DNA of 64,000 nucleotides. It comes from Owenia fusiformis (lineage: Eukaryota; Annelida; Polychaeta; Sabellida; Oweniidae). The stretch is from the NCBI GenBank assembly GCA_903813345.2, contig CAIIXF020000008.1, forward strand, positions 16,538,822 through 16,602,821, read 5' to 3'. This document shows, piece by piece, positions 1 through 64,000 of this stretch. The notes beneath the pieces are model-generated. The model was not told the origin of the DNA, did no database searches, and worked only from the letters and a program-made list of their open reading frames with translations. A program made the translations under genes and the position numbers. How positions within the stretch are numbered: position 1 is the first letter of the stretch; every line of letters starts with the position of its first letter.

Positions 1-2901
1 TTTGGCTACTAAGTTGATACAATCATTTCTTTTGAAATCTAGTTTATTATCTCAAATTGATCAAGAGAACACTGAGTTTGATCTGTCTCAAAAACACTGC
101 CCTGTTGCTTATTTGCATTATGTAAAAGTGAACTGTATTTATTGGTATCAGCTGGCCAATTAAAGGCATCAATAAAGTGACCCCTGGTAAAATATCTCAT
201 GATCTGAAGTTCTATGATTGATTTTTTTTATTTGGTATTGACCTTTTAATTCCATTGAATCTTTCAAATGCAAAGCAAAAAAAGGAATAGATTATCCAAA
301 ATCAAAGATACAGTATATCAAATGTAAATGCATATTCATTGTGCAACTTTCTTTTCCATAACGAATTTTAAACTGTTTACAATATAATTTCAAATAATGA
401 TCATCTTCTTTCCCCTTTGCCTTCATATAACTTGAGAACATAAGTTGCTATGTAACTCAAACGGGTATTCGAGTTAGAAAGGGGGGGGGGGGGGGTTCGT
501 TTGTTTATATGTCTTGTCAAAGCGTCCAACAGAAGAATCAAATTTAAGTTCACTTATACTATTATTATTGTAAATATTTACTAAGCTAGACATTAATTAT
601 ATTGATTACCTTGATCCATTGCTTTCAGAAATCCCCTCGCTTTTCTGGTAATATAATCCTTAATTTCTATCCGATTGAGTGCGTTATAAAATTGCTTAAA
701 GTTTACAATCCTTTGCTCAATTAATCCTTAATTAATCCAATTCTTCGATTCGATCTTGCTAATACGTTTCACTTATTCGTATAGTATATTCTACATAAAA
801 TGCTATACAAAGTTAGGCGTTATAAAATAATAATCCAATGGCTAATCCTCAACTAGTGTTTCCACGGTAATTGTTAAAAACGGACTGCCCCGAGCAAAAA
901 TCACTCTATGCATAAATACAGGTTTCAAGAAAGGGGAGGTCCAAATTTCGGACACAGCAATATGATGGGAGGATGGGTAATTTTGATAGACACTTTGGTC
1001 CTTCTAGACCCCAGGCCACGTGTCCACGGCATCCTGACAAAGGAATATATGAATGTCAGGCTGATGTAGGATGGTCAAAGAGAAAAAAGGGGGATTTCTG
1101 CCTTGGGCCAAATTCAAGTTTTATCGTTTTTAAATGTCCCTTTCTATCTAACTGTATTTAAACATACCTTAATTAAATGGATCAAGGTCATAGTTATGAA
1201 TTACAACATGAAACTGTGACATAAAAATTACAGCATGAAAATACAACATAAAACACCGACACAATATCAAACTAGGCACACTAGAACACATAGAACACTG
1301 TTTTATATTCAATAAAATATAATATAAAATCAGGCACTTACATGCGCCTTCACATATATATACTTTCCTATGCTAAATAAAAAAGTGTCCCTTCAAAAGA
1401 CAATAAATGGGCGTGCCAAAAAGCACAAGTTTACAATATAAAATATAATACTGCCCATGTATATAAAAGCACAAGCGGTGTATCGGTTGGACACATTTGT
1501 ATGTGTTTTTAAATTGAGATGTAGGGTCCCTTCGATAATACACAAATAATCAGCTACAACAGATATTTAACTACAGGATAAGCAGATTAACTAATGGGAG
1601 AATCTAACCAGGGCAGGAGCTGCACAGATGGCCTGCGCCATTAAATCAGTAGTGCAAGAATTCGAATCATTAGCTTCTAAATGTTAAACAAAAGGTGTGG
1701 TGATATTGACAATTGCTTTAAAGTTTGTAGCTCTGACATTATTTATTATCTGGGAATCTGCTCTGAACGTCTAGATTATTAAAATTTCTCTCAGGTGGCA
1801 TGAATTATTAGCTCACTAAAGTTGTGAAAATGAAGAATCCAAAAGACAGAATGTAAAGGAAGTTCGAATGATATTGAAACGGGCCTGGGATAAATGAAAC
1901 TAGAAAGTACTTGAGCAATATGCCTGAGCAATATTGGGAATTGAATTACATAGAGTCTTAGAGAAATTACTTTGCTCACACCTCATACAAAATTCCACTA
2001 AAATAATTGATGACAAGTCCTTCCCCAAAATTACATAGATCAAAATATATTCTAAATGAAACAGAAATAGTGCATTTCTGTTACAGCTACATGTCTGGGC
2101 ATAAAGACTCTAACATTTCACGGCTACCAAAGAATAAATATGGGTGAAATTTCCATTGATCTGCAGTAAATCCTTAAAAAACCTGAAGCAATTTTCCTGG
2201 GGATATGCCCAATATCTGAGAAGACCTGAATATATAAGTGCAATAAAGAAAAGCAAATTGTAAGTGTAAATCTGTCATAAGAAAAGTAGACCTTAGTTTC
2301 TGGCTATATAGATATCAGAATTTTAGAAGCTGTTTCTGTGATTAATCTAAATTTCTACATGGAGGTGGTTTGTCATAAGTATGAAAATCACAATCTGAAT
2401 AAATCCTGAGTAAAATATGGGTCATTGGGCCTTCATTACAATCACGTTCGCATACATCACAATAAAGATGTTTAACGGTTGTGAACTGATAGCATGAGGG
2501 TTATAAAATTGTAGCACTGTAGAACATCTACATTTATTGGATGTTACATGTTAAGTGTCTTCATTTCATTATCACTCCTGTAAATATCTGAATTACGATA
2601 CATAACAACACTGTTGGACTGAATTTCATCCCTTCCTTCTCTACCCATCTGTTGAATATAGGTGTCCATGTCCTTTGGGAGGCAAAACTGGATCACATTC
2701 CTGCAGCCTGTGTGACTAGCAATACTCTTATATTGCTATCTTCTTTCTCCATATCAGTTTTAATTCACATTCTCTGGCGTTCTCAAGTGGAACATGTTGA
2801 ATAGTGATTTGTTCTTTATATGATGAACAAATCTCAGATACATTTTTGAGTATTCCTATAGAGATACAAAGAAAATAATGTATCTCTGACACATATTTTG
2901 A
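1..2901. other. intergenic, no gene seen
   Basis: AT-rich non-coding sequence. Only very short open frames occur, with no recognisable domain, and I saw no paired splice sites around coding-like sequence. A 15-G homopolymer lies inside it. Confidence 0.6.
481..495. repeat. poly-G tract, 15 G
   Basis: Uninterrupted run of 15 G residues in AT-rich sequence. Length may be unreliable because such runs are prone to sequencing error. Confidence 0.9.
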
Positions 2902-4682
2902 TTTTTCTTTAGATCATCAAGAACAAAAGAAGAATTACAGGATATAATTGAGGACATTGACCAAATAAATACACAAAATGCAGAAGCAACAATTTTCAGA
3001 AGCAGAACAAAATGGATAGCAGAAGGAGAAAAATCAACATCTTATTTTCTGAAACTTGAAAAGCGAAACTTCAACAACAGAACAATGTCAAAGGTTATTA
3101 AAGACAATGGTGAAAGCGTGGAAACACAAGCTGAAATAGCAAAGGAACAAGCAGCTTTCTACAGCAAGCTCTACGAAGCAACCAAAAACAATCTAAATGA
3201 GTATGACGACATTTTTTTTCCACAAGTAAGAAATATTACAACAATTAATGAATATGACAAGGAAAAATGTGACCAAGATCTAACAGAGGAAGAGTTAGTA
3301 CTAGCGCTTAGAGATATGAAGAATAAAAAGTCACCTGGAACAGATGGTACTCCAGTAGAGTTCTATAAACACTTCTGGAAAGAGATCAAAGACACACTAA
3401 TACTAAGCTATAACTTCTCTCTTGAAAACGGTCTATTAACTACAGAACAAAGACGCGGAATAATTACAATCATACCAAAAAAGGTACTTACTAAAACAAT
3501 TGCTAACCGAATTAAAAGCAACCTAGAAAAAGTCATAAACACAGACCAGACTGGTTTTCTTAAAGGCAGATACATAGGGGAAAACATAAGGCTTCTCATA
3601 GATACAAATGAAAGACTTCAACAAGAAGGCAGGAATGGTATAGTAATGATGATAGATTTTCAAAAGCCTTTGACACACTAGAACATAACTTTATCTATAA
3701 AACTATGAAATACTTTAACTTTGGAGAACGAATAACAAACTGGATAAGAACAATATATAAAGACAACACAAGCACTATCATCAACAACGGATATACATCA
3801 AATTACATAAACATTGAACGAGGAGTACGTCAAGGCTGCCCATTTAGCCCCTATCTTTTTATTATGTGTGCCGAAATACTAAGTACTGCACTTAGAGCAA
3901 CAAAAGACATAAAAGGCATTGATATAGACAATGTGAACTGTAAGGTGTCACAGTATGCCGATGACACAGTGTTGTACCTAAATGACAAAGCATCAATTAA
4001 ACCCTCCGTAGACATGCTTGAAAAATTTGGTAAAGTTTCAGGACTAAAGATAAATAAAGAAAAAACAAAGATAGGTATACTAGGAGAAAGTACCAGAGCT
4101 ATAACAGCAGAGGCAGAAAACATATGCAATGAGGTAGGCACAAAACTAGAAAAAACTGAAATCAAGGTCCTGGGAATTACAATTCCATTGGATGGGAGAC
4201 CTATCGGGAAAGCCAACTTAGAAAAACCTATACAGAAGATTAAGAATTTAATTAAAACATGGAAAGAAAGATCTCTAACGCCAGTTGGTAAAATATGTGT
4301 AATAAAGTCCTTAATTCAGTCCCAACTTTCATACGTTTTGACAACAGTTCCAATACCACAAGACAACACATTAAAAGACCTAGAAGATCTCCTCTACAAC
4401 TTTATATGGTCAAATAAAAATGACAAAATTGCAAGAGCAACGCTTAGGAGAACAACAGAAGAAGGAGGACTAGATATGACACACCTTGAATCGTATGCAA
4501 AAAACCTAAAGCTAAAATGGCTGCGTAAACTAAAAGATGAAGATTGCAACAGTAAGTGGAAAAGAATCTGGATGAGCAAACTAGACAAAAACAGAGACAA
4601 TAACATTTTAGAGTATAACATTGAAAACCCTTACAAGTCTGATGTAATTACAACTAATTTGAAAAGCTTGGAATATTCTTAA
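2902..4682 (+). pseudogene. LINE ORF2 reverse transcriptase, broken
   Basis: Reads through the pre-RT motif RTKWIAEGEKSTSYF (about 2995-3050), the SPGTDG block (3330-3350), TGFLKGRYIGENIR (3550-3595), the GVRQGCPFSPY block (3822-3850) and the catalytic box YADD (about 3953-3966). Two lesions are clear. After IIPKK (3466-3484) the sequence jumps straight to LTKTIANRI, so the conserved NWRPI-type segment, about 20-25 residues, is missing in frame. At about 3660, just after the catalytic MIDFQK motif, a one-base frameshift moves the rest of the RT into another frame. Both show that the copy is dead. It is the host-independent polymerase of the element; no host function is suggested. Confidence 0.85.
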
Positions 4683-5603
4683 AATATGGCACGAGGTAAA
4701 ATATATAAAAGAACAGGATATTGACAACCCCTCCAATGAAATCATATGGAACAATGAATGTATAAAGCAAAACAAAAACCCGCTTCAAAATAAAGAATGG
4801 GAAAGGAAAGGTATAACAAGAATTAAACACTTATACCAAAATGGTCACTTGAAAAGTTATGATCAACTAAGAAATCATTATAATTTACAAAACCAGACCT
4901 TTCTCAACTACCACACTGTTATAAGATGCATACCACCAAGGTGGAAAACCCTAATGGCAAACACCAACTTACAAGATGACGAAGATAATATTGAGAGATT
5001 AAAAACATGGGACAATAAAAAAACGTACCAAAAGCTCAGCAAAAAGTTCAAGCAAAAGACCCCTACAGGTCAAACCAAATGGAGAGACTACTTTCAAAAA
5101 GACATAGAATGGAAAAAAATATATAATCTAATAAACAAACTGACAAAAGATACGAAAATGAAATATTTTTAATATAGGATACTAAATAGGGCAATATACT
5201 TCAGAAAAATACTTTTCAAAATGAAAAAAGTAAAAACCCAAACATGCGTACTGTGCAATAGCAACCAAATAGACGATATAGAACATGGTTTCCTGAAATG
5301 CCAAGTGATGGAAGATTTCAAACAACAATGCTACAGAATCCTGAATGAAGAGATACCTGATGACCAAGCTTTTATGTTAGGATCTCCAAGATTGTCTCTC
5401 AGCCAAAACCTAGCAACCTTACTCATAAAGGAATCATGTACATTAATAAATTGGAAGAAAAAACACCTACCATAAATGCTTTTCAAAGATACTTAATAAG
5501 AGAAAAGAAGGCTGACAAATATATTGCAAAAACACATGGACAAGAAGAATTGCATGACAGAAAATGGAATCTTATAAATTCAATGATAGAAAATTATGTA
5601 TAA
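4681..5603 (+). pseudogene. LINE ORF2 C-terminal region
   Basis: Continues the LINE ORF2 in another frame after a shift near 4670. The frame is open from 4681 except for one TAA at 5170-5172. It carries the C-terminal Cys/His cluster typical of L1-Tx1 proteins: CVLC, then IEHGFLKC (about 5245-5300). A further frameshift near 5473 precedes the terminal segment that ends in ENYV at 5603. The Cys/His motif is known in the family as a nucleic-acid-binding element. This is a decayed copy. Confidence 0.75.
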
Positions 5604-5849
5604 CCCCCCTTTCTGAGCTGGAAACCAAATACTACAAAACATACATACAGAGTCAGAAAGGGGGTAAAAAGAAGACCTAAATAGAAAAACCAAACTCTCA
5701 CATTTGACCCACTATACTTAGATCTAGTAATTATAGCCTCTCCCCTCCCCTGTAAACCCCCCTTATATACTTTCTTATAATATGTATTATCATGTAACCT
5801 TATATTATAATGTAAATCTAAAACTTGAATAAATATTTTTAAAAAAAAA

Positions 5850-6560
5850 AGAAGACCAGAAGTATGATGTTTGACTGGGTGTCTCACTTCGTTTTGCCAT
5901 AAAAATTCATGCTTTACTGTTAAATGCCAATTTTCATGGTAAAATGAGCAATTGCATCAACAAAAAAGAATTGAGTTTGTAATTGCAAATATTTATTTTA
6001 TGTCCATGTTTGACTGTTTCATTTGAATATAATGTATTATCTTTTGTTGTTTCTAGACTTAGGTAAGTTAGTTTCAAGGTATTCTGGAGAAATATTCTCA
6101 TACAATTCAGTTTCTTGGATTATTTACTGCATTCTTAGCATAATAATTTCTTTGAAATGGATAGGTAGAGGTTTGGGAATGATTTAAAGTAAATTGAACT
6201 GAATAGTGAATTTTGAATGAAATTAGCAATAAAAATGTCTACCCATAAAAATATGAAGATTTCGAGACATTGTACTGATGAGCAAAGGTGACTGAACATG
6301 TTGTTCTCTCGTGCCTATACACTTTGCAAGATTTCCTCTATTTAGATAGAGTGAAAGATTTATTCACATGTTCACATAATGCAACTGGACAATTGAATGC
6401 ATTCTGCTCCCTACATGCAGTGTTAGTGACTAGGAATTTTTTATTGAGTCCCAGGGACTCCATTTATTTTTGTAAAATGAGGCCCCTAGAAAAAGATTGA
6501 GTCCCAAGAAAGACACATAGCTACCTTCAAGTAATTGAGTCCCAAAAGGTCCCGATAGCT
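5850..6560. other. intergenic, no gene seen
   Basis: AT-rich sequence after the LINE tail. The short open frame at 6288-6500 (+) has no recognisable feature, and I do not call it a gene. Confidence 0.5.
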
Positions 6561-6579
6561 CTATATGTGTTGAGCACTA

Positions 6580-7600
6580 CTTTCAAATCTCGATACTATT
6601 AAGCACAGCATCCATCAACATTTCAGTAATAGTGTCAATAGTGTCCTCAGATTCTCCTGGTAATGACTTAATAAGCGTTGGTCAACAAGAGAAGTCAGCA
6701 ATAAAAAGTTTGTTTCATGTCCTTTGCTATACCTCCTTCCTTTTGCAGAACTATCATTGTGCGAAGCACAAGGGCCCTCATTGGCATTATCAGTGACACA
6801 GTGGGCTTACTATCCGAGGACAAGATACATGTAATGTGTTAAAGTAATCGAAGTTCATGGATTGCTTCTATGGCTTTGGTAACATCATCGCCGGTTATTC
6901 TATCAAGGTGGGATGATGCCTCATGGATTTGTTTGTTTACCAATGAATCTTCAACATATTCATGTAGCTTTTTATAGTGTTCTATCATTAGGTATGTTGA
7001 GTTCCATCTTGTTGTTACATCGGCAATAACCTGCAGTGGTTGTTAAACTTGGCTGTTGTCAACTTATGGAAATAAGTGACCATTTTCCTGATAGTTATGA
7101 CCCTAGGCCCAAGTTGATGGACACCTTTCTGTGTGCAAAGGTTGGTAGTATGTGCATAGCATGGGACATGTGGTTTCATTTCTCCTACCTTGCAGGCAAT
7201 ACCCATGTTGCATGCATTATCTTTTGTACCTGAGATGGCGAGGACTTCATCAGGCATTCGCAGGTCCAATGAACCAATACATTTATTCAAGTCTTTTCCA
7301 AGATTTAGACCTGTATGGCTTTCAGTTGAGTGTGATAACTCTACCACATAGTGCTTTTATGCCCAATCAGGAGACATGAAATGAACTGTGTTTGTAAGAT
7401 AACTGTCCGTGGCCCTGCTTGTCCAACCATCAGTAGTCATTGCAATTGACTTGGCATTATTGATTTCTATCATTCTCTTTTTCTCTATTGTACAGTGATG
7501 GAACAACTGTTGTTGAGAAATAATAAGCAGATGGGATTTAATACTTCGGATCTGTAGTATTCATAAGATCAATAAACCCATCATTTGCAGATCAAACTAG
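6580..7600 (-). pseudogene. hAT (ZBED-like) transposase relic
   Basis: Reading the minus strand from about 7600 gives, in several frames, the ordered hallmarks of a hAT transposase: a segment like FIDLMNTTDPKY, then MTTDGWTSRAT with the first catalytic Asp region (about 7400-7440), VELSHSTESHTG, the second catalytic region GTKDNACNM, PCYAHTTNLC (about 7150-7170), and RWNSTYLMIEHY (about 6970-7010). The best single frame is 7347-7015. Stops and frameshifts separate the pieces, so it is inactive. The order and spacing match ZBED1-like hAT proteins. The N-terminal BED finger and C-terminal dimerisation block are not seen here. Confidence 0.85.
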
Positions 7601-7689
7601 CCCACTTCTTGAGTTATTGGAAGTTGTAAAATTTGTTACAGATGTCAACTGCAGAACACTGATTTTCTCAATATGATTGCTTTTGCTCC

Positions 7690-8039
7690 CCCTGCCCTTG
7701 AGTTATCTTACCAGCGGGTTCCTCAGCAAAGGTGTTTTCATTTATGTCAACTACTTCAGCTACACTTTCCCTTGTTTCTGCGAATTCTGCAATTACCTCT
7801 TGAATGATGCTCTTGAGTTCTGATTTTGTGACATATTATGGATTATTGTCCTTGGCATTATTGTCAGACGCTAGAGTTTCTGGACCATTGTCCATCTCAT
7901 TGTTCTCCAAGGCTGTACTAGAGCTGCTCCTCTGTCTGGGGCATTTAAGGGTAGGCTCATCGCCACTCTGCATCCCCGCACTGGAAAGGCTTCCATCCGT
8001 CCTTTGCCATGTCCACTCATCTCTCTTAAACAAATAAAA
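7690..8039 (-). pseudogene. unassigned ORF fragment
   Basis: Minus-strand coding-like sequence beginning MFKRDEWTWQRTDG and continuing past a stop into KSELKSIIQEVIAEFAE. The composition is hydrophilic and acidic, with no catalytic motif. It lies directly upstream (on the minus strand) of the hAT relic and could be its N-terminal or accessory part, but I recognise no BED finger. Low confidence that it is a gene. Confidence 0.3.
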
Positions 8040-8370
8040 TTGTGTCAGTAATATTTTTTATATGTACCTTCAAATATGAAAAACATAGCAGCTTAAACAT
8101 GGGTTATATATTTTATTAACACCTTTGGAAGAATGCAGTTAAAAGTGAAATAAATCTATGCATTAAAAATAGCAAAATAGCAAACACTTGCATAGTGCAA
8201 TTATACACGATAACACTCAATAATGCATGATTTGAATATTTGGATTATGCCAAGTACTGTATAACCTCGTATTGAGAATGCATCAATCAATGCGGACAAT
8301 GCTTGTTAATGCCTGTTGCATTTGTTAATGCATATTTATAATTTTGAGATATGCTTTAGCTTGCATTGAT
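8040..8370. other. non-coding spacer, left edge of array
   Basis: AT-rich. The last 40 bp or so (from about 8330) recur at about 20222-20280 next to another finger-gene fragment, so the edge of the duplicated block lies near 8330. Confidence 0.5.
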
Positions 8371-8376
8371 AATGCA

Positions 8377-8770
8377 TCACATTATAGATAGAAATTTTGA
8401 GGGTACACTCCGCTGTACGAGCTTCTCATGCTTCTCCATCGCTCTCTTAACTTCATTACTTAAGCTGGTGCTAGTAAATGATTGTACTACAAGTTCATCT
8501 GTTGTATATTGGACCTCCCCCATAACTTCATCAACAGCCTCCTTGATTGGGGGTCTACTAGAGGGCCAGTTGTAAAAGCCCCTGGAATGCACCTTTGTCG
8601 ATGCTCACAGAAATCTTGGAGAGAGTGGAATACTTCGTTACATTTTTTGCACATGCCATTTGTATTGTCAGTAAAAAAATTTCTTAGGTGTAGGGATTTT
8701 TTGGATCTCCAATCAAAAGTTTCGTCGCAAATTTCACATCCACCAGGAGGCACCCTTCAACACAAGCGCC
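8377..8770 (-). pseudogene. C2H2-type two-finger protein, unit 1
   Basis: Minus strand from about 8760. It opens with PPGGCEICDETFDW, then a second Cys pair in CKKCNEVFHSLQDFCEHRQRC, i.e. two C2H2/C2HC-type fingers, followed by an acidic linker (EEVMGEVQYTTDEL in the continuing frame). It ends with the family motif AMEKHEKLVQ..VPSKF (to about 8377). An AG acceptor-like site precedes the first finger, so it is probably a 3' exon. At least one frame change separates the fingers from the C-terminal motif. Paralogues lie at 11596, 15932, 43865 and 46946. It may be a DNA-binding protein; function unknown. Confidence 0.65.
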
Positions 8771-8990
8771 GATTAAATGATAAATGTTAATATTCATCAA
8801 GACTTATTGAGCAGTTTAGTTTCACATATCCAATGTTAGGCTTAACGCTGCTTTAAAATTAAGGAAGAACCCTGCAACACAAGTGCTGATGAAATTATAA
8901 ATGTTAATATTCATCAAGACTTATTGAGCAGTTTAGTTTCACATATCCAATGTTAAGCTTAACTGCTTAACGCTGCTTTAAAATTAAATT
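8770..8990. repeat. tandem duplication of about 110 bp
   Basis: A segment reading ATGTTAATATTCATCAAGAC, and continuing to a TTTAAAATTA end, occurs twice in direct succession (about 8780-8870 and 8895-8990). It lies between the finger exon and the bZIP-like exon and is specific to unit 1. Confidence 0.8.
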
Positions 8991-9165
8991 TTCAACGGCA
9001 TTTCAGAGCATCTCCTCCTTTCTTGCAGACACAAGGTCTGCTTCCAGGAGGCAGATCTCGTCCTCCAACTGCCTGTTTTTTTTGACCCAATATATTCTTT
9101 TCTTTAACGAAGTTCTTCTTTTTCGTATTTCTTTTCTCCTTAAAATTGATATATATAATATAAAG
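8985..9165 (-). pseudogene. bZIP-like basic coiled coil, unit 1 (partial)
   Basis: Minus-strand reading gives a basic stretch IRKRRTSLKKRIYWVKK, then a heptad-like helix RQLEDEICLLEADLVSARKE. A TGA then follows at the position of the Arg before NAVE in the paralogues. The N-terminal MDPxWN part, present in units 2 and 3, is missing because about 1.1 kb is deleted between this gene and beta in unit 1. The best-preserved relative is at 47681-48082. Likely a dead copy. Confidence 0.6.
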
Positions 9166-9192
9166 TTTTCTTTTACATATTTTTACAAAGTA

Positions 9193-10162
9193 TTAGTGCT
9201 TGCTGTTTTCCCACGGTCGATAATGATCTGACAACACAGATATGTCAGATGCTTGAGTTGGGACGGCGACTTCATCCACATCTGACATCTCTGGTGGATG
9301 TGTTATTGTAGCAGGAGCATTGTGTTTAGTTGTATTTTTCTTTCGTCTTTGCCTCAGCTTCAGCTTGAATTCCTCAGCTGTCTCCATGGCATCCCTGACC
9401 TTTTGCAATAATTGAAAATTCTTCTTTCCCTGCACATGAATCACGAAAACCTCTTGACTCATAGGATCTGGGTGACTAACTTCCGAAACTGTTTGTTTTG
9501 CTTCTGACTTTGGATTTGGCTTATACTTAAGTTGATGCTCATCTATTTATAGGTCTTTGACAGGAGTTGTTGTAACCCATACATCAAACAAAACCTGACC
9601 TGAGATGTCTTCCAAGGTGAAAACCACGTTGGTATCTCGACCTTCCATCTTTGATGGACAGGAATTCTCACAACGGAACCAATATTTCTTGTTGTTAAAT
9701 GCTGTACAGTTAGCCCCCTTTGGCCATTCAAGAGTTACGCTCATTCAGTTGTCTAGCAATTGTTCGTAATCGCAGCGTTGCCCACTTGCCATCAGCCAAT
9801 GATCCCCTTCCTGGCTCCTATGTTTCTTGCAAGCTTTTACCCCCTTCTTGTGCAGACCATTTTACCTCAGTTGGGCTTGAGCACGAATAAACAACCTGTT
9901 GGTGATGTACCCTGTCCTAACGAACAAGACATCTGTCATAGTTCCAGGTTGTAGATACATCCTACCTGTTGTACCCGATGGTATACACGTAGTAGTTCCA
10001 ATTTGTTCGACCATCTGCACCCAGAAATTGTCTGGACCAGCAAAATCCGCTGTTTCCACATATTTTCCCTGGGAAAGGGGGAAATCATTAAGAGTGGATG
10101 TTCTCTCTGTGTCCTCATTCGTGCGTGCTTGAAGCTGCATCATTTGTCTGCTTTGGATTCAT
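9193..10162 (-). pseudogene. p53-like protein beta, unit 1 (broken)
   Basis: The start is the Met at 10162 (MNPKQTNDAASS), matching beta3. A deletion and frame change follow at once. The DNA-binding domain is then readable at 10143-9862: DFAGPDNFWVQMV (compare p53 YPGPHHFEV of strand S1), TTGRMYLQPGTMTDVLF, and LFIRAQAQLR, ended by AGG-TAA where units 2 and 3 have a Lys codon. Next come KACKKH, RCENSC and FTLEDISGQV, then a 15-bp loss before FDVW. The end (9462-9193) is an intact tetramerisation domain, EVFVIHVQGKKNF, with a basic tail and the longest C-terminus of the three copies. Several lesions, so pseudogene. In the family the product would be a tetrameric nuclear transcription factor. 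Confidence 0.8.
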
Positions 10163-10244
10163 GATTATTATTTGTGAACTAAAAAAATAGATAAAAACTA
10201 TTGAATAGGACATCTGATAAAGAGCGAGGCAGCACCTGTTAGAT

Positions 10245-10950
10245 TTAAATGATAGAGTTTGTAAATCTCTGCAAGCACTGCTCTGCATCTTTATCAGCCG
10301 ATCTATTAACATTTCTGATGCATTTGGACTCCTCCTCTGGTACTGCTTCATAGAGCAATAAAGTATCCCTAAATTTGCTCAGTGTATCATAATGTTCTCT
10401 GTTTTGAGTGAGTACACACTTGTACTGGGTTGCTGGAGCAGGTGGTACTGGGGCAACATGGGCCAACTGAGTTTGAATTCTTGAGTGATATTTGTTCGCA
10501 TTTCTTCTTCTACCAGATTCCTACACTCTACTGGATTGTTTGTTACTTCAACAAACATAATGGTGGCGGCTATCCTATAGCCAAGTGACGATTCCAGTGT
10601 TAAAATGACCATCACCCCGACTTTCGCACCACTAGCTTGAACAGTTGGATCGAAAGCGAAGAGACATCTCTGTACTGAGACATTGTGCGTAAAGATGTTG
10701 AAAGGAATATCGACACTTATAGGGTGGTTTGTATTCTTTCCATCGTCATAGTATACTTCTTGATGGTCAAATCTTATCCAATGTCAAGCTTCTGACATCA
10801 TTCTATCCTTCTGAGATCATTCTATCCTTCTGAGATCATTCTATCCTTCTGAGGTACAGCAGGCCAGGCTCTAAAAACCGGAACATTACCTTTGCCAATG
10901 AATACACCACATGCTCTTAGAATGGTGTCTCTTGGTGGTTGAACCGAGCA
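10245..10950 (-). pseudogene. p53-like protein alpha, unit 1 (broken)
   Basis: Minus strand. The upstream part (about 10949-10855) reads WVQPPRDTILRA, like the S2/S3 region of p53. Its 5' end is cut by the unit junction. The middle (about 10783-10520) reads the p53 S5-S10 region: a segment like WIRFDHQEVYYDDG, then VILTLESSLGYRIAA and MFVEVTNNPVECRN. The tail at 10466-10245 has a tetramerisation-like helix, YKCVLTQNREHYDTLSKF, followed by PEEESKCIRNVN. Three copies of a 19-bp repeat interrupt the frame between the first two parts. A frame change also separates domain and tail in every copy, so either it is dead or a small intron lies there. Confidence 0.7.
10798..10854. repeat. 19-bp direct repeat, 3 copies
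   Basis: TCATTCTATCCTTCTGAGA in three consecutive copies (last base varies). Units 2 and 3 carry two copies at 15157-15194 and about 19342-19379. The repeat lies inside the alpha DNA-binding domain, and 19 is not a multiple of three. Confidence 0.9.
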
Positions 10951-11595
10951 GGTTCACAAGGCTCGGATGCATTGCTCATGCCTTGTCATATCTTGAAGTT
11001 CAGAGTCAAATTCACAGTACTCTTGGTAAGGTTATGGTGACTATATACACTGTAATTATCAACAGCCTTACCATTACTGTGCTTGTTCATAATATCACAT
11101 TCTTGTAGATAACAAAATGATCTTTCAATTTTGATTTCACTGTCTAATATTTTTTTTATTGATCATGATTGATGACAAAATTGAAGCTTAGTTATTTATT
11201 ATCAGCTTCGTTGCCAATACAGTATATCAAATTATTCACCTACGGTTCATCAGCAAGTCATGATACATTTTTTTATCATTCCAGGTGATCTTGCTTAAAA
11301 GTATCTGGTTTTGCCACTTTTTCTTGTTCAGAAACCTCCTTCTTTGGGATGTTGGCAGTAATTTTGAGGACACAGGAAATTAATCATATATGACAAGGTT
11401 GTCCTCCAGGCTGCACAAATATATTGTTGGTGTAGTGAACATATTCAGGCATTCCTGGTTAACCATGTTTTGGGCTAACTCCATCACAAGTAATAATAAA
11501 CATCACTTTTATTTTGTCAATGTTTTGTAAAACCTGGACTCCCAAATTATTGGAACTCTGCATAGCAAGCAATGAGCATCATTTAGTGCAATTTA
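10951..11595. other. spacer between units 1 and 2
   Basis: Non-coding sequence repeated almost unchanged at about 15290-15930. The only open frames are short and repeat-derived. No domain seen. Confidence 0.6.
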
Positions 11596-12030
11596 CTAAT
11601 TAAGCACTTGCATTTCCCATTCGATTGTATTTGATGACATGTTAAATACAAATTTGGAGGGTACACCCCCCTCTACGAGCTTCTCATGCTTCTCCATGGC
11701 TCTCTCAACTTCATTACTTAAGCTGGGGCTAGTAACATGAGTAAATGATTGTACTACATGTACAAGTTCATCTGTCGTATGGACCTCCTCCATTACTTCT
11801 TCGACAGCCTCCTCAATGGGGGGGGGGGGTCTACTAGAGGGCCAGTCATAAAAGCCCCTGGAACGCACCTTTGTCGATGCTCACGGAAATATCGGAGAGA
11901 GTGGAATACTTCGTTACATTTTTTGCACATGCCACTTCAATTGTCAGAAAAATGTTTTCTTAGGTGTAGGGATTTTTGGGATCTCCAATCAAAAGTTTCA
12001 TCGCAAATTTCACATGCACGAGGAGGTACC
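11596..12030 (-). pseudogene. C2H2-type two-finger protein, unit 2
   Basis: Probable 3' exon after the acceptor TGTTGCAG at about 12031. The first residues VPPRACEICDETFDW carry the first Cys pair. Next come a linker and finger remnant, a proline run encoded by 12 C on this strand (11818-11829), an acidic stretch (EEVMEEVHTTDELVHVV), and the C-terminal motif VERAMEKHEKLVEGGVPSKF then TIEW, ending at 11596. The C-terminal 90 codons are open; the finger part lies in another frame. It is the same family as the finger genes at 43865 and 46946. Confidence 0.65.
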
Positions 12031-12114
12031 CTGCAACACAAGCGCTGATGAAATAATAAATGTTAATTTTCACATATCCAGTGTTAAGCTTAACACTGCT
12101 TTAAAATTAAACTT

Positions 12115-12433
12115 TCAACGGCATTTCGGAGGATCTCCTCCCTTCTTGCAGACCAAATGTCTGCTTTCAGGAGGCAGATCGCCTCCTCCAACTGCCTGTT
12201 TTTTCATTTTTCCTGCATTAGACTGTCCCTTATTTAACCCTATATATTCTTTGCTTTAGCGAAGTTCTTCTTCTATGAATTTTTTTTCTCCTATGATCAG
12301 GGTTAGCTTCTAACAGCAACTTCATTTCACTACGGCTAGAGGGGAGAATTGTCTCGTCAGATGGCAATGGCAATGAAAGAAATACATCTACCTCAGGTCG
12401 ATCAAGACATTGGAGATTCCACATTGGGTCCAT
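12115..12433 (-). pseudogene. bZIP-like protein, unit 2
   Basis: Starts at Met 12433, just after a TTACAG acceptor-like site, and reads MDPMWNLQCLDRPEVDVF, then SLPLPSDETI, SRSEMKLLLE, and a basic segment RRKKIHRRRTSLKQRIY. A TAA follows at the K of YRVK, caused by one missing A compared with unit 3. Beyond it a second stop, TGA in the segment like QEK-stop-KNRQLEE, is shared with unit 3. The coiled coil LEEAICLLKADIWSARREE continues beyond. The intact relative at 47681-48082 shows the expected full reading. Confidence 0.65.
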
Positions 12434-12439
12434 ACTGTA

Positions 12440-13490
12440 ATTATAGGCAGAAATTCATTCATTGCCACAATCTTTGTAGCCACTTAGATACAACTATTAT
12501 TTCGCTAATTATTTAACTTTTCCTACTCTACATTTCCCCATCTTAAATCCATTTTAGTTCTATCTGCTACTACATGTATATCGGGTGTCTCAAAAATGAA
12601 TAGCTTTTTGGCAAGTATTTTCTCAAAGTCAAACTCACTGAAAAATACAAAATAGCCTAGCCAAGGAGTATCATTAGCAAAATATGTGTTATTCGAGTAC
12701 TAAGAAATTCAAAATAGCATGTCAAAACGTCCAATACCAGAGCTCTTGGATGAGACTTTCAAAGGTATCAGGTGATGGTATCTATCAATTATTCAGAATA
12801 GCTTGTCTGTGTTCTAATTAATTTGTTTGAATTTATTTATACTTTGATATTGGCTATTTTCACATACTGTCTTTAATTCAACACTACCTAAATAATATGT
12901 AACCGACCTTTAAGATATTTATAGTACTCAATGAATATACGCTAAAGTGACTCAAGTAAGTTATCAGACTTTGGCTTATCTATTGAAATTACAAATTGCT
13001 TCCCATTTTTGGAACAAACGCTATGAAGTTCTTATTCCGTAGCTCCAGTATGGGATCTTTTGACATGCTATCTTAAATCTTTTTCTTATTTTTGTAACTT
13101 GCTAACAATACTCCTGAGCTACTTTGTACATGTTTTCAGTGAATTTGGTTAATCAATTGCTGAGAAAACACTTATCAAAAAGCGATTTATTTTTTGGGGA
13201 CACCCGATTTATGCTTTCTTAGTCAATATTCTAGTAATTACTTTACACTTGCTAAAGTTGTTAACTTAAATTCCTGTAGAATGTTCCTTTACTGCTTAAA
13301 ATATATTTAGGTGAGAGATGATTTTTTTAAAATTTAATACAGTTTGTTATTGATATTGTCTCCCCATGAATAATACCATTTTTGGAGATATCATTATCTA
13401 AAGTTTCATAACCATAGACTTTTAATGCAAATAATGTAGTTGACTGTGATATGATACTGTTTATTGGTTTCTTTTACATATTTTATGTAT
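12440..13490. other. non-coding spacer with a MITE
   Basis: Between the bZIP-like and beta genes of unit 2. Apart from the inverted-repeat element at 12581-13207 nothing is recognised. The same spacer occurs in unit 3 (16740-17790). Confidence 0.6.
12581..13207. mobile_element. MITE with inverted terminal repeats, unit 2
   Basis: Left end TCGGGTGTCTCAAAAATGAA with AGCTTTTTG further in. The right end is its near reverse complement, CAAAAAGCGATTTATTTTTT then GGGGACACCCGA. Similarity between the arms extends inward to about 70 bp (TTTTCTCA and CACTGAAAA blocks on both sides). No coding capacity is seen, so it is a non-autonomous DNA transposon. The same element sits at the same place in unit 3. 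Confidence 0.75.
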
Positions 13491-13494
13491 TAGT

Positions 13495-14519
13495 ATTAGT
13501 GCTTGCTATTTTCCAAGGGTCAATAATGATCTTACACCACAGATATGTCAGATGCTTGAGTTTGGACGGCGACTTCATCCACATCTGACATCTCTGGTGG
13601 ATGTGTTATTGTAGCAGGAGCATTGTGTTTAGTTGTATTTTTTTCTTTCGTCTTTTCTTCTGCTTCAGCTTCAATTCATCAGCTGTCTCCATGGCATCCC
13701 TGATCTTTTGCAATAATTGGAAATTCTTCTTACCCACACATGAATCACGAAAACCTCTGACTCAATAGGATCTAGGTGACTAACTTCCGAAACTGTTTGT
13801 TTTACTTCTAACTTTGGATTTGGCGTATACTTAAGTTTATGCTCATCTATTTCTAGGTCTTTGACAGGAGTTGTTGTAACCCATACATCAAACGAAACCA
13901 GACCGATTACCTGACCTGAGATGTCTTCCAAGGTGAAAACCACTTTGGAATCTCGACCTTCCTATGTTTGATGGACAGGAATTCTCACAACGGAACCAAT
14001 AGTTTCTGTTAAATGCTGTACAGTTAGCCCCCTTTGGCCATTCAAGAGTTACGCTCATTGAGTTGTCTAGCAGTCAAGAGTTACGCTCATTGAGTTGTCT
14101 TGCAGTTGTTCGTAATCGCAGCGTGGCCCACTTGCCATCAGCCAATGATCCCCTTCCTGGCTCCGATGTTTCTTGCAAGCTTTTACCCCCTTCTTGTGCA
14201 GACCATTTTTCCTTCGTTGGGCTTGAGCATGAATAAACAACCTGTTGATGATGTACAACATCCGTCATCGTTCCAGGTTGTAGATACATCCTACCTGTTG
14301 AAACCGATCGTATACATGTTGTAGTTCCCCTTTGTTTGACCATCTGCACCCGGAAATTGTCTGGACCAGCAAAATCCACATGTTTTCCTTGGGAAAGGGG
14401 AAATCATTAAGAGTGGATGTTCTCTCTGTGTCCTCATTCCAACGGAAAACTGGGGCCCTGGTAACAGTAGATGAGGAGTGTGTGTTTGAAGCTGCATCAT
14501 TTCTCTGCTTTGAATTCAT
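13495..14519 (-). pseudogene. p53-like protein beta, unit 2 (broken)
   Basis: Start Met 14519 (MNSKQRNDAASN), then APVFRWNEDTERTSTLNDFPF. One C fewer than unit 1 in a C-run shifts the frame just before the DNA-binding domain. DFAGPDNFRVQMV, STGRMYLQPGTMTDV and following are read in the next frame. About 17 bp are missing after TMTDV, and a 32-bp direct duplication (about 14041-14103) shifts the frame again. GVKACKKH, RCENSC-type, VIGLVSFDVWVTTTPVKDL and the tetramerisation domain SEVFVIHV follow in pieces. Clearly dead; useful for reconstructing family history. Confidence 0.75.
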
Positions 14520-14603
14520 GATTGTTGCTTGTGAACTAAAAAAAAATAGATAGAAACTATTGAAAAGGGCATCTGATAAAGAGCGAGGCAGCACCCGTTA
14601 GAT

Positions 14604-15290
14604 TTAAATGATAGAGTTTGTAAATCTCTGCAAGCACTGCTCTGCATCTTTATCAGCCGATCAATTAACATTTCTGATGCATTTGGACTCCTCCTCTGGT
14701 AGTGCTCCAGAGAGCAATAAAGTATCCCTAAATTTGCTCAGTATATCATAATGTTCTCTGTTTTGAGTGAGTACACACTTGTACTGGGTGGCTGGAGCAG
14801 GTGGTGCTGGGGCAACATGGGCTAACTGAGTTTGAATTCTTGAGTGATATTTTTCCGCATTTCTTCTTCTACCAGATTCCTACACTCTACTGGATTGTTT
14901 GTTACTTCAACAAACATAATGGTGGCGGCTATCCTATAGCCAAGTGACGATTTTAGTGTTAAAATGACCATCACCCCGACTTTCGCACCACTAGCTTGAA
15001 CAGTTGGATCGAAAGCGAAGAGACATCTCTGTACTGAGACATTGTGCGTAAAGATGTTGAAAGGAATATCGACACTCATAGGGTGGTTTGTATTCTTTCC
15101 ATCGTCATAGTATACTTCTTGATGGTCAAATCTTATCCAATGTCAAGCTTCTGACATCATTCTATCCTTCTGAGATCATTCTATCCTTCTGAGGTACAGC
15201 AGGCCAGGCTCTAAAAACAGGAACATTACCTTTGCCAATGAATACACCACGTGCTCTTAGAATGGTGTCTCTTGGTGGTTGAACCCAGCA
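14604..15290 (-). pseudogene. p53-like protein alpha, unit 2 (broken)
   Basis: Same layout as alpha in unit 1: a truncated first part (from about 15288), two 19-bp repeats at 15157-15194, then the DNA-binding-domain part open from about 15142 through MSVDIPFNIF, RCLFAFDPTVQ, VILTLKSSLGYRIAA and NNPVECRNLVEEEM, to a TAG at 14822. The tetramerisation-like tail is at about 14825-14604 in another frame. The cut at 15288 joins alpha directly to spacer sequence, so the 5' part of the domain is missing. Confidence 0.7.
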
Positions 15291-15931
15291 GGTTCACAAG
15301 GCTCGGATGCATTGCTCATGCCTTGTCATATCTTGAAGTTCAGAGTCAAATTCACAGTACTCTTGGTAAGGTTATGGTGACTATATACACTGTAATTATC
15401 AACAGCCTTACCATTACTGTGCTTGTTCATAATATCACATTCTTGCAGATAACAAAATGATCTTTCAATTTTGATTTCACTGTCTAATATTTTTTTATTG
15501 ATCATGATTGATGACAAAATTGAAGCTTAGTTATTTATTATCAGCTTCGTTGCCAATACAGTATATCAAATTATTCACCTACGGTTCATCAGCAAGTCAT
15601 GATACATTTTTTTATCATTCCAGGTGATCTTGCTTAAAAGGATCTGGTTTTGCCACTTTTTCTTGTTCAGAAACCTCCTTCTTTGGGATGTTGGCAGTAA
15701 TTTTGAGGACACAGAAAATTAATCATATATGACAAGGTTGTCCTCCAGGCTGCACAAATATATTGTTGGTGTAGTGAACATATTCAGGCATTCCTGGTTA
15801 ACCATGTTTTGGGCTAACTCCATCACAAGTAATAAACATCACTTTTATTTTGTCAATGTTTTGTAAAACCTGGACTCCCAAATTATGGGAACTCTGCATA
15901 GCAAGCAATGAGCATCATTTAGTGCAATTTA

Positions 15932-16320
15932 CTAATTAAGCACTTGCATTTCCCATTCGATTGTATTTGATGACATGTTAAATACAAATTTGGAGGGTAC
16001 ACCCCCCTCTACGAGCTTCTCATGCTTCTCCATGGCTCTCTCAACTTCATTACTTAAGCTGGGGCTAGTAACATGAGTAAATGATTGTACTACATGTACA
16101 AGTTCATCTGTCGTATGGACCTCCTCCATTACTTCTTCGAAGGGGCTAGTAACATGAGTAAATGAGTTGATGCTCCCGGAAATATCGGAGAGAGTGGAAT
16201 ACTTCGTTACATTTTTTGCACATGCCACTTCAATTGTCAGAAAAATGTTTTCTTAGGTGTAGGGATTTTTGGGATCTCCAATCAAAAGTTTCATCGCAAA
16301 TTTCACATGCACGAGGAGGT
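15932..16320 (-). pseudogene. C2H2-type two-finger protein, unit 3
   Basis: As in unit 2, with the acceptor TGTTGCAG near 16323 and the first Cys pair in RACEICDETFDW. Here the middle is rearranged: a segment around 16135-16175 duplicates ACTAGTAACATGAGTAAATG and replaces part of the linker and the C-rich run. The C-terminus (VERAMEKHEKLVEGGVPSKF, IEWEMQVLN) is identical to unit 2 and open from 16228 to 15932. Confidence 0.65.
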
Positions 16321-16404
16321 ACCCTGCAACACAAGCGCTGATGAAATAATAAATGTTAATTTTCACATATTCAATGTTAAGCTTAACACTGCTTTAAAAT
16401 TAAA

Positions 16405-16727
16405 CTTTCAACAGCATTTCGGAGGATCTCCTCCCTTCTTGCAGACCAAATGTCTGCTTTCAGGAGGCAGATCGCCTCCTCCAACTGCCTGTTTTTTCAT
16501 TTTTCCTGCATTAGACTGTCCCTTATTTTAACCCTATATATTCTTTGCTTTAGCGAAGTTCTTCTTCTATGAATTTTTTTTCTCCTATGATCAGGGTAAG
16601 CTTCTAACAGCAACTTCATTTCACTACGGCTAGAGGGGAGAATTGTCTCGTCAGATGGCAATGGCAATGAAAGAAATACATCTACCTCAGGTCGATCAAG
16701 ACATTGGAGATTCCACATTGGGTCCAT
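16405..16727 (-). pseudogene. bZIP-like protein, unit 3
   Basis: Open from Met 16727 to a TGA at 16497, 76 codons: MDPMWNLQCLDRPEVDVF, SLPLPSDETI, then HRRRTSLKQRIYRVKIRDSL. The stop lies inside the basic-to-coiled-coil junction. Past it, RQLEEAICLLKADIWSARRE is still readable in the same frame. The conserved TTACAG directly before the ATG looks like a 3' splice acceptor. The relative at 47681-48082 lacks the stop. Confidence 0.65.
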
Positions 16728-17800
16728 ACTGTAATTATAGGCAGAAATTCATTCATTGCCACAATCTTTGTAGCCACTTAGATACAACTATTATTTCGCT
16801 AATTATTTAACTTTTCCTACTCTACATTTCCCCATCTTAAATCCATTTTAGTTCTATCTGCTACTACATGTATATCGGGTGTCTCAAAAATAATTAGCTT
16901 TTTGGCAAGTATTTTCTCAAAGTCAAACTCACTGAAAAATACAAAATAGCCTAGCCAAGGAGTATCATTAGCAAGTTGTAAAAATATAAAATATGTGTTA
17001 TCCGAGTACTAAGAAATTCAAAATAGCATGTCAAAACATCCAATACCAGAGCTCTTGGATGAGACTTTCAAAGGTATCAGGTGATGGTATCTATCAATTA
17101 TTCAGAATAGCTTGTCTGTGTTCTAATTAATTTGTTTGAATTTATTTATACTTTGATATTGGCTATTTTCACATACTGTCTTTAATTTAACACTACCTAA
17201 ATAATATGTAACCGACCTTTAAGATATTCATAGTACTCGATGAATATACGCTAAAGTGACTCAAGTAAGTTATCAGACTTTGGTTTATCTATTGAAATTA
17301 CAAATTGCTTCCCATTTTTGGAACAAACGCTATGAAGTTCTTATTCTGTAGCTCCAGTATGGGATCTTTTGACATGCTATCTTAAATCTTTTTCTTATTT
17401 TTGTAACTTGCTAACAATACTCCTGAGCTACTTTGTACATGTTTTCAGTGAATTTGGTTAATCAATTGCTGAGAAAACACTTATCAAAAAGCGATTTATT
17501 TTTTGGGGACACCCGATTTATGCTTTCTTAGTCAATATTCTAGTAATTACTTTACACTTGCTTAAGTTGTTAACTTAAATACATGTAGAATGTTCCTTTA
17601 CTGCTTAAAATATATTTAGGTGAGAGATGATTTTTTTAAAATTTAATACAGTTTGTTATTGATATTGTCTCCCTATGAATAATACCATTTTTGGAGATAT
17701 CATTATCTAAAGTTGCATAACCATAGACATTTAATGCAAATAATGTAGTTGAATGATATAATACTGTTTATTGGTTTCTTTTACATATTTTTATGTATTA
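16728..17800. other. non-coding spacer with a MITE, unit 3
   Basis: Counterpart of 12440-13490. Contains the second copy of the 0.63-kb inverted-repeat element. No gene seen. Confidence 0.6.
16875..17516. mobile_element. MITE with inverted terminal repeats, unit 3
   Basis: Same ends as the element in unit 2 (TCGGGTGTCTC ... GGGGACACCCGA) and the same flanking sequence, so it was duplicated with the unit and not inserted twice. A short extra stretch (near 16977-16990) is found only here. Confidence 0.75.
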
Positions 17801-17913
17801 GTATTAGTGCTTGCTATTTTCCAAGGGTCAATAATGATCTGACACCACAGATATGTCAGATGCTTGAGTTGGGATGGCAACTTCATCCACATCTGACATC
17901 TCTGGTGGATGTG

Positions 17914-18705
17914 TTATTGTAGCAGGAGCATTGTGTTTAGTTGTATTTTTTTCTTTCGTCTTTTCTTCTGCTTCAGCTTCAATTCATCAGCTGTCTCCAT
18001 GGCATCCCTGATCTTTTGCAATAATTGGAAATTCTTCTTTCCCCGCACATGAATCACGAAAACCTCTGACTCAATAGGATCTGGGTGACTAACTTCCGAA
18101 ACTGTTTGTTTTGCTTCTGACTTTGGATTTGGCGTATACTTAAGTTCATGCTCATCTATTTCTAGGTCTTTGACAGGAGTTGTTGTAACCCATACATCAA
18201 ACGAAACCCGACCGAATACCTGACCTGAGATGTCTTCGAAGGTGAAAACCACTTTGGAATCTCGACCTTCCATCTTTGATGGACAGGAATTCTCACAACG
18301 AAACCAATAGTTTCTGTTGAATGCTGTACAGTTAGCCCCCTTTGGCCATTCAAAAGTTATGCTCATTGAGTTGTCTAGCAGTTGTTCGTAATTGCAGCGT
18401 GGCCCACTTGCCATCAGCCAATGATCCCCTTCCTGGCTCCGATGTTTCTTACAAGCTTTTACCCCCTTCTTGTGCAGACCATTTTTCCTCCATTGGGCTT
18501 GAGCATGAATAAACAACCTGTTGATGATGTACCCTGTCCTAAGGAACAAGACATCCAAAATCCACATGTTTTCCTTGGGAAAGGGGAAATCATTAAGAGT
18601 GGATGTTATCTCTGTGTCCTCATTCCAAGGGAAAACTGGGGGCCTGGTAACAGTAGATGAGGAGTGTGTGTTTGAAGCTGCATCATTTCTCTGCTTTGAA
18701 TTCAT
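17914..18705 (-). CDS. p53-like protein beta, unit 3 (open frame)
   Basis: A 264-codon open frame, the longest in the array. Start Met 18705 (MNSKQRNDAASN), 16 bases after a pyrimidine-rich AG acceptor. The p53-type DNA-binding domain is recognisable: GVKACKKH supplies the zinc ligands equivalent to C176 and H179, and RCENSC those equivalent to C238 and C242. FTFEDISGQVFGRVSFDVW aligns without gaps to human residues 255-273, and VTTTPVKDL to the H2 region. The tetramerisation domain EVFVIHVRGKKNF aligns without gaps to 326-338. Key contacts differ: R248 is Gly, R273 Trp, R280 Lys. Compared with units 1 and 2 about 35 residues at the start of the domain are deleted, and the C-terminus is cut by an A-run frameshift. 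It may be a late pseudogene or a shortened isoform. Confidence 0.75.
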   Translation of the reverse strand: MNSKQRNDAASNTHSSSTVTRPPVFPWNEDTEITSTLNDFPFPKENMWILDVLFLRTGYIINRLFIHAQAQWRKNGLHKKGVKACKKHRSQEGDHWLMASGPRCNYEQLLDNSMSITFEWPKGANCTAFNRNYWFRCENSCPSKMEGRDSKVVFTFEDISGQVFGRVSFDVWVTTTPVKDLEIDEHELKYTPNPKSEAKQTVSEVSHPDPIESEVFVIHVRGKKNFQLLQKIRDAMETADELKLKQKKRRKKKIQLNTMLLLQ

Positions 18706-18788
18706 GATTGTTGCTTGTGAACTAAAAAAAATAGATAGAAACGATTGAAAAGGGCATCTGATAAAGAGCGAGGCAGCACCCGTTAGAT
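18706..18788 (-). promoter_or_regulatory. alpha-beta intercistronic gap with splice acceptor
   Basis: Only about 83 bp separate the alpha stop from the beta ATG. On the minus strand the gap ends CTATCTATTTTTTTTAG and then 16 bases to ATG, a textbook 3' splice acceptor. Equivalent acceptors precede beta in unit 1 and in the 44.8-kb copy (TTTTATTTTTGTAG, 12 bases before ATG). This could be a cis-spliced leader exon, or a trans-splice site of a polycistronic transcript. Confidence 0.5.
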
Positions 18789-19574
18789 TTAAATGATAGA
18801 GTTTGTAAATCTCTGCAAGCACTGCTCTGCATCTTTATCAGCCGATCTATTAACATTTCTGATGCATTTGGACTCCTCCTCTGGTAGTGCTTCAGAGAGC
18901 AATAAATTATCCCTAAATTTGCTCAGTATATCATAATGTTCTCTGTTTTTAGTGAGTACACACTTGTACTGGATGGCAGGAGCAGGTGGTACTGGGGCAA
19001 CATGGGCCAACTGAGTTTGAATTCTTGAGTGATATTTTTCCGCATTTCTTCTTCTACCAGATTCCTACACTCTACTGGATTGTTTGTTACTTCAACAAAC
19101 ATAATGGTGGCAGCTATCCTATAGCCAAGTGGCGATTCCAGTGTAAAAATGACCATCACCCCGACTTTCGCACCACTAACTTGAACAGTTGGATCGAAAG
19201 CGAAAAGACATCTCTGTACTGAGACATTGTGCGTAAAGATGTTGAAACGAATATTGACACTCATAGGGTGGTTTGTATTCTTTCCATCGTCATAGTATAC
19301 TTCTTGATGGTCAAATCTTATCCAATGTCAAGCTTCTGACATGATTCTATCCTTCTGAGATCATTCTATCCTTCTGAGGTTCAGCAGGCCAGGCTCTAAA
19401 AACTGGAACATTACCTTTGCCAATGAATACACCACGTGCTCTTAGAATGGTGTCTCTTGGTGGTTGAACCCAGCAGTAGAACGGCATAGGAATCTCTGTA
19501 TTTGCTCGGACGAACATATACTGTAGTGTTCCTGAATATACCCAATCCGGTAAATCGATGCAAAGGGCAGAACA
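18789..19574 (-). pseudogene. p53-like protein alpha, unit 3 (most complete)
   Basis: The most complete alpha copy. Part 1 (19574-19348) reads DWVYSGTLQYMFVRANTEIP and WVQPPRDTILRARGVF, matching the p53 S2-S3 region (TYSP..LY..AKTCP, PPPG..VRAM). A stop follows at the two-copy 19-bp repeat. Part 2 (19327-18923) reads YYDDGKNTNHPMSV (compare YLDDRNTFRHSVV), QRCLFAFDP, VIFTLESPLGYRIAA and MFVEVTNNPVECRN. The tail (19010-18789) reads KNREHYDILSKFRDNLLL, like the tetramerisation helix. No equivalent of C176/H179 is seen, and positions of R273 and R280 align with Glu. Frame breaks suggest a pseudogene, or small introns not resolved here. Confidence 0.75.
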
Positions 19575-19815
19575 TTAATGGACAAATACATACAAAGTCT
19601 AAATGATAAATAATCAATATACTAGTAGCTCTTCAATCCCTGTTGCACAAATGTGCATGCCAATAAGTTGCTCCCATGGGTCTAAAGAAATTATACAGCA
19701 AGGCATGGTGCAATCGATAGCAATAGCCTGTCAAAATATTACATAACTTGTCAGTCCAAATTATTTTATCAAATAGAAAAAGTAAACTACATATAGTAAA
19801 TAACTGATTTAATAA
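19575..19815. other. right edge of array, no gene
   Basis: Unique non-coding sequence next to the end of unit 3. Confidence 0.5.
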
Positions 19816-19819
19816 AAAG

Positions 19820-20222
19820 TGCTGAGACCCAAAACTGACTTAAATTATTGGAATTCATTTTTCAGGAACAATATAGCACCTCTTATACTCTTGTTTAATT
19901 TCCTATTTCAACTGTTACTAAGGTGCACCAAATCATCGCAATAATAGTCCATATTTGGAGTCTCAGCACTTCTAAATCCATCATGTTGCCAGAATGAAAT
20001 ATCTTCAACTTGGCAGATATATAAATAAGTGTTTGCAATTGAGACATTTTCATTGTATGTCTTAACATCTAGTTTGCTGGTTGCCCTTAGTCTAAAACGG
20101 CTAAAGAGTTGACAAAAAACTACTTGCCTAACTCCCAAAAAAAAGTTTTGTTGCAAATTCTGAAATTTCAAATCCAACTTTTTCAGGACTAGAACCATTG
20201 GAAATGTCATGAAAGGGGCCAT
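19820..20222 (-). pseudogene. SGNH-hydrolase-like relic, copy 1
   Basis: Minus strand reads VRQVVFCQLFSRFR, YNENVSIANTYL, ISFWQHDGF and DDLVHLSNS, then a TGA, then NRKLNKSIRGAI. The pattern fits SGNH/GDSL-like domains found in ORFs of tyrosine-recombinase-type elements (a run of CQLFxRFR, FWxHxGF and DxVHLSxxGN). The TGA sits where a Gly codon is expected. A near-identical copy with the same TGA is at 21640-22042. Confidence 0.6.
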
Positions 20223-20269
20223 TGCATATTTATATTTTTGAGATATGCTTTAGCTTGCAATTGATAATG

Positions 20270-20545
20270 CATCACGTTATAGATAGAAATTTGGAGGGTA
20301 CACTCCGCTCTACGAGCTTCTCATGCTTCCCCATCGCTCTCTGAACTTCATGACTTAAGCTGGTGCTAGTAAATAATTGTACTACAAGTTCATCTGTTGT
20401 ATATTTGACCTCCTCCATAACTTCTTAGGTGTAGGGTTTTTGGGATCTCCAATCAAAAGTTTCGTCGCAAATTTCACATTCACCAGGAGGCACCCTTCAC
20501 CCATTAAGGACGAACCCTGCAACACAAGCGCTGATGAAATGATAA
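20270..20545 (-). pseudogene. finger-gene fragment (fourth array copy)
   Basis: Nucleotide similarity to 8370-8800: the GGGTACACTCCGCTCTACGA block (C-terminal motif of the finger protein) and ATCAAAAGTTTCGTCGCAAA (first-finger region) are both present, with the middle deleted. It also shares the flank at 20222-20280 with 8330-8390. A degenerate extra copy of the finger gene. Confidence 0.65.
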
Positions 20546-20548
20546 ATG

Positions 20549-21582
20549 TTAATATTTTGAAGGGCAGTCAGTGTTTTGCGGATGTACTTTATTGCACGCG
20601 CTGCATGGCGAAGTACCAGATCCCATCATGACATTTTGTAGTAAGGTTCTGTCGCGCTTTGACCAATCGACCTTTATGCCATGGTTCAGGAGAGCAGAGG
20701 TGGCCATCATACTGAATTGCTTATGATATTCGTAAAATCGAGGCCCAATGAGGTTACTGATACGAACGATTTCCTCTTGATAAATATCAAGCTCCTGATG
20801 TCTGTTTGGATATACGGACACGATGACACGTTTATATCGTCCAAATGCGGTTATGAACTCGGAGATAGACAAATTTCTCTTCAGATGTGGATCTTCATTT
20901 TTAAGTGTTATCTGTAAAGTATCAGCCGTGACAGTTCTTGCTGTACTTGAATCGAAATTTGGAATCAGAAGTACGTTAAGATTAATGTCTTTACCTTCGA
21001 GTATAGTTTTCCTCGTTACTTGCGATATTGCATCTGTGGCTAACACTGGCAGTGACTCCATATGCACCCCTTGGTTGCGAATTGTCCGCATGCGGGGGTA
21101 TCAGATGTTGCGGCTGGAGGAGTCGATGATGTTGACGGCACTTGACTCAGACCCGACGTCGAGGCATTCTCCACTTTCTCTTACAATGATTGCACAGTTT
21201 GTTGCAATTCAGTGATCATGGCGATCAAAGTAGAATTGTTCGTAGGTTCCAGATCTATTTCCCTACGAGGGAAGTCCACTTCTTCATCCGAATCACTGCT
21301 ATCCATTTCGCCTCGATCGCTTTTCTCCAGGCAATTGTCCTCATAAATGGTAATTAGTTGCTTCTTTGTTAACGATTTTGGAACTTGAAGATTTCGAAGC
21401 CCAAGTTGTTCAAGCAATTGTGATTTATTCAACGTTTTGTAATCTGCCATCTTGGAAATGAATATTAGGTGTGTAGTGGTCTCCACCAATACAAAAACTG
21501 AGCTGACCTCAGAAAATAAACAAGATATATACCAGGCTTCTAATGTGTAAGTTATCTTACATTCAAGCCATTTTAGCGACAT
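20549..21582 (-). pseudogene. Gag-like ORF of a YR-type (DIRS/Ngaro-like) element
   Basis: Two adjoining frames. The N-terminal frame 21582-21181 contains MADYKTLNKSQLLEQLGL, a SAP-like helical start, then an acidic linker. After a TAA, the second frame 21091-20549 reads NLNVLLIPNF, NLSISEFITAFGRYKRVI, LDIYQEEIVRI, FYEYHKQFSMMATSALLNHG, KVDWSKRDRTL, and ends CSACNKVHPQNTDCPSKY, a Cys/His cluster. This pattern, with the SI.EFI.AFG.YK and FYEYHKQFSA..A motifs, is typical of the first ORF of tyrosine-recombinase retroelements in invertebrate genomes. Family assignment is from memory and moderately sure. No reverse transcriptase or recombinase is seen nearby. Confidence 0.6.
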
Positions 21583-21627
21583 CTTAATGTCGTATCATAA
21601 AATAGCGTTATTCATTGAATAACTTAC

Positions 21628-22042
21628 AATTTAATAAAAAGTGCTGAGACCAAAAACTTGACTTAAATTATTGGAATTCATTTTTCAGGAACGATATAGC
21701 ACCTCTTATACTCTTGTATAATTTCCTATTTCAACTGTTACTAAGGTGCACCAAATCATCACAATAATAGTCCATATTTGGAGTCTCAGCATTTCTAAAT
21801 CCATCATGTTGCCAGAATGAAATATTATCTTCAACTTGGCAGATGTGATATAAATAAGTGTTTGCAATTGAGGCATTTTTATTGTATGTCTTAACATCTA
21901 GTTTGCTGGTTGACCTTAGTCTAAAACGGCTAAAGAGTTGACAAATAACTACTTGCCTAACTCCCAAAGATAAAAGTTTTGTTGCAAATTCTGAAATTTC
22001 AAATCCAACTTTTTCAGGCCTAGAACCATTGGAAATGTCATG
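21628..22042 (-). pseudogene. SGNH-hydrolase-like relic, copy 2
   Basis: About 400 bp nearly identical to 19808-20220 and in the same orientation: VVICQLFSRFRLRSTSKL, ISFWQHDGFRNAE, DDLVHLSNS, TGA. The two copies flank the Gag-like ORF, either as partial tandem duplication or as direct repeats of one element. Confidence 0.6.
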
Positions 22043-22059
22043 ATTCCATGGGTTGTTAG

Positions 22060-22453
22060 TTTGTGGTCTGACATGATAAATGGCACTTTGGTTGAGCATC
22101 CCTCGGATTTCGACTTGGAGTCATTTTGCATTCCTGATGCAGTAAAACATTGCTTTGAGGGATGGTGGTGCACAGCTATGCAACCAAGGGCAGTTTCGTT
22201 TGTAACACTTGCCTGTGTTGGCGAATGTAAAACATTTGCCTTTTGATTTATTATCATTGGGTGATACTATTTGATTCTCGAAAACGAACTTTGGATCTTT
22301 GAGCTTTTTTATACAGTTTTTCGCATCTGTGATCCCAGCTGAACCCCTGCGACCTTTTGTAGTACCTGAACGACTCATCATACAATTTTGTGGCTTGGAA
22401 GCCTTCATTGAAGTTAAAGGCAAACTTTGCTTATTTTCAATGTTTTTTGGCAA
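22060..22453 (-). pseudogene. Gag-like CCCH-finger segment
   Basis: Starts MPKNIENKQSLPL and reads GKCFTFANTGKCYKRNCPWLH, a C-x8-C-x4-C-x3-H type finger that ends the Gag-like ORF1 of YR-type retroelements; the similar ORF at 55641-56213 has CYRWNDGEFCQFSQICPNLH. The frame breaks after LKAMFYCIRNAK and continues in another frame to the SGNH-like segment below 22042. Confidence 0.55.
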
Positions 22454-22906
22454 AATAAAGACTTTTATTTGAATTCTATAGAATGTCCAATATATTGATA
22501 AGAACCCTATCTTTCATTTCACCCCAACAACAGCTGAAACAGACCACATCCAAGCTTACAATAACTAATCAACAAAAAATATTTTCGATCTATCAAGCCT
22601 CATATATCAAGTTTTTATCAATGTCATTGAAAGATGGCAAAGTTGTGTGCATTACATGATACATTCATTTTTATAGAAGTGTTGCCATCTTTTAAATCAA
22701 AAGTAATTAAAAACATGCACTTTGTTCAGTATGTGCATGCATAGCTAATGATCCTTGAACTTCAAATGCTTTTTTCTAAGTGAGTTATTGTTTTCCTTGG
22801 TTCAATATTAAAGCAAATCAAACTTTGTTTCATATTTGAGCAAGTGTGTGAGTAATATATTTCAATGATATTTTTTCATTTTTTCTCAATTAAGTATAGT
22901 AGGCCT
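22454..22906. other. no gene seen
   Basis: AT-rich spacer without coding signal. Confidence 0.5.
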
Positions 22907-23206
22907 TTAAGCTCTTTTATTTGATCTGTGCACAGACGCGTAAACCACAATATATGTGTGGAACACGGACATCCACTTATGTATATTTCGGAGTTCATTT
23001 TTCGGTTTGTCGTCTTTGAAGGAAACAGTTGTCTCTTTTGAATGTGAAAATGTAAAATTAAAGCTTTTATCTTTGCTGTCGGGTTTAGATTGCAATTGCA
23101 ATATTGAAATAGGTATCCGAGAGAATAAGTTTTTTATATTTCTTTTCAACCCCGTCCGTGAGAGGAATCCCAGATTCACATCTAAGTAAATTTTGAGGTT
23201 CGTCAT
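22907..23206 (-). pseudogene. Gag-like fragment of a YR-type element
   Basis: Ends with ELRNIHKWMSVFHTYIVVYA, resembling the SI..W..AF..Y..VY segment of Gag-like proteins (compare SISDWQSAFFVFMTVYI at about 56060). The rest is unassigned. Frame open for 99 codons. Confidence 0.4.
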
Positions 23207-23285
23207 TCAATAAGGTAGTGTCAGACTCACCCGCATGCAATGCCTTGACAAAACATATAAAAAATATATATAGCATCGTATGTGC

Positions 23286-23762
23286 TTAAACTGAATTTAT
23301 TGTTGGTTGAATCAGAAGTTGCTGGATTCGAAAGAGACAGCCATGAGCAAGATGAAATAATAACATACATAGAAACTTACAATTGCATATTGCGATCAAC
23401 GGCCGTCTGATATTTGTCGCAAAACAAGAATTGCCATATGCTGTAAGATGTATTCCTTTTTTATCATATCTTCCCCTTATGTTGTTATTAGTAAATCTGT
23501 AATTTGGGCAAACAACTATTTTTTCACGAAATTTTTGAATAAAGGAAAGTTTAGCATTCAATTTCTGACATGCTTCTCTATATTTACAATGGCCAATAGG
23601 AGGTTTCAATCTATTGAAAATGTGACCAATGCATACGATGCTCACACCCTCATGTCCATCAAGAATACATTCGGCAAAGCTTTTTGAGTGAAAAGTCGTT
23701 TGAATGACGGCATCCTCATCTTGATCCAGGTGACCATTTAAATGCCCCTCCACGAACACCAC
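23286..23762 (-). pseudogene. SGNH-hydrolase-like ORF
   Basis: A 158-codon open frame. It contains VSIVCIGHIFNRLKPP, LNAKLSFIQKF and RGRYDKKGIHLTAYGNS, the pattern of a C-terminal SGNH block (D..GIHL...G). It probably belongs to the same transposon relics as the Gag-like fragments to its left. The N-terminal nucleophile block (GDS/GGND) is not seen. Confidence 0.45.
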
Positions 23763-26358
23763 GGAATGTGACTTTAAGTTGGATCTTCATCTAACGATAA
23801 ATTTGTCCAATCCTTCATTTGATGTAATCCCAACCAATGTACAAGTGAATGACCGAATATTAATACTTACAGCTTGCTCATGACTGTCAGATGTTTAGTC
23901 TTTGATGTTTAGTCTTTGATTTAGTCACTAAACACAATAAAATTGTATAAAAATGTTAAGTTATAATAATAAATTCAATAAAACAGAAATAACTCACCAA
24001 ATCTCTCAAGTGACTTGATTATATCCTTAAACGTTTATCGAATGCAAGTATTGAGGATTTAACACTGCCAGATTATAACGTTGTAGCCACGCCCCTACCG
24101 ATGACGTAAGCTAAATGATGAAGTTGACAAATGGAATCACAAAGACATAAAATCCCTTATTTATGTATGCCTATGTGTAATGCCTGTTAGGAGTCGTGTT
24201 CTAGGAAGCATACATAAATGCAGATGTCAACCTTCCAAAAAGAACTGAAGATATAGCCCACTGTGCTTCTACCTGAAACACAAGTTAAACCAGCTGGCGT
24301 CGAGGACCCTTCTGTTCCAGGTGCTGCTAAGGACATAGTAGACCAAAATGACTAACCTAAAAATATTGATCCCGCCAGCATACTACCCAGCTGTGTTTAC
24401 CTCATACATTACTTGTGGTTAGTTGATCCCTTAACTTGGTTCCCTTCTGACCAACCATCTGAAGCCCTGGTTCGGCGGTTGCCCCCCTTGACTTCTGCAT
24501 CCCTTAAGCTTTGTGGCAATAATAGCACCACTGAAAAGTAAAACAAAAAACAACCCCTAACACCCCAACCCACTCGCAAAAACTTGTAAGCAGGCGGAAA
24601 GGGAAGGGATGGAGGCAAATTAATGTAAGATGGAACATACTCACTAAATAACGGAATTAATAATGACCACTAAAAGTTCGAATGTTAGGTCGCCTGCTTT
24701 GCCTCGTTCTGAAATTAAGTCAACCCAAATCAGCCGCTTAAGCTAAGCCCTAAAAAGTAAGTCGCTTACGATAATAATAAAGCGTTAAGACCAGAAAGGA
24801 ACTAAGAACAAGAACACACTCCCAACGGCTCCATAAATGAAATTATCTTCTATAATTTATATTTACAATAAGTGGAATATTAATATGGCTGAACCTTATG
24901 CACAAATTTGTGTCTATTGAAGAAATGTCAAAATTACTGTTGATTATATAATCATCTTTGGATTCAATATATGTTTCTAATCAAGGTACAAAAGAATGTC
25001 CCAAAAGCAACACCTTCATACTGACATCATAAGTCAATAATTAAATTAATCACTTAGCGTGTTTCATTTTCCTGGAGTCCTAAAAAGAATTATGCTAACT
25101 TGTATCCTAAAGTGGTTAAATTTTGAATTTTTTATTTGAAAACTTGTCTTACAGAACTTATCTTAAATGTACTTGCCCAAAGTGAGGTGCCAGGGAAAGC
25201 TCCTAGCTATCAGCTTCCAACACCAATTATCCTATTGGTTCACATAAAAACTGTTATGATGACGTTTTGGACCTATTTTGGTCAAAGCTAGGACAATTTT
25301 CCACTCCATCTATATTTGCAGCAACAAAATATAACTCAAAAAGTTCAGTGATGTTGTCCAGTTGTTATTCTCATCAAAATGTTCAACATCATTCGACATC
25401 CGATCCATATTTTCAATTCAGTTCCAGTTCTAACAGAGTTCAAAAACAAAAAAACATATGTCAAACTTTCAAATTGTCACTTGTTCACTAACCGGTTCTA
25501 GCATTTTGCGGCATTCAGTCACAATATTTGACACACTACAAGTCCCTAACAATCATATCCTAGTGTTAACATTATCATATGCTGTTAGTCTGAGTTAATA
25601 GAAGTACAGAACTTATGAAATTGAAACTATGCTAGTAGCATAATACCTTTACAGTATAGTTTTTTGTTATAAAGTACACTGACAGTCCACAATACTTAAA
25701 TAGACCCATTATAATTACTTTCAAAAGTGCAAACAGGGCAATATGCAACTTTGACCTCCCTTGAATCAAAGACCCCTTCTCTTGAAGACAACTTCTCAAA
25801 GTTTAGGGTTGTTCTGAAAAGTTCAATGTCAAACAGATGATTTGTTATGGTGGGCTTATAATTGCTCAAATCATAAGTATAGATCATGATGAAAAATTAA
25901 TTGAATGGCCAATATAAATGGTTTGAAAGTTGAAACAATGAAATAATATGCTTTACTTAAGAAGGACTTACACAGGGTGCCATCGAAAATATCAACCACT
26001 TAAAAACAGAATAAGTCTGTTTAATTATCCCACTGAATTTGAACAAAGATAGACAGACAGCTTCTCTGTCCCTATGATTTTCATTTGGTGGTGGGAAAAT
26101 AACATACAGTAATAATGAGTCTGGCTTTTTATTTTTAAATTCATACGTCCGGTATCACTATAGATTTTCATCCTCTCCCAAAAATGATGGGATCTCTAGG
26201 TGATCATGACCGCTTCTGTATTGTGAATTAAATATTTTTTTAATCACAAAATTGTATTGAGGATGATGAAGAATATCTTCTTATTTCATTTTCAATGATT
26301 TGATTGATCTCATCTGCACTGATGATACATAAGTAACACTAGTTACTCACTAAATTTC
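23763..26358. other. intergenic, no gene seen
   Basis: About 2.6 kb of AT-rich sequence. Short open frames such as 25267-25491 (+) have no recognisable feature and no paired splice sites I could support. Confidence 0.5.
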
Positions 26359-26592
26359 TCATGACTTACTCTGGTCAAACGACCAACATGCGGGTGCACC
26401 TTGAGAGATAACATAACATACCATATTCACCGTCAAAAGCGCCCTGGTCATGAAAAATTTACAAATCTTGCTGCACACTTTCTTGGCCTCAGTCTCCTTA
26501 ACACCATTCCTCATGAACGTTGGGTGCCCAAACAATTTCCATACCTCCAATTTACACTTAGGAGATGTATTTATAGCAACAGTATCATCCAC
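26359..26592 (-). pseudogene. BED-type zinc finger relic (hAT-like)
   Basis: Minus strand reads KCKLEVWKLFGHPTFMRNGV and ETEAKKVCSKICKFF. The VW..FG aromatic start followed by VC..IC is the first half of a BED finger as in ZBED/hAT N-termini. The His pair that should follow is not clear. Probably the N-terminal scrap of a hAT transposase, unrelated in position to the other hAT pieces. Confidence 0.45.
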
Positions 26593-26604
26593 ATTTCTGA
26601 GTTT

Positions 26605-27190
26605 TGAATTTCAAACTGTGTTTTCTAAGTTTCTCAAAATTGGTGACTACAAATCAATATTTTTTAATGAAAGTCCGGATATATATTTCTGTAAAGGTTC
26701 TACACATATTAGCCATTGATTATGTATTAAAATTTTGCATCAGTTTTGAGATATTGGAGCTCAAAAACTGAAAAAGCTCAAATTTCAAAATTTTTCAAGT
26801 TCAAATTTCAACTTGATCTAAATTGACCAAACTTTTTTTTTAAAAAACATCTACAAATTCTCAGGATTTCAAATCTGACCTTCTTTTTTACCTTTGATTT
26901 TTCAAATCGATTTTCTGGATTTAAATTTAGGTATATTCAATCACAAACGACCTACTGAGGCCTAAAAAAGTAAAATTTGCAGATCAAAAGGTCAAGGTCA
27001 TCAAGCTTAATCACGAACTGTGTTTTCTAATTTTCTCAGAATTGGTGACTACAAATCAATATTTTTTAATGAAAGTCAGGATATATATTCCAGTAAAGGT
27101 TCTACACATATTAACAATTGATTATCTATTAAAATTTTGCACCAGTTTTGAGATTTTAGAGCTCAAAAACTGAAAAAAGTCAAATTTCGA
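26605..27190. repeat. dispersed repeat, two direct copies
   Basis: About 180 bp from AACTGTGTTTTCTAAGTTTC to TCAAATTTCAAAATTT (26612-26800) is repeated at about 27016-27195 with roughly 90% identity. A shorter third copy lies at about 30275-30350. Unknown family. Confidence 0.75.
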
Positions 27191-27375
27191 AATTTTCCTG
27201 GCCTGGTTATTGCATAAAACTTCTTTTCTGTGACAAACTGAACGTTCTCCTCTGCCAATGACAGGAGTACTCTTCTCCCATCCTCAAGAATGGCATCACA
27301 CTTGAAGTATTTGTAACCAATGGCTGGTTTATTCAGTGTATATAATATTATTGGTTCCATGGTTGACAACTTCAA
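27163..27375 (-). other. short ORF, unassigned
   Basis: 70 codons beginning MKLSTMEPIILYTLNKPAIG, including DGRRVLLSLAEENVQFVTEK. The composition looks protein-like, but it overlaps the dispersed repeat at its end and nothing identifies it. Could be part of a transposon ORF. Confidence 0.2.
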
Positions 27376-28029
27376 CTTGACATCTACTGAGCTCTTTTTT
27401 TAGCTAGCAGCTAAACACATGGGAATACACATTCCAAAAATGACACATGAAAAGTTATAGACCTGTTGAAGATCACTGATCATTTCAAATGTCTAGTATA
27501 GATATATTTAATAAAGTTTGACTTACATAATGGAACAAAACAAAAAGACAAATACAAAATATTAAATCTATGAGATCATTCTAAACTTTTAAGAATGTGA
27601 ATGCGGGAAATTTGCTCTGAACGAAATGGTAAAAGAATGACAACGTACATATTGCTCTATTCAAATCCCGGGGTCCACAGTTCATAGAACTTTACCATAT
27701 GCAAAACTCACATGTTATTCTTCAAAATATAGATCACGGTATGTCTCCTTCCTCACATTGTCTTTTTCTGTCTTCAACTTTAAATATGTTGATTCTAGAG
27801 TGAAGCTACAATCATAGTCATGCTTCATCACAATGTCTTCATCTTTCAATTATTCAGGCAATTTTGCACAAAGAGTGCACTAATGTACCTAGTAGAAAAG
27901 ACTAGAGAACATATTTTTTGCTAAATGTATAAAAAAAATATTATCTACAGGGCTACAGGCTACAGTCTAGTGTACTCAAAAGTTCAAATCTCAGTTTTGA
28001 CGCCTTTGACCTATTTAAGCAGATAAATA
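27376..28029. other. no gene seen
   Basis: Non-coding spacer. Confidence 0.5.
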
Positions 28030-28615
28030 CACGGGATGTCATCGTCTGATTTGGTCAATGTTAGGGAGCAGGTCGTTTTCAAAAGAAATTTCAAATTTTG
28101 CCCACGATATATTTTTTAACTGAGAAGCTGCTCATTTGCAGAGAAAATGAACCAGCACATGCAATGACAATGTTAGTCAATGTTAGGGAGCAAAATGATT
28201 TCACCAGAACTACACCTAACATTGACAAGATTTATTTCATATTATTTTTAAAAAAATTAAATAAAGGACGGCGTATCTATCTATTTGAAGTAAGAAATAT
28301 TTTAATCAGTATTTAGACTACCTTGGATAGCAATTAGAAGCCTTCGTTAAAATACGTCAAAAAGTTATAATGGAAAAACGATTATTTCGAGTGCAGAACG
28401 TTCGCGCCTTCTTTAGTAACTTCGTAATAGATCATAAAATACTTCCGCAGAATTTCACACAGAAGCATGATTGACATTGTCATTGCATGTGCTGGTTCAT
28501 TTTCTCTACGAATGAGCAACTTTTCAGTTAAAAAATATATTGTGGAAATCTTGAAATTTCTTGTGAAAACGACCTGCTCCCTTACATTGACCAAATCAGG
28601 CGATGACACCCTGTG
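28030..28615. mobile_element. 586-bp inverted-repeat element (MITE)
   Basis: Left arm starts CACGGGATGTCATCGTCTGA and the right arm ends TCAGGCGATGACACCCTGTG, its near reverse complement. The arms match over about 140 bp (TTGGTCAATGTTAGGGAGCA against the right-arm complement, and GAACCAGCACATGCAATGAC against its complement). ATA occurs on both sides and may be the target duplication. No coding capacity. A non-autonomous DNA transposon of unknown superfamily. Confidence 0.85.
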
Positions 28616-28889
28616 ATATAGCCTAATTTAAAAGTGATATAATTTGAATAGAATATAATTTAAAACCTTAACATTTAAAAATACATGTAGATCTATGGTT
28701 TACAACTCATTTTAAAATGTTAAGAACTCCCTGGTTGGCCCATCTACCACTCTAGGGACTGAGTCCCTTTATGTTGAGATACCCAACGACTGTCAGGCTA
28801 CCGCGTTAACATCGCCCCTCTTTACCAGTAGTGCAGGCTTGTTGTTGTGCGCTGGGGACCATTTACATTAAAACATGGTCCAGTGGGTA

Positions 28890-29830
28890 AAAATAGTCTT
28901 CCATATTTTGCCTTAAAATTTCAGAACTATTTAGTTCATTCAATGTTAATTTTGTTGTGAAAGTTTGATGATAATCTGCTTATTGAGTCAAAAACTACAG
29001 CACTTTACAACACATGCCCCATGTGACCACCTCTCCGGCCAACTGAGATGTTGATGACTCTCCTACACACATCAACATGGATTGCAAAGCTTCTGATGAA
29101 GCTATCCACTTGAAAATTTTGACATGTAAAGCAGAACATCTGGGAGAGAGACACGTCCTTGGTCTGACACTAGTTTTACTTATCTAGATCAATTTTTAGT
29201 CATTCCATGGACAATTGAACAACTTTCTTCGCCGGATTCAATTGTACATATAGAGGAGAGGTGGCCACATGGAGCATGTCATTTCATTAACTTGGTCAAT
29301 CTTGAATATTCTGCCTTGAAATTTCAGAATTATTTAGTTCATTCATTGTGAATTTTGTTGTGAAAGTTTGATGAAAATCTGCCTATTAAGTCAAAAGCTA
29401 CAGTACTTTACAACACATGCTCCATATGGCCACCTCTCCTCTATGCACAATTGAATCTGGCGAACGAACCTATTGATAACTTTCCTACACACGTCACACA
29501 CCAACATGGATTGCAAAGCTTCTGATGAAGCTATCCACTTGAAACTTCGGGCATGTAAAGAAGAACATCTGAGAATTTGTCTGACACTAGTTTTACTTAT
29601 CTAGATAGATTTTTAGTCATGCCATGGACAATTGAACTACCTTTCCCAGATTTGATTATGCATTTAGAGGAAAAGTGGCAAAATGGGGCATGTGTTGTAA
29701 AGTGCTGTAGTTTTTGACTCCATAGGCAGATTATCATCAAACTTTCACAACTAAATTAACATTGAATGAACTAAATAATTCTGAAATTTTGAGGCAATAC
29801 ATGCAGGATTGACCAAGTTAATAACTTTTC
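28890..29830. repeat. direct and inverted repeat complex
   Basis: A block beginning ATTTCAGAA.TATTTAGTTC and continuing TTTTGTTGTGAAAGTTTGAT occurs at about 28915-29035 and 29318-29440 in direct orientation and at about 29685-29800 inverted. CTTATCTAGAT..ATTTTTAG also occurs twice (29178 and 29598). The pair 29290-29440 / 29685-29828 could be the arms of a hairpin-type DNA element. Confidence 0.7.
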
Positions 29831-30914
29831 TTCGGTCCTGTTTTTTGGACACCCTGTAAATCACAAACTACTATTTTATCTAAGTTTCTAAGTTTAAGAC
29901 TACAAATCATTTTCAGGGCTTGAGAATGAAAATTCTAATGAAACCTCGACGTTAGGCCTACATTTAGTTGACATTTCCTTTATCAATTCTTTAATCTAAT
30001 GTTGAAGGGCACATCAATAAATGGTGTTCTATGTTGTCTTTAACATTCATTTAACATGAGCAACCATGCCATTGCCTTGACCTCTTCTTTCAAGGTCAGT
30101 TAAACCAAGGCAGCTGCTCCTTGCCTTAAATTTAATTTTTTGCCCATAATGTGGTTTACAACTGACATTTATATACAATTTAAATACAATTTTCCATATA
30201 TTATTGCACAGTTGTGTTTTGATTTCTTATATTTTTTACTGAGTTAGTAGACAGGTGAAATGGACCGTATCTATTAAATTGTGCACCAGTTTTGAGATAC
30301 AACAGTTAAAAACTGAAAAAGGTCAAAGTTCGAAATTTTTCAAGGTGAAATTTCAACGCTTCAAAATGAACAACTTTTTGCATATTATCACCAAGTTGCA
30401 AGGAGTTCATATATGATCTTAAATTTGATATTTAACCTTTAGTTGACCTTCTAATTGGCAATGCTTACGGGGCCTCCGTAAGATTGCTTGCAATCTTCTA
30501 GTTATTAATGTAGGTATCTTTTTGGCGTATCATTCGGTGTGAAAATATATATAGGGAATTTTAAATCACAAATGTTTGCAAAATGATTGGAATTCTTGGA
30601 ATTCTTGAGTAAGCTGCTTATTGCTAAAAAAATATACGTTCGGTTTGAATCATAAAAATATGTGGCGTGTCATACTTAGGAGTTAGTAGCTCTTCAAAAA
30701 AAAGTTTTCATTTTAAAATTCTACTGAATTTTGCTTTTAAATTTGGCCCAAAGGGCTCCTCTACTATGTTTGTGAGTAAGTTGATTTGAAAAAAAAGATT
30801 ACCGATAATATCGAAAATATAGGATCTATATCGATTAATCAAATCGGAGGTAATTTTTAGCGATAATATCGGTGCATCGAGCAATTGCAGGATCCCTAGT
30901 AGCCAGTAGGAGAT
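29831..30914. other. non-coding; GATATTATCG-rich patch
   Basis: No gene. At about 30795-30890 repeated and inverted CGATAATATCG / ATCGATTAATC words occur, as in the ends of some hAT-type elements; I cannot define limits. Confidence 0.4.
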
Positions 30915-31900
30915 TCAAAAAGTGACCATAATTTCATCCCCCTTGATTGGTTTTGCTGGAAGATATTGTCTAAAGGAAAGTCTTCCTTTAAATTTGACCA
31001 TAGGCTCATCAAGAGTAAACAGTCCATTGGGAGTATAAGCAGCCTTGAAGTTTGCATTCACATCTGTTATAAATTTCTGAATCTTCCATAACTTGTCATT
31101 GCAATCAATGTTGGCATTCTCCTCCCAAGTGAAGTTACCTCCAAATGTCATTAAATCAGTCTTGTGCCATATACGTGCCAATGTTTGTTCCAAATAAATA
31201 TTTGTTACAAAAAAATGTTTGGTTCTCCTCCAATAGTGAGCCCTGAAACAAACAGAACATGAGAGTTGAAACACACTGCTATATTCACCTGATATTAGCT
31301 TTAAAATGATTGGGAGGGATAACCGACATTGGTAAATCGCGCTCTATGAAATCAATGAAAATCATTCAAAAATATGGTCCCAGTGGTAATATGATACAAA
31401 AGTACTGATAAATTAAATACAGGTAGTTTATTAGCTGTTTGATATCCATGGACATGGTAAAGAAAAGAAAAGACCTTAGTTCTGGAATGGTCAGTTTTTG
31501 TGTGTCATTTAGGATTCTCATATCTATTTGTCTCATCAGTGATGCGTTGCAGTACATTCTCATCAAAGAATAGACTGAAGAAATGATCAGCTGTTGACTC
31601 AGGTCGTTCTAAATAAGGTATGCCTTGATCTTTCCTAAATCTAGGTGTTCTCTAAGCATGGAAATTGTCAAAGCGCCAAGCAAGATCAAAGCAGTCAAAG
31701 TCATCATCAGAGTCACTATCAAGCAAATTCCCGTGTTGATCCAATCCTAACTTAGATTCAATCTTGGATCCATATCGGGATTGATATCCAGATCATTTCC
31801 AATATTCTACCTGTCATTTAAAATAGTTTCCGATAAAATTTTCATCATCTGAATCAAATAAATCAACTTCACTTCCCACGCTAATTTCACTGTCTGATTA
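30915..31900 (-). pseudogene. piggyBac-type transposase relic
   Basis: Minus strand, several frames. About 31760-31640: acidic N-terminus LLDSDSDDDFDCFDL. About 31640-31560: FFSLFFDENVLQRITDETNRY. 31566-31366: LTIPELRSFLFFTMSMDI. Then in 31274-30915: a start of the catalytic region, KLWKIQKFITDVNANFKAAY, FTLDEPMVKFKGRLSFRQYL and PAKPIKGDEI. The DEPM.KFKGR..F.QY.P.KP block contains the second conserved Asp of piggyBac transposases. Stops and shifts break it, and it ends soon after PAKPIKGDEI, so the C-terminal half is absent. Confidence 0.85.
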
Positions 31901-32634
31901 GTCCGCCATTTTGTCTTCTTTGATTTTGTCACTAATTTATTACAAAACTTTACAAAAACATCGATAATGGTAGTAAATTTTTGTAAAATCCAAAGATTTC
32001 CAACAAGGAAGTAGGTCACTACCACTGCGCATGTCCGGAAATAATCTACTAAACGAGTGGGGTCAAGGTAAACAAATGGCTTCATGAATATTACGATTGA
32101 AATCGCATTCCGGTAAATATGAGTATTTCTGACACTACGACTGGGATCGTATACCGGGATTTAAGGGTTAAGCGAAGAAGTATATTGACGATTTGTTCAC
32201 AAAAGCCTATCTTTTCTAAAGCATAAAACCATGACACATGATTGTGCAAAAAAGTTTTAATGATTCTGCCTACATATAGTGGAATCATGGGAAAAGAAAA
32301 AAAATCATGAATTCTCTCGAGCCATAAGAGTTATTATATTAGCCATGAGGAATTTGAGATATTGAGCCTTGCTTCCTTATCTCTGTTCTTTTCATAGTGG
32401 TTTTAATGAATCTATCATTTTTGATCTCCTTGAAACCTCTCTCTAGTGAACACCTGCTAGTGGACATATACTATACTGACTTCTGTATAAATTACCCTAT
32501 GTAGTATCCACCTACCAACACTGAACTTTTTTTTTTCTTGGCAAAAAAATGTTCAATTATCACAATCTTTACTGTATATCCAATAATTGGGATAATTTAT
32601 AAGATTGTGAATTGTATCTTTTGCTGTGTTTCAG
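31901..32634. other. non-coding, upstream intron of NDUFAF5
   Basis: No gene seen. It precedes the 32635 exon, so at least its right part should be intron. Exons further upstream were not recognised in this window. Confidence 0.4.
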
Positions 32635-32717
32635 AAATGTATGGCAATGAAGATGGAACAATACCTGCTACATACCAGATGATATATTTCATTGGTTGGA
32701 AACCAGATTCATCTCAG
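32635..32717 (+). CDS. NDUFAF5: NDUFAF5-like, penultimate exon
   Basis: An 83-bp exon bounded by the acceptor TGCTGTGTTTCAG and the donor GTAAGT. It encodes [20 protein letters not shown] and WKPDSSQ, which matches the C-terminal region of NDUFAF5, the mitochondrial methyltransferase-like factor that hydroxylates an arginine of NDUFS7 during complex I assembly (known: MY.NEDGSVPATYQ.YY.IGWK). The last codon is complete, so the next exon begins in phase 0, as seen at 34494. Upstream exons with the methyltransferase core should lie further left or outside the window. This is the clearest host gene in the window. Confidence 0.85.
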
Positions 32718-32796
32718 GTAAGTTGATTTTAACTCTTGTATAAATTATATATGCCTTATGTTTTTGTATTATAGTTAAGAGTTATGAACTGGGAGG

Positions 32797-32875
32797 TTTT
32801 GGATATAGGGTATATCCCGAGGGATATATATATATATCCCTGAATTTTCCTGAGGGATATACCCTATATCCAAAA
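32797..32875. repeat. perfect 22-bp inverted repeat hairpin
   Basis: TTTTGGATATAGGGTATATC at 32797 is mirrored by GATATACCCTATATCCAAAA ending at 32875, with 22-bp perfect arms. A second small hairpin (GGGATATATATATATATCCC) sits in the loop. Located in the NDUFAF5 intron, just before a mariner element. Confidence 0.9.
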
Positions 32876-32900
32876 TTGAATGGATAACATAACTGGTGTA

Positions 32901-33704
32901 CAGTGTGTCCCAAAAAAAAGGAAACCAGCAATAGATTGCTTATTTCTCAAATATAAATAATAATAGGAAAATTTCACAGCTACCATCTGATAGGTTATGA
33001 TGTCCTTTTTCTCATGATACCAAAGGTGTTTATTTTTCTTCACGGATGACTGAGTTCTAAGAGATTTCAATGACCATGTCAGAAATTGGTTTGTGCCACT
33101 TTTTCGTCATGAATGGCTGAACAATGAGGGATTAAAATGGCTATGCCAGGATGGTTATTTGGGGGTATTTCTTCAAGGATAAAGTCTACACAACATCACC
33201 AAGAGACGTTGATGATCTAAGGGCCAGGATTGTCGCAGCAGTGGAGGATCTAAGGGGACAGAGAGACATCATCAGGGATGCAGTACGTGCTATGAGATCA
33301 AGGGCAGACATTTGCATTGAAAGGAATGGGGGTCATGTTGAAGGACACTGGGGTTAAAACAACTTTGAATGGACATTGGGATTTAAAAGGGGAATTAAAT
33401 ATGATATGTGTAATTTTAATTGGAATAAATGAGTAAAAGAGTGATATCCTGATGTTTGTTGTTACTTATCACTTTGTTATGATGGTGAAATTGACTTGGC
33501 TGAAAGTGGTACAAACTCATTTCTGACATGGTCACTTAAATCCCTTATAACTCAGTCATCCGTGAAGGAAAATAGACAACTTTGGTATCATAAGAAAGAG
33601 GACATCATAATCTATCAGATGGTAGCTGTGAAATTTTCCTATCATTATTCATATTTGAGAAATAAGCAATCTATTGCTGGTTTCCTTTTTTTTGGGACAC
33701 ACTG
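32901..33704 (+). mobile_element. mariner-type deletion derivative
   Basis: 804 bp flanked by TA on each side. Ends CAGTGTGTCCCAAAAAAAAG and TTTTTTTTGGGACACACTG are inverted repeats, and the arms stay similar for about 220 bp inward (GGAAACCAGCAATAGATTGC and its complement). Only the last part of a transposase is left in the middle, so it is non-autonomous. Inserted in the last NDUFAF5 intron. Confidence 0.9.
33151..33357 (+). pseudogene. mariner transposase C-terminal fragment
   Basis: Reads WGYFFKDKVYTTSPRDVDDL, RARIVAAVEDL and RNGGHVEGHWG, the ordinary C-terminus of mariner-type transposases (WG.LK..VY...P.....L...I and NGGH.E). All three catalytic Asp residues are absent because the centre of the element is deleted. 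Confidence 0.85.
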
Positions 33705-34161
33705 TATATTATACTCGAGTGGGTTTGGAATAGATTTAACCTTTTCCACCTTTTTCAAAAGATAGGCCTATATACTGTAAAAGCACAATTTATATCTAAC
33801 ATTTTCCTAATATTCATTTATCATTTAGTTCTTTACAATTAAGTTGAAATATTTAAACATTTTAAAGAAAATTAATGTTTAAAATTTCAAATATTTAAAT
33901 TTTGGAAAATTCCCGGTAGCGGGATGAATATATTATATCTGCCCGTATTTTGCCTGGAGCGGAACATATCTATCCCAAACTCACCCAAGTATGAGATACA
34001 CATTTTGTCTTGACTCAAAATCTATATATTTTGAGCATGCCCTGCTATATCAGATGAGCTTAGATACAATGACCTTATATGCTGGTTTCAAAGGAATAAA
34101 AAATGAATTTTTTGTAGACCTTGCTTGCCAGATCGTATTCTTCCTTTTAAAATATGAAAGT

Positions 34162-34417
34162 AAAAAGCAGGTCTTTTGAAGTATTATCTATGAATTATAC
34201 TGCTTAATGGTTTATTATGACATGTGTCCTCCTCCATATTGAAATATATTGAATTCTTGTATGAGAAAGTACAAAGACAAGATTTTGAAAAAGCAGGTCT
34301 TTTGAAGTATTATCTATGAATTATACTGCTTAATGGTTTATTATGACATGTGTCCTCCTCCATATTGAAATATATTGAATTCTTGTATGAGAAAGTACAA
34401 AGACAAGATTTTGAAAC
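34162..34417. repeat. 126-bp tandem duplication
   Basis: Two consecutive, essentially identical copies starting AAAGCAGGTCTTTTGAAGTA, offset 126 bp. Located about 80 bp upstream of the last NDUFAF5 exon. Confidence 0.95.
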
Positions 34418-34493
34418 AATAGCTTAAGACCATGTTAACAGCTTAAAACGTGTATAAACTTTTTCTCACATGATAGTACATATACCTTTTCAG

Positions 34494-34670
34494 AAACGGC
34501 CTGCAAAAAGAGGCTCTGGCCAAGTTTCAATCAAAGACATTGATCATCTTGAAGATGTTACAAAGCAAGTGAGCAGTGATAGATACAAAACAGAGAACAT
34601 TGATGATAAAACAAAAGACAGTATTAAAGTATTACATAAACAAGATAATGATACTGAAAGAGAGAAATGA
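34494..34670 (+). CDS. NDUFAF5: NDUFAF5-like, last exon
   Basis: Starts after the acceptor CATATACCTTTTCAG. Encodes KRPAKRGSGQVSIKDIDHLE and then a hydrophilic tail to the stop TGA at 34668-34670. It joins in phase 0 to the exon at 32635-32717, giving SSQ-KRPAKRGS, which corresponds to the ESQARPAERGSATVSF region of NDUFAF5. The tail of about 40 residues (ending DNDTEREK) is longer and more charged than I recall for vertebrate NDUFAF5. The intron of 1.78 kb carries the hairpin, the mariner element and the 126-bp duplication. Confidence 0.85.
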   Translation, partial: KRPAKRGSGQVSIKDIDHLEDVTKQVSSDRYKTENIDDKTKDSIKVLHKQDNDTEREK

Positions 34671-35167
34671 TGAAATTTATTTATTAACTTATGACAGCTC
34701 TGAGTCAGTTCAAGAATGCATTTAAATATTCATGTATTGAGTATCCATAAAATGCGGTACATGACTTGTGTGGTTATTTACATGTAGAACTTTCATATCT
34801 GTGGTTACTTAGATATTTTATGACACCAACAAAAATACTGTTACTCAACTTACTTGGGACCCATCTTATTTCTCCAATTTTGCAGACTGAGAATTGCACC
34901 TTATAAAATTAAATTGCAGAGCAATCAAGCTAGGAATACTATCACAGATAATATGACTAAAAGTTTAGAATTAAAAATTGTCTTAAATTGTGGCAGTAAA
35001 AATATGATCCTCGATCAGGTTCTTATTCATTCTTCCTAAATTCTTTTCCAATTTTGTCAAATTTACCAATTAAACAGTATTAAATTAAGTAGAGAAACAG
35101 TAGTACCAAAGATAAATTTTAACCAATACAGCAAATAATAATCATGATATTGCAAATGTTTACATTA
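34671..35167 (+). other. 3' flank of NDUFAF5, no gene
   Basis: Probably 3' untranslated region then intergenic. No canonical polyadenylation site could be fixed with confidence. Confidence 0.4.
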
Positions 35168-35350
35168 AGTTTGTATTCGCAAATGCATCTAATGACTAGC
35201 GGCTACCGGATTAATTATTATTTTATGACCAACTCATTTAAATATGAATAGTACCTGTCACTTTTCCATTCATATTTAAATGAGTTGCCCATAAAATAGT
35301 AGGTTATTCCGTCAGCTGACAGGTGTTAGTTGCATTCGCGAATACAAGCT
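35168..35350. mobile_element. 183-bp palindromic MITE, copy 1
   Basis: The left half starts AGTTTGTATTCGCAAATGCA and contains GGCTACCGGATTAA and AACTCATTTAAATATGAA. The right half mirrors it (TTCATATTTAAATGAGTT, TAGGTTATTCCGTCAGC, TGCATTCGCGAATACAAGCT). Almost the entire element is an imperfect palindrome. No coding capacity. Confidence 0.85.
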
Positions 35351-36015
35351 AAGACTGAAATGTTTATTTATTTAAAATGTTCTATTTAATTATCAGTCTG
35401 GAAATATATCTATTTTTAGAGGACAAGTGTTTCTGAAGTTATGTTAAGTGAATGAGTTATTGCACAGTACCCAAATGTAAATAACTATATATTAATTTTT
35501 GCGTCTAAATACCTCCAATAACGCAGATGTGAGTAGGTAGTTACCAGATTCACCACCAGATGGCTCGTTCGGGTCAGATAGCATGGTGGGTATAGTAGAA
35601 AGTTCCCTTTAACTTAAATTACATCTATTTGTGTGGTTCAATTTTCATATAACCCTTATGTATCTAATAGTTATGCAAATTAAAATATGTTCAGTAAAAG
35701 AAAATGTTATTTGTCCAATACAAGATAAGATAATTCACTTTTTGTGATTTTGTAACATGGGGTCCTTGGGGAATCAACCCGAACAAGAAGTCACATTTTC
35801 CAATAAAAATTTTTTTCAAAGTTGATAGAAAATTTTCGAAACCATATTTCTAGATGTACTTTTACATGCAGATTTCATATATGACATCACTTAGACTGAA
35901 TTTTGAATATTTAATGACCTAAATCAAGATTATTTCTACTCGCATCTAGTCTATTTAAATCCAGATACAACAGATACAGGGATAAGAATTAAAAAACAAG
36001 TAGACTTTTAGTAAC
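35351..36015. other. no gene seen
   Basis: Non-coding AT-rich spacer between two MITE copies. Confidence 0.5.
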
Positions 36016-36166
36016 CTTGTATTTGCGAATGCAGCTAACACCTGTCAGCTAACGGAATAACCTACTATTTCATGGGTAACTCATTTAAATATGAAAAGTA
36101 CCATGCTGCTATTCCATTCATATATTATTGGTCATAAAATAGAAGGTTAATCCGGTAGCGGTTAGT

Positions 36167-37031
36167 TATCCCACCGAACGAAGTTCGAGAGGGATATAGG
36201 AAAGCCGTCCGTCCGTCCGTCCGTCCGTCCGTCCGTCTGTTTGTCCGGGCAATAACTCAAATACCGTTTTACGGATTTGATTCAAATTTTATAGGTTTAT
36301 GCCTTATGGGTGTAGGACCTCTGCTCGAGAAGGAATTTTCAATATGGCCACTGAATTTAAAATGGCCGCCATTTTTCGTAAAAAACGTAATCTTTGATAA
36401 CTCATATACCAGTGAACGGATTTGGTTCAAATTTTATATGCTGATGCCTAGGGACAAAGGAGTTTCGCACAAAAAGAGATTTTCAAGATGGCCGCTTAAT
36501 TTCAAAATGGCGGCCATTTTTCGTAGAAATATGTAATCTTTGATAACTCAAATACCAGTGAACGGATTTGGTTCATATTTTATATGATGATGCTTAGGGA
36601 CACAGTAGCTATGTTCGACAAAACATTTTCAAGATGGCCGCTTAATTTCAAAATGGCGGCAATTTTTCATAAAAAACGTAATCTTTGATAACTCAAATAC
36701 CAGTGAACAGATTTGGTTGAAATTTTATATGATTATGCCTAGGGACACAGTAGCTCTGTTCAAGAAAAAATTTTCAAGATGGCGGCTGAATTTCAAGATG
36801 GCGGCCCATATTCGTAAAAAACATAATCTTTGATAACTCATTTACCAGTGAACGGATTTGGTTCAAATTTTATATGATGATGCCTAGTTCACAATGGTAT
36901 AAACTAACTTTGTGCCAAATTTCATGCTTCTACCACAAAGTGCACAATTATTTCAACATTTACAGTAGCTATAATAAGCATAATATGTTTTGTTCGGTGG
37001 GATTTGCTACTCCGTGGAGTTGCTGTTTTTC
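36167..37031. mobile_element. nested element with 145-bp tandem array
   Basis: Begins TTATCCCACCGAACGAAGTT and has GTTCGGTGGGAT near its right end (about 36993), a short inverted repeat. Inside are seven CCGT-type tetranucleotides (36208-36238) and about four tandem copies, 145-146 bp each, of a unit containing TGATAACTCAAATACCAGTG, at 36395, 36541, 36686 and 36831. The translated shadow is repeat-derived, so I do not call a gene. Similar repeats are known widely in marine invertebrates. Confidence 0.8.
36208..36238. repeat. (CCGT)n microsatellite
   Basis: Seven consecutive CCGT units in the nested element, followed by degenerate copies. Confidence 0.9.
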
Positions 37032-37057
37032 TAGTTGCATTTGGGAATACAAGCTTA

Positions 37058-37592
37058 GATCGTGATCTGGAAAGAGAAACTTCTAGCAATATTAATCCAC
37101 CTCTGTTGCTACCTTTAGCTAGAAAAAAGGAATGAAATCAAAAATTTACTATATCAACATTTGGAAGTTCTGTCAAATCAACCCCATCTTGGTAAATAAA
37201 CTAAGGAAATTTGATATTATTCAGGAATTAGTCAACAATTATGAGAAATAAGTGGTCAAAAATTGCTAAAGAATTTGAAATATCTAAATACTTCAATTTT
37301 TCACATGATCATTATCTCTTTAAATGTCTGAGCAACTGAATTGAATCTAACTTAGCCTGGGCCAGTAGACTGAGGTCCTTGTAGGATCATTATACAGCCC
37401 TATTATTGGTATGTTGCCAGACCACTGTTGGTGATGAATGTGACAGTATCAAGATCTACAATCAAATTAAATACCACAATGTTTTTATGTTTCATAATCT
37501 CAAAAGTTCAAATGAAAATATTAGGATTGCATGTCAATTTTAGTAGCTCCCAGGTACTAAACCATTGGTCACTGTCTTATGATTATGCATAG
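37058..37592. other. no gene seen
   Basis: Non-coding; the right part should be intron upstream of the exon below. Confidence 0.4.
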
Positions 37593-37728
37593 GTTAATAG
37601 GTAACATCACCTACACAGTTACTGAGCCAGAACAGTGCACTAGTTTACTGCCTGATTGTATTGGCATGTGTGACTACACCCAGTTGCTAGATAAAACAGG
37701 AATTTACATAGAGGAACCATCAATAAAA
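37593..37728 (+). CDS. unidentified host exon
   Basis: About 136 bp open between an acceptor (GATTATGCATAG; an alternative AG lies at 37600) and a clean donor GTAAGTAG. Encodes GNITYTVTEPEQCTSLLPDC then IGMCDYTQLLDKTGIYIEEP and SIK. It has a normal protein composition with three Cys in a C-x7-C-x3-C pattern and ends on a complete codon at the donor. I do not recognise the protein. Lying about 3 kb after NDUFAF5 on the same strand, it may be from a following gene. Confidence 0.55.
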
Positions 37729-38869
37729 GTAAGTAGATACACTTTTCTTTCGGTTCTTTTATTTATGCAAAATTCAATGCTCTATATTTATTATTATATA
37801 CAGGCAAGTTTGCTCAATTTTCATCCATCCTGTTTAAAGCACTGAATATATTGGATAACTGGATATAGAATGTGATGTCATGTTAAACACTTTTAACATT
37901 TAATTAAGAAAATATGAAGATGCCATGTGCAACATACTGAATATTAATGGGACTACCAGTTTTTCTTTGGACCTTATGCCCTGGTCACATTTGCTCTGAT
38001 TTTCGCTAAGGCGCCTAGCTGATTGAGTATTTTGTTCACAATTTAATACAATATTGAACAAAACATTTAATCGGCTGGGCTGGCCGATGGATCGGAGCAA
38101 AAAAGTTTCCCTACTGTCACCTATCTCCATATTTGTGGATCACATTAACTTTCTCATTTACTGATTTGACAGTTTGAAGTTTTGTAGTGTTGAAAGGTTC
38201 TCCTTGAAGTAACCTAATTGAAATTTTGATTCAAGATTTAATTTTTAATCAAATTGTCCTTCAAATTGTCCATGTATGCTCAAATGATTGTCCAATTCAT
38301 ATTTTCTATCAAAACTACTCTCCTCTGCTGATGACTGTGTGTGCAATATTTTTTTTTTACTTTGTTTTTATTTATTTCATTAAAACATGATAACATTTGT
38401 ACATATTTGTGGCCGTGACACGTACATAGATATATAATTGACCACATTTAAAATCATTAATATAACTGTTGGTAGAACCAAGGTAAGTGAATGTTGATTT
38501 GCAGATCTAAATATCTGTCGGAATTAAAGTCTTTTCAGCAAAATTAGCAAATAATTATTTGAATTTCCTCATAGAGTCATAACAAGGGGTGAGCACATTA
38601 GAGAGATATATCTTCTAAAGGTTAATATGTGCATTGTTTACTCTGAACATGTTGGAAGTATTGAAGACTATATGTCCAATCACTTGGTTAGGGCTTATTA
38701 TTAGAATTGTATTGAAAACCTCCTAGCCAATCAGAGTAAATGTTCACTGCATTGAACATGCCATATTTGTCACAGAATGATGCAGCAAAAGAAATCATAT
38801 TTGAGCCATGGACTCGTTGATACTGTATTGTAACAGATCAGCCTAGCTGACACTAAGGGGCCCCCATTC
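37729..38869. other. no gene seen
   Basis: Intron or intergenic DNA; no further exon was recognised. Confidence 0.4.
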
Positions 38870-38979
38870 ATTAATGTTCAATGTCCCATTGAGTTCATAA
38901 TCGTCTATGAAACGGCTCCTATAGTGTCTCGTCCATCCAGACCTTTGATTGAGTCTTTTGCCACACATCAAACATTCTT
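38870..38979 (-). pseudogene. finger-gene fragment, 38.9-kb locus
   Basis: Minus strand reads LPPEECLMCGKRLNQRSGWT and RHYRSRF: a complete C-x2-C-x12-H first finger in the same setting (PPE.C) as the finger genes at 47.5 and 12.0 kb. The frame then runs into non-conserved sequence. Preceded by CTTCCCCCAG as in the 47.5-kb copy. Confidence 0.65.
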
Positions 38980-39032
38980 CTGGGGGAAGTTTAAATGAAA
39001 TAAATTTGATTTTTTTTTCTAATTCAGCCTAT

Positions 39033-39120
39033 ATTAATCTTCATGAAGTTCCGCCTCAAGAAGATGGACACCCTCTTCAAGGACCCTTCTCTCTCTCTGC
39101 GCAGATTTTAAGATATCATT
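39033..39120 (-). pseudogene. bZIP-like gene fragment, 38.9-kb locus
   Basis: Minus strand reads SAQRERRVLEEGVHLLEAEL then HED and stop. This matches the coiled coil of the 47681-48082 gene (REKAKRRALEEDVRLLEADL). The N-terminal half is not found. Confidence 0.6.
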
Positions 39121-39154
39121 TAATCTTAGACTGTTGATTTTGAGACTCTGACCC

Positions 39155-39480
39155 CTACGCTCAGGGATGTTAATGACCACCTTCGAGTAAAAATTTTCCT
39201 GTACAAGAGTATTGTGCCTTTCAAAAACTTTGTCAGGAATAGTGTTCTCAACATTTGCTTTTTGTATGTTATTTACAAGATTGTCCCATGGGTTATTATT
39301 TGGTGGATCCCTACTCCACTAAATTGATCCTGAAATTGTATTAATGATTAATTAAATAATAATAATAAAATAATAATAATTAAATTCCCCATTTAAAGAT
39401 TTTCATGACTTTCCAGCATTTTACACAAATATAAACTCATGTTCCTATGATTATCTGGGATATTATTGGTATTAGGTCTG
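39155..39480 (-). pseudogene. finger-protein C-terminal domain, 38.9-kb locus
   Basis: Minus strand reads CKMLESHENL, later WSRDPPNNNPWDNLVNNIQ and FERHNTLVQENFYSKVVI, a clear relative of the C-terminal half of the 46946-47575 gene (CKMLENHETF; RHVTLIRENFYSKVVL). TAA/ATT-rich microsatellite sequence (about 39350-39385) has expanded in the middle. It precedes a bZIP-like piece, consistent with the end of one cassette followed by the next. Confidence 0.65.
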
Positions 39481-39489
39481 ATATCCCCT

Positions 39490-39690
39490 CACCAAAAATT
39501 TCTCTATATCTAGAGACCTCTCTAGTAGCTAGTGTTTCACTAGTGATTTCTCTAGTTCAGTGTCTCTAGTAAATCACTAGAGAGTCACTAGTGACATTTC
39601 TTAGTTCTCTAGTGATCTCTACTTTCACTAGTGAATAGCTATCACTGGTAAATCTCTACTTTCAGTAGATTTACCATTAGTCCATTTACT
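39490..39690. repeat. CTAG-rich cryptic repeat
   Basis: About 200 bp made mostly of permutations of CTAGTGA, CTCTAG and CACTAG (for example TTTCACTAGTGATTTCTCTA, CACTAGAGAGTCACTAGTGA). No constant period. The self-complementary words could form hairpins. Confidence 0.75.
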
Positions 39691-42600
39691 AGCCAAAGGG
39701 TTGTAGTATACCGGTTTACAGTTATAATCCAAAATATGAATTGTAAAATGATAACTTCAGCATAGCATGATAACTTATTTCAAAAATTATGTCACAAAGC
39801 GTGGGTGTTGTTTTTTGTGTAAGATCAAGTTGTGTGTTTTGTCAAGTTTTTCTTAGGAAATTGAATTTATATTTGAATGGCTGTTTGTTTATTGACGTAA
39901 TTATTGAAATTCAATTAAAAGGGACGTATTGTTAAAGTACTCAAGAAGAACAAATTATGATTGTGTTTCTGTCAAAGTTTTTATTTTTATAATCTCCTTC
40001 CCGTATCTACCTTTTCAGCTCTCTTCCAAGATTTTTTCTAACACATTTTTTTACCCTCCACCAAATATATACTGAAGCGGGAACGTTCACCCGGTTCTTA
40101 TATTGAGACTGGGAGACGAGAATAGTATAGCGGGAGGGGTTAACAAGAGTAATTTATACCAACTCTAAAAGTCAGTCATGTAGCGTACCTTCCACATATA
40201 CTTACATACGACAAACTAATCCAATGTGTTTCAATAATGTATTTCCAGTATAATTAATTCCTTTAGTAAATTAGTACAATACAGCTTTGTATATCATATC
40301 TCCGGTAAACCTGAATGCTCATAAAATATAAATCTGTAGAACTTGTAGAGAGTTGTAAAACTGTAAATCTTGTAAAGGCTAAAATCTGTTCTCTCGCACC
40401 TTGTGATGACATTTTATATGGTATTTCCTACCCTTATGAGCCAATCATAACCATTCTCAGTCGAACGGATCATGATTGACAGCAAAGGGCAGTCTTAACC
40501 AAACAAAATGTCACCCAAAGGTGCGTACTGACCAGGCCACGTGTCAGTAAGATGATGAACTAATGAAACGTTGATTAAAAGAAACACAATAATGAAAACT
40601 ACGAGTATATGATCGTTCTGCTACAATACTTAAAAAATGTTTTCTGTAAAATATACATGTATAAATAGATATGTATTCTAACACTCATACATACGAATGT
40701 ATTGTTACGAAAATGGCTGGCTGCCTGTTAGCCAGAAAATATATAATATTTCTGTCACTCGATATCGAAAAATTATTCTTAAATTATGGTTGTGTGGTTG
40801 TTAACTCATGGTAGTGTATGCCGGCGTCTGTTTGTAGCGTAAAGGTTCGTGGGGTGAAAATATATCACCAAGGAAGAACATCTGAGTTAGATTATTACTT
40901 TTCCTTATTTATGACTCACTTAAGTGATTATTTACAATTTTGTTTCGACATCTTTGACCAGAATTAATTTGTATTCTTTATAATTATGGATGTGACCATT
41001 TATTCATCTCCAAATACACTTTCACTTTCAATCATAGTTCCATGGCTGAGAGTCTGTTTTCACTTTGGTTTTTAATAGATTTTTTTAATTTGTTATTTGA
41101 AAGGTCTTAAGTTAATGGACACTTAACATGAACAGATTTTTAGTAAAGATCGGCATATATCAAAAGTAATAAAAGAACATTAAATAATAATATTGCATGA
41201 CAGTGCAAATGAACGCTATACCCTGGGCTGTTGGCTACACACTATTCACCTATTACATGACCTTCTAAATTTGTATTGAATCTGAGGTTCATTAAGAATT
41301 CAAATATTGAGGTCATTAAATTATGATATTGAATGTGAAGAATTATTTCAGATGGTAGGTTTGAGAGTGGTTGCCAATCTGCCCAAGGTTGATGCTATTA
41401 AATCAATCACAAACAGATTAATTAAATCTACGTTGTTTATTTACAATTTGGCACTTGTGATCACCTTTACATATTGCTGTACCATAATTAGTGGTTACTG
41501 ACTAAATTGTAATAAATAATTTTAGTTCTACAGTTTCAAATGGAGAACATGAATTCTCTTGTCAATTTACTTAATTACAATAAATAGTTTTAATTCTAAT
41601 AATTTTAATTCTATAGTTTTGAATGGAGAACATAACTTCTTTAGTCAATTGACTAATTTGTAAGAAATAATTTCAATACTACTAATTTTCTAGATTCGTG
41701 AAAATAATAACATCCAGATTTCTAGATAGTGAAATTGTAGATTCATAACTCCTTCACACTAGTTTTCACAATGGAATGGGATGAAAACAAGTAACCTGCT
41801 CCAGAATTACATATATTTCATAACACCATCAATTTCTCTTAAAATATTTTGAAAATAATTGCTTTGTTCGCAAACATTGAATAATATATTGAGCTTCCCC
41901 ATAGAATTTAACCATATTAAATTGCATCATATATCAGGATCGAGGGAATAATCTACCATTACAATCAAGAAGGCATTATTAACAGTGTCTTATTCAAAAG
42001 CATATGATCAAACAACGCAACGAGCCTTTTTAAAATACATCGACTGTAAGAAATAAAAAAAATACAAAATATAAAAAAATTCAATTCTACTCCTATTTGA
42101 AATAAATTTTGTAAATTGATAGAAACTCACTTGTCTCCTCCTTGTGATTGTAGAGCCATGATTATTCTCTTCCAATTACAATTATTATATACAAATCCAC
42201 TACAAAAGCTTCTTTAAAGGGCAGTCCAAAGTACAAGATATTATAAACATTGATATGGGGATATTTCATGTTAGATAACAATTATGTCAATCATCATTTG
42301 ATATAAGAATTCTTTTGATGGCCCGTTATAATCTTAACCCTCAGACATTCTAGTTTGATTGGTAATATAAAAATGATGTTTCCAAAGTCATAAATTCATA
42401 AATGAATTATACATAATTAACACATTTAATAATTGCAATAATACACTCCCTCAGTAAAAATGCTTCAGTGGTTATTTTACAATCAATCATTCCAGCTTAT
42501 CTGTGCTGTGACTTAAAAAAATATAAGACATTCAATTTTATTTCCCTCAATATTGGATAACCTCATTGACAACATCCTTGCTGGCACCAGAACGCAATTA

Positions 42601-42750
42601 TGACAATTTATGGTACACTTAAACCAACAAAAAATCATAATCTTTCCCAATTTACATGAACTCATCAGATTCCTATACTGTATCTTTTACATAAAATTTG
42701 ATCCAAAAATACAGGAACATAAGCATTGATATGTGAACAAGTCACCATTG
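39691..42750. other. intergenic, no gene seen
   Basis: About 3 kb of AT-rich sequence. At about 41510-41690 a unit containing TTTTAATTCTA and AATGGAGAACAT recurs two to three times. No exon could be supported. Confidence 0.5.
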
Positions 42751-42759
42751 TTAGTACTT

Positions 42760-43560
42760 CAAAGTATCATAGTAACCAGGAAAGTTATCAACATTGTTAT
42801 CATTGTTGAAAAGAATGTTATCATAACTAAAGAGAAACGTTATCATAGTAATTTAGAAATTTTATCATCAGTGAAATGAAATGTTATCATAACTGAAGAT
42901 AAAAGTTATCTTAAGATATGAAAAATGTTATCATCAGTGGAATGAAATGTTATCATAGCTGAAGAGAAAAGTTATCTTAAGGTATAAGAAATGTTATCAT
43001 CATTGTTATCATCAGTGAAATGAAATGTTATCATAGCTGAAGAGAAAAGTTATCTTTAGGTATAAGAAATGTTATCATCATTGTTATCATCAGTGGAATG
43101 AAATGGTATCATAGCTGAAGAGAAAAGTTATCTTATGGTATAAGAAATGTTATCATCATTGTTATCATCAGTGAATTGAAATGTTATCATAGCTGAAGAG
43201 AAAAGTTATCTTAAGGTATAAGAAATGTTATCATCATTGTTATCATCAGTGGAATGAAATGTTATCATAGCTGAAGAGAAAAGTTATCTTAAGGTATAAG
43301 AAATGTTATCATCATTGTTATCATCAGTGAAATGAAATGTTATCATAGCTGAAACGAAAAGTTATCTTAAGGATTAAGAATGTTATCATTATTGTTATCA
43401 TTTGTAAAAGAAAAAGTTATCGTAGAATTTGAGAAATGTTATCATAGCTGAAACGAAAAGTTAGCTTAAGGATTAAGAATTGTAATCATCAGCAAAATGA
43501 AATGTTTTGATATCATTGCTGAAAAGAAAAGTTATCTTGAGAATAAAAAAAATTGTTATC
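42760..43560. repeat. 78-bp minisatellite with GTTATCAT motif
   Basis: GGTATAAG marks consecutive units at 42981, 43059, 43137, 43215 and 43293, exactly 78 bp apart. Each unit contains ATGTTATCATCATTGTTATC, GAAATGTTATCATAGCTGAA and AAAAGTTATCTTAAGG. More degenerate units extend both sides. Lies next to the 44-kb p53-cassette piece. Confidence 0.95.
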
Positions 43561-43795
43561 ACAGTTAAAATGAAATGTTATCCCCAATTGAAGTCTAACA
43601 AAAACGTACCAATGAAGTTATCCTGCACATCAAGAATTACATTTAGAACTATAATTATTAACCAATGCCGACCTTTTTACCCATTTTAGAAAATAATGTT
43701 ATCTTTCCGTAATGAATGAATCTTAAAAGGTTATCATCATTGTAACTTTGTGAACAACTTAAAAATAAACCAAAAATTCCAATTTTTGTAACATT
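43505..43795. repeat. direct repeat, left copy
   Basis: About 290 bp from the end of the minisatellite (GATATCATTGCTGAAAAGAA through TTTTACCCATTTTAGAA to CCAAAAATTCCAATTTTTGT). The right copy is at 45068-45492, so the two copies bracket the 43.9-45.06 kb cassette piece. Confidence 0.85.
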
Positions 43796-43864
43796 CCTCC
43801 CCTCTTTAAAACAATTGATGCTCCTGCATCAAGAAAATATAAACAACTGAGATTAAAAATAATT

Positions 43865-44315
43865 TCATATGTATTGCTTAGACCATTTATAGGTGGTACC
43901 ATCTGGCAGTGTAATAGTGATTTCTGAATCCTTTCCATTTTGTAATAAATTTTCATGACGTTTAAACATTTCACTAATGCTTTCCCTGGATGGTGAGATT
44001 ACTCTGTTTCTTCCCATCTCAGAGGCAGAGACCATAGAAGGTGCAACATTAGATTCTGAATCATGTGTAGAGATATTATCATCGCTCTGGTCTTCAGTAG
44101 GTATAGCATCATTTTCCTGCCCTACAGTGACAGAAGGTTCTTTGTTTAATAAATGGCACAGTTCCTTCTTATGATGTTTATACTGTTCAATGGAATGAAG
44201 TGGAATATTACATTTTGGGCAGGTGACATCTATGTCTTGATCAAAGTGCTGTTTAAAGTGTCTTGATAGATTACTCCTGGCTGAGAAGTTCTTATTACAA
44301 AGAGAACATCTATGT
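43865..44315 (-). CDS. C2H2-type two-finger protein, 44-kb locus
   Basis: Probably a 3' exon starting after the acceptor TATATTTAATTGTAG. The first finger HRCSLCNKNFSARSNLSRHF with KQH is a good C2H2. The second, CPKCNIPLHSIEQYKHHKKE then LC, is C2HC-like. An acidic Ser-rich linker follows, then the C-terminal motif ISEMFKRHENLLQNGKDSEI and DGTTYKWSKQYI, stop at 43865. The open frame of about 150 codons is intact, unlike the tandem copies. The motif MxxHExL...SxxxxxxxDGTxxxW aligns with the C-termini of the other finger genes. Probably a nuclear DNA-binding protein; targets unknown. Confidence 0.65.
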
Positions 44316-44352
44316 CTACAATTAAATATAGATAAGAGAGTCAAAACTAATT

Positions 44353-44805
44353 TTAAACGTACATGAAAGACCTGTTGCGTTGAGAAAATTTATATTGTAA
44401 AAAAAAAAATTCTAGGGTAAACTCAATGGCACTATCTGGAAACGCTGGAGGACTCTCATACCTTACTGGAGACATGGACGGCCGTTCCGGCAAGTCTATT
44501 GATATCAGCCTCCACTGTTGACTCATTCTAAGTCTATAATTTAAAAGAATGATGGTGTCATAAATATCAATTTGATGAAAGAATTTTATAACGGCTGGTG
44601 ATGCAACGTCGCCACCCTCGACAACCTGTACTCGGAAGTGATCGGGCCCAGGAAAATCTTTCACCGCTATATCCTCTCCATGAGACAATGGGAAGTCATA
44701 GGCTGATGTGTTGTCTGTAGTTGTTCCCCAAGGGTAGACAGGTGGTGTGGCTGGTTTTCTCTCTTCTGAGTGGGAAACTCGTTGTACGACCTTTTTCTTA
44801 GGCAT
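44353..44805 (-). CDS. p53-like protein beta, 44-kb locus (truncated)
   Basis: A 150-codon open frame with Met 44805, 12 bases after the acceptor TTTTATTTTTGTAG. MPKKKVVQR is a possible nuclear signal. PPVYPWGTTTDNTSAYDFPL and DFPGPDHFRVQVVE match the S1 strand region of p53 and of beta in the array. Next come YRLRMSQQWR (counterpart of NRLFIRAQAQWR) and PVRYESPP..PDSAIEFTLEF (counterpart of PRCDYEQLLDNSMSVTLEW). The loop holding the C176/H179 zinc ligands is replaced by a shorter stretch, and the frame ends before C238/C242 in an A-run. The second half of the domain and the tetramerisation domain are missing here, the finger gene following directly. Confidence 0.6.
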   Translation of the reverse strand: MPKKKVVQRVSHSEERKPATPPVYPWGTTTDNTSAYDFPLSHGEDIAVKDFPGPDHFRVQVVEGGDVASPAVIKFFHQIDIYDTIILLNYRLRMSQQWRLISIDLPERPSMSPVRYESPPAFPDSAIEFTLEFFFLQYKFSQRNRSFMYV

Positions 44806-44879
44806 AATGTTGAGTAGCTACAAAAATAAAAGTTAATTAAAGGTAATAAATAATGGGATAGTTAGCACTGGGTAATCCT

Positions 44880-45058
44880 CTACACTATATTCTCCCCGAA
44901 TCTCTTAAGGCAATCTTCTGCATCCCGATCCGCTGCCTTGTTGACCTGTTCAATACAGCGTGTCTCATCCTCAGGAACTGCTCTTCCCAAGAGTAAAGCA
45001 ATCCCGACCTTACAAAGTATCTCATAATGATCATCACTCGCTACTAACAAGCAATGTT
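44880..45058 (-). pseudogene. p53-like alpha tail, 44-kb locus
   Basis: Minus strand reads ASDDHYEILCKVGIALLLGR then AVPEDETRCIEQVNKAADRD and AEDCLKRFGENIV, stop. It is the homologue of the alpha tail at 19010-18789 (NREHYDILSKF, PEEESKCIRNVN, DKDAEQCLQRF). The DNA-binding part upstream is gone, replaced by repeat sequence. The stop lies 75 bp before the beta start, the same arrangement as in the array. Confidence 0.65.
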
Positions 45059-45067
45059 TTCATAGAA

Positions 45068-45492
45068 TTGAGAAAATGATATCATTGCTGAAAAGAAAAG
45101 TTATCTTGGGAATAAAAAAAATTGTTATCACAGTTTAAATGAAATGTTATCCCCAATTTAAGTCTAACAAAAACATACCAATGAAGTTCTCCTACACATC
45201 AAGAATTACATTTAAAACTATAATTAACCAATGCCGACCTTTTTACCCATTTTAGAATCTTAAAAGGTTATCATCGTTGTAACTTACGTTTCAAGTGTCC
45301 AAAATGTTCCAAACTTAATGTAGTTCATCTCACAGCTCGATGATCATAGACCCCCAAAAATGTCACGCACTAGTTTTTATACCACCGATAAATGTTTAAG
45401 CGGCCACATAAATATAAAGCATTGAGAAATTCAACCAATAAGAAAATTTGTGAACAACTTAAAAATAAACCAAAAATTCCAATTTTTGTAAC
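45068..45492. repeat. direct repeat, right copy
   Basis: Repeats 43505-43795 (GATATCATTGCTGAAAAGAA ... CCAAAAATTCCAATTTTTGT) with an extra insert of about 170 bp at 45275-45445. Confidence 0.85.
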
Positions 45493-45719
45493 ACTATTTA
45501 TAAAAAATAATACTTCATTGTCAAATTGTAGTTTTAATCGTTTTTTATTTTTATTTAATAGGATGTAAAAATGAACACTATAGGGAGTAGTTAGGACTTT
45601 AATGAAAAACAATTTACTTCACTCTTAATATGCTTTAGTCACAGTTCATCCAAAAGTGGGCATACTTGTATTTCCTAGATTACATTACACCAAACATAAT
45701 ATACAGTGAAATTAATGAG

Positions 45720-46154
45720 TTAAAAACTATAAACAAAACTATACCACACCTGATTACGATTAGGCCTCTTTGTCATCTTAAAAGTTCTCCGTGGGCCAGT
45801 AATCTTAGCATTTGGACAATTTGCCAATGTTCCCCTCAGACAGGACTGACAAAAGCAACTGTGGTCTCTATATTTTACTTGACCCACCCCTGTTGCTGTG
45901 AAGCAATGGTTCACTCTAGTTTGTGGTACCGTCTTTACATTTGATCTTTCGACTCTATCACGGTTTATCGCTCCAAATGGAATATGGAAAAAATGCCGTT
46001 TAAAATGGACATGAGTTTCTGTTCCAGGAGAAGGTTTCGTAAGTTCTTTGCTGAGGAAGTCAGTTAAATCTGTCGAATTGTTTATCTCAACTTCACGGCT
46101 TTTTGTGGCAGTCTTAAACAATAAACAATGCCGATAATGACAAACATTTGACAA
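45720..46154 (-). pseudogene. Cys-rich transposon-derived ORF
   Basis: 144 open codons. HFFHIPFGAINRDRVER is followed by TRVNHCFTATGVGQVKYRDH and SCFCQSCLRGTLANCPNAK. The segment with H.F....G.V..R..SCFC..C....  .C.N resembles a C-terminal domain common in uncharacterised transposon-type ORFs of marine invertebrates, from memory. The start and the rest of the protein are not seen. Confidence 0.45.
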
Positions 46155-46179
46155 ACAATCATTCTGTCATAGGGAAAAA

Positions 46180-46620
46180 TGTCAAAGTGATCGAAGGGTC
46201 TATTAAATTATGATTACCAATAAGTTTATGAATTGTCAACAATGACAAACATAATTGTTGCTAATTATAAACAATTGTTTTATAAATTCACAGTGAATTA
46301 TTGTTGTTTGTCTAAATTGACAAACATTGCTATAGGAGAGCTCAAGTAGGTAGTCCCCCTAATGATAAACATGTTTGTCATGACGCGTAAAATGCTAAAC
46401 TTTTCTGACAATCCAGCGTAATATCTTGGGTGAATTGTTTGTCAATGCTAAACATTTTCAATTGAATACCTGTACCAGTGCCAAAACTGTCCCCTTATTG
46501 GTTAAATAAAAGATTGTCTAAAAGTTTGTCGAAAGCAATAAATGTTTGCCAATGATAAACAAAATAATGATAAACACGATAAACATTGACAGCTCATCGT
46601 GATATTAAGTTTTATGTTTA
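46180..46620. repeat. ACAAAC/GATAAAC-rich dispersed repeat, copy 1
   Basis: Many copies of GACAAACA, GATAAACA and TGTTTGTC in about 440 bp, with inverted pairs. The order CACAGTGAATTATTGTTGTT / TTGACAAACATTGCTATAG / AATGATAAACATGTTTGTCA is matched at 55000-55290. Confidence 0.75.
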
Positions 46621-46629
46621 CATTTTGAC

Positions 46630-46945
46630 TGCTTAGATAGTTCTCCTCCGATGAGTTTTGAAATAGCGAAGATAGTGTACAAAAACATGGAAGCAGATAC
46701 TTTTATATGCCATTGAGGGAATAGGGTGGCTGCATAAACCCAGTGTCTTTAGAAATAATTGACCAATAGGAGTATAAGAACATGTTTAAGTCGAGAACAG
46801 TGGAAAAATATAAGATTTAACATCATACGGAAATGCCAATGTAAATTATCAACAAAAATCCTGTTTTTGTTACATTCCCCCCAACCATGAAAATCTGATT
46901 CTCCTGGATCGGCTAAATTTTGTTTTGAAATTTGGAACACTGAAT
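46630..46945. other. no gene seen
   Basis: Spacer 3' of the 47-kb finger gene; no poly(A) signal assigned. Confidence 0.4.
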
Positions 46946-47575
46946 TTATAGGGCCCCGCCACTCCACTCGCTAGTTCCCTCAGGGGTGTAAAGGACCACC
47001 TTCGAGTAAAAATTTTCCCTTATAAGGGTAACGTGCCTTTGAAAACTTTTGTCAAAGATAACGTTCTCAACATTTTGAATTTTATTTACAAGATTGTCTT
47101 GTAAGTAATGATTTGGTGGATCCCTATTCCACTCAATTGATCCTGAGAGTGAATTAAAAATAAATTTTGAATGAATATTTTGTCTTAGAAACGTTTCATG
47201 ATTTTCTAACATTTTACACAAATGTAAACTGATGTTTACTTTATTGTCTTGAATAGTATTGATGTTAGATATGACATCATGTTCCGCCGTCACCACTTCC
47301 TCCAATGCGTCTTCTATTTCGATCTCACGTTCTTGCTCATTAGTAGATTCGGAATCACTTGTTGGCTGCTGGTCATTAGTTAATCGTTGATTATTAGCAT
47401 GTTGTTGTAGACAAGGTTTGTTGTGACGTTTGAAGGAAGTATAGTTGGTAAAATCTTCGTTACAGAGACTACAGGTTGCTGCACGCTTGTCTGTGAAATG
47501 TATTTTATAATGTCTTGTTCGTCCGGACCTGCAATGTATTCTTTTTCCGCGACTGAGCATTGTTCTGGGGGAAGT
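46946..47575 (-). CDS. finger protein with two C-terminal motifs, 47-kb locus
   Basis: Exon start placed after CAATTCAG (47576-47578). The first finger has lost a base compared with the 38.9-kb copy (GAATGTTTGATGTGTGGC): PPEQCSV is in one frame, GKRIHCRSGRTRHYKIHF in the next. The ATG at 47560 restores the downstream frame but omits both first-finger Cys. The second finger CSLCNEDFTNYTSFKRHNKP then C is intact. After an acidic linker (EIEIEDALEEV) the C-terminal motif appears twice: CKMLENHETFLRQNIHSKFI with SIEWNRDPPN, and FQRHVTLIRENFYSKVVLYT with EGTSEW. 204 codons open from 47560. Possible nucleic-acid-binding protein. Confidence 0.6.
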   Translation of the reverse strand, partial: TSPRTMLSRGKRIHCRSGRTRHYKIHFTDKRAATCSLCNEDFTNYTSFKRHNKPCLQQHANNQRLTNDQQPTSDSESTNEQEREIEIEDALEEVVTAEHDVISNINTIQDNKVNISLHLCKMLENHETFLRQNIHSKFIFNSLSGSIEWNRDPPNHYLQDNLVNKIQNVENVIFDKSFQRHVTLIRENFYSKVVLYTPEGTSEWSGGAL

Positions 47576-47680
47576 CTGAATTGTACAAGATTTCTTTTTG
47601 TTTAAATGTAGATTTCACTAATGTTCAGCACACCGAGACATAAAATGAAGAGAAGACAGAAAGTTTTTAGTGGAAGAAAG

Positions 47681-48082
47681 TTAATGCTTGTATAAGATAT
47701 TTTCTACGGCATTACGGAGGATGTCCTCCTCCCTTCTGGCGGCACGTAGGTCTGCCTCCAGCAGGCGCACATCCTCCTCAAGGGCCCTTCTTTTCGCTTT
47801 CTCTCTGCGTAGAGCTTCCCTAAGCTGACTTCTGGCTAACCGTTGTCTGAGTGCAATCCGTCGTTTTCTGATCCACTTCTTCCGATCCTCATTGTAGGGC
47901 TCTAGTAACAGCCGCATCTCTGCCCGAGATGCGGCCATGATGCTCTCATGTGATGGTAGAGGTAACACCTCAAAGAGTTCTGCCAACTCATTGTCCACAT
48001 CTAATGGTTGAATGTTCCAGAAGGGATCCATGCTGTAAGAGTAATTTATAACTCCCATTAAAGGTTTTGAACTAGTTGCCAC
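47681..48082 (-). CDS. bZIP-like basic coiled-coil protein (intact)
   Basis: The best-preserved member: 133 open codons, or 116 from the conserved MDP start at 48031. TCTTACAG directly precedes that ATG, as TTACAG does in units 2 and 3, suggesting an acceptor there. Domains: MDPFWNIQPLD, an acidic/hydrophobic stretch ELAELFEVLPLPSHESI, SRAEMRLLLE, then a basic region KKWIRKRRIALRQRLARSQL and a coiled coil RRALEEDVRLLEADLRAARR, ending ENILYKH. The length and order fit a small bZIP, but the canonical N..AA..(S/C)R basic signature is not present, so this may be a basic coiled-coil protein of another kind. Possible partner of the p53-like or finger proteins; inferred only from context. Confidence 0.6.
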   Translation of the reverse strand: MATSSKPLMGVINYSYSMDPFWNIQPLDVDNELAELFEVLPLPSHESIMAASRAEMRLLLEPYNEDRKKWIRKRRIALRQRLARSQLREALRREKAKRRALEEDVRLLEADLRAARREEDILRNAVENILYKH

Positions 48083-48588
48083 ATTGTACCCATGCTATAC
48101 TCACTTATGTCCCTTTTGTAATTAACTAAATACCTCCTTCCATCGTTTCTTAATCTACTAGCATTACTCTATTTATCCTATTCACTGGTGTTAGTTCTTT
48201 TTACCTCTAAAAGAGTATTGTCACCTCATTGTTTATCTAACTCTTTTTAATTGTCTTTTAGATATATTACTTTTGTCAAGTTACTCCTTTATTGCACTTA
48301 CGTTTTGTTGTCTCATTACTCGATTAAATGCTTCTATATGATTTGATATATGAATGTCTATACGTGGTTTTTTGTTTGTTTTTTATGAATTTAATTATCC
48401 CTTCACCGGATTAAATATTCCTATATAGTTTGATATATGTATATATAAATGTTTTATGCGCATATTTCTGAATTTAATAGTCCTCCCACCAGATAAAATA
48501 TTCCTATATAGTTTGATATATGAATATATAAATGCTTTATGCACATGTTTCTGAATTTGGTTGCAATATATTCAGTAATTCACGATAA
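48083..48588. other. non-coding with degenerate repeats
   Basis: Repeats of a unit containing TCCTATATAGTTTGATATAT and TAAATG.TTTATG.CATGTT at about 48320-48560; a related stretch lies at about 49390-49570. Confidence 0.6.
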
Positions 48589-48879
48589 GGCCAAAGGACT
48601 TGGATTATTGGTTTTGCGTCCTTTTAAAATTGAATATCATCATGCAAGCAAGGTGAAAAAACAAACACAAAAATAAAACAAAATTGAAAATACCATAAAA
48701 ATTTACCGTTTTCACTAATTTTCCTTTTAAATCTTTTGATCGGCGGGCCTGCAGTACAATCTATAGTCGACTGTCTAGAGGAAATGAGGGTAAAAATGTT
48801 TGTGTTTGTTTTTTTTAACTTTTGGTCAAACTGTACACGCACGCGGACGCAAAACCAATAATCCAAGTCCTTTTGCCTA
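48589..48879. mobile_element. 291-bp MITE with 34-bp inverted ends
   Basis: Left end AGGCCAAAGGACTTGGATTA then TTGGTTTTGCGTCC; right end GGACGCAAAACCAATAATCC then AAGTCCTTTTGCCT, nearly perfect reverse complements. No coding capacity. Inserted between the bZIP-like gene and the beta tetramerisation exon. Confidence 0.85.
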
Positions 48880-48959
48880 AGTTCGGTGAACGGGACTTTA
48901 TGGTGGAAAGATTTTATTCAATTTTCTTCTTATCCTCCCATGGTCGATGGAGGTCATTA

Positions 48960-49310
48960 TCAGGCAACAAACTGAACTTCCAATGGTGAAGCTTTTGACG
49001 CAGCTGGGGCTCCCTCCTTGGGTGTGCCTACATTGGGGCTTGTAATAGTTGATGAAGCTGGAGTTTTCTTTTTGGATCCACCTCGTCCCGGTCTTTTGAC
49101 TGGCTTCTCTGCCTTTCGGACATCATCCGCTTCCTCCATGGCGTCCCACACTTTTTGTAGTAATTTGAAATTCTTTTTCCCTCTTACATGGATCACAAAA
49201 ACCTCTGGTTTTGTTGAATCATTCAAGTTGATGTTGGATGGTACTGTTGTATCCCAGATCCTTAGTTGGCATTTGCGGTACTTTCAGCTCGTCTAACTGT
49301 AAATCCTTTA
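48960..49310 (-). CDS. p53-like protein beta, tetramerisation domain, 49-kb locus
   Basis: Minus strand. DSTKPEVFVIHVRGKKNFKL and LQKVWDAMEEADDV align without gaps to human p53 residues 326-353: R333, G334, F338, A347, E349 and D352 are kept, and R337 is Asn. A basic tail (KPVKRPGRGGSKKK) and a Ser/Pro/Ala-rich end follow, to the stop at 48960; 88 codons open from the Met at 49226. Upstream, about 49310-49260, LQLDELKVPQMPTKD matches the end of the DNA-binding domain (EIDEHELKYTPNP) but in a shifted frame, so an exon boundary or frameshift lies near 49250. The rest of the DNA-binding domain is not found to the right. Confidence 0.7.
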
Positions 49311-50521
49311 TATTACATTAACTTATTTAATTTGCTCCTTAATTTATTACTTTTGTTAAGTTATTTCGTCGTTGCACTTTTAGTTGTCCCATTACTGATT
49401 AAATGTTCCTCTTTGCTTTGATATAAAAATATATGAGTGTCTTATATGTTTTATACATTTTATTACCTGCTGACCAGATTAAATAATCCCATATGATTTG
49501 ATATGTGATACATAAATGTTTTATGTGCATGTTTATAAATTTGGTTGAGATATATTCAATATTTCAAACTTAATAGATTTTTCAAACGTAATAGTTTGAT
49601 AAAAAAAAATATTGTGAATGGAATAATCTGATGTTTATGGGCAGTGTATATTATATATGAACATTTTCTCAATGATATGGTGACGGTTGGTGAGAAAGGG
49701 GATATTAGACACCATTTTGTTCACGTTGGATTACAATTTACGATAGTTAGGCTTTATTTTATTTTCAAAAACATGCATGTTCTTCAATAACCATTATTAA
49801 TGTGTATAGAGACTTGATTTCATTTTGAGCTCACTCAATTTGGTGATTACAAGGAAACAGCTATGACCCTCAGTTTGCCAGTCAGTAATCTATTTTACAA
49901 ATGTCTCAAGCTTTGGTGAATATATTATTGTTCATGTTTAGATATGGGAAGATGACTAGTACCTTGGTCATGTAAGATGACTGCTATCCCAGGAGTTGAT
50001 CACAAATATTTATGCTTTTATACATTTACTGTATACCCCACAAACTATTGAATGCATGATCTAGAGATGTAAATGTAGTAAATAATTGGAGTATAAATGA
50101 TTGGTTATTTGATTAAATTTATTGTATTATATAATTTTTACCTTTTCACATCACAATATGTTAGATGTAATGTTTTACATTGTCAAAATATGTAAAAACA
50201 TGGTTAATTAAAAGAAGCATGATTGCTCCATATTTTGTTATACCCCTTCTGTGATTAAGTAATGATCATCTCCTATTACAAAGGAGTTAATTTATCAGAC
50301 TATACATCATTAAACTCCCAAAAAACAATTTGCCCTAAGGCATTAGTAATTAATTGGCAAAATAAGGATCTTGAGACACAATGACCACTCTTTTGTAAAT
50401 GGTACTTTGTAAATGGATATATAAACACTTTCTCGAGTTTTAATATCAACCATTTATAGGCATTATATTCTCGATAAAACAATGTTAATATACAATACAT
50501 ATTTAACAAATCAAATCCTCA
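49311..50521. other. no gene seen
   Basis: AT-rich spacer including degenerate repeats at 49390-49570. Confidence 0.5.
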
Positions 50522-51106
50522 TTATGATAATACAAAACCAAACTGTTTATAGATGTCCTTTTTATATTGAACAGTAAACTGAACTTTATTTGCCTTACTT
50601 ATGTAAATATTCTTGAAATGAAAATCTGGATACCGTGTGGTTATACATACTTGTTTTAAATGAAAATTGCAGTCACTTCTGGACATTGAAATCTTTAACT
50701 GACCCTCTTTATTGTATGATCTATAGTCATAACAGGCAAAAATAACATTCAATGGAGGTTTTAGAATTTCCTCTTCCTTTCTCCATAGCACTTGGATGTT
50801 TTAGTTGTGTTTAGGAATTTTACCCTCTATTTGTGCTCTTCCCCTGGGTGGTGTAGTTGGGGCAGTGTACATATTTTCTTATTCCTATTGGGTAGCACCT
50901 GATTTCTGCCCTACTGTGGGCGACAGCCCCAGGGCTATAGTCCTAGTAATATTAACATTCTGTGTTGAGTTATACCACTCTAAATATTTTTGAAGCTCCT
51001 TATTTTTGTCCGAGACTGCCATCGTGTGACAACAAAGTGACCTCCTTTTATATACATCACACTGGCATACATACCTCAAAACATGTTTGATCAGAAATAC
51101 AAACAT
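50522..51106 (-). pseudogene. SWIM-finger transposon ORF, C-terminal part
   Basis: Two adjoining frames. 51106-50885 contains LRYVCQCDVYKRRSLCCHTM, a CxC...CxH arrangement like a SWIM zinc finger. 50791-50522 contains CNFHLKQVCITTRYPDFHFK and VQYKKDIYKQFGFVLS, resembling the C-terminal end (H..L.CI....P.F...., HK.YL...FG) of large uncharacterised transposon-type ORFs in marine invertebrates. Broken between them. The SWIM call is by pattern only. Confidence 0.4.
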
Positions 51107-51659
51107 TTTTATGGAATAAAATCAGATATGAAACTGCATGAAATATAATTACACACACTTATGCATGATGAATGATTCACAGAAAAATGTAAAATACATG
51201 TTTGTTTTCAATTAAGTCTAATGAGACTAATTTCTATTTACTTAAAACAAACATGTGGAGACATACAAGTCATAACACGTTACATTTTACATTTCATATT
51301 AAACTTAAAAAGACCCATATTTGCAACCACTTGGTTATGGATTACTATTAAAATTCTATTGAATACCTTAAACCAATCAGAGTCAATGTTCACTGGACTG
51401 AACAGTCCATATTTGGCACAGAATAATGTATATGCATAGAAACCACATGTAAAGCACATGGACTCATGTATAAATAATAAGTAGATCTTCATATTTTATA
51501 TTAAAGTCTGTATTTTAAATTTCATACTCACAGATATAAGTTTTTAAACTTGAGTATTTAACTCTAATAAATCCAAGAGTATTCATAATGTATATTCAGT
51601 TATCAGTCAAATTGTCAATTGGTCAAAAATGTATGTTTTATTCCCACGTGTGTCCTAAA

Positions 51660-52060
51660 TTGTTGACACCTTGTACATAAGGATACCATTGTCTGACAAC
51701 TTTAATAATGCAATCAGGCATTAGATCTCTTCTATGATGTACAAGTCATCTCATCCCTTGATGTCTGTCAAGTGCCAGTTTCTTTCTTTTAATATAAGTT
51801 GGATTATTCCACATTCCTTTGTTGGACATAGTGCCCCAAAAATATTTGTACATTGCTTTTCTCAGCCTGGTATTGTCAGGACTTGGTCTGGACACATTTT
51901 CTGCCTACTAACATTTCTGTTTGTATCATCTGTGATACATGGGTCGCATAAGCAAAGTGGGGATATTGTGTCTCCATTATTCTCAGGTGGATCATGAGAT
52001 GGACCAGATTCCTCATCCAGCTGCTCCTGTCATAGACTCATAGTACTACAAACTGGTTCA
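51660..52060 (-). pseudogene. transposon-type ORF fragment
   Basis: Minus strand, mixed frames: SGPSHDPPENNGDTI, then LMPDCIIKVVRQWYPYVQGV. The last part resembles a P2X7-ballast-like motif (LP.CV...IR..YP...G.Y.GF) found in many invertebrate transposon ORFs. Stops throughout. Confidence 0.35.
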
Positions 52061-52944
52061 TTTGATTCACTATATGCAATACTGCTCAATATCTCATCAT
52101 TTGAAGGAACATCTATCTTCCATTTATTTTTCCTTTTCTTAGCTTTCTTAACAATATGTCGTCAATTATTTACATTCAAATAAAACAATACCTATGTTCC
52201 TCTTTTCTATTTTTTTACATTTAAATGATCATCATTTACCATTCCAGTAAAACAATCAGCAGTTTACCTTGTTGTCCACATTTCCAGTTAAACAATCAAC
52301 ATTTACGTAATCTGACCAATGTTCATTTTTGTTTTGCAGCAAAATCTCAAATATAATTTATTTTGAACTATACCACACACATATACTGCTAATTTATACA
52401 ATCACAATTATGCTCCAGGGGAAACATGGGCATAACAGAATCACTAAAGATTTTACAATCATCTTATATGTACATATATCTAATGGCTACATTACAAATA
52501 TGATCCCACACCCATATCTATGACATCATGTACATGTACGATCAGCAATGAAATAAGCCAAACTAGAACTCAAAGCTCTGGTATAAAGCTTGTCTGGACA
52601 AAATGTGGCAGAAACACACCAAATGATATGTACTACGCATTTGTACATATGGTTTAGAATAAATTACCAGCTGGTTAAGGCAAAAAATAAAAATGTGGTA
52701 TATTTTTCAAACACAGGCTCATGCCTAAATCAAAACCTCATGAATAGGCTCTAAAAGTATAGCAAGTTAAATTGAGTTAAATGATGTTTCCTTCATTGGA
52801 ATGCCCTTTGGAACCTTTTCCACCAACCATACCTTGTGGTTCTTTAGGTACAATTTAGTGTCATTATTCAAATTAATGTATGGTTCCCAAGAACATTTAT
52901 CTTTGGTCATGTTTTCCACTTTATAAGACATTCCAAGACACTAT
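52061..52944. other. no gene seen
   Basis: AT-rich, non-coding. Confidence 0.5.
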
Positions 52945-53180
52945 TTATATAACGACCATGTCATACTCTATTTGTGATAACTCATCTTTCGGATCATTTT
53001 TATCATTACTTCCAGATGCTTCATCTGTTTCAACGTCATTCTCATTATTTTGGGTCTCTTTCTCAGTGTTACCATCTTGGGCTACTTTACTATTTTGCGT
53101 TTCGTTTGCCCATAATTGATAAGATGGCCATATTTCGTCCAAATGTGTCGGTGTATTGAGCTTGGTGCCATCTGGTTATA
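52945..53180 (-). other. acidic ORF, possible exon
   Basis: Minus strand from about 53171 reads GTKLNTPTHLDEIWPSYQLW then ANETQNSKVAQDGNTEKETQ, an Asp/Glu/Asn-rich tail, to a stop at 52945. An AG (ATAACCAG) precedes it. No domain recognised. Could be an isolated 3' exon of a host gene. Confidence 0.3.
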
Positions 53181-53226
53181 TATAAGCAAGCATTCCCTTT
53201 TAAACACTATGTACTTAAGTTAAATA

Positions 53227-54126
53227 CAGGGTGGGCCACTTTTTTTCCAAGACACTATAACTTTTATATTTTCCAACCTACATGCACCAGAATTTGCAGT
53301 TATTTAATTCCAGTAGTTCTTAGTAAGAAAATAATGCAATTAGTCCCTCAACTTAAAGTATATTTTGTTTTAAAAGAGGTGTTCAATAGGTCCGCCACCC
53401 TCTTTGACGATAGCTTTCAATCTTGGGCGCCATGCTGATATAGCGGTATCAATAAAACGCTGGCTGAGGTCCTTCCAACTGGTCTTGATTGCCAGCTTAA
53501 GTTTGAGCTATATTTGAAATTTGGTGCTTATACACCATCTCCTGAAAACCTCCCCATACCCTATAATCACAGGGGTTTACATCAGGACTGTTAGCGGGAT
53601 GGTCATCAGGCCGTATCAGTTCAGGTCCGGGGTTCAGGTACATTCTCCTCAAAAAATGCTACAGTATCAGCTGCCCTGTGCGAGGGTGCGCTGTCCTGCT
53701 GAAATACATAATGTTCATCCTTCATGATTTTCTTTATGTCTCTTAATATTCCATTTTTGAGTACTTCATTGATGTAGTATGTTTTATCAATCTTAGCACC
53801 TTTATCAATGAATTCGATGTTTGATTTTCCCATAGAAGATACTGCCACGGACACCATAACTTTATCACTAAAATTTTGCCGAGGGTGATTTATCCTTTCA
53901 GATGGTATGTCCCTTTTCTTCTTATTTTTATCTGCATATACATGATCATTCTGGCTATTCCTTGGAGTTGTAACTGTGAACAGTTTCTCATCAGTAAACC
54001 ATATTTGTAGCACCTTTGCACCAATGAAGTTGAGTAAAGAATCTCTAGATGTACAGTTTGTTTTCTCCATGGTACCATTTGTGATAATTTACATGTCCAA
54101 CCCAAAAGATAATCTGATAATGTCAA
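53227..54126 (-). pseudogene. mariner-type transposase, partial element
   Basis: The right-hand (3') end is defined: TA followed by CAGGGTGGGCCACTTTTTTT at 53227. The main frame 54070-53621 carries IWFTDEKLFTV (first catalytic Asp), VMVSVAVSSMGKSNIEFIDK, and VFQQDSAPSHRA (second Asp). After a frameshift near 53630, HPANSPDVNPCDYRVWG has the third Asp. WRPRLKAIVK.GGG.IEH-like sequence follows in pieces. The N-terminal helix-turn-helix half and the other terminal repeat were not found, so the element is truncated. Spacing between Asp 2 and 3 is about 35 residues, uncertain because of the frameshift. Confidence 0.85.
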
Positions 54127-54179
54127 TTAGATGTCCATTCATCAGAATGAGCAAATTATCTTTCAAAAATTAAAGATCG

Positions 54180-54999
54180 ACTGTACTAATCATAAATATG
54201 TTATTCAATCTTACATTTTAGAGCCCCAAAACTGATGTGTAATAATTTACCTTGATCATAATTTAGTTGTGGAAAGTTGATTCCTCTAAAAGTATTCATA
54301 CCACTAATCATATTGCAAAACTTAAATTCAAGAAAATTCATTCAAAATGTAATTTCTAAACAATGGGGATGTTGGCACTGGCAATTTTACAATATCATGT
54401 AAAAGTATAAATCACTTTTCATTTCATTATAACAGCATTTATCAGGCTTCTTTAAAATTCACATTCTCAACTGTCACCTCTAGGGCAGAATCTGCTTAAA
54501 GTACTTGTTAACCCTTATAATATTGTTACACAAAAAGGAACGGTAATGTCTATCTAAGAGGAAATAATCTTCTCAAGCATTAGTGTAGTGAATCATTATA
54601 ATTTTAATCATTAAATCATTATATTATCTTTAATTTATCAAAACATTTGTTGTCCTGATATGGTTGATGTGAATTGTGAAACAAGAGAATTTCATAAAAT
54701 GGGTTTATATAATTGTTGAATCACAGGGGATCAAACTTTTCTCTGAATGAACATTTGGTTGCCAGACAGTTTTGTTTGGACAATCTTAGACAAACAAGTA
54801 TTTTTCTGTCTTATTAATTAGTTCATATGGTCAAAATCATCCGATAATTTATTTACTTTTCATTGTCCAGAAAGTTTTGTGCATTATAATAAAACATCAA
54901 TTTTATCAGGCAATCTTTTTAAGGTTAAAGCAAAACTGACACAAAATCATTTATTTAAATGTGTTCAACCACTCTCTATAATTGTGGGGGGAATAATTA
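54180..54999. other. no gene seen
   Basis: AT-rich, non-coding; the missing 5' half of the mariner element was looked for here and not recognised. Confidence 0.5.
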
Positions 55000-55290
55000 A
55001 AATTTCTAATAAGTGTAACAAACATATTTGTTGACAATGACAAACAATTGGGTTATGAATTTGCAGTGAACTGTAGGTTGTCCCTTTGGCCTCATCCTAA
55101 TTCATTACTGTTTTTCAGTATTGGCAAACATTGCTAGCAGATCTCAAGTAAAGTGTGCCCTAGTGATAAACATGAATGCTAAAATGATAAACTTTCTGAC
55201 AACCAGGCGCAATCCTAGTGATAAACATTTTTGTCCCGATTGTTCAAAATGATAAACTTAATGACAAACAGACACTTAGAGCTGGCATCG
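55000..55290. repeat. ACAAAC/GATAAAC-rich dispersed repeat, copy 2
   Basis: Matches 46240-46450 in order: TGACAAACAATT, GCAGTGAACTGTAGGTTGTC, TTGGCAAACATTGCTAGCAG, AGTGATAAACATGAATGC, TTTCTGACAACCAGGCGCAA. Confidence 0.7.
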
Positions 55291-55299
55291 AATGGGATT

Positions 55300-55640
55300 T
55301 TGATGTTGACATGTCGGCGCTCTCGATCGACGACGATATCGACATTGTCGAGTGAAAGGTTTTAAAAAATTGACCTAAAAAAATCTCCAAATTTATGTAA
55401 AATTCGTCTGAATTTCAGGGTTTTAAAGTCTACTGTTGGCGATATGATGTTCATCACACATTTGTGTTCTGTATTACTTTGTTATATTGTATGTAATGTG
55501 TAAATGTTTGTAAAAATAAGCAATAAATTATCGCAAAAAATAAACTTACCTCGGTGTTTTGTTCATCTTCTTGTGTTTCCGGCCACCAAAGTTTGCACTC
55601 AAGAATTAAGTTATGATTAGATCCCGATCACGATCCCCGT
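55300..55640. other. no gene seen
   Basis: Spacer; no coding feature supported. Confidence 0.4.
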
Positions 55641-56213
55641 CTAACAATTCTTTAGGATATTCATAGGCAGAGGGTAAATTTTGTAATGTAGATTTGGGCA
55701 AATTTGGGAAAATTGGCAAAATTCGCCATCATTCCAGCGGTAGCATATGGGTGATTCACGAAAAGAATTTTTCCCTGATTTCTGATACGTATTCTTTTGA
55801 AAACCTTTTGACTGTTGAGGTTGACTTGGTTTAATAACTGTGGCAGCCAACAACAATTCGTGATTTATAACTTCCCATCTGAGCCCTGCTAGTAATTTGT
55901 TTCTTCTGAAATCTTCATCGTATTGTTGCCAATTGGCATTTGGCGTTTTGCTCAAGGAAAGAATATGGCTCGCGTATTTAACCAAATTGATCGCTTCATT
56001 TGGATGGTGCCGGATATACACCGTCATAAAAACAAAGAAAGCTGATTGCCAGTCACTAATCGACACAATTTTAGATTTTGTTTCAATAGGCTTGAGAATT
56101 AACCTTTGTTGGCCCGCCATTTGACCCTGTTGGGGTAACTGCTGGGCTGCTTGAGCCAGGTTGCCCCCTCCCTGATTTAACAGCTGGGGGTTCACTCCCG
56201 GCTGTTGCGCCAT
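55641..56213 (-). CDS. Gag-like ORF of a YR-type element
   Basis: 190 open codons from MAQQPGVNPQLL, a Gln/Gly-rich start. IVSISDWQSAFFVFMTVYIR, HPNEAINLVKYASHILSL, WQQYDEDFRRNKL and WEVINHELLL follow, then a CCCH-type finger CYRWNDGEFCQFSQICPNLH. This is the Gag-like ORF1 pattern of DIRS/Ngaro-like tyrosine-recombinase retroelements. Unlike the copies at 20.5-22.5 kb it is uninterrupted, but it seems shorter than full family members and no downstream RT, RNase H or recombinase is seen. It may be an isolated fragment. Confidence 0.55.
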   Translation of the reverse strand: MAQQPGVNPQLLNQGGGNLAQAAQQLPQQGQMAGQQRLILKPIETKSKIVSISDWQSAFFVFMTVYIRHHPNEAINLVKYASHILSLSKTPNANWQQYDEDFRRNKLLAGLRWEVINHELLLAATVIKPSQPQQSKGFQKNTYQKSGKNSFRESPICYRWNDGEFCQFSQICPNLHYKIYPLPMNILKNC

Positions 56214-56219
56214 CTAACA

Positions 56220-57226
56220 CTGCAAAAACATTTTACTGTCTAGTGACAATAATTTCACACCCAGTGCGTAAACATTTGACTCCCGAGCAGAGGATTGAAG
56301 CCCTGCCAGCACAAAAATGTTCTAGCAACTCATTACGTGATACTTAAATTCAAGTAAAGTGTTACTATTACATTTTTAAAACATACACTGGGTGTGTTTA
56401 ATAAGGTTAACACCAAAATGTCATTGCAGTGAAGACTATAAAAACATCCATGTTGAGACAAAAATATCCAGGCATGTAAAACTGCACTATATGATTTCAT
56501 TAATAAACATATAATACTGCATTTCCATTAACCAGCGAGCACATAAGCGTCAACTTAAAACCTCAAGCAGGATCTTTAAGAACTAAGTTGAAAAACAAAA
56601 ACGTACAAGCGTGTAAATATATCTTCAGTAAAACCAGTACTAAATATATCAATCTTAGGAGTAGTGTTATATCCAACATCCCCCATTAGACCTGTGCATT
56701 CACATCCAAAGCGTGTTTAGAAGTTCAATTATCTACAACATACATGTAATTTACCTGCAGGTATACAGTATTAATTAATTGGGCCAAGACATTAAGCAAT
56801 AAATTGCATCGAGCGTTCAACCAGAACTAGCGTGCACAAATTTTCAACGAGCGTGTTGAAAATACAGTATTATGTTTATGTTACATCCTCAATACATACC
56901 TGCGGGTATACATTTTTTGCAAGCGTGCTTAAAGTGGTCGAGACGAAATAAAATCACAAAGCGTGCATAAGCGTTCAACAGTGTGCATAAGAGCTCAAAA
57001 TGCGTACATTAAGGTTCAACAAGCGTGTTGGGAAATTTCCCGGTCACTTTCATTCAAGAGACTCATATTGGTTAAAATTAATTAAAATGCTGATTTTTAA
57101 ACTTTATTCACTGTATTAAATCAACTAGATTATTTGTAACTTCTTATCTTCTATAGTCCATATACCGCAAACACAAACATACTACTATGAATGTTCAAGT
57201 CTCAACAAGTCACATAGGCATCATTT
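56220..57226. other. no gene seen
   Basis: Non-coding. Words such as AAGCGTGC, GAGCGTGTTG and AAGCGTTCAACA recur between 56560 and 57040 in a loose repeat. Confidence 0.45.
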
Positions 57227-57460
57227 TTATAAATCCCTTGGGTACATCTTAAAGTTTTTGTATAGAAATATAAGTTTGTCTAGTGTTACTGGATCCATGC
57301 TTGCTCTTCTTTTGGTTAAAATATTGCCTGCAACAGAGAACACTCTCTCGCTCGCAACAGAAGTGGCAGGGATGCACAAGTACATCATTACTAGTTTTGT
57401 TAGAAAAGGATACACATTTCGTCGTCCTCGCCACCAATCTAGGGGATGTTCATCTTGACC
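57227..57460 (-). pseudogene. hAT transposase C-terminal dimerisation block
   Basis: Minus strand reads HPLDWWRGRRNVYPFLTKLV, then CIPATSVASERVFSVAGNIL, TKRRASMDPVTLDKLIFLYK and NF. This is the conserved hAT C-terminal dimerisation domain (PL.WW, YP.L, ATS..SERVFS.AG, R..L.P..V..L.FL..N). The rest of the transposase is absent. The frame upstream runs through a TAA into a p53-beta-like fragment. Confidence 0.9.
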
Positions 57461-57479
57461 AGCCTGATCTTAGGATATC

Positions 57480-57565
57480 TTAGGAAATAGGATGTCGGTC
57501 ATGAAACCAGGCTGCAGGTAATATCTTCCTGTAGTGACAGATTGTGCACAAGTCGCTTACTCACT
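57480..57565 (-). pseudogene. p53-like beta fragment, 57.5-kb locus
   Basis: Minus strand reads CAQSVTTGRYYLQPGFMTDI then LFPKI. Compare beta unit 1, CIPSGTTGRMYLQPGTMTDV then LF: 13 of 20 residues agree in the first block and LF follows in both, with no gap. It is an isolated piece of the first third of the DNA-binding domain, directly next to a hAT C-terminus. Confidence 0.6.
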
Positions 57566-57569
57566 CTTC

Positions 57570-58985
57570 TCTATAAATAAATATAGGAAGTTTTGTCCCT
57601 ATAGGGTCAACGCCTAAGTTATGCGAATATGTTTAGTTCCGCCAAGATCACTGACAAAACACGAATGCAATTTTGAATGTTATATAACTTCCTATAATCC
57701 TGCACGATCACGACCCACGGAACAGAAGGAAATTACACACAGAGTCGTTTTTAACATACAAAGGAGCACGAGATTCAAAAAAAATAAGGATTACATCATT
57801 TCAAATCGGAATAATAGCTAATATGTAGAATATAAGATTATATATTTTGTTCAGATTTCCCGATGTTGTTTGGCGTGAATAGTTGCATAATATTCGGGGG
57901 CATTTGCTCACATATGTTATGAAGTTACCCTGAGTCATGATGTATTTAATTTAACAGTCCGCTGAATAAAAATGTCCACGCAAACTTAACGGAGCCCTAA
58001 CCGCTAAATAAAAACATAAATCGACGATAGGCGGACAGAATTTATCATGAATGACGCCAACCTTCATTATTGAAATAAGTGACTTCATGGCGTTACTTCA
58101 CTTATTGGTTACGCATCTGTTTCATTGCCCAACTTAGTTTCTTCCGATATGTTCTCCAGACAGACTTAGCCCCAAATTGGAATTAAACAACTCTTTTTGA
58201 GATTAACTATTATGTTTAGGATAAACACGACTGCTCATATTGTCCCAGACAATATAATTCGATCCCTAGAGAATCAATGTAGATGTATTCTATACATTTG
58301 TTCTCAAATCTAGCGATTAAATTGTATAACGATTCGTAGCAGAAACTCCATCGATTGGTCAGACACGATAGTGAATTCCCCTGAATCCTGGGTAATGATG
58401 ACTACACAGGCACTGGAAGCACCACAGCCGTTTCCATGTCTTATGTATTGCCAACACATGGGCTAGGGTCACAAGACTGCACTCCTTGCGATGTGATAAG
58501 ATAAACTATCTGGGATGATCCAACACAACCCTAGTATTAATGAACCTTGATCAAGGTATTTTCTTACGACCGGCCGATCTAAGAAGGTCTCTTGCTGCAA
58601 ACCACATTTATACAATCAATCCGAACAGCCATTGTGCAAACAATAATAAAAATCTTTGTGCATGCGATATCGGCGGTCAGCTGTCCCATACTAGACCAAA
58701 GTTTAGCGGATCAGTGAACTAAACACCATTGAACATGCAGACATTTACACCTACACAGGTTACTGTACACCGAAAAATAACAATAAACGGTGATCAGCGA
58801 TCCTGATCCTGTGAGATATCAATATCCATAAACCACGCACACACGTGAACCAAAATATTGATACACAGTCCGGAATTTTAGATCGGGTTTTTAACATGAA
58901 CAAACAATCATTTTAGGGAATATATAACTAAACTACAGTAAATGACTAACTAAATACATACATGCCCTTCAATCGGAAAGGCATA
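57570..58985. other. intergenic, no gene seen
   Basis: About 1.4 kb without recognisable coding sequence. Confidence 0.5.
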
Positions 58986-58989
58986 AAAT

Positions 58990-60588
58990 ACATTGTAATA
59001 ATGCTTCAATGGCCCCAGGCATCAATGAAACACCTTACTCGCAACAAAACCTAACTGGCGCTTTGACCTTACGTTTAGGCCTTGACGAGTTTCCGGAAGC
59101 AGTAACTATACCTAATTCTCCAGCAGCCATCGATTTAGCTGGATCACAAGCGGGCGAAACTTTATCTGAATTCATTTGCCCTGAACGATGCGTGGTTTTG
59201 ACCCTAGTAGGTTTTTCACGCATTGCCGACTTGGCTTCACCGACGATGGGACTTGCGGGGGTGTCCTTCTCAAGCGTCCCAGTGATTTCTTCAGAGATGC
59301 ATTCCCCGTGGTTAAATTCCTCTTCACTGGGATCAAGGCCTACCTTAACCTCCCATTTTTTTTAATTCGAGCCTTCATAAGGCTTTAACTGATCCTGATG
59401 TACGACCTTCGGATTTGACCTTGGTTTCAGTTGTATACGGTATTACAACTGTTGGGTCACCATGAACGGCCCCTCCCACCTTTGTTGAAGTTTGGGAGAG
59501 CAACCTTTCACTTTGTTTGGGTTATGCAACCACACCAGATCCCCCTGTTTATACATTTTAACAGAGTTCTGGGCGTCATGTTCCCGTTTTTGCGTTACTT
59601 GGGGTTTAGTCGTATTGGCACGGGCATGATCCCAAGCTTGCCGCATTTTGTTTGGATATTTTCGGCGAATTCTGTGTCACATTCAGCTTCATCTCCGTGC
59701 GGTGGCGTAATCATGTCAATCTGCATTTCAAGTTCTCTATCAAACATTAAGAAATTGGATTTTCGCCGGTAGTTGAATGCACAGAAGACCTATATGCATG
59801 CATCACATACGGCAGATGCTCATCCCAATCACGTTGACTGAGGTTCACATACTTAGAAAGCATGGCCTCCATTGTTCTGTTGTATCTTTCTACCTGCCCG
59901 TCGCTGGATGGATTGAACGGAGTCGTACGGGTCTTGTAAACTCCCAAGAAGCTTACAAACTTCTTGGAATACTCTGCCTTCGAAGGCCCGGCCCTGGTCA
60001 CTATGAATTTCACGGAATAAGCTGTATCCTAGAACAAATTCCTCAATCAAGATCCGAGATATTGTTTCCGCTGTCTGGTCGATCATAGCATATGCCTTGG
60101 CCCATTTGCTGAAGTAGTCCCAGACTACAAGGATGTACCTATTGCCCCACTCTGTTTGGACAAACGGCCCACAAACGTCTAACGTGATTCGTTCAAGTAT
60201 CATACCAGACCGATATTGCTGCAATTTCGCCTTGGGTTTTGTATGGGGATTCTGGCGGGACGCACATAAGTCACAACGTTTGCAATAGCGTTTGACATCG
60301 GCATTCATTCCTGGCCAATAAAATCGTTGATTTACACGTGCCAAAGTTCTCTTAGTGCCCAGATGTCCGGACAACCTAGAATCATGCAATTGCGACAACG
60401 CTTCATTTCTTAGCACCATTGGCATAGCTAACCTGTTCCGAAATGTCTTCCCATCATTACTCTCCCATTTCACGTATAATACATCATTTTGCAAGCTTAA
60501 ACGGTCCCACATTCCCCAGTATTTCTTAAAAATCACGTTCGAGATGCGCGATATTTTCCCATTCAGGCTTACCGGACTTTAAATACTG
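58990..60588 (-). pseudogene. Ty3/Gypsy integrase region, left copy
   Basis: Minus strand. 60536-59853 has the His/Cys finger (HDSRLSGHLG, CKRCDLC) and the core start (LDVCGPF, SDQGRAFEGRVFQEV). A frameshift follows, and 60013-59747 continues with FLGVYKTRTTPFNPSSDGQVE, which includes the third catalytic residue. 59646-59443 is the C-terminal GPY/F-type part (GDLVWLHNPNKVKG, QRWEGPF). 59223-59035 is the tail SSRPKRKVKAPVRF and stop. No LTR found. Dead retroelement copy. Confidence 0.9.
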
Positions 60589-62187
60589 ACAGTGTAATAA
60601 TGCTTCAATGGCCCCAGGCATCAATGAAACACCTTACTCGCAACCAAACCTAACTGGCGCTTTGACCTTACGTTTAGGCCTTGACGAGTTTCCGGAAGCA
60701 GTAACTATACCTAATTCTCCAGCAGCCATCGATTTAGCTGGATCACAAGCGTACGAAACTTTATCTGAAATCATTTGCCCTGAACGATGCGTGGTTTTGA
60801 CCCTAGAAGGTTTTTCACGCATTGCCGACTTGGCTTCACCGACGATGGGACTTGCGGGGGTGTCCTTCTCAAGCGTCCCAGTGATTTCTTCAGAGATGCA
60901 TTCCCCGTGGTTAAATTCCTCTTCACTGGGATCAAGGCCTACCTTAACCTCCTATTTTTTTTAATTCGAGCCTTCATAAGGCTTTAACTGATCCTGATGT
61001 ACGACCTTCGGATTTGACCTTGGTTTCAGTTGTATACGGTATTACAACTGTTGGGTCACCATAAACGGCCCCTCCCACCTTTGTTGAAGTTTGGGAGAGC
61101 AACCTTTCACTTTGTTTGGGTTATGCAACCACACCAGATCCCCCTGTTTATACATTTTAACAGAGTTCTGGGCGTCATGTTCCCGTTGTTGTGTTACTTG
61201 GGGTTTAGTCGTATTGGCACGGGCATGATCTCAAGCTTGCCGCATTTTGTTTGGATATTTTCGGCGAATTCTGTGTCACATTCAGCTTCATCTCCGTGCG
61301 GTGGCGTAATCATGTCAATCTGCATTTCAAGTTCTCTATCAAACATTAAGAAATTGGATTTTCGCCGGTAGTTGAATGCACAGAAGACCTATATGCATGC
61401 ATCACATATGGCAGATGCTCATCCCAATCACGTTGACTGAGGTTCACATACTTAGAAAGCATGGCCTCCATTGTTCTGCTGTATCTTTCTACCTGCCCGT
61501 CGCTGGATGGATTGAACGGAGTCGTACGGGTCTTGTAAACTCCCAAGAAGCTTACAAACTTCTTGGAATACTCTGCCTTCGAAGGCCCGGCCCTGGTCAC
61601 TATGAATTTCACGGAATAAGCTGTATCCTAGAACAAATTCCTCAATCAAGATCCGAGATATTGTTTCCGCTGTCTGGTCGATCATAGCATATGCCTTGGC
61701 CCATTTGCTGAAGTAGTCCCAGACTACAAGGATGTACCTATTGCCCCACTCTGTTTGGACAAACGGCCCACAAACGTCTAACGTGATTCGTTCAAGTATC
61801 ATACCAGACCGATATAGCTGCAATTTCGCCTTGGGTTTTGTATGGGGATTCTGGCGGGACGCACATAAGTCACAACGTTTGCAATAGCGTTTGACATCGG
61901 CATTCATTCCTGGCCAATAAAACCGTTGATTTACATGTGCCAAAGTTCTCTTAGCGCCCAGATGTCCGGACAACCTAGAATCATGCAATTGCGACAACGC
62001 TTCATTTCTTAGCACCATTGGCATAGCTGACCTGTTCCGAAATGTCTTCCCATCATTACTCTCCCATTTCACGTATAATACATCATTTTGCAAGCTTAAA
62101 CGGTCCCACATTCCCCAGTATTTCTTAAAAATCACGTTCGAGATGCGAGATATTTTCCCATTCAGGCTTACCGGACTTTAAATACTG
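60589..62187 (-). pseudogene. Ty3/Gypsy integrase region, right copy
   Basis: Same content as the left copy (62135-61452, 61612-61346, 60822-60634), with the same frameshift after the FQEVCKLLG motif, so the element was already broken when it was duplicated. Minor differences: Ser for Asn in VERYSRT, and a few silent changes. Confidence 0.9.
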
Positions 62188-62447
62188 ACGGACTTGCAAA
62201 ATAACCCGGTCTTTGCACTGAGCTTCTATCATTTCATCAACGCTCCATGTGCCTGGCACAACAATAGCATGAACTTCACTATTTGACTCCCTACCCTCCC
62301 CCAAATTGGCAGAAGAATCAACTCGGCTTGATTGACACTTGTCCTGATCAGGTTCCAAGCAGGGTTCAATTTCCATGTGAAATAGTGAATCGGGTAGCCT
62401 TGATAATCCATCCGCATTGCCGTGATTATGTCCGGCCCGAAGATGAA
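62125..62447 (-). pseudogene. Gypsy RNase H end and integrase linker
   Basis: Minus strand reads HLRAGHNHGNADGLSRLPDS, the end of the RNase H domain typical of Gypsy pol, then an acidic linker to SVDEMIEAQCKDRVILQVRQ and YLKSGKPEW, which leads into the right integrase copy. Further upstream pol (reverse transcriptase, protease) is absent: the sequence breaks at about 62447. Confidence 0.85.
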
Positions 62448-62519
62448 GCTGAATGTGACACAGAATTCGCCGAAAATATCCGAGACAAAATGCGGCACGC
62501 TTGGTATTGTGCCCGTGCC
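62446..62519 (+). repeat. inverted fragment of the Gypsy integrase
   Basis: GATGAAGCTGAATGTGACAC and the following bases to about 62519 are the reverse complement of about 59622-59696 (GTGTCACATTCAGCTTCATC). An inversion junction therefore lies inside the RNase H region, with CAGCTTCATCT shared at the breakpoint. Confidence 0.85.
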
Positions 62520-63263
62520 TAATGTACACTAGGTGCACCGCGAATGTGTTCGAGTCCCACCTGATCCTCCCCTGGTTTCTCTTTAAAGGGACATAGTGAA
62601 ACCCTCTGTCTGTTCGTCTGTCAGTGTGCCTGTCGCCCAGTCTGTCCGGGAGATAACTCAGAAACCATTCATCTGACTCATAGAAGCGATTATTACAGTA
62701 TTACATTTGATTTTCACTTGAGTTATAAATAAAAGAAAACTATAGTGTTCACATTTAATTAAAATAAAAAATGTTAGTTGTCATTGTGGTTTCACTTACC
62801 AAGAGCACTTTTTCGAATTAGGCTAGACATTAACGAGGCAGCACTCCTATCATCTGACATATCTAAAACAGAAATGTGCATTGACTTCAGCTTTTGAAAT
62901 GGTTAATTATAATCTAAACTGGAAACAGAAATTATCTACACTGGAAACAGAAATTATCAACATTCACTATGGGAAGGCATGCAGTTATTAGGGATGTGAA
63001 AGAATTTTGTTGTTATTACATGTATTAAGATATCAGCCATTGGAATTAACTTAGTACACTAGATCAAATAAAACTAATAGTATGGTATACGAAGATACAA
63101 AAGTAAAACAGATAGTCGGATGAAGAAGGGGGGAATTATTTTATGTTGCCTTAGAGCTTGTTATTCTCACCTTCTTAAAATTGATTTTATATTTACTAAT
63201 TAAGCTAGTCTCCTTGGATAGTCTCAAGAAGGCTATCCATATTGAACTCAGCTGTCGATTCTA
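62520..63263. other. no gene seen
   Basis: Non-coding; a CTGTCTGTTCGTCTGTCAGT patch at about 62605-62660 followed by GAGATAACTCAGAAACC recalls the 36.2-kb nested element. A 23-bp unit containing CTGGAAACAGAAATTATC is doubled at about 62918-62960. Confidence 0.5.
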
Positions 63264-63776
63264 TCATGTCATCATCTCATCTAGGAGCTCAGTGAAATGA
63301 TCAATGTGTTGTTGTTTTGGCTTTCCACAAATCTTTTTGAAGTTCTCAAGTCTGGTGGGTTGAGCATCTTTTGGGAGGCTTTGGATTATGTCAAGAATGG
63401 AGTTGTCAATTTGATCAATTGTTCTATTTTCAAGTGAATTTTGACTGATATTCTCAGCTTTTGTTATGTATATGGGATGTCTCAAATCATTCGAATCAGT
63501 TGATGGTGGAACCTTAGACAATTTCTCAAGGATTCTGTTCGATCTTTTCTTTTCAGCACTGTCTATGAAATTAACTAAGCCTGGGTCCAATTCCTCTCCA
63601 GAAAGTGATTTATGAATCAATTCATCATTGTTTAAGTAGTCTTTTTCTCTCAGAAAACATCGTACAGTTTCAGGATTGTTATTAACCTCTTGAATCCCAG
63701 GCTCTAAAATTGGCGTGAAACCAGAGAATTTTTCAATTTTTGCCACCTTTTGACATTTTATTACATACCTATACAA
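63264..63776 (-). CDS. hypothetical protein ORF, 170 codons
   Basis: One of the longer uninterrupted frames in the window (MYRYVIKCQKVAKIEKF to FTELLDEMMT). Hydrophilic, with no Cys cluster or catalytic motif. Readable parts include GFTPILEPGIQEVNNNPETV, EKKRSNRILEKLSKVPPSTD and ILDIIQSLPKDAQ. No signal peptide or membrane segment. It could be a host exon or a transposon-derived ORF. The ATG region lacks supporting context, and the true start may be further in. Confidence 0.35.
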   Translation of the reverse strand: MYRYVIKCQKVAKIEKFSGFTPILEPGIQEVNNNPETVRCFLREKDYLNNDELIHKSLSGEELDPGLVNFIDSAEKKRSNRILEKLSKVPPSTDSNDLRHPIYITKAENISQNSLENRTIDQIDNSILDIIQSLPKDAQPTRLENFKKICGKPKQQHIDHFTELLDEMMT

Positions 63777-64000
63777 CTTTAGATGCTCAGCTTAGTAAAA
63801 TTGGACGGCAGAGATCATTTCTACACGTTTTAAAACAATTTTTGTGTAAATTGGATGAAAATTGTTCAAATGAGAGCAATTTTTGTGAAAAATTTTGTGA
63901 CAGATTTTCTCGTCCCTCTGGGCACCAGTCTTATTTCATTTGTGACGGATATATCCGTCACTCTGGGTATTCAAGAGGTTAAAATGAAGCAGGCCAACAG
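63777..64000. other. window end, no gene
   Basis: Short non-coding tail; contains the palindrome GACGGATATATCCGTC at 63945-63960. Confidence 0.5.

Follow-up and report, generated by a model that had tools for sequence, protein, structure and literature searches.

The analysed window is a stretch of 64,000 nucleotides from the polychaete Owenia fusiformis. Self-comparison of the window by blastn reveals a minus-strand tandem array of three units at approximately 8329-19575, each of about 4.3 kb. Each unit contains, in order, two p53-type coding regions (alpha and beta), then x1, which is a basic/coiled-coil module, and x3/x2, which is C2H2-like (Table 1). The start-to-start distance is 4.2-4.4 kb over most of the unit but drops to 3.3 kb from the x3/x2 part of unit 1 to that of unit 2. 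In gapped blastn, the alpha-beta part is 90-97% identical among units, and x1 and x3/x2 of unit 1 are 70-81% identical to those of units 2 and 3. A partial fourth unit also lies in the window, its positions 20223-20424 being 94.6% identical to 8329-8529. The initial annotation described a tandem array of three units, each encoding two different p53-family proteins. The units, their orientation and the homology of both proteins stand, but the term "genes" mostly does not, as the copies look broken by stops, frameshifts and truncations, with all beta frames disrupted and the alpha frames probably so. That account omitted x1, x3/x2 and the divergent cassettes at 43.9-49.3 kb. An Rfam scan gave no match at the gathering score.

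Table 1. Cassette components in the window (positions are those of the window)
Feature	Positions	Strand	Remarks	Basis
alpha3	18789..19574	-	p53-like DNA-binding domain (divergent); C-terminus weakly tetramer-like	Pfam, PDB
alpha2	14604..15291	-	5'-truncated	unit alignment
alpha1	10245..10951	-	5'-truncated	unit alignment
beta3	17914..18705	-	longest p53-family ORF; ATG 18705; 263 codons	Pfam; unit alignment
beta2	13490..14519	-	pseudogene	unit alignment
beta1	9193..10162	-	pseudogene	unit alignment
x1, unit 3	16386..16727	-	ORF start MDPMWN; in-frame TGA 16499-16497	
x1, unit 2	12096..12433	-	in-frame TGA 12206-12204	
x1, unit 1	8973..9140	-	5'-truncated, disrupted	unit comparison
x3/x2, unit 3	15935..16355	-	C2H2-like finger and conserved tail; in-frame TGA 16232-16230	
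x3/x2, unit 2	11599..12062	-	in-frame TGA 11939-11937	
x3/x2, unit 1	8389..8786	-		unit comparison
Partial fourth unit	20223..20556	-	x3/x2 only	blastn
Divergent cassette relative 1	43868..45059	-		sequence comparison
Relative 1, alpha C-terminal piece	45059-44883	-		
Relative 1, beta N-terminal exon	44805-44600	-		
Relative 1, x1-like start	ATG 44526	-	not detected by tblastn	likeness by eye
Relative 1, x3/x2 exon	44317-43868	-		
Divergent cassette relative 2	46949..49319	-		sequence comparison
Relative 2, beta tetramer-domain fragment	~49319-48923	-	frameshifted; 96-residue match to P0002 with 94% identity	
Relative 2, x1	48031-47684	-		
Relative 2, x3/x2	47560-46949	-		
Short beta-like fragment	57488..57592	-	adjoins hAT remnant	

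The beta3 frame contains a partial DNA-binding domain and a tetramerisation domain. In the profile search that the initial annotation suggested, it matched both Pfam profiles above the cut-off: P53 (PF00870; 3.8e-16, 60 bits, cut-off 27) and P53_tetramer (PF07710; 3.6e-8, 33.1 bits, cut-off 20.7). The proposed gap-free alignment to human p53 C238-L289 and 326-353 was reproduced with HMMER. All four zinc ligands are present, but just two fall within 238-289, with the other two located upstream in ACKKH. The positions C238 and C242 were taken from the printed alignment, while C176 and H179 correspond to ACKKH inside the Pfam-matched stretch and were paired by eye; the resulting pattern is C-x2-H and C-x3-C. 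The canonical DNA-contact residues are absent from beta3 in the HMMER alignment (R248 to G, R273 to W and R280 to K). Identical changes occur in P0002, a less damaged beta relative (Pfam P53, 41 bits) that, going by its annotation, is presumably located elsewhere on the same chromosome. An AlphaFold2 model of beta3, built from an alignment of two sequences, beta3 and P0002, has a mean pLDDT of 36.4, too low to be usable. At the sequence level, the assignment of beta to the p53 family is solid.

Every beta copy (3/3) carries at least two reading-frame lesions. Beta1 contains three in-frame stops (9864-9862, 9747-9745 and 9549-9547) together with deletions of 38 and 12 nt, and its C-terminus resembles P0002. 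In beta2, deletions of 1, 9 and 17 nt, further 1-nt indels and a frame-shifting 32-bp tandem duplication at 14042-14106 are found, with several frameshifts. Relative to unit 1, beta3 has an internal deletion of 107 nt with the loss of 39 codons; its ORF is open because this deletion offset earlier indels, and the frame shifts again 3' of the tetramer domain. Some indels fall within homopolymer runs and may be artefacts of the assembly.

It could be postulated that the array is a functional tandem p53 cluster, some units of which encode working proteins, with alpha expressed via short introns and beta3 as a shortened live gene. The beta3 ORF with its two domains above the Pfam cut-off is in keeping with this, as is a string resembling a 3' splice site 12-16 nt 5' of the beta ATG in 4/4 copies examined. 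Such a string is also found upstream of x1. However, three of the four beta copies belong to the array and are non-independent, and comparable strings precede 117 of 1523 minus-strand ATGs (7.7%) at a threshold of at least 11/15 pyrimidines, or 12 of 1523 (0.8%) at one of at least 13/15. The substitution stops in beta1 and alpha2, the frame-shifting duplication of beta2 and the 39 codons missing from beta3 also argue against a functional cluster, which is considered distinctly unlikely.

The acceptor-like strings bear on a second proposal, which concerns origin and is compatible with decay: that alpha and beta began as processed retrocopies of p53 mRNAs and were later amplified in tandem, in the manner of the elephant TP53 retrogenes. 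The p53-like region of beta is uninterrupted by introns, and vertebrate TP53 has several introns within the corresponding region. Nonetheless, this origin is unlikely given the acceptor-like strings that precede both beta and x1, the presence of several distinct modules whose order is fixed even in diverged copies, and the lack of any poly-A tract noticed 3' of beta when the sequence was read by eye.

The alpha copies, like those of beta, are strongly divergent. A composite of alpha3, with X at the frame breaks, matched Pfam P53 above the cut-off of 27 (1.6e-8, 35.1 bits), but single pieces did not: 19350-19574 reached 21.7 bits, and pieces 18923-19327 and 14822-15142 had no P53 match. All seven PDB sequences listed for the composite at E<=10 are p53 domains; the best (E 0.0016) is titled only "DNA-binding domain", and the six titled p53 have E values of 0.018-0.15. 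The alpha segments follow the p53 order as first described, but WVYS..LQYMF.RANTEIP occurs in unit 3 alone, units 1 and 2 being 5'-truncated. At the zinc positions, the PDB-hit alignment places F at C238 and V at C242, and C176 and H179 would be W and E if that stretch is coding. At least two zinc ligands are missing from alpha, and probably all four are. The tetramerisation motif scored 11.4 bits, below the Pfam cut-off, and the two PDB matches of the C-terminus are both p53 (E 0.039 and 1.4); no match to this motif was obtained in the divergent alpha relative at 45 kb. The case for alpha as a p53-family member is good.

Two frame breaks are present in each alpha copy (3/3). A TGA is common to all of them (19330-19328 in alpha3, 15145-15143 in alpha2 and 10786-10784 in alpha1), as is a frame-shifting 19-bp repeat (19333-19378, 15148-15193 and 10789-10853, respectively), which reaches 3.4 copies in alpha1. 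Alpha2 has an additional TGA at 14663-14661, and in alpha3 the second frame break lies 5' of the C-terminal part. The death of alpha is less certain than that of beta because short GT-AG gaps could bridge these breaks. Among the donor-acceptor pairs tested in the three units, with no random control, 5/63, 6/62 and 6/54 span the first break and 25/76, 26/81 and 23/67 the second. A good donor, AAG|GTAATG, is located at 10889, 15229 and 19414, one per unit, and the single-piece Pfam match of alpha3 stops at residue 52, immediately before it. Such bridges in 3/3 units, among them the one with the good donor, would suit working alpha genes. The acceptors of the first-break bridges, on the other hand, have no clear pyrimidine tract, their use would cut out p53-aligned residues (HWIRF), and alpha1 and alpha2 have lost their 5' ends.

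The basic/coiled-coil-like nature of x1 was judged by eye, and x1 matches no Pfam family above the cut-off. The C2H2-like finger of x3/x2 has a Pfam match below the cut-off. The pieces searched against Pfam gave neither a SAM nor a transactivation domain, and matches to HAUS6, DUF2256, DUF2789, Nup188, AAA and JmjC were dismissed as below the cut-off.

Cassette copies and fragments are scattered over the 64 kb (8.3-20.6, 38.9-39.5, 43.9-49.3 and 57.5 kb), some of them rearranged, and the divergent cassettes at 43.9-49.3 kb keep the module order of the array. When ORFs and pieces from 43.9-49.3 kb were scanned with Pfam, a tetramer motif emerged at 48960-49283, along with C2H2 matches that stayed below the cut-off; no P53 DNA-binding domain was found in these or in P0003, a public Owenia fusiformis gene model that matches the window. 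P0001 is a predicted protein contained in the beta3 ORF. Protein searches passed 2/411, 2/204 and 1/238 candidates, all on one contig; they require shared 5-residue words and reach close relatives only, so that the absence of canonical p53 from the lists carries little weight. Transposon remnants occur in the surrounding stretch. The scattered, rearranged copies amid such remnants might suggest that p53-family genes were captured and spread by a mobile or viral-like element, but neither a transposase, an integrase or a polymerase nor a terminal repeat was seen in association with the cassette, and the searches, within their reach, returned proteins of one contig only. Such an element is highly improbable.

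The dN/dS of beta in the three unit pairs is 1.08, 0.90 and 0.64 (unit 2-unit 3); the respective pairs differ by 31, 34 and 17 changes, and 3, 3 and 0 stop codons were excluded. For the DNA-binding part of alpha, the values are 0.42, 0.65 and 0.55, and across all segments and pairs they range from 0.30 to 1.48, each on few changes. When the array is compared with the divergent copies, saturation is seen at synonymous sites (pS 0.81-1.03), with pN at 0.26-0.37. The differences by codon position are 50/29/68 in x1, 28/14/38 in the alpha C-terminus and 6/1/12 in the tetramer domain. This pattern would be expected if decay followed a long period of purifying selection, and the substitutions between the cassettes show that they were under purifying selection in the past.

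The array is best read, with fair confidence, as the amplified remains of a linked set of p53 paralogues, old and divergent, that now drift as pseudogenes. In favour of this reading are the Pfam and PDB matches of beta and alpha, the disrupted beta frames (3/3), the alpha frame breaks (3/3), the 5' truncation of alpha (2/3), the beta dN/dS values, the identical module order in the divergent copies, the substitution pattern between array and divergent copies, and the contact-residue changes common to beta3 and P0002. Weighing against it are the small number of changes behind the dN/dS values, the values below 1 for the alpha DNA-binding part and for beta of units 2 and 3 (a long-dead alpha should be near 1), the GT-AG bridges in all three units, the open beta3 frame with its ATG, the prediction of P0001, and the indels in homopolymer runs. 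The alpha values below 1 would equally suit a functional cluster.

According to the favoured reading of amplification and decay, a linked cassette of two divergent p53-family paralogues, followed by x1 and x3/x2, has existed in the Owenia lineage for so long that copies in the window have fallen to approximately 50% protein identity. Head-to-tail amplification of one cassette, most simply by unequal crossing-over, may then have produced the three units and the partial fourth. Alpha was probably broken before this event, as the TGA common to all copies suggests, provided that it was not spliced out. The units would now be drifting as pseudogenes, every beta being disrupted. Before its disruption, beta was probably a protein of the p53 fold that contained zinc and formed tetramers, with its canonical DNA contacts altered or lost; the changes at R248, R273 and R280 suggest a modulator of p53-family activity or altered DNA specificity. 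A further conjecture, very unlikely as it stands, is that Owenia has, or once had, an ancient linked pair of degenerate proteins of the p53 fold. One would be devoid of zinc ligands, and the other would have a tetramer domain and no canonical DNA contacts. Encoded next to the basic/coiled-coil and zinc-finger modules, they would have been inbuilt modulators or antagonists of canonical p53-family proteins, with at least one cassette still live elsewhere on the chromosome.

The initial annotation knew of no standard description of tandem p53 paralogues of this kind. Tandem p53-like genes are on record in other invertebrates, with four tandem copies in the mangrove horseshoe crab (PMC7210998) and 23 and 12 p53-like genes in two Diaphanosoma water fleas, through tandem and dispersed duplication (PMC9926121); for the Owenia array itself, no description was found among the titles and beginnings of abstracts listed, with most subscription journals outside this scope. 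One paper mentions both Owenia fusiformis and p53, with p53 in its reference list only. Like the Owenia array, the horseshoe crab and Diaphanosoma clusters are lineage-specific tandem expansions in invertebrates; they are reported as genes, whereas the Owenia unit combines two p53 types with two other modules in one cassette and is apparently pseudogenised. Extra copies of p53 are numerous in elephants too, and the DNA-binding domain is truncated in at least one of them (PMC5061548, PMC9935553), but those are described as TP53 retrocopies, in contrast to the old divergent paralogues of the multi-module Owenia unit. Among annelids, a single p53-family gene each is reported for Capitella and Helobdella, and the Alvinella DNA-binding domain retains zinc and contact residues (PMC8901663), unlike the divergent Owenia set. 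Compared with the p53/p63/p73 family at large, beta shares the DNA-binding profile, tetramer domain and zinc ligands, and the alpha composite the DNA-binding profile over most of its length; beta differs in lacking R248 and R273, alpha in the loss of zinc ligands, and the Owenia reading frames in being broken.

The array probably preserves the dead remains of an unusual p53 expansion and is not a working gene cluster, and automatic gene models such as P0001 and P0003 from such a locus are no evidence of working p53 genes. A deep-branching annelid would have possessed old divergent p53 paralogues, amplified alongside two further modules and apparently then lost. The array illustrates how far the p53 fold may drift, with zinc ligands and contact arginines gone, and the Owenia copies may form a natural gradient that runs from live copies to dead ones.

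The beta module of unit 3 (beta3; 17914-18834) matches both the P53 (3.8e-16) and P53_tetramer (3.6e-8) profiles of Pfam above their cut-offs. A phmmer search against PDB chains gave 102 distinct sequences at E<=0.01, and all 60 among the matches listed are p53. The gap-free alignment of beta with human p53 238-289 and 326-353, described in the initial annotation, is seen in the printed output of this search. P0001, one of three public proteins assigned to a single contig (39,264,044 bases), is contained in the beta3 ORF with no differences. The second divergent p53-family module, alpha, matches p53 more weakly than beta does. As separate ORFs, one alpha piece falls under the Pfam P53 cut-off and two have no match, but a composite in which X fills the breaks scores 35.1 bits against a cut-off of 27 (residues 10-158). 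For this composite, seven PDB sequences were listed at E<=10, every one of them a p53 domain; the best E is 0.0016. The C-terminal piece has two PDB matches, both p53 (E 0.039 and 1.4), which is no more than suggestive of p53 kinship; its divergent relative at 45 kb gave no p53 among five weak PDB matches.

The zinc ligands are kept in beta, while the positions of human R248, R273 and R280 are occupied by G, W and K, as they are in P0002, a less damaged predicted relative. In alpha, C238 is replaced by F and C242 by V; provided that the sequence ahead of the first frame break is coding, C176 is likewise replaced by W and H179 by E. The zinc site and all three arginines are reported as retained in the Alvinella p53 domain (PMC8901663).

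Each unit carries, on the minus strand, alpha, beta, the basic/coiled-coil module x1 and the C2H2-like module x3/x2, in this order. Most parts recur every 4.2-4.4 kb, the x3/x2 modules of units 1 and 2 being 3.3 kb apart. The 5′ part of alpha is present in unit 3, with alpha1 and alpha2 being 5′-truncated. The module order is common to the array and to both divergent copies at 43.87-49.3 kb, which suggests an old cassette.

Cassette units and relatives (window positions)
Feature	Position	Strand
Unit 1	~8329-10951	-
Unit 2	~11565-15291	-
Unit 3	~15901-19575	-
Partial fourth copy, x3/x2	20223-20556	-
Divergent cassette: alpha C-terminus, beta N-terminus, x1-like start (by eye), x3/x2	45.06-43.87 kb	
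Second divergent cassette: beta tetramer fragment, x1, x3/x2	~49.3-46.95 kb	
Rearranged x1 and x3/x2 fragments, order x2, x1, x3	38903-39485	-
Further cassette piece	57.5 kb	

Other repeats occur in the window. A 0.4-kb repeat (95% identical) lies at the array end (19807-20212 and 21629-22043); the ORFs that it flanks (20549-21100, 21181-21594) gave no Pfam hit at E<=0.01. Tandem repeats are found at 36252-36887 (~145 bp, 4.4 copies) and 42778-43582 (satellite-like, period mainly 78 bp). At 58990-62189 a 1.6-kb segment is directly duplicated in tandem (98.8% identity), and the one copy scanned has an ORF (59853-60578) matching the Pfam families Integrase_H2C2 and rve. Transposon remnants (reverse transcriptase, DDE_Tnp_1_7 transposase, hAT dimerisation region) lie at 2902-4682 (+), 30915-31343 (-) and 57227-57469 (-).

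When the array is compared with the divergent copies, synonymous sites prove to be saturated, and third codon positions are richest in changes. Changes by codon position are 50/29/68 for x1 (113 codons), 28/14/38 for the alpha C-terminus (57 codons), 10/3/17 for beta N (25 codons) and 6/1/12 for the tetramer domain (28 codons). This pattern indicates that the modules were protein-coding for a long time. Acceptor-like strings precede all four beta starts (11-13 of 15 pyrimidines; background 7.7% to 0.8% of ATGs) and all four x1 starts (9-10 of 15; background 17% at 10), lending weak support to beta and x1 being exons of spliced genes. The beta fragment at 49 kb shares 94% identity with P0002 across 96 residues yet is frameshifted, so the P0002 gene presumably lies elsewhere on the contig. 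The unnamed predicted protein P0003 (496 aa) of Owenia fusiformis corresponds to four exon-like blocks at 47560-43868 (-), exact except at block ends; on this basis the window is assigned to that annelid. In this gene model the N-terminal exon of p53-beta is combined with zinc-finger exons on either side and with an exon of unassigned origin (46115-45747), which may reflect either faulty prediction or a genuine chimera.

Our main reading is that this old linked p53 paralogue cassette was amplified in tandem and is now decaying. Beta1 has three stops (9864-9862, 9747-9745, 9549-9547), a frame-shifting 38-nt deletion and another of 12 nt. Deletions of 1 and 9 nt are common to beta2 and beta3; the frame of unit 1 (DFPLSQG) is in line with DFPLSHG of the 44.8-kb relative. 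Beta2 has also lost 17 nt and carries a 32-bp duplication as well as 1-nt indels; beta3 has its own 107-nt deletion, which regains the frame (107 + 1 + 9 = 117 nt). Compared with unit 1, both carry two additional A's 3′ of the tetramer domain, and the beta1 tail (...RPWENSKH) is similar to that of P0002 (...RPWEDKKKN). In units 2 and 3, x1 and x3 contain an in-frame TGA.

Nei-Gojobori dN/dS between units, excluding gapped and stop codons, is 1.08 (units 1-2), 0.90 (1-3) and 0.64 (2-3) for the DNA-binding and tetramer part of beta, from small counts. The beta N part gives 0.64 for units 1-2 (44 codons) and 0.30 for units 1-3 (12 codons), units 2-3 not being computable. For the three unit pairs, again with small counts, the alpha C-terminal part gives 1.48, 0.86 and 1.46 and the alpha DNA-binding part 0.42, 0.65 and 0.55. 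Where alpha falls below 1, this argues against simple neutrality, unless it is due to chance.

The decay of alpha is less certain than that of beta. All three alphas have a TGA directly ahead of HWIRF (10786-10784, 15145-15143, 19330-19328), a frame-shifting 19-bp tandem repeat and a frame change ahead of the C-terminal part; alpha2 has an additional TGA (14663-14661). An intron could span the first break, which is bridged by 5 of 63, 6 of 62 and 6 of 54 GT-AG pairs in the three units (second break: 25 of 76, 26 of 81 and 23 of 67), counts taken without a random control. One first-break donor, AAG|GTAATG, is good and occurs in every unit; splicing from it would remove the 19-bp repeat. However, a clear pyrimidine tract is missing from the acceptors used, and the p53-aligned segment HWIRF would also be lost, so such an intron is possible but judged unlikely.

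Duplications of p53 in invertebrates have been called frequent or multiple (PMC4803236, PMC5543598), and tandem sets are reported for a horseshoe crab (PMC7210998) and for water fleas (PMC9926121). Complex domain structure has been described at lophotrochozoan p53 loci (PMC7531772), and one p53 gene each is given for Capitella and Helobdella (PMC8901663). The Owenia cassette is unusual in that its repeated unit combines two very divergent p53 types with two other modules, and in its apparent decay.
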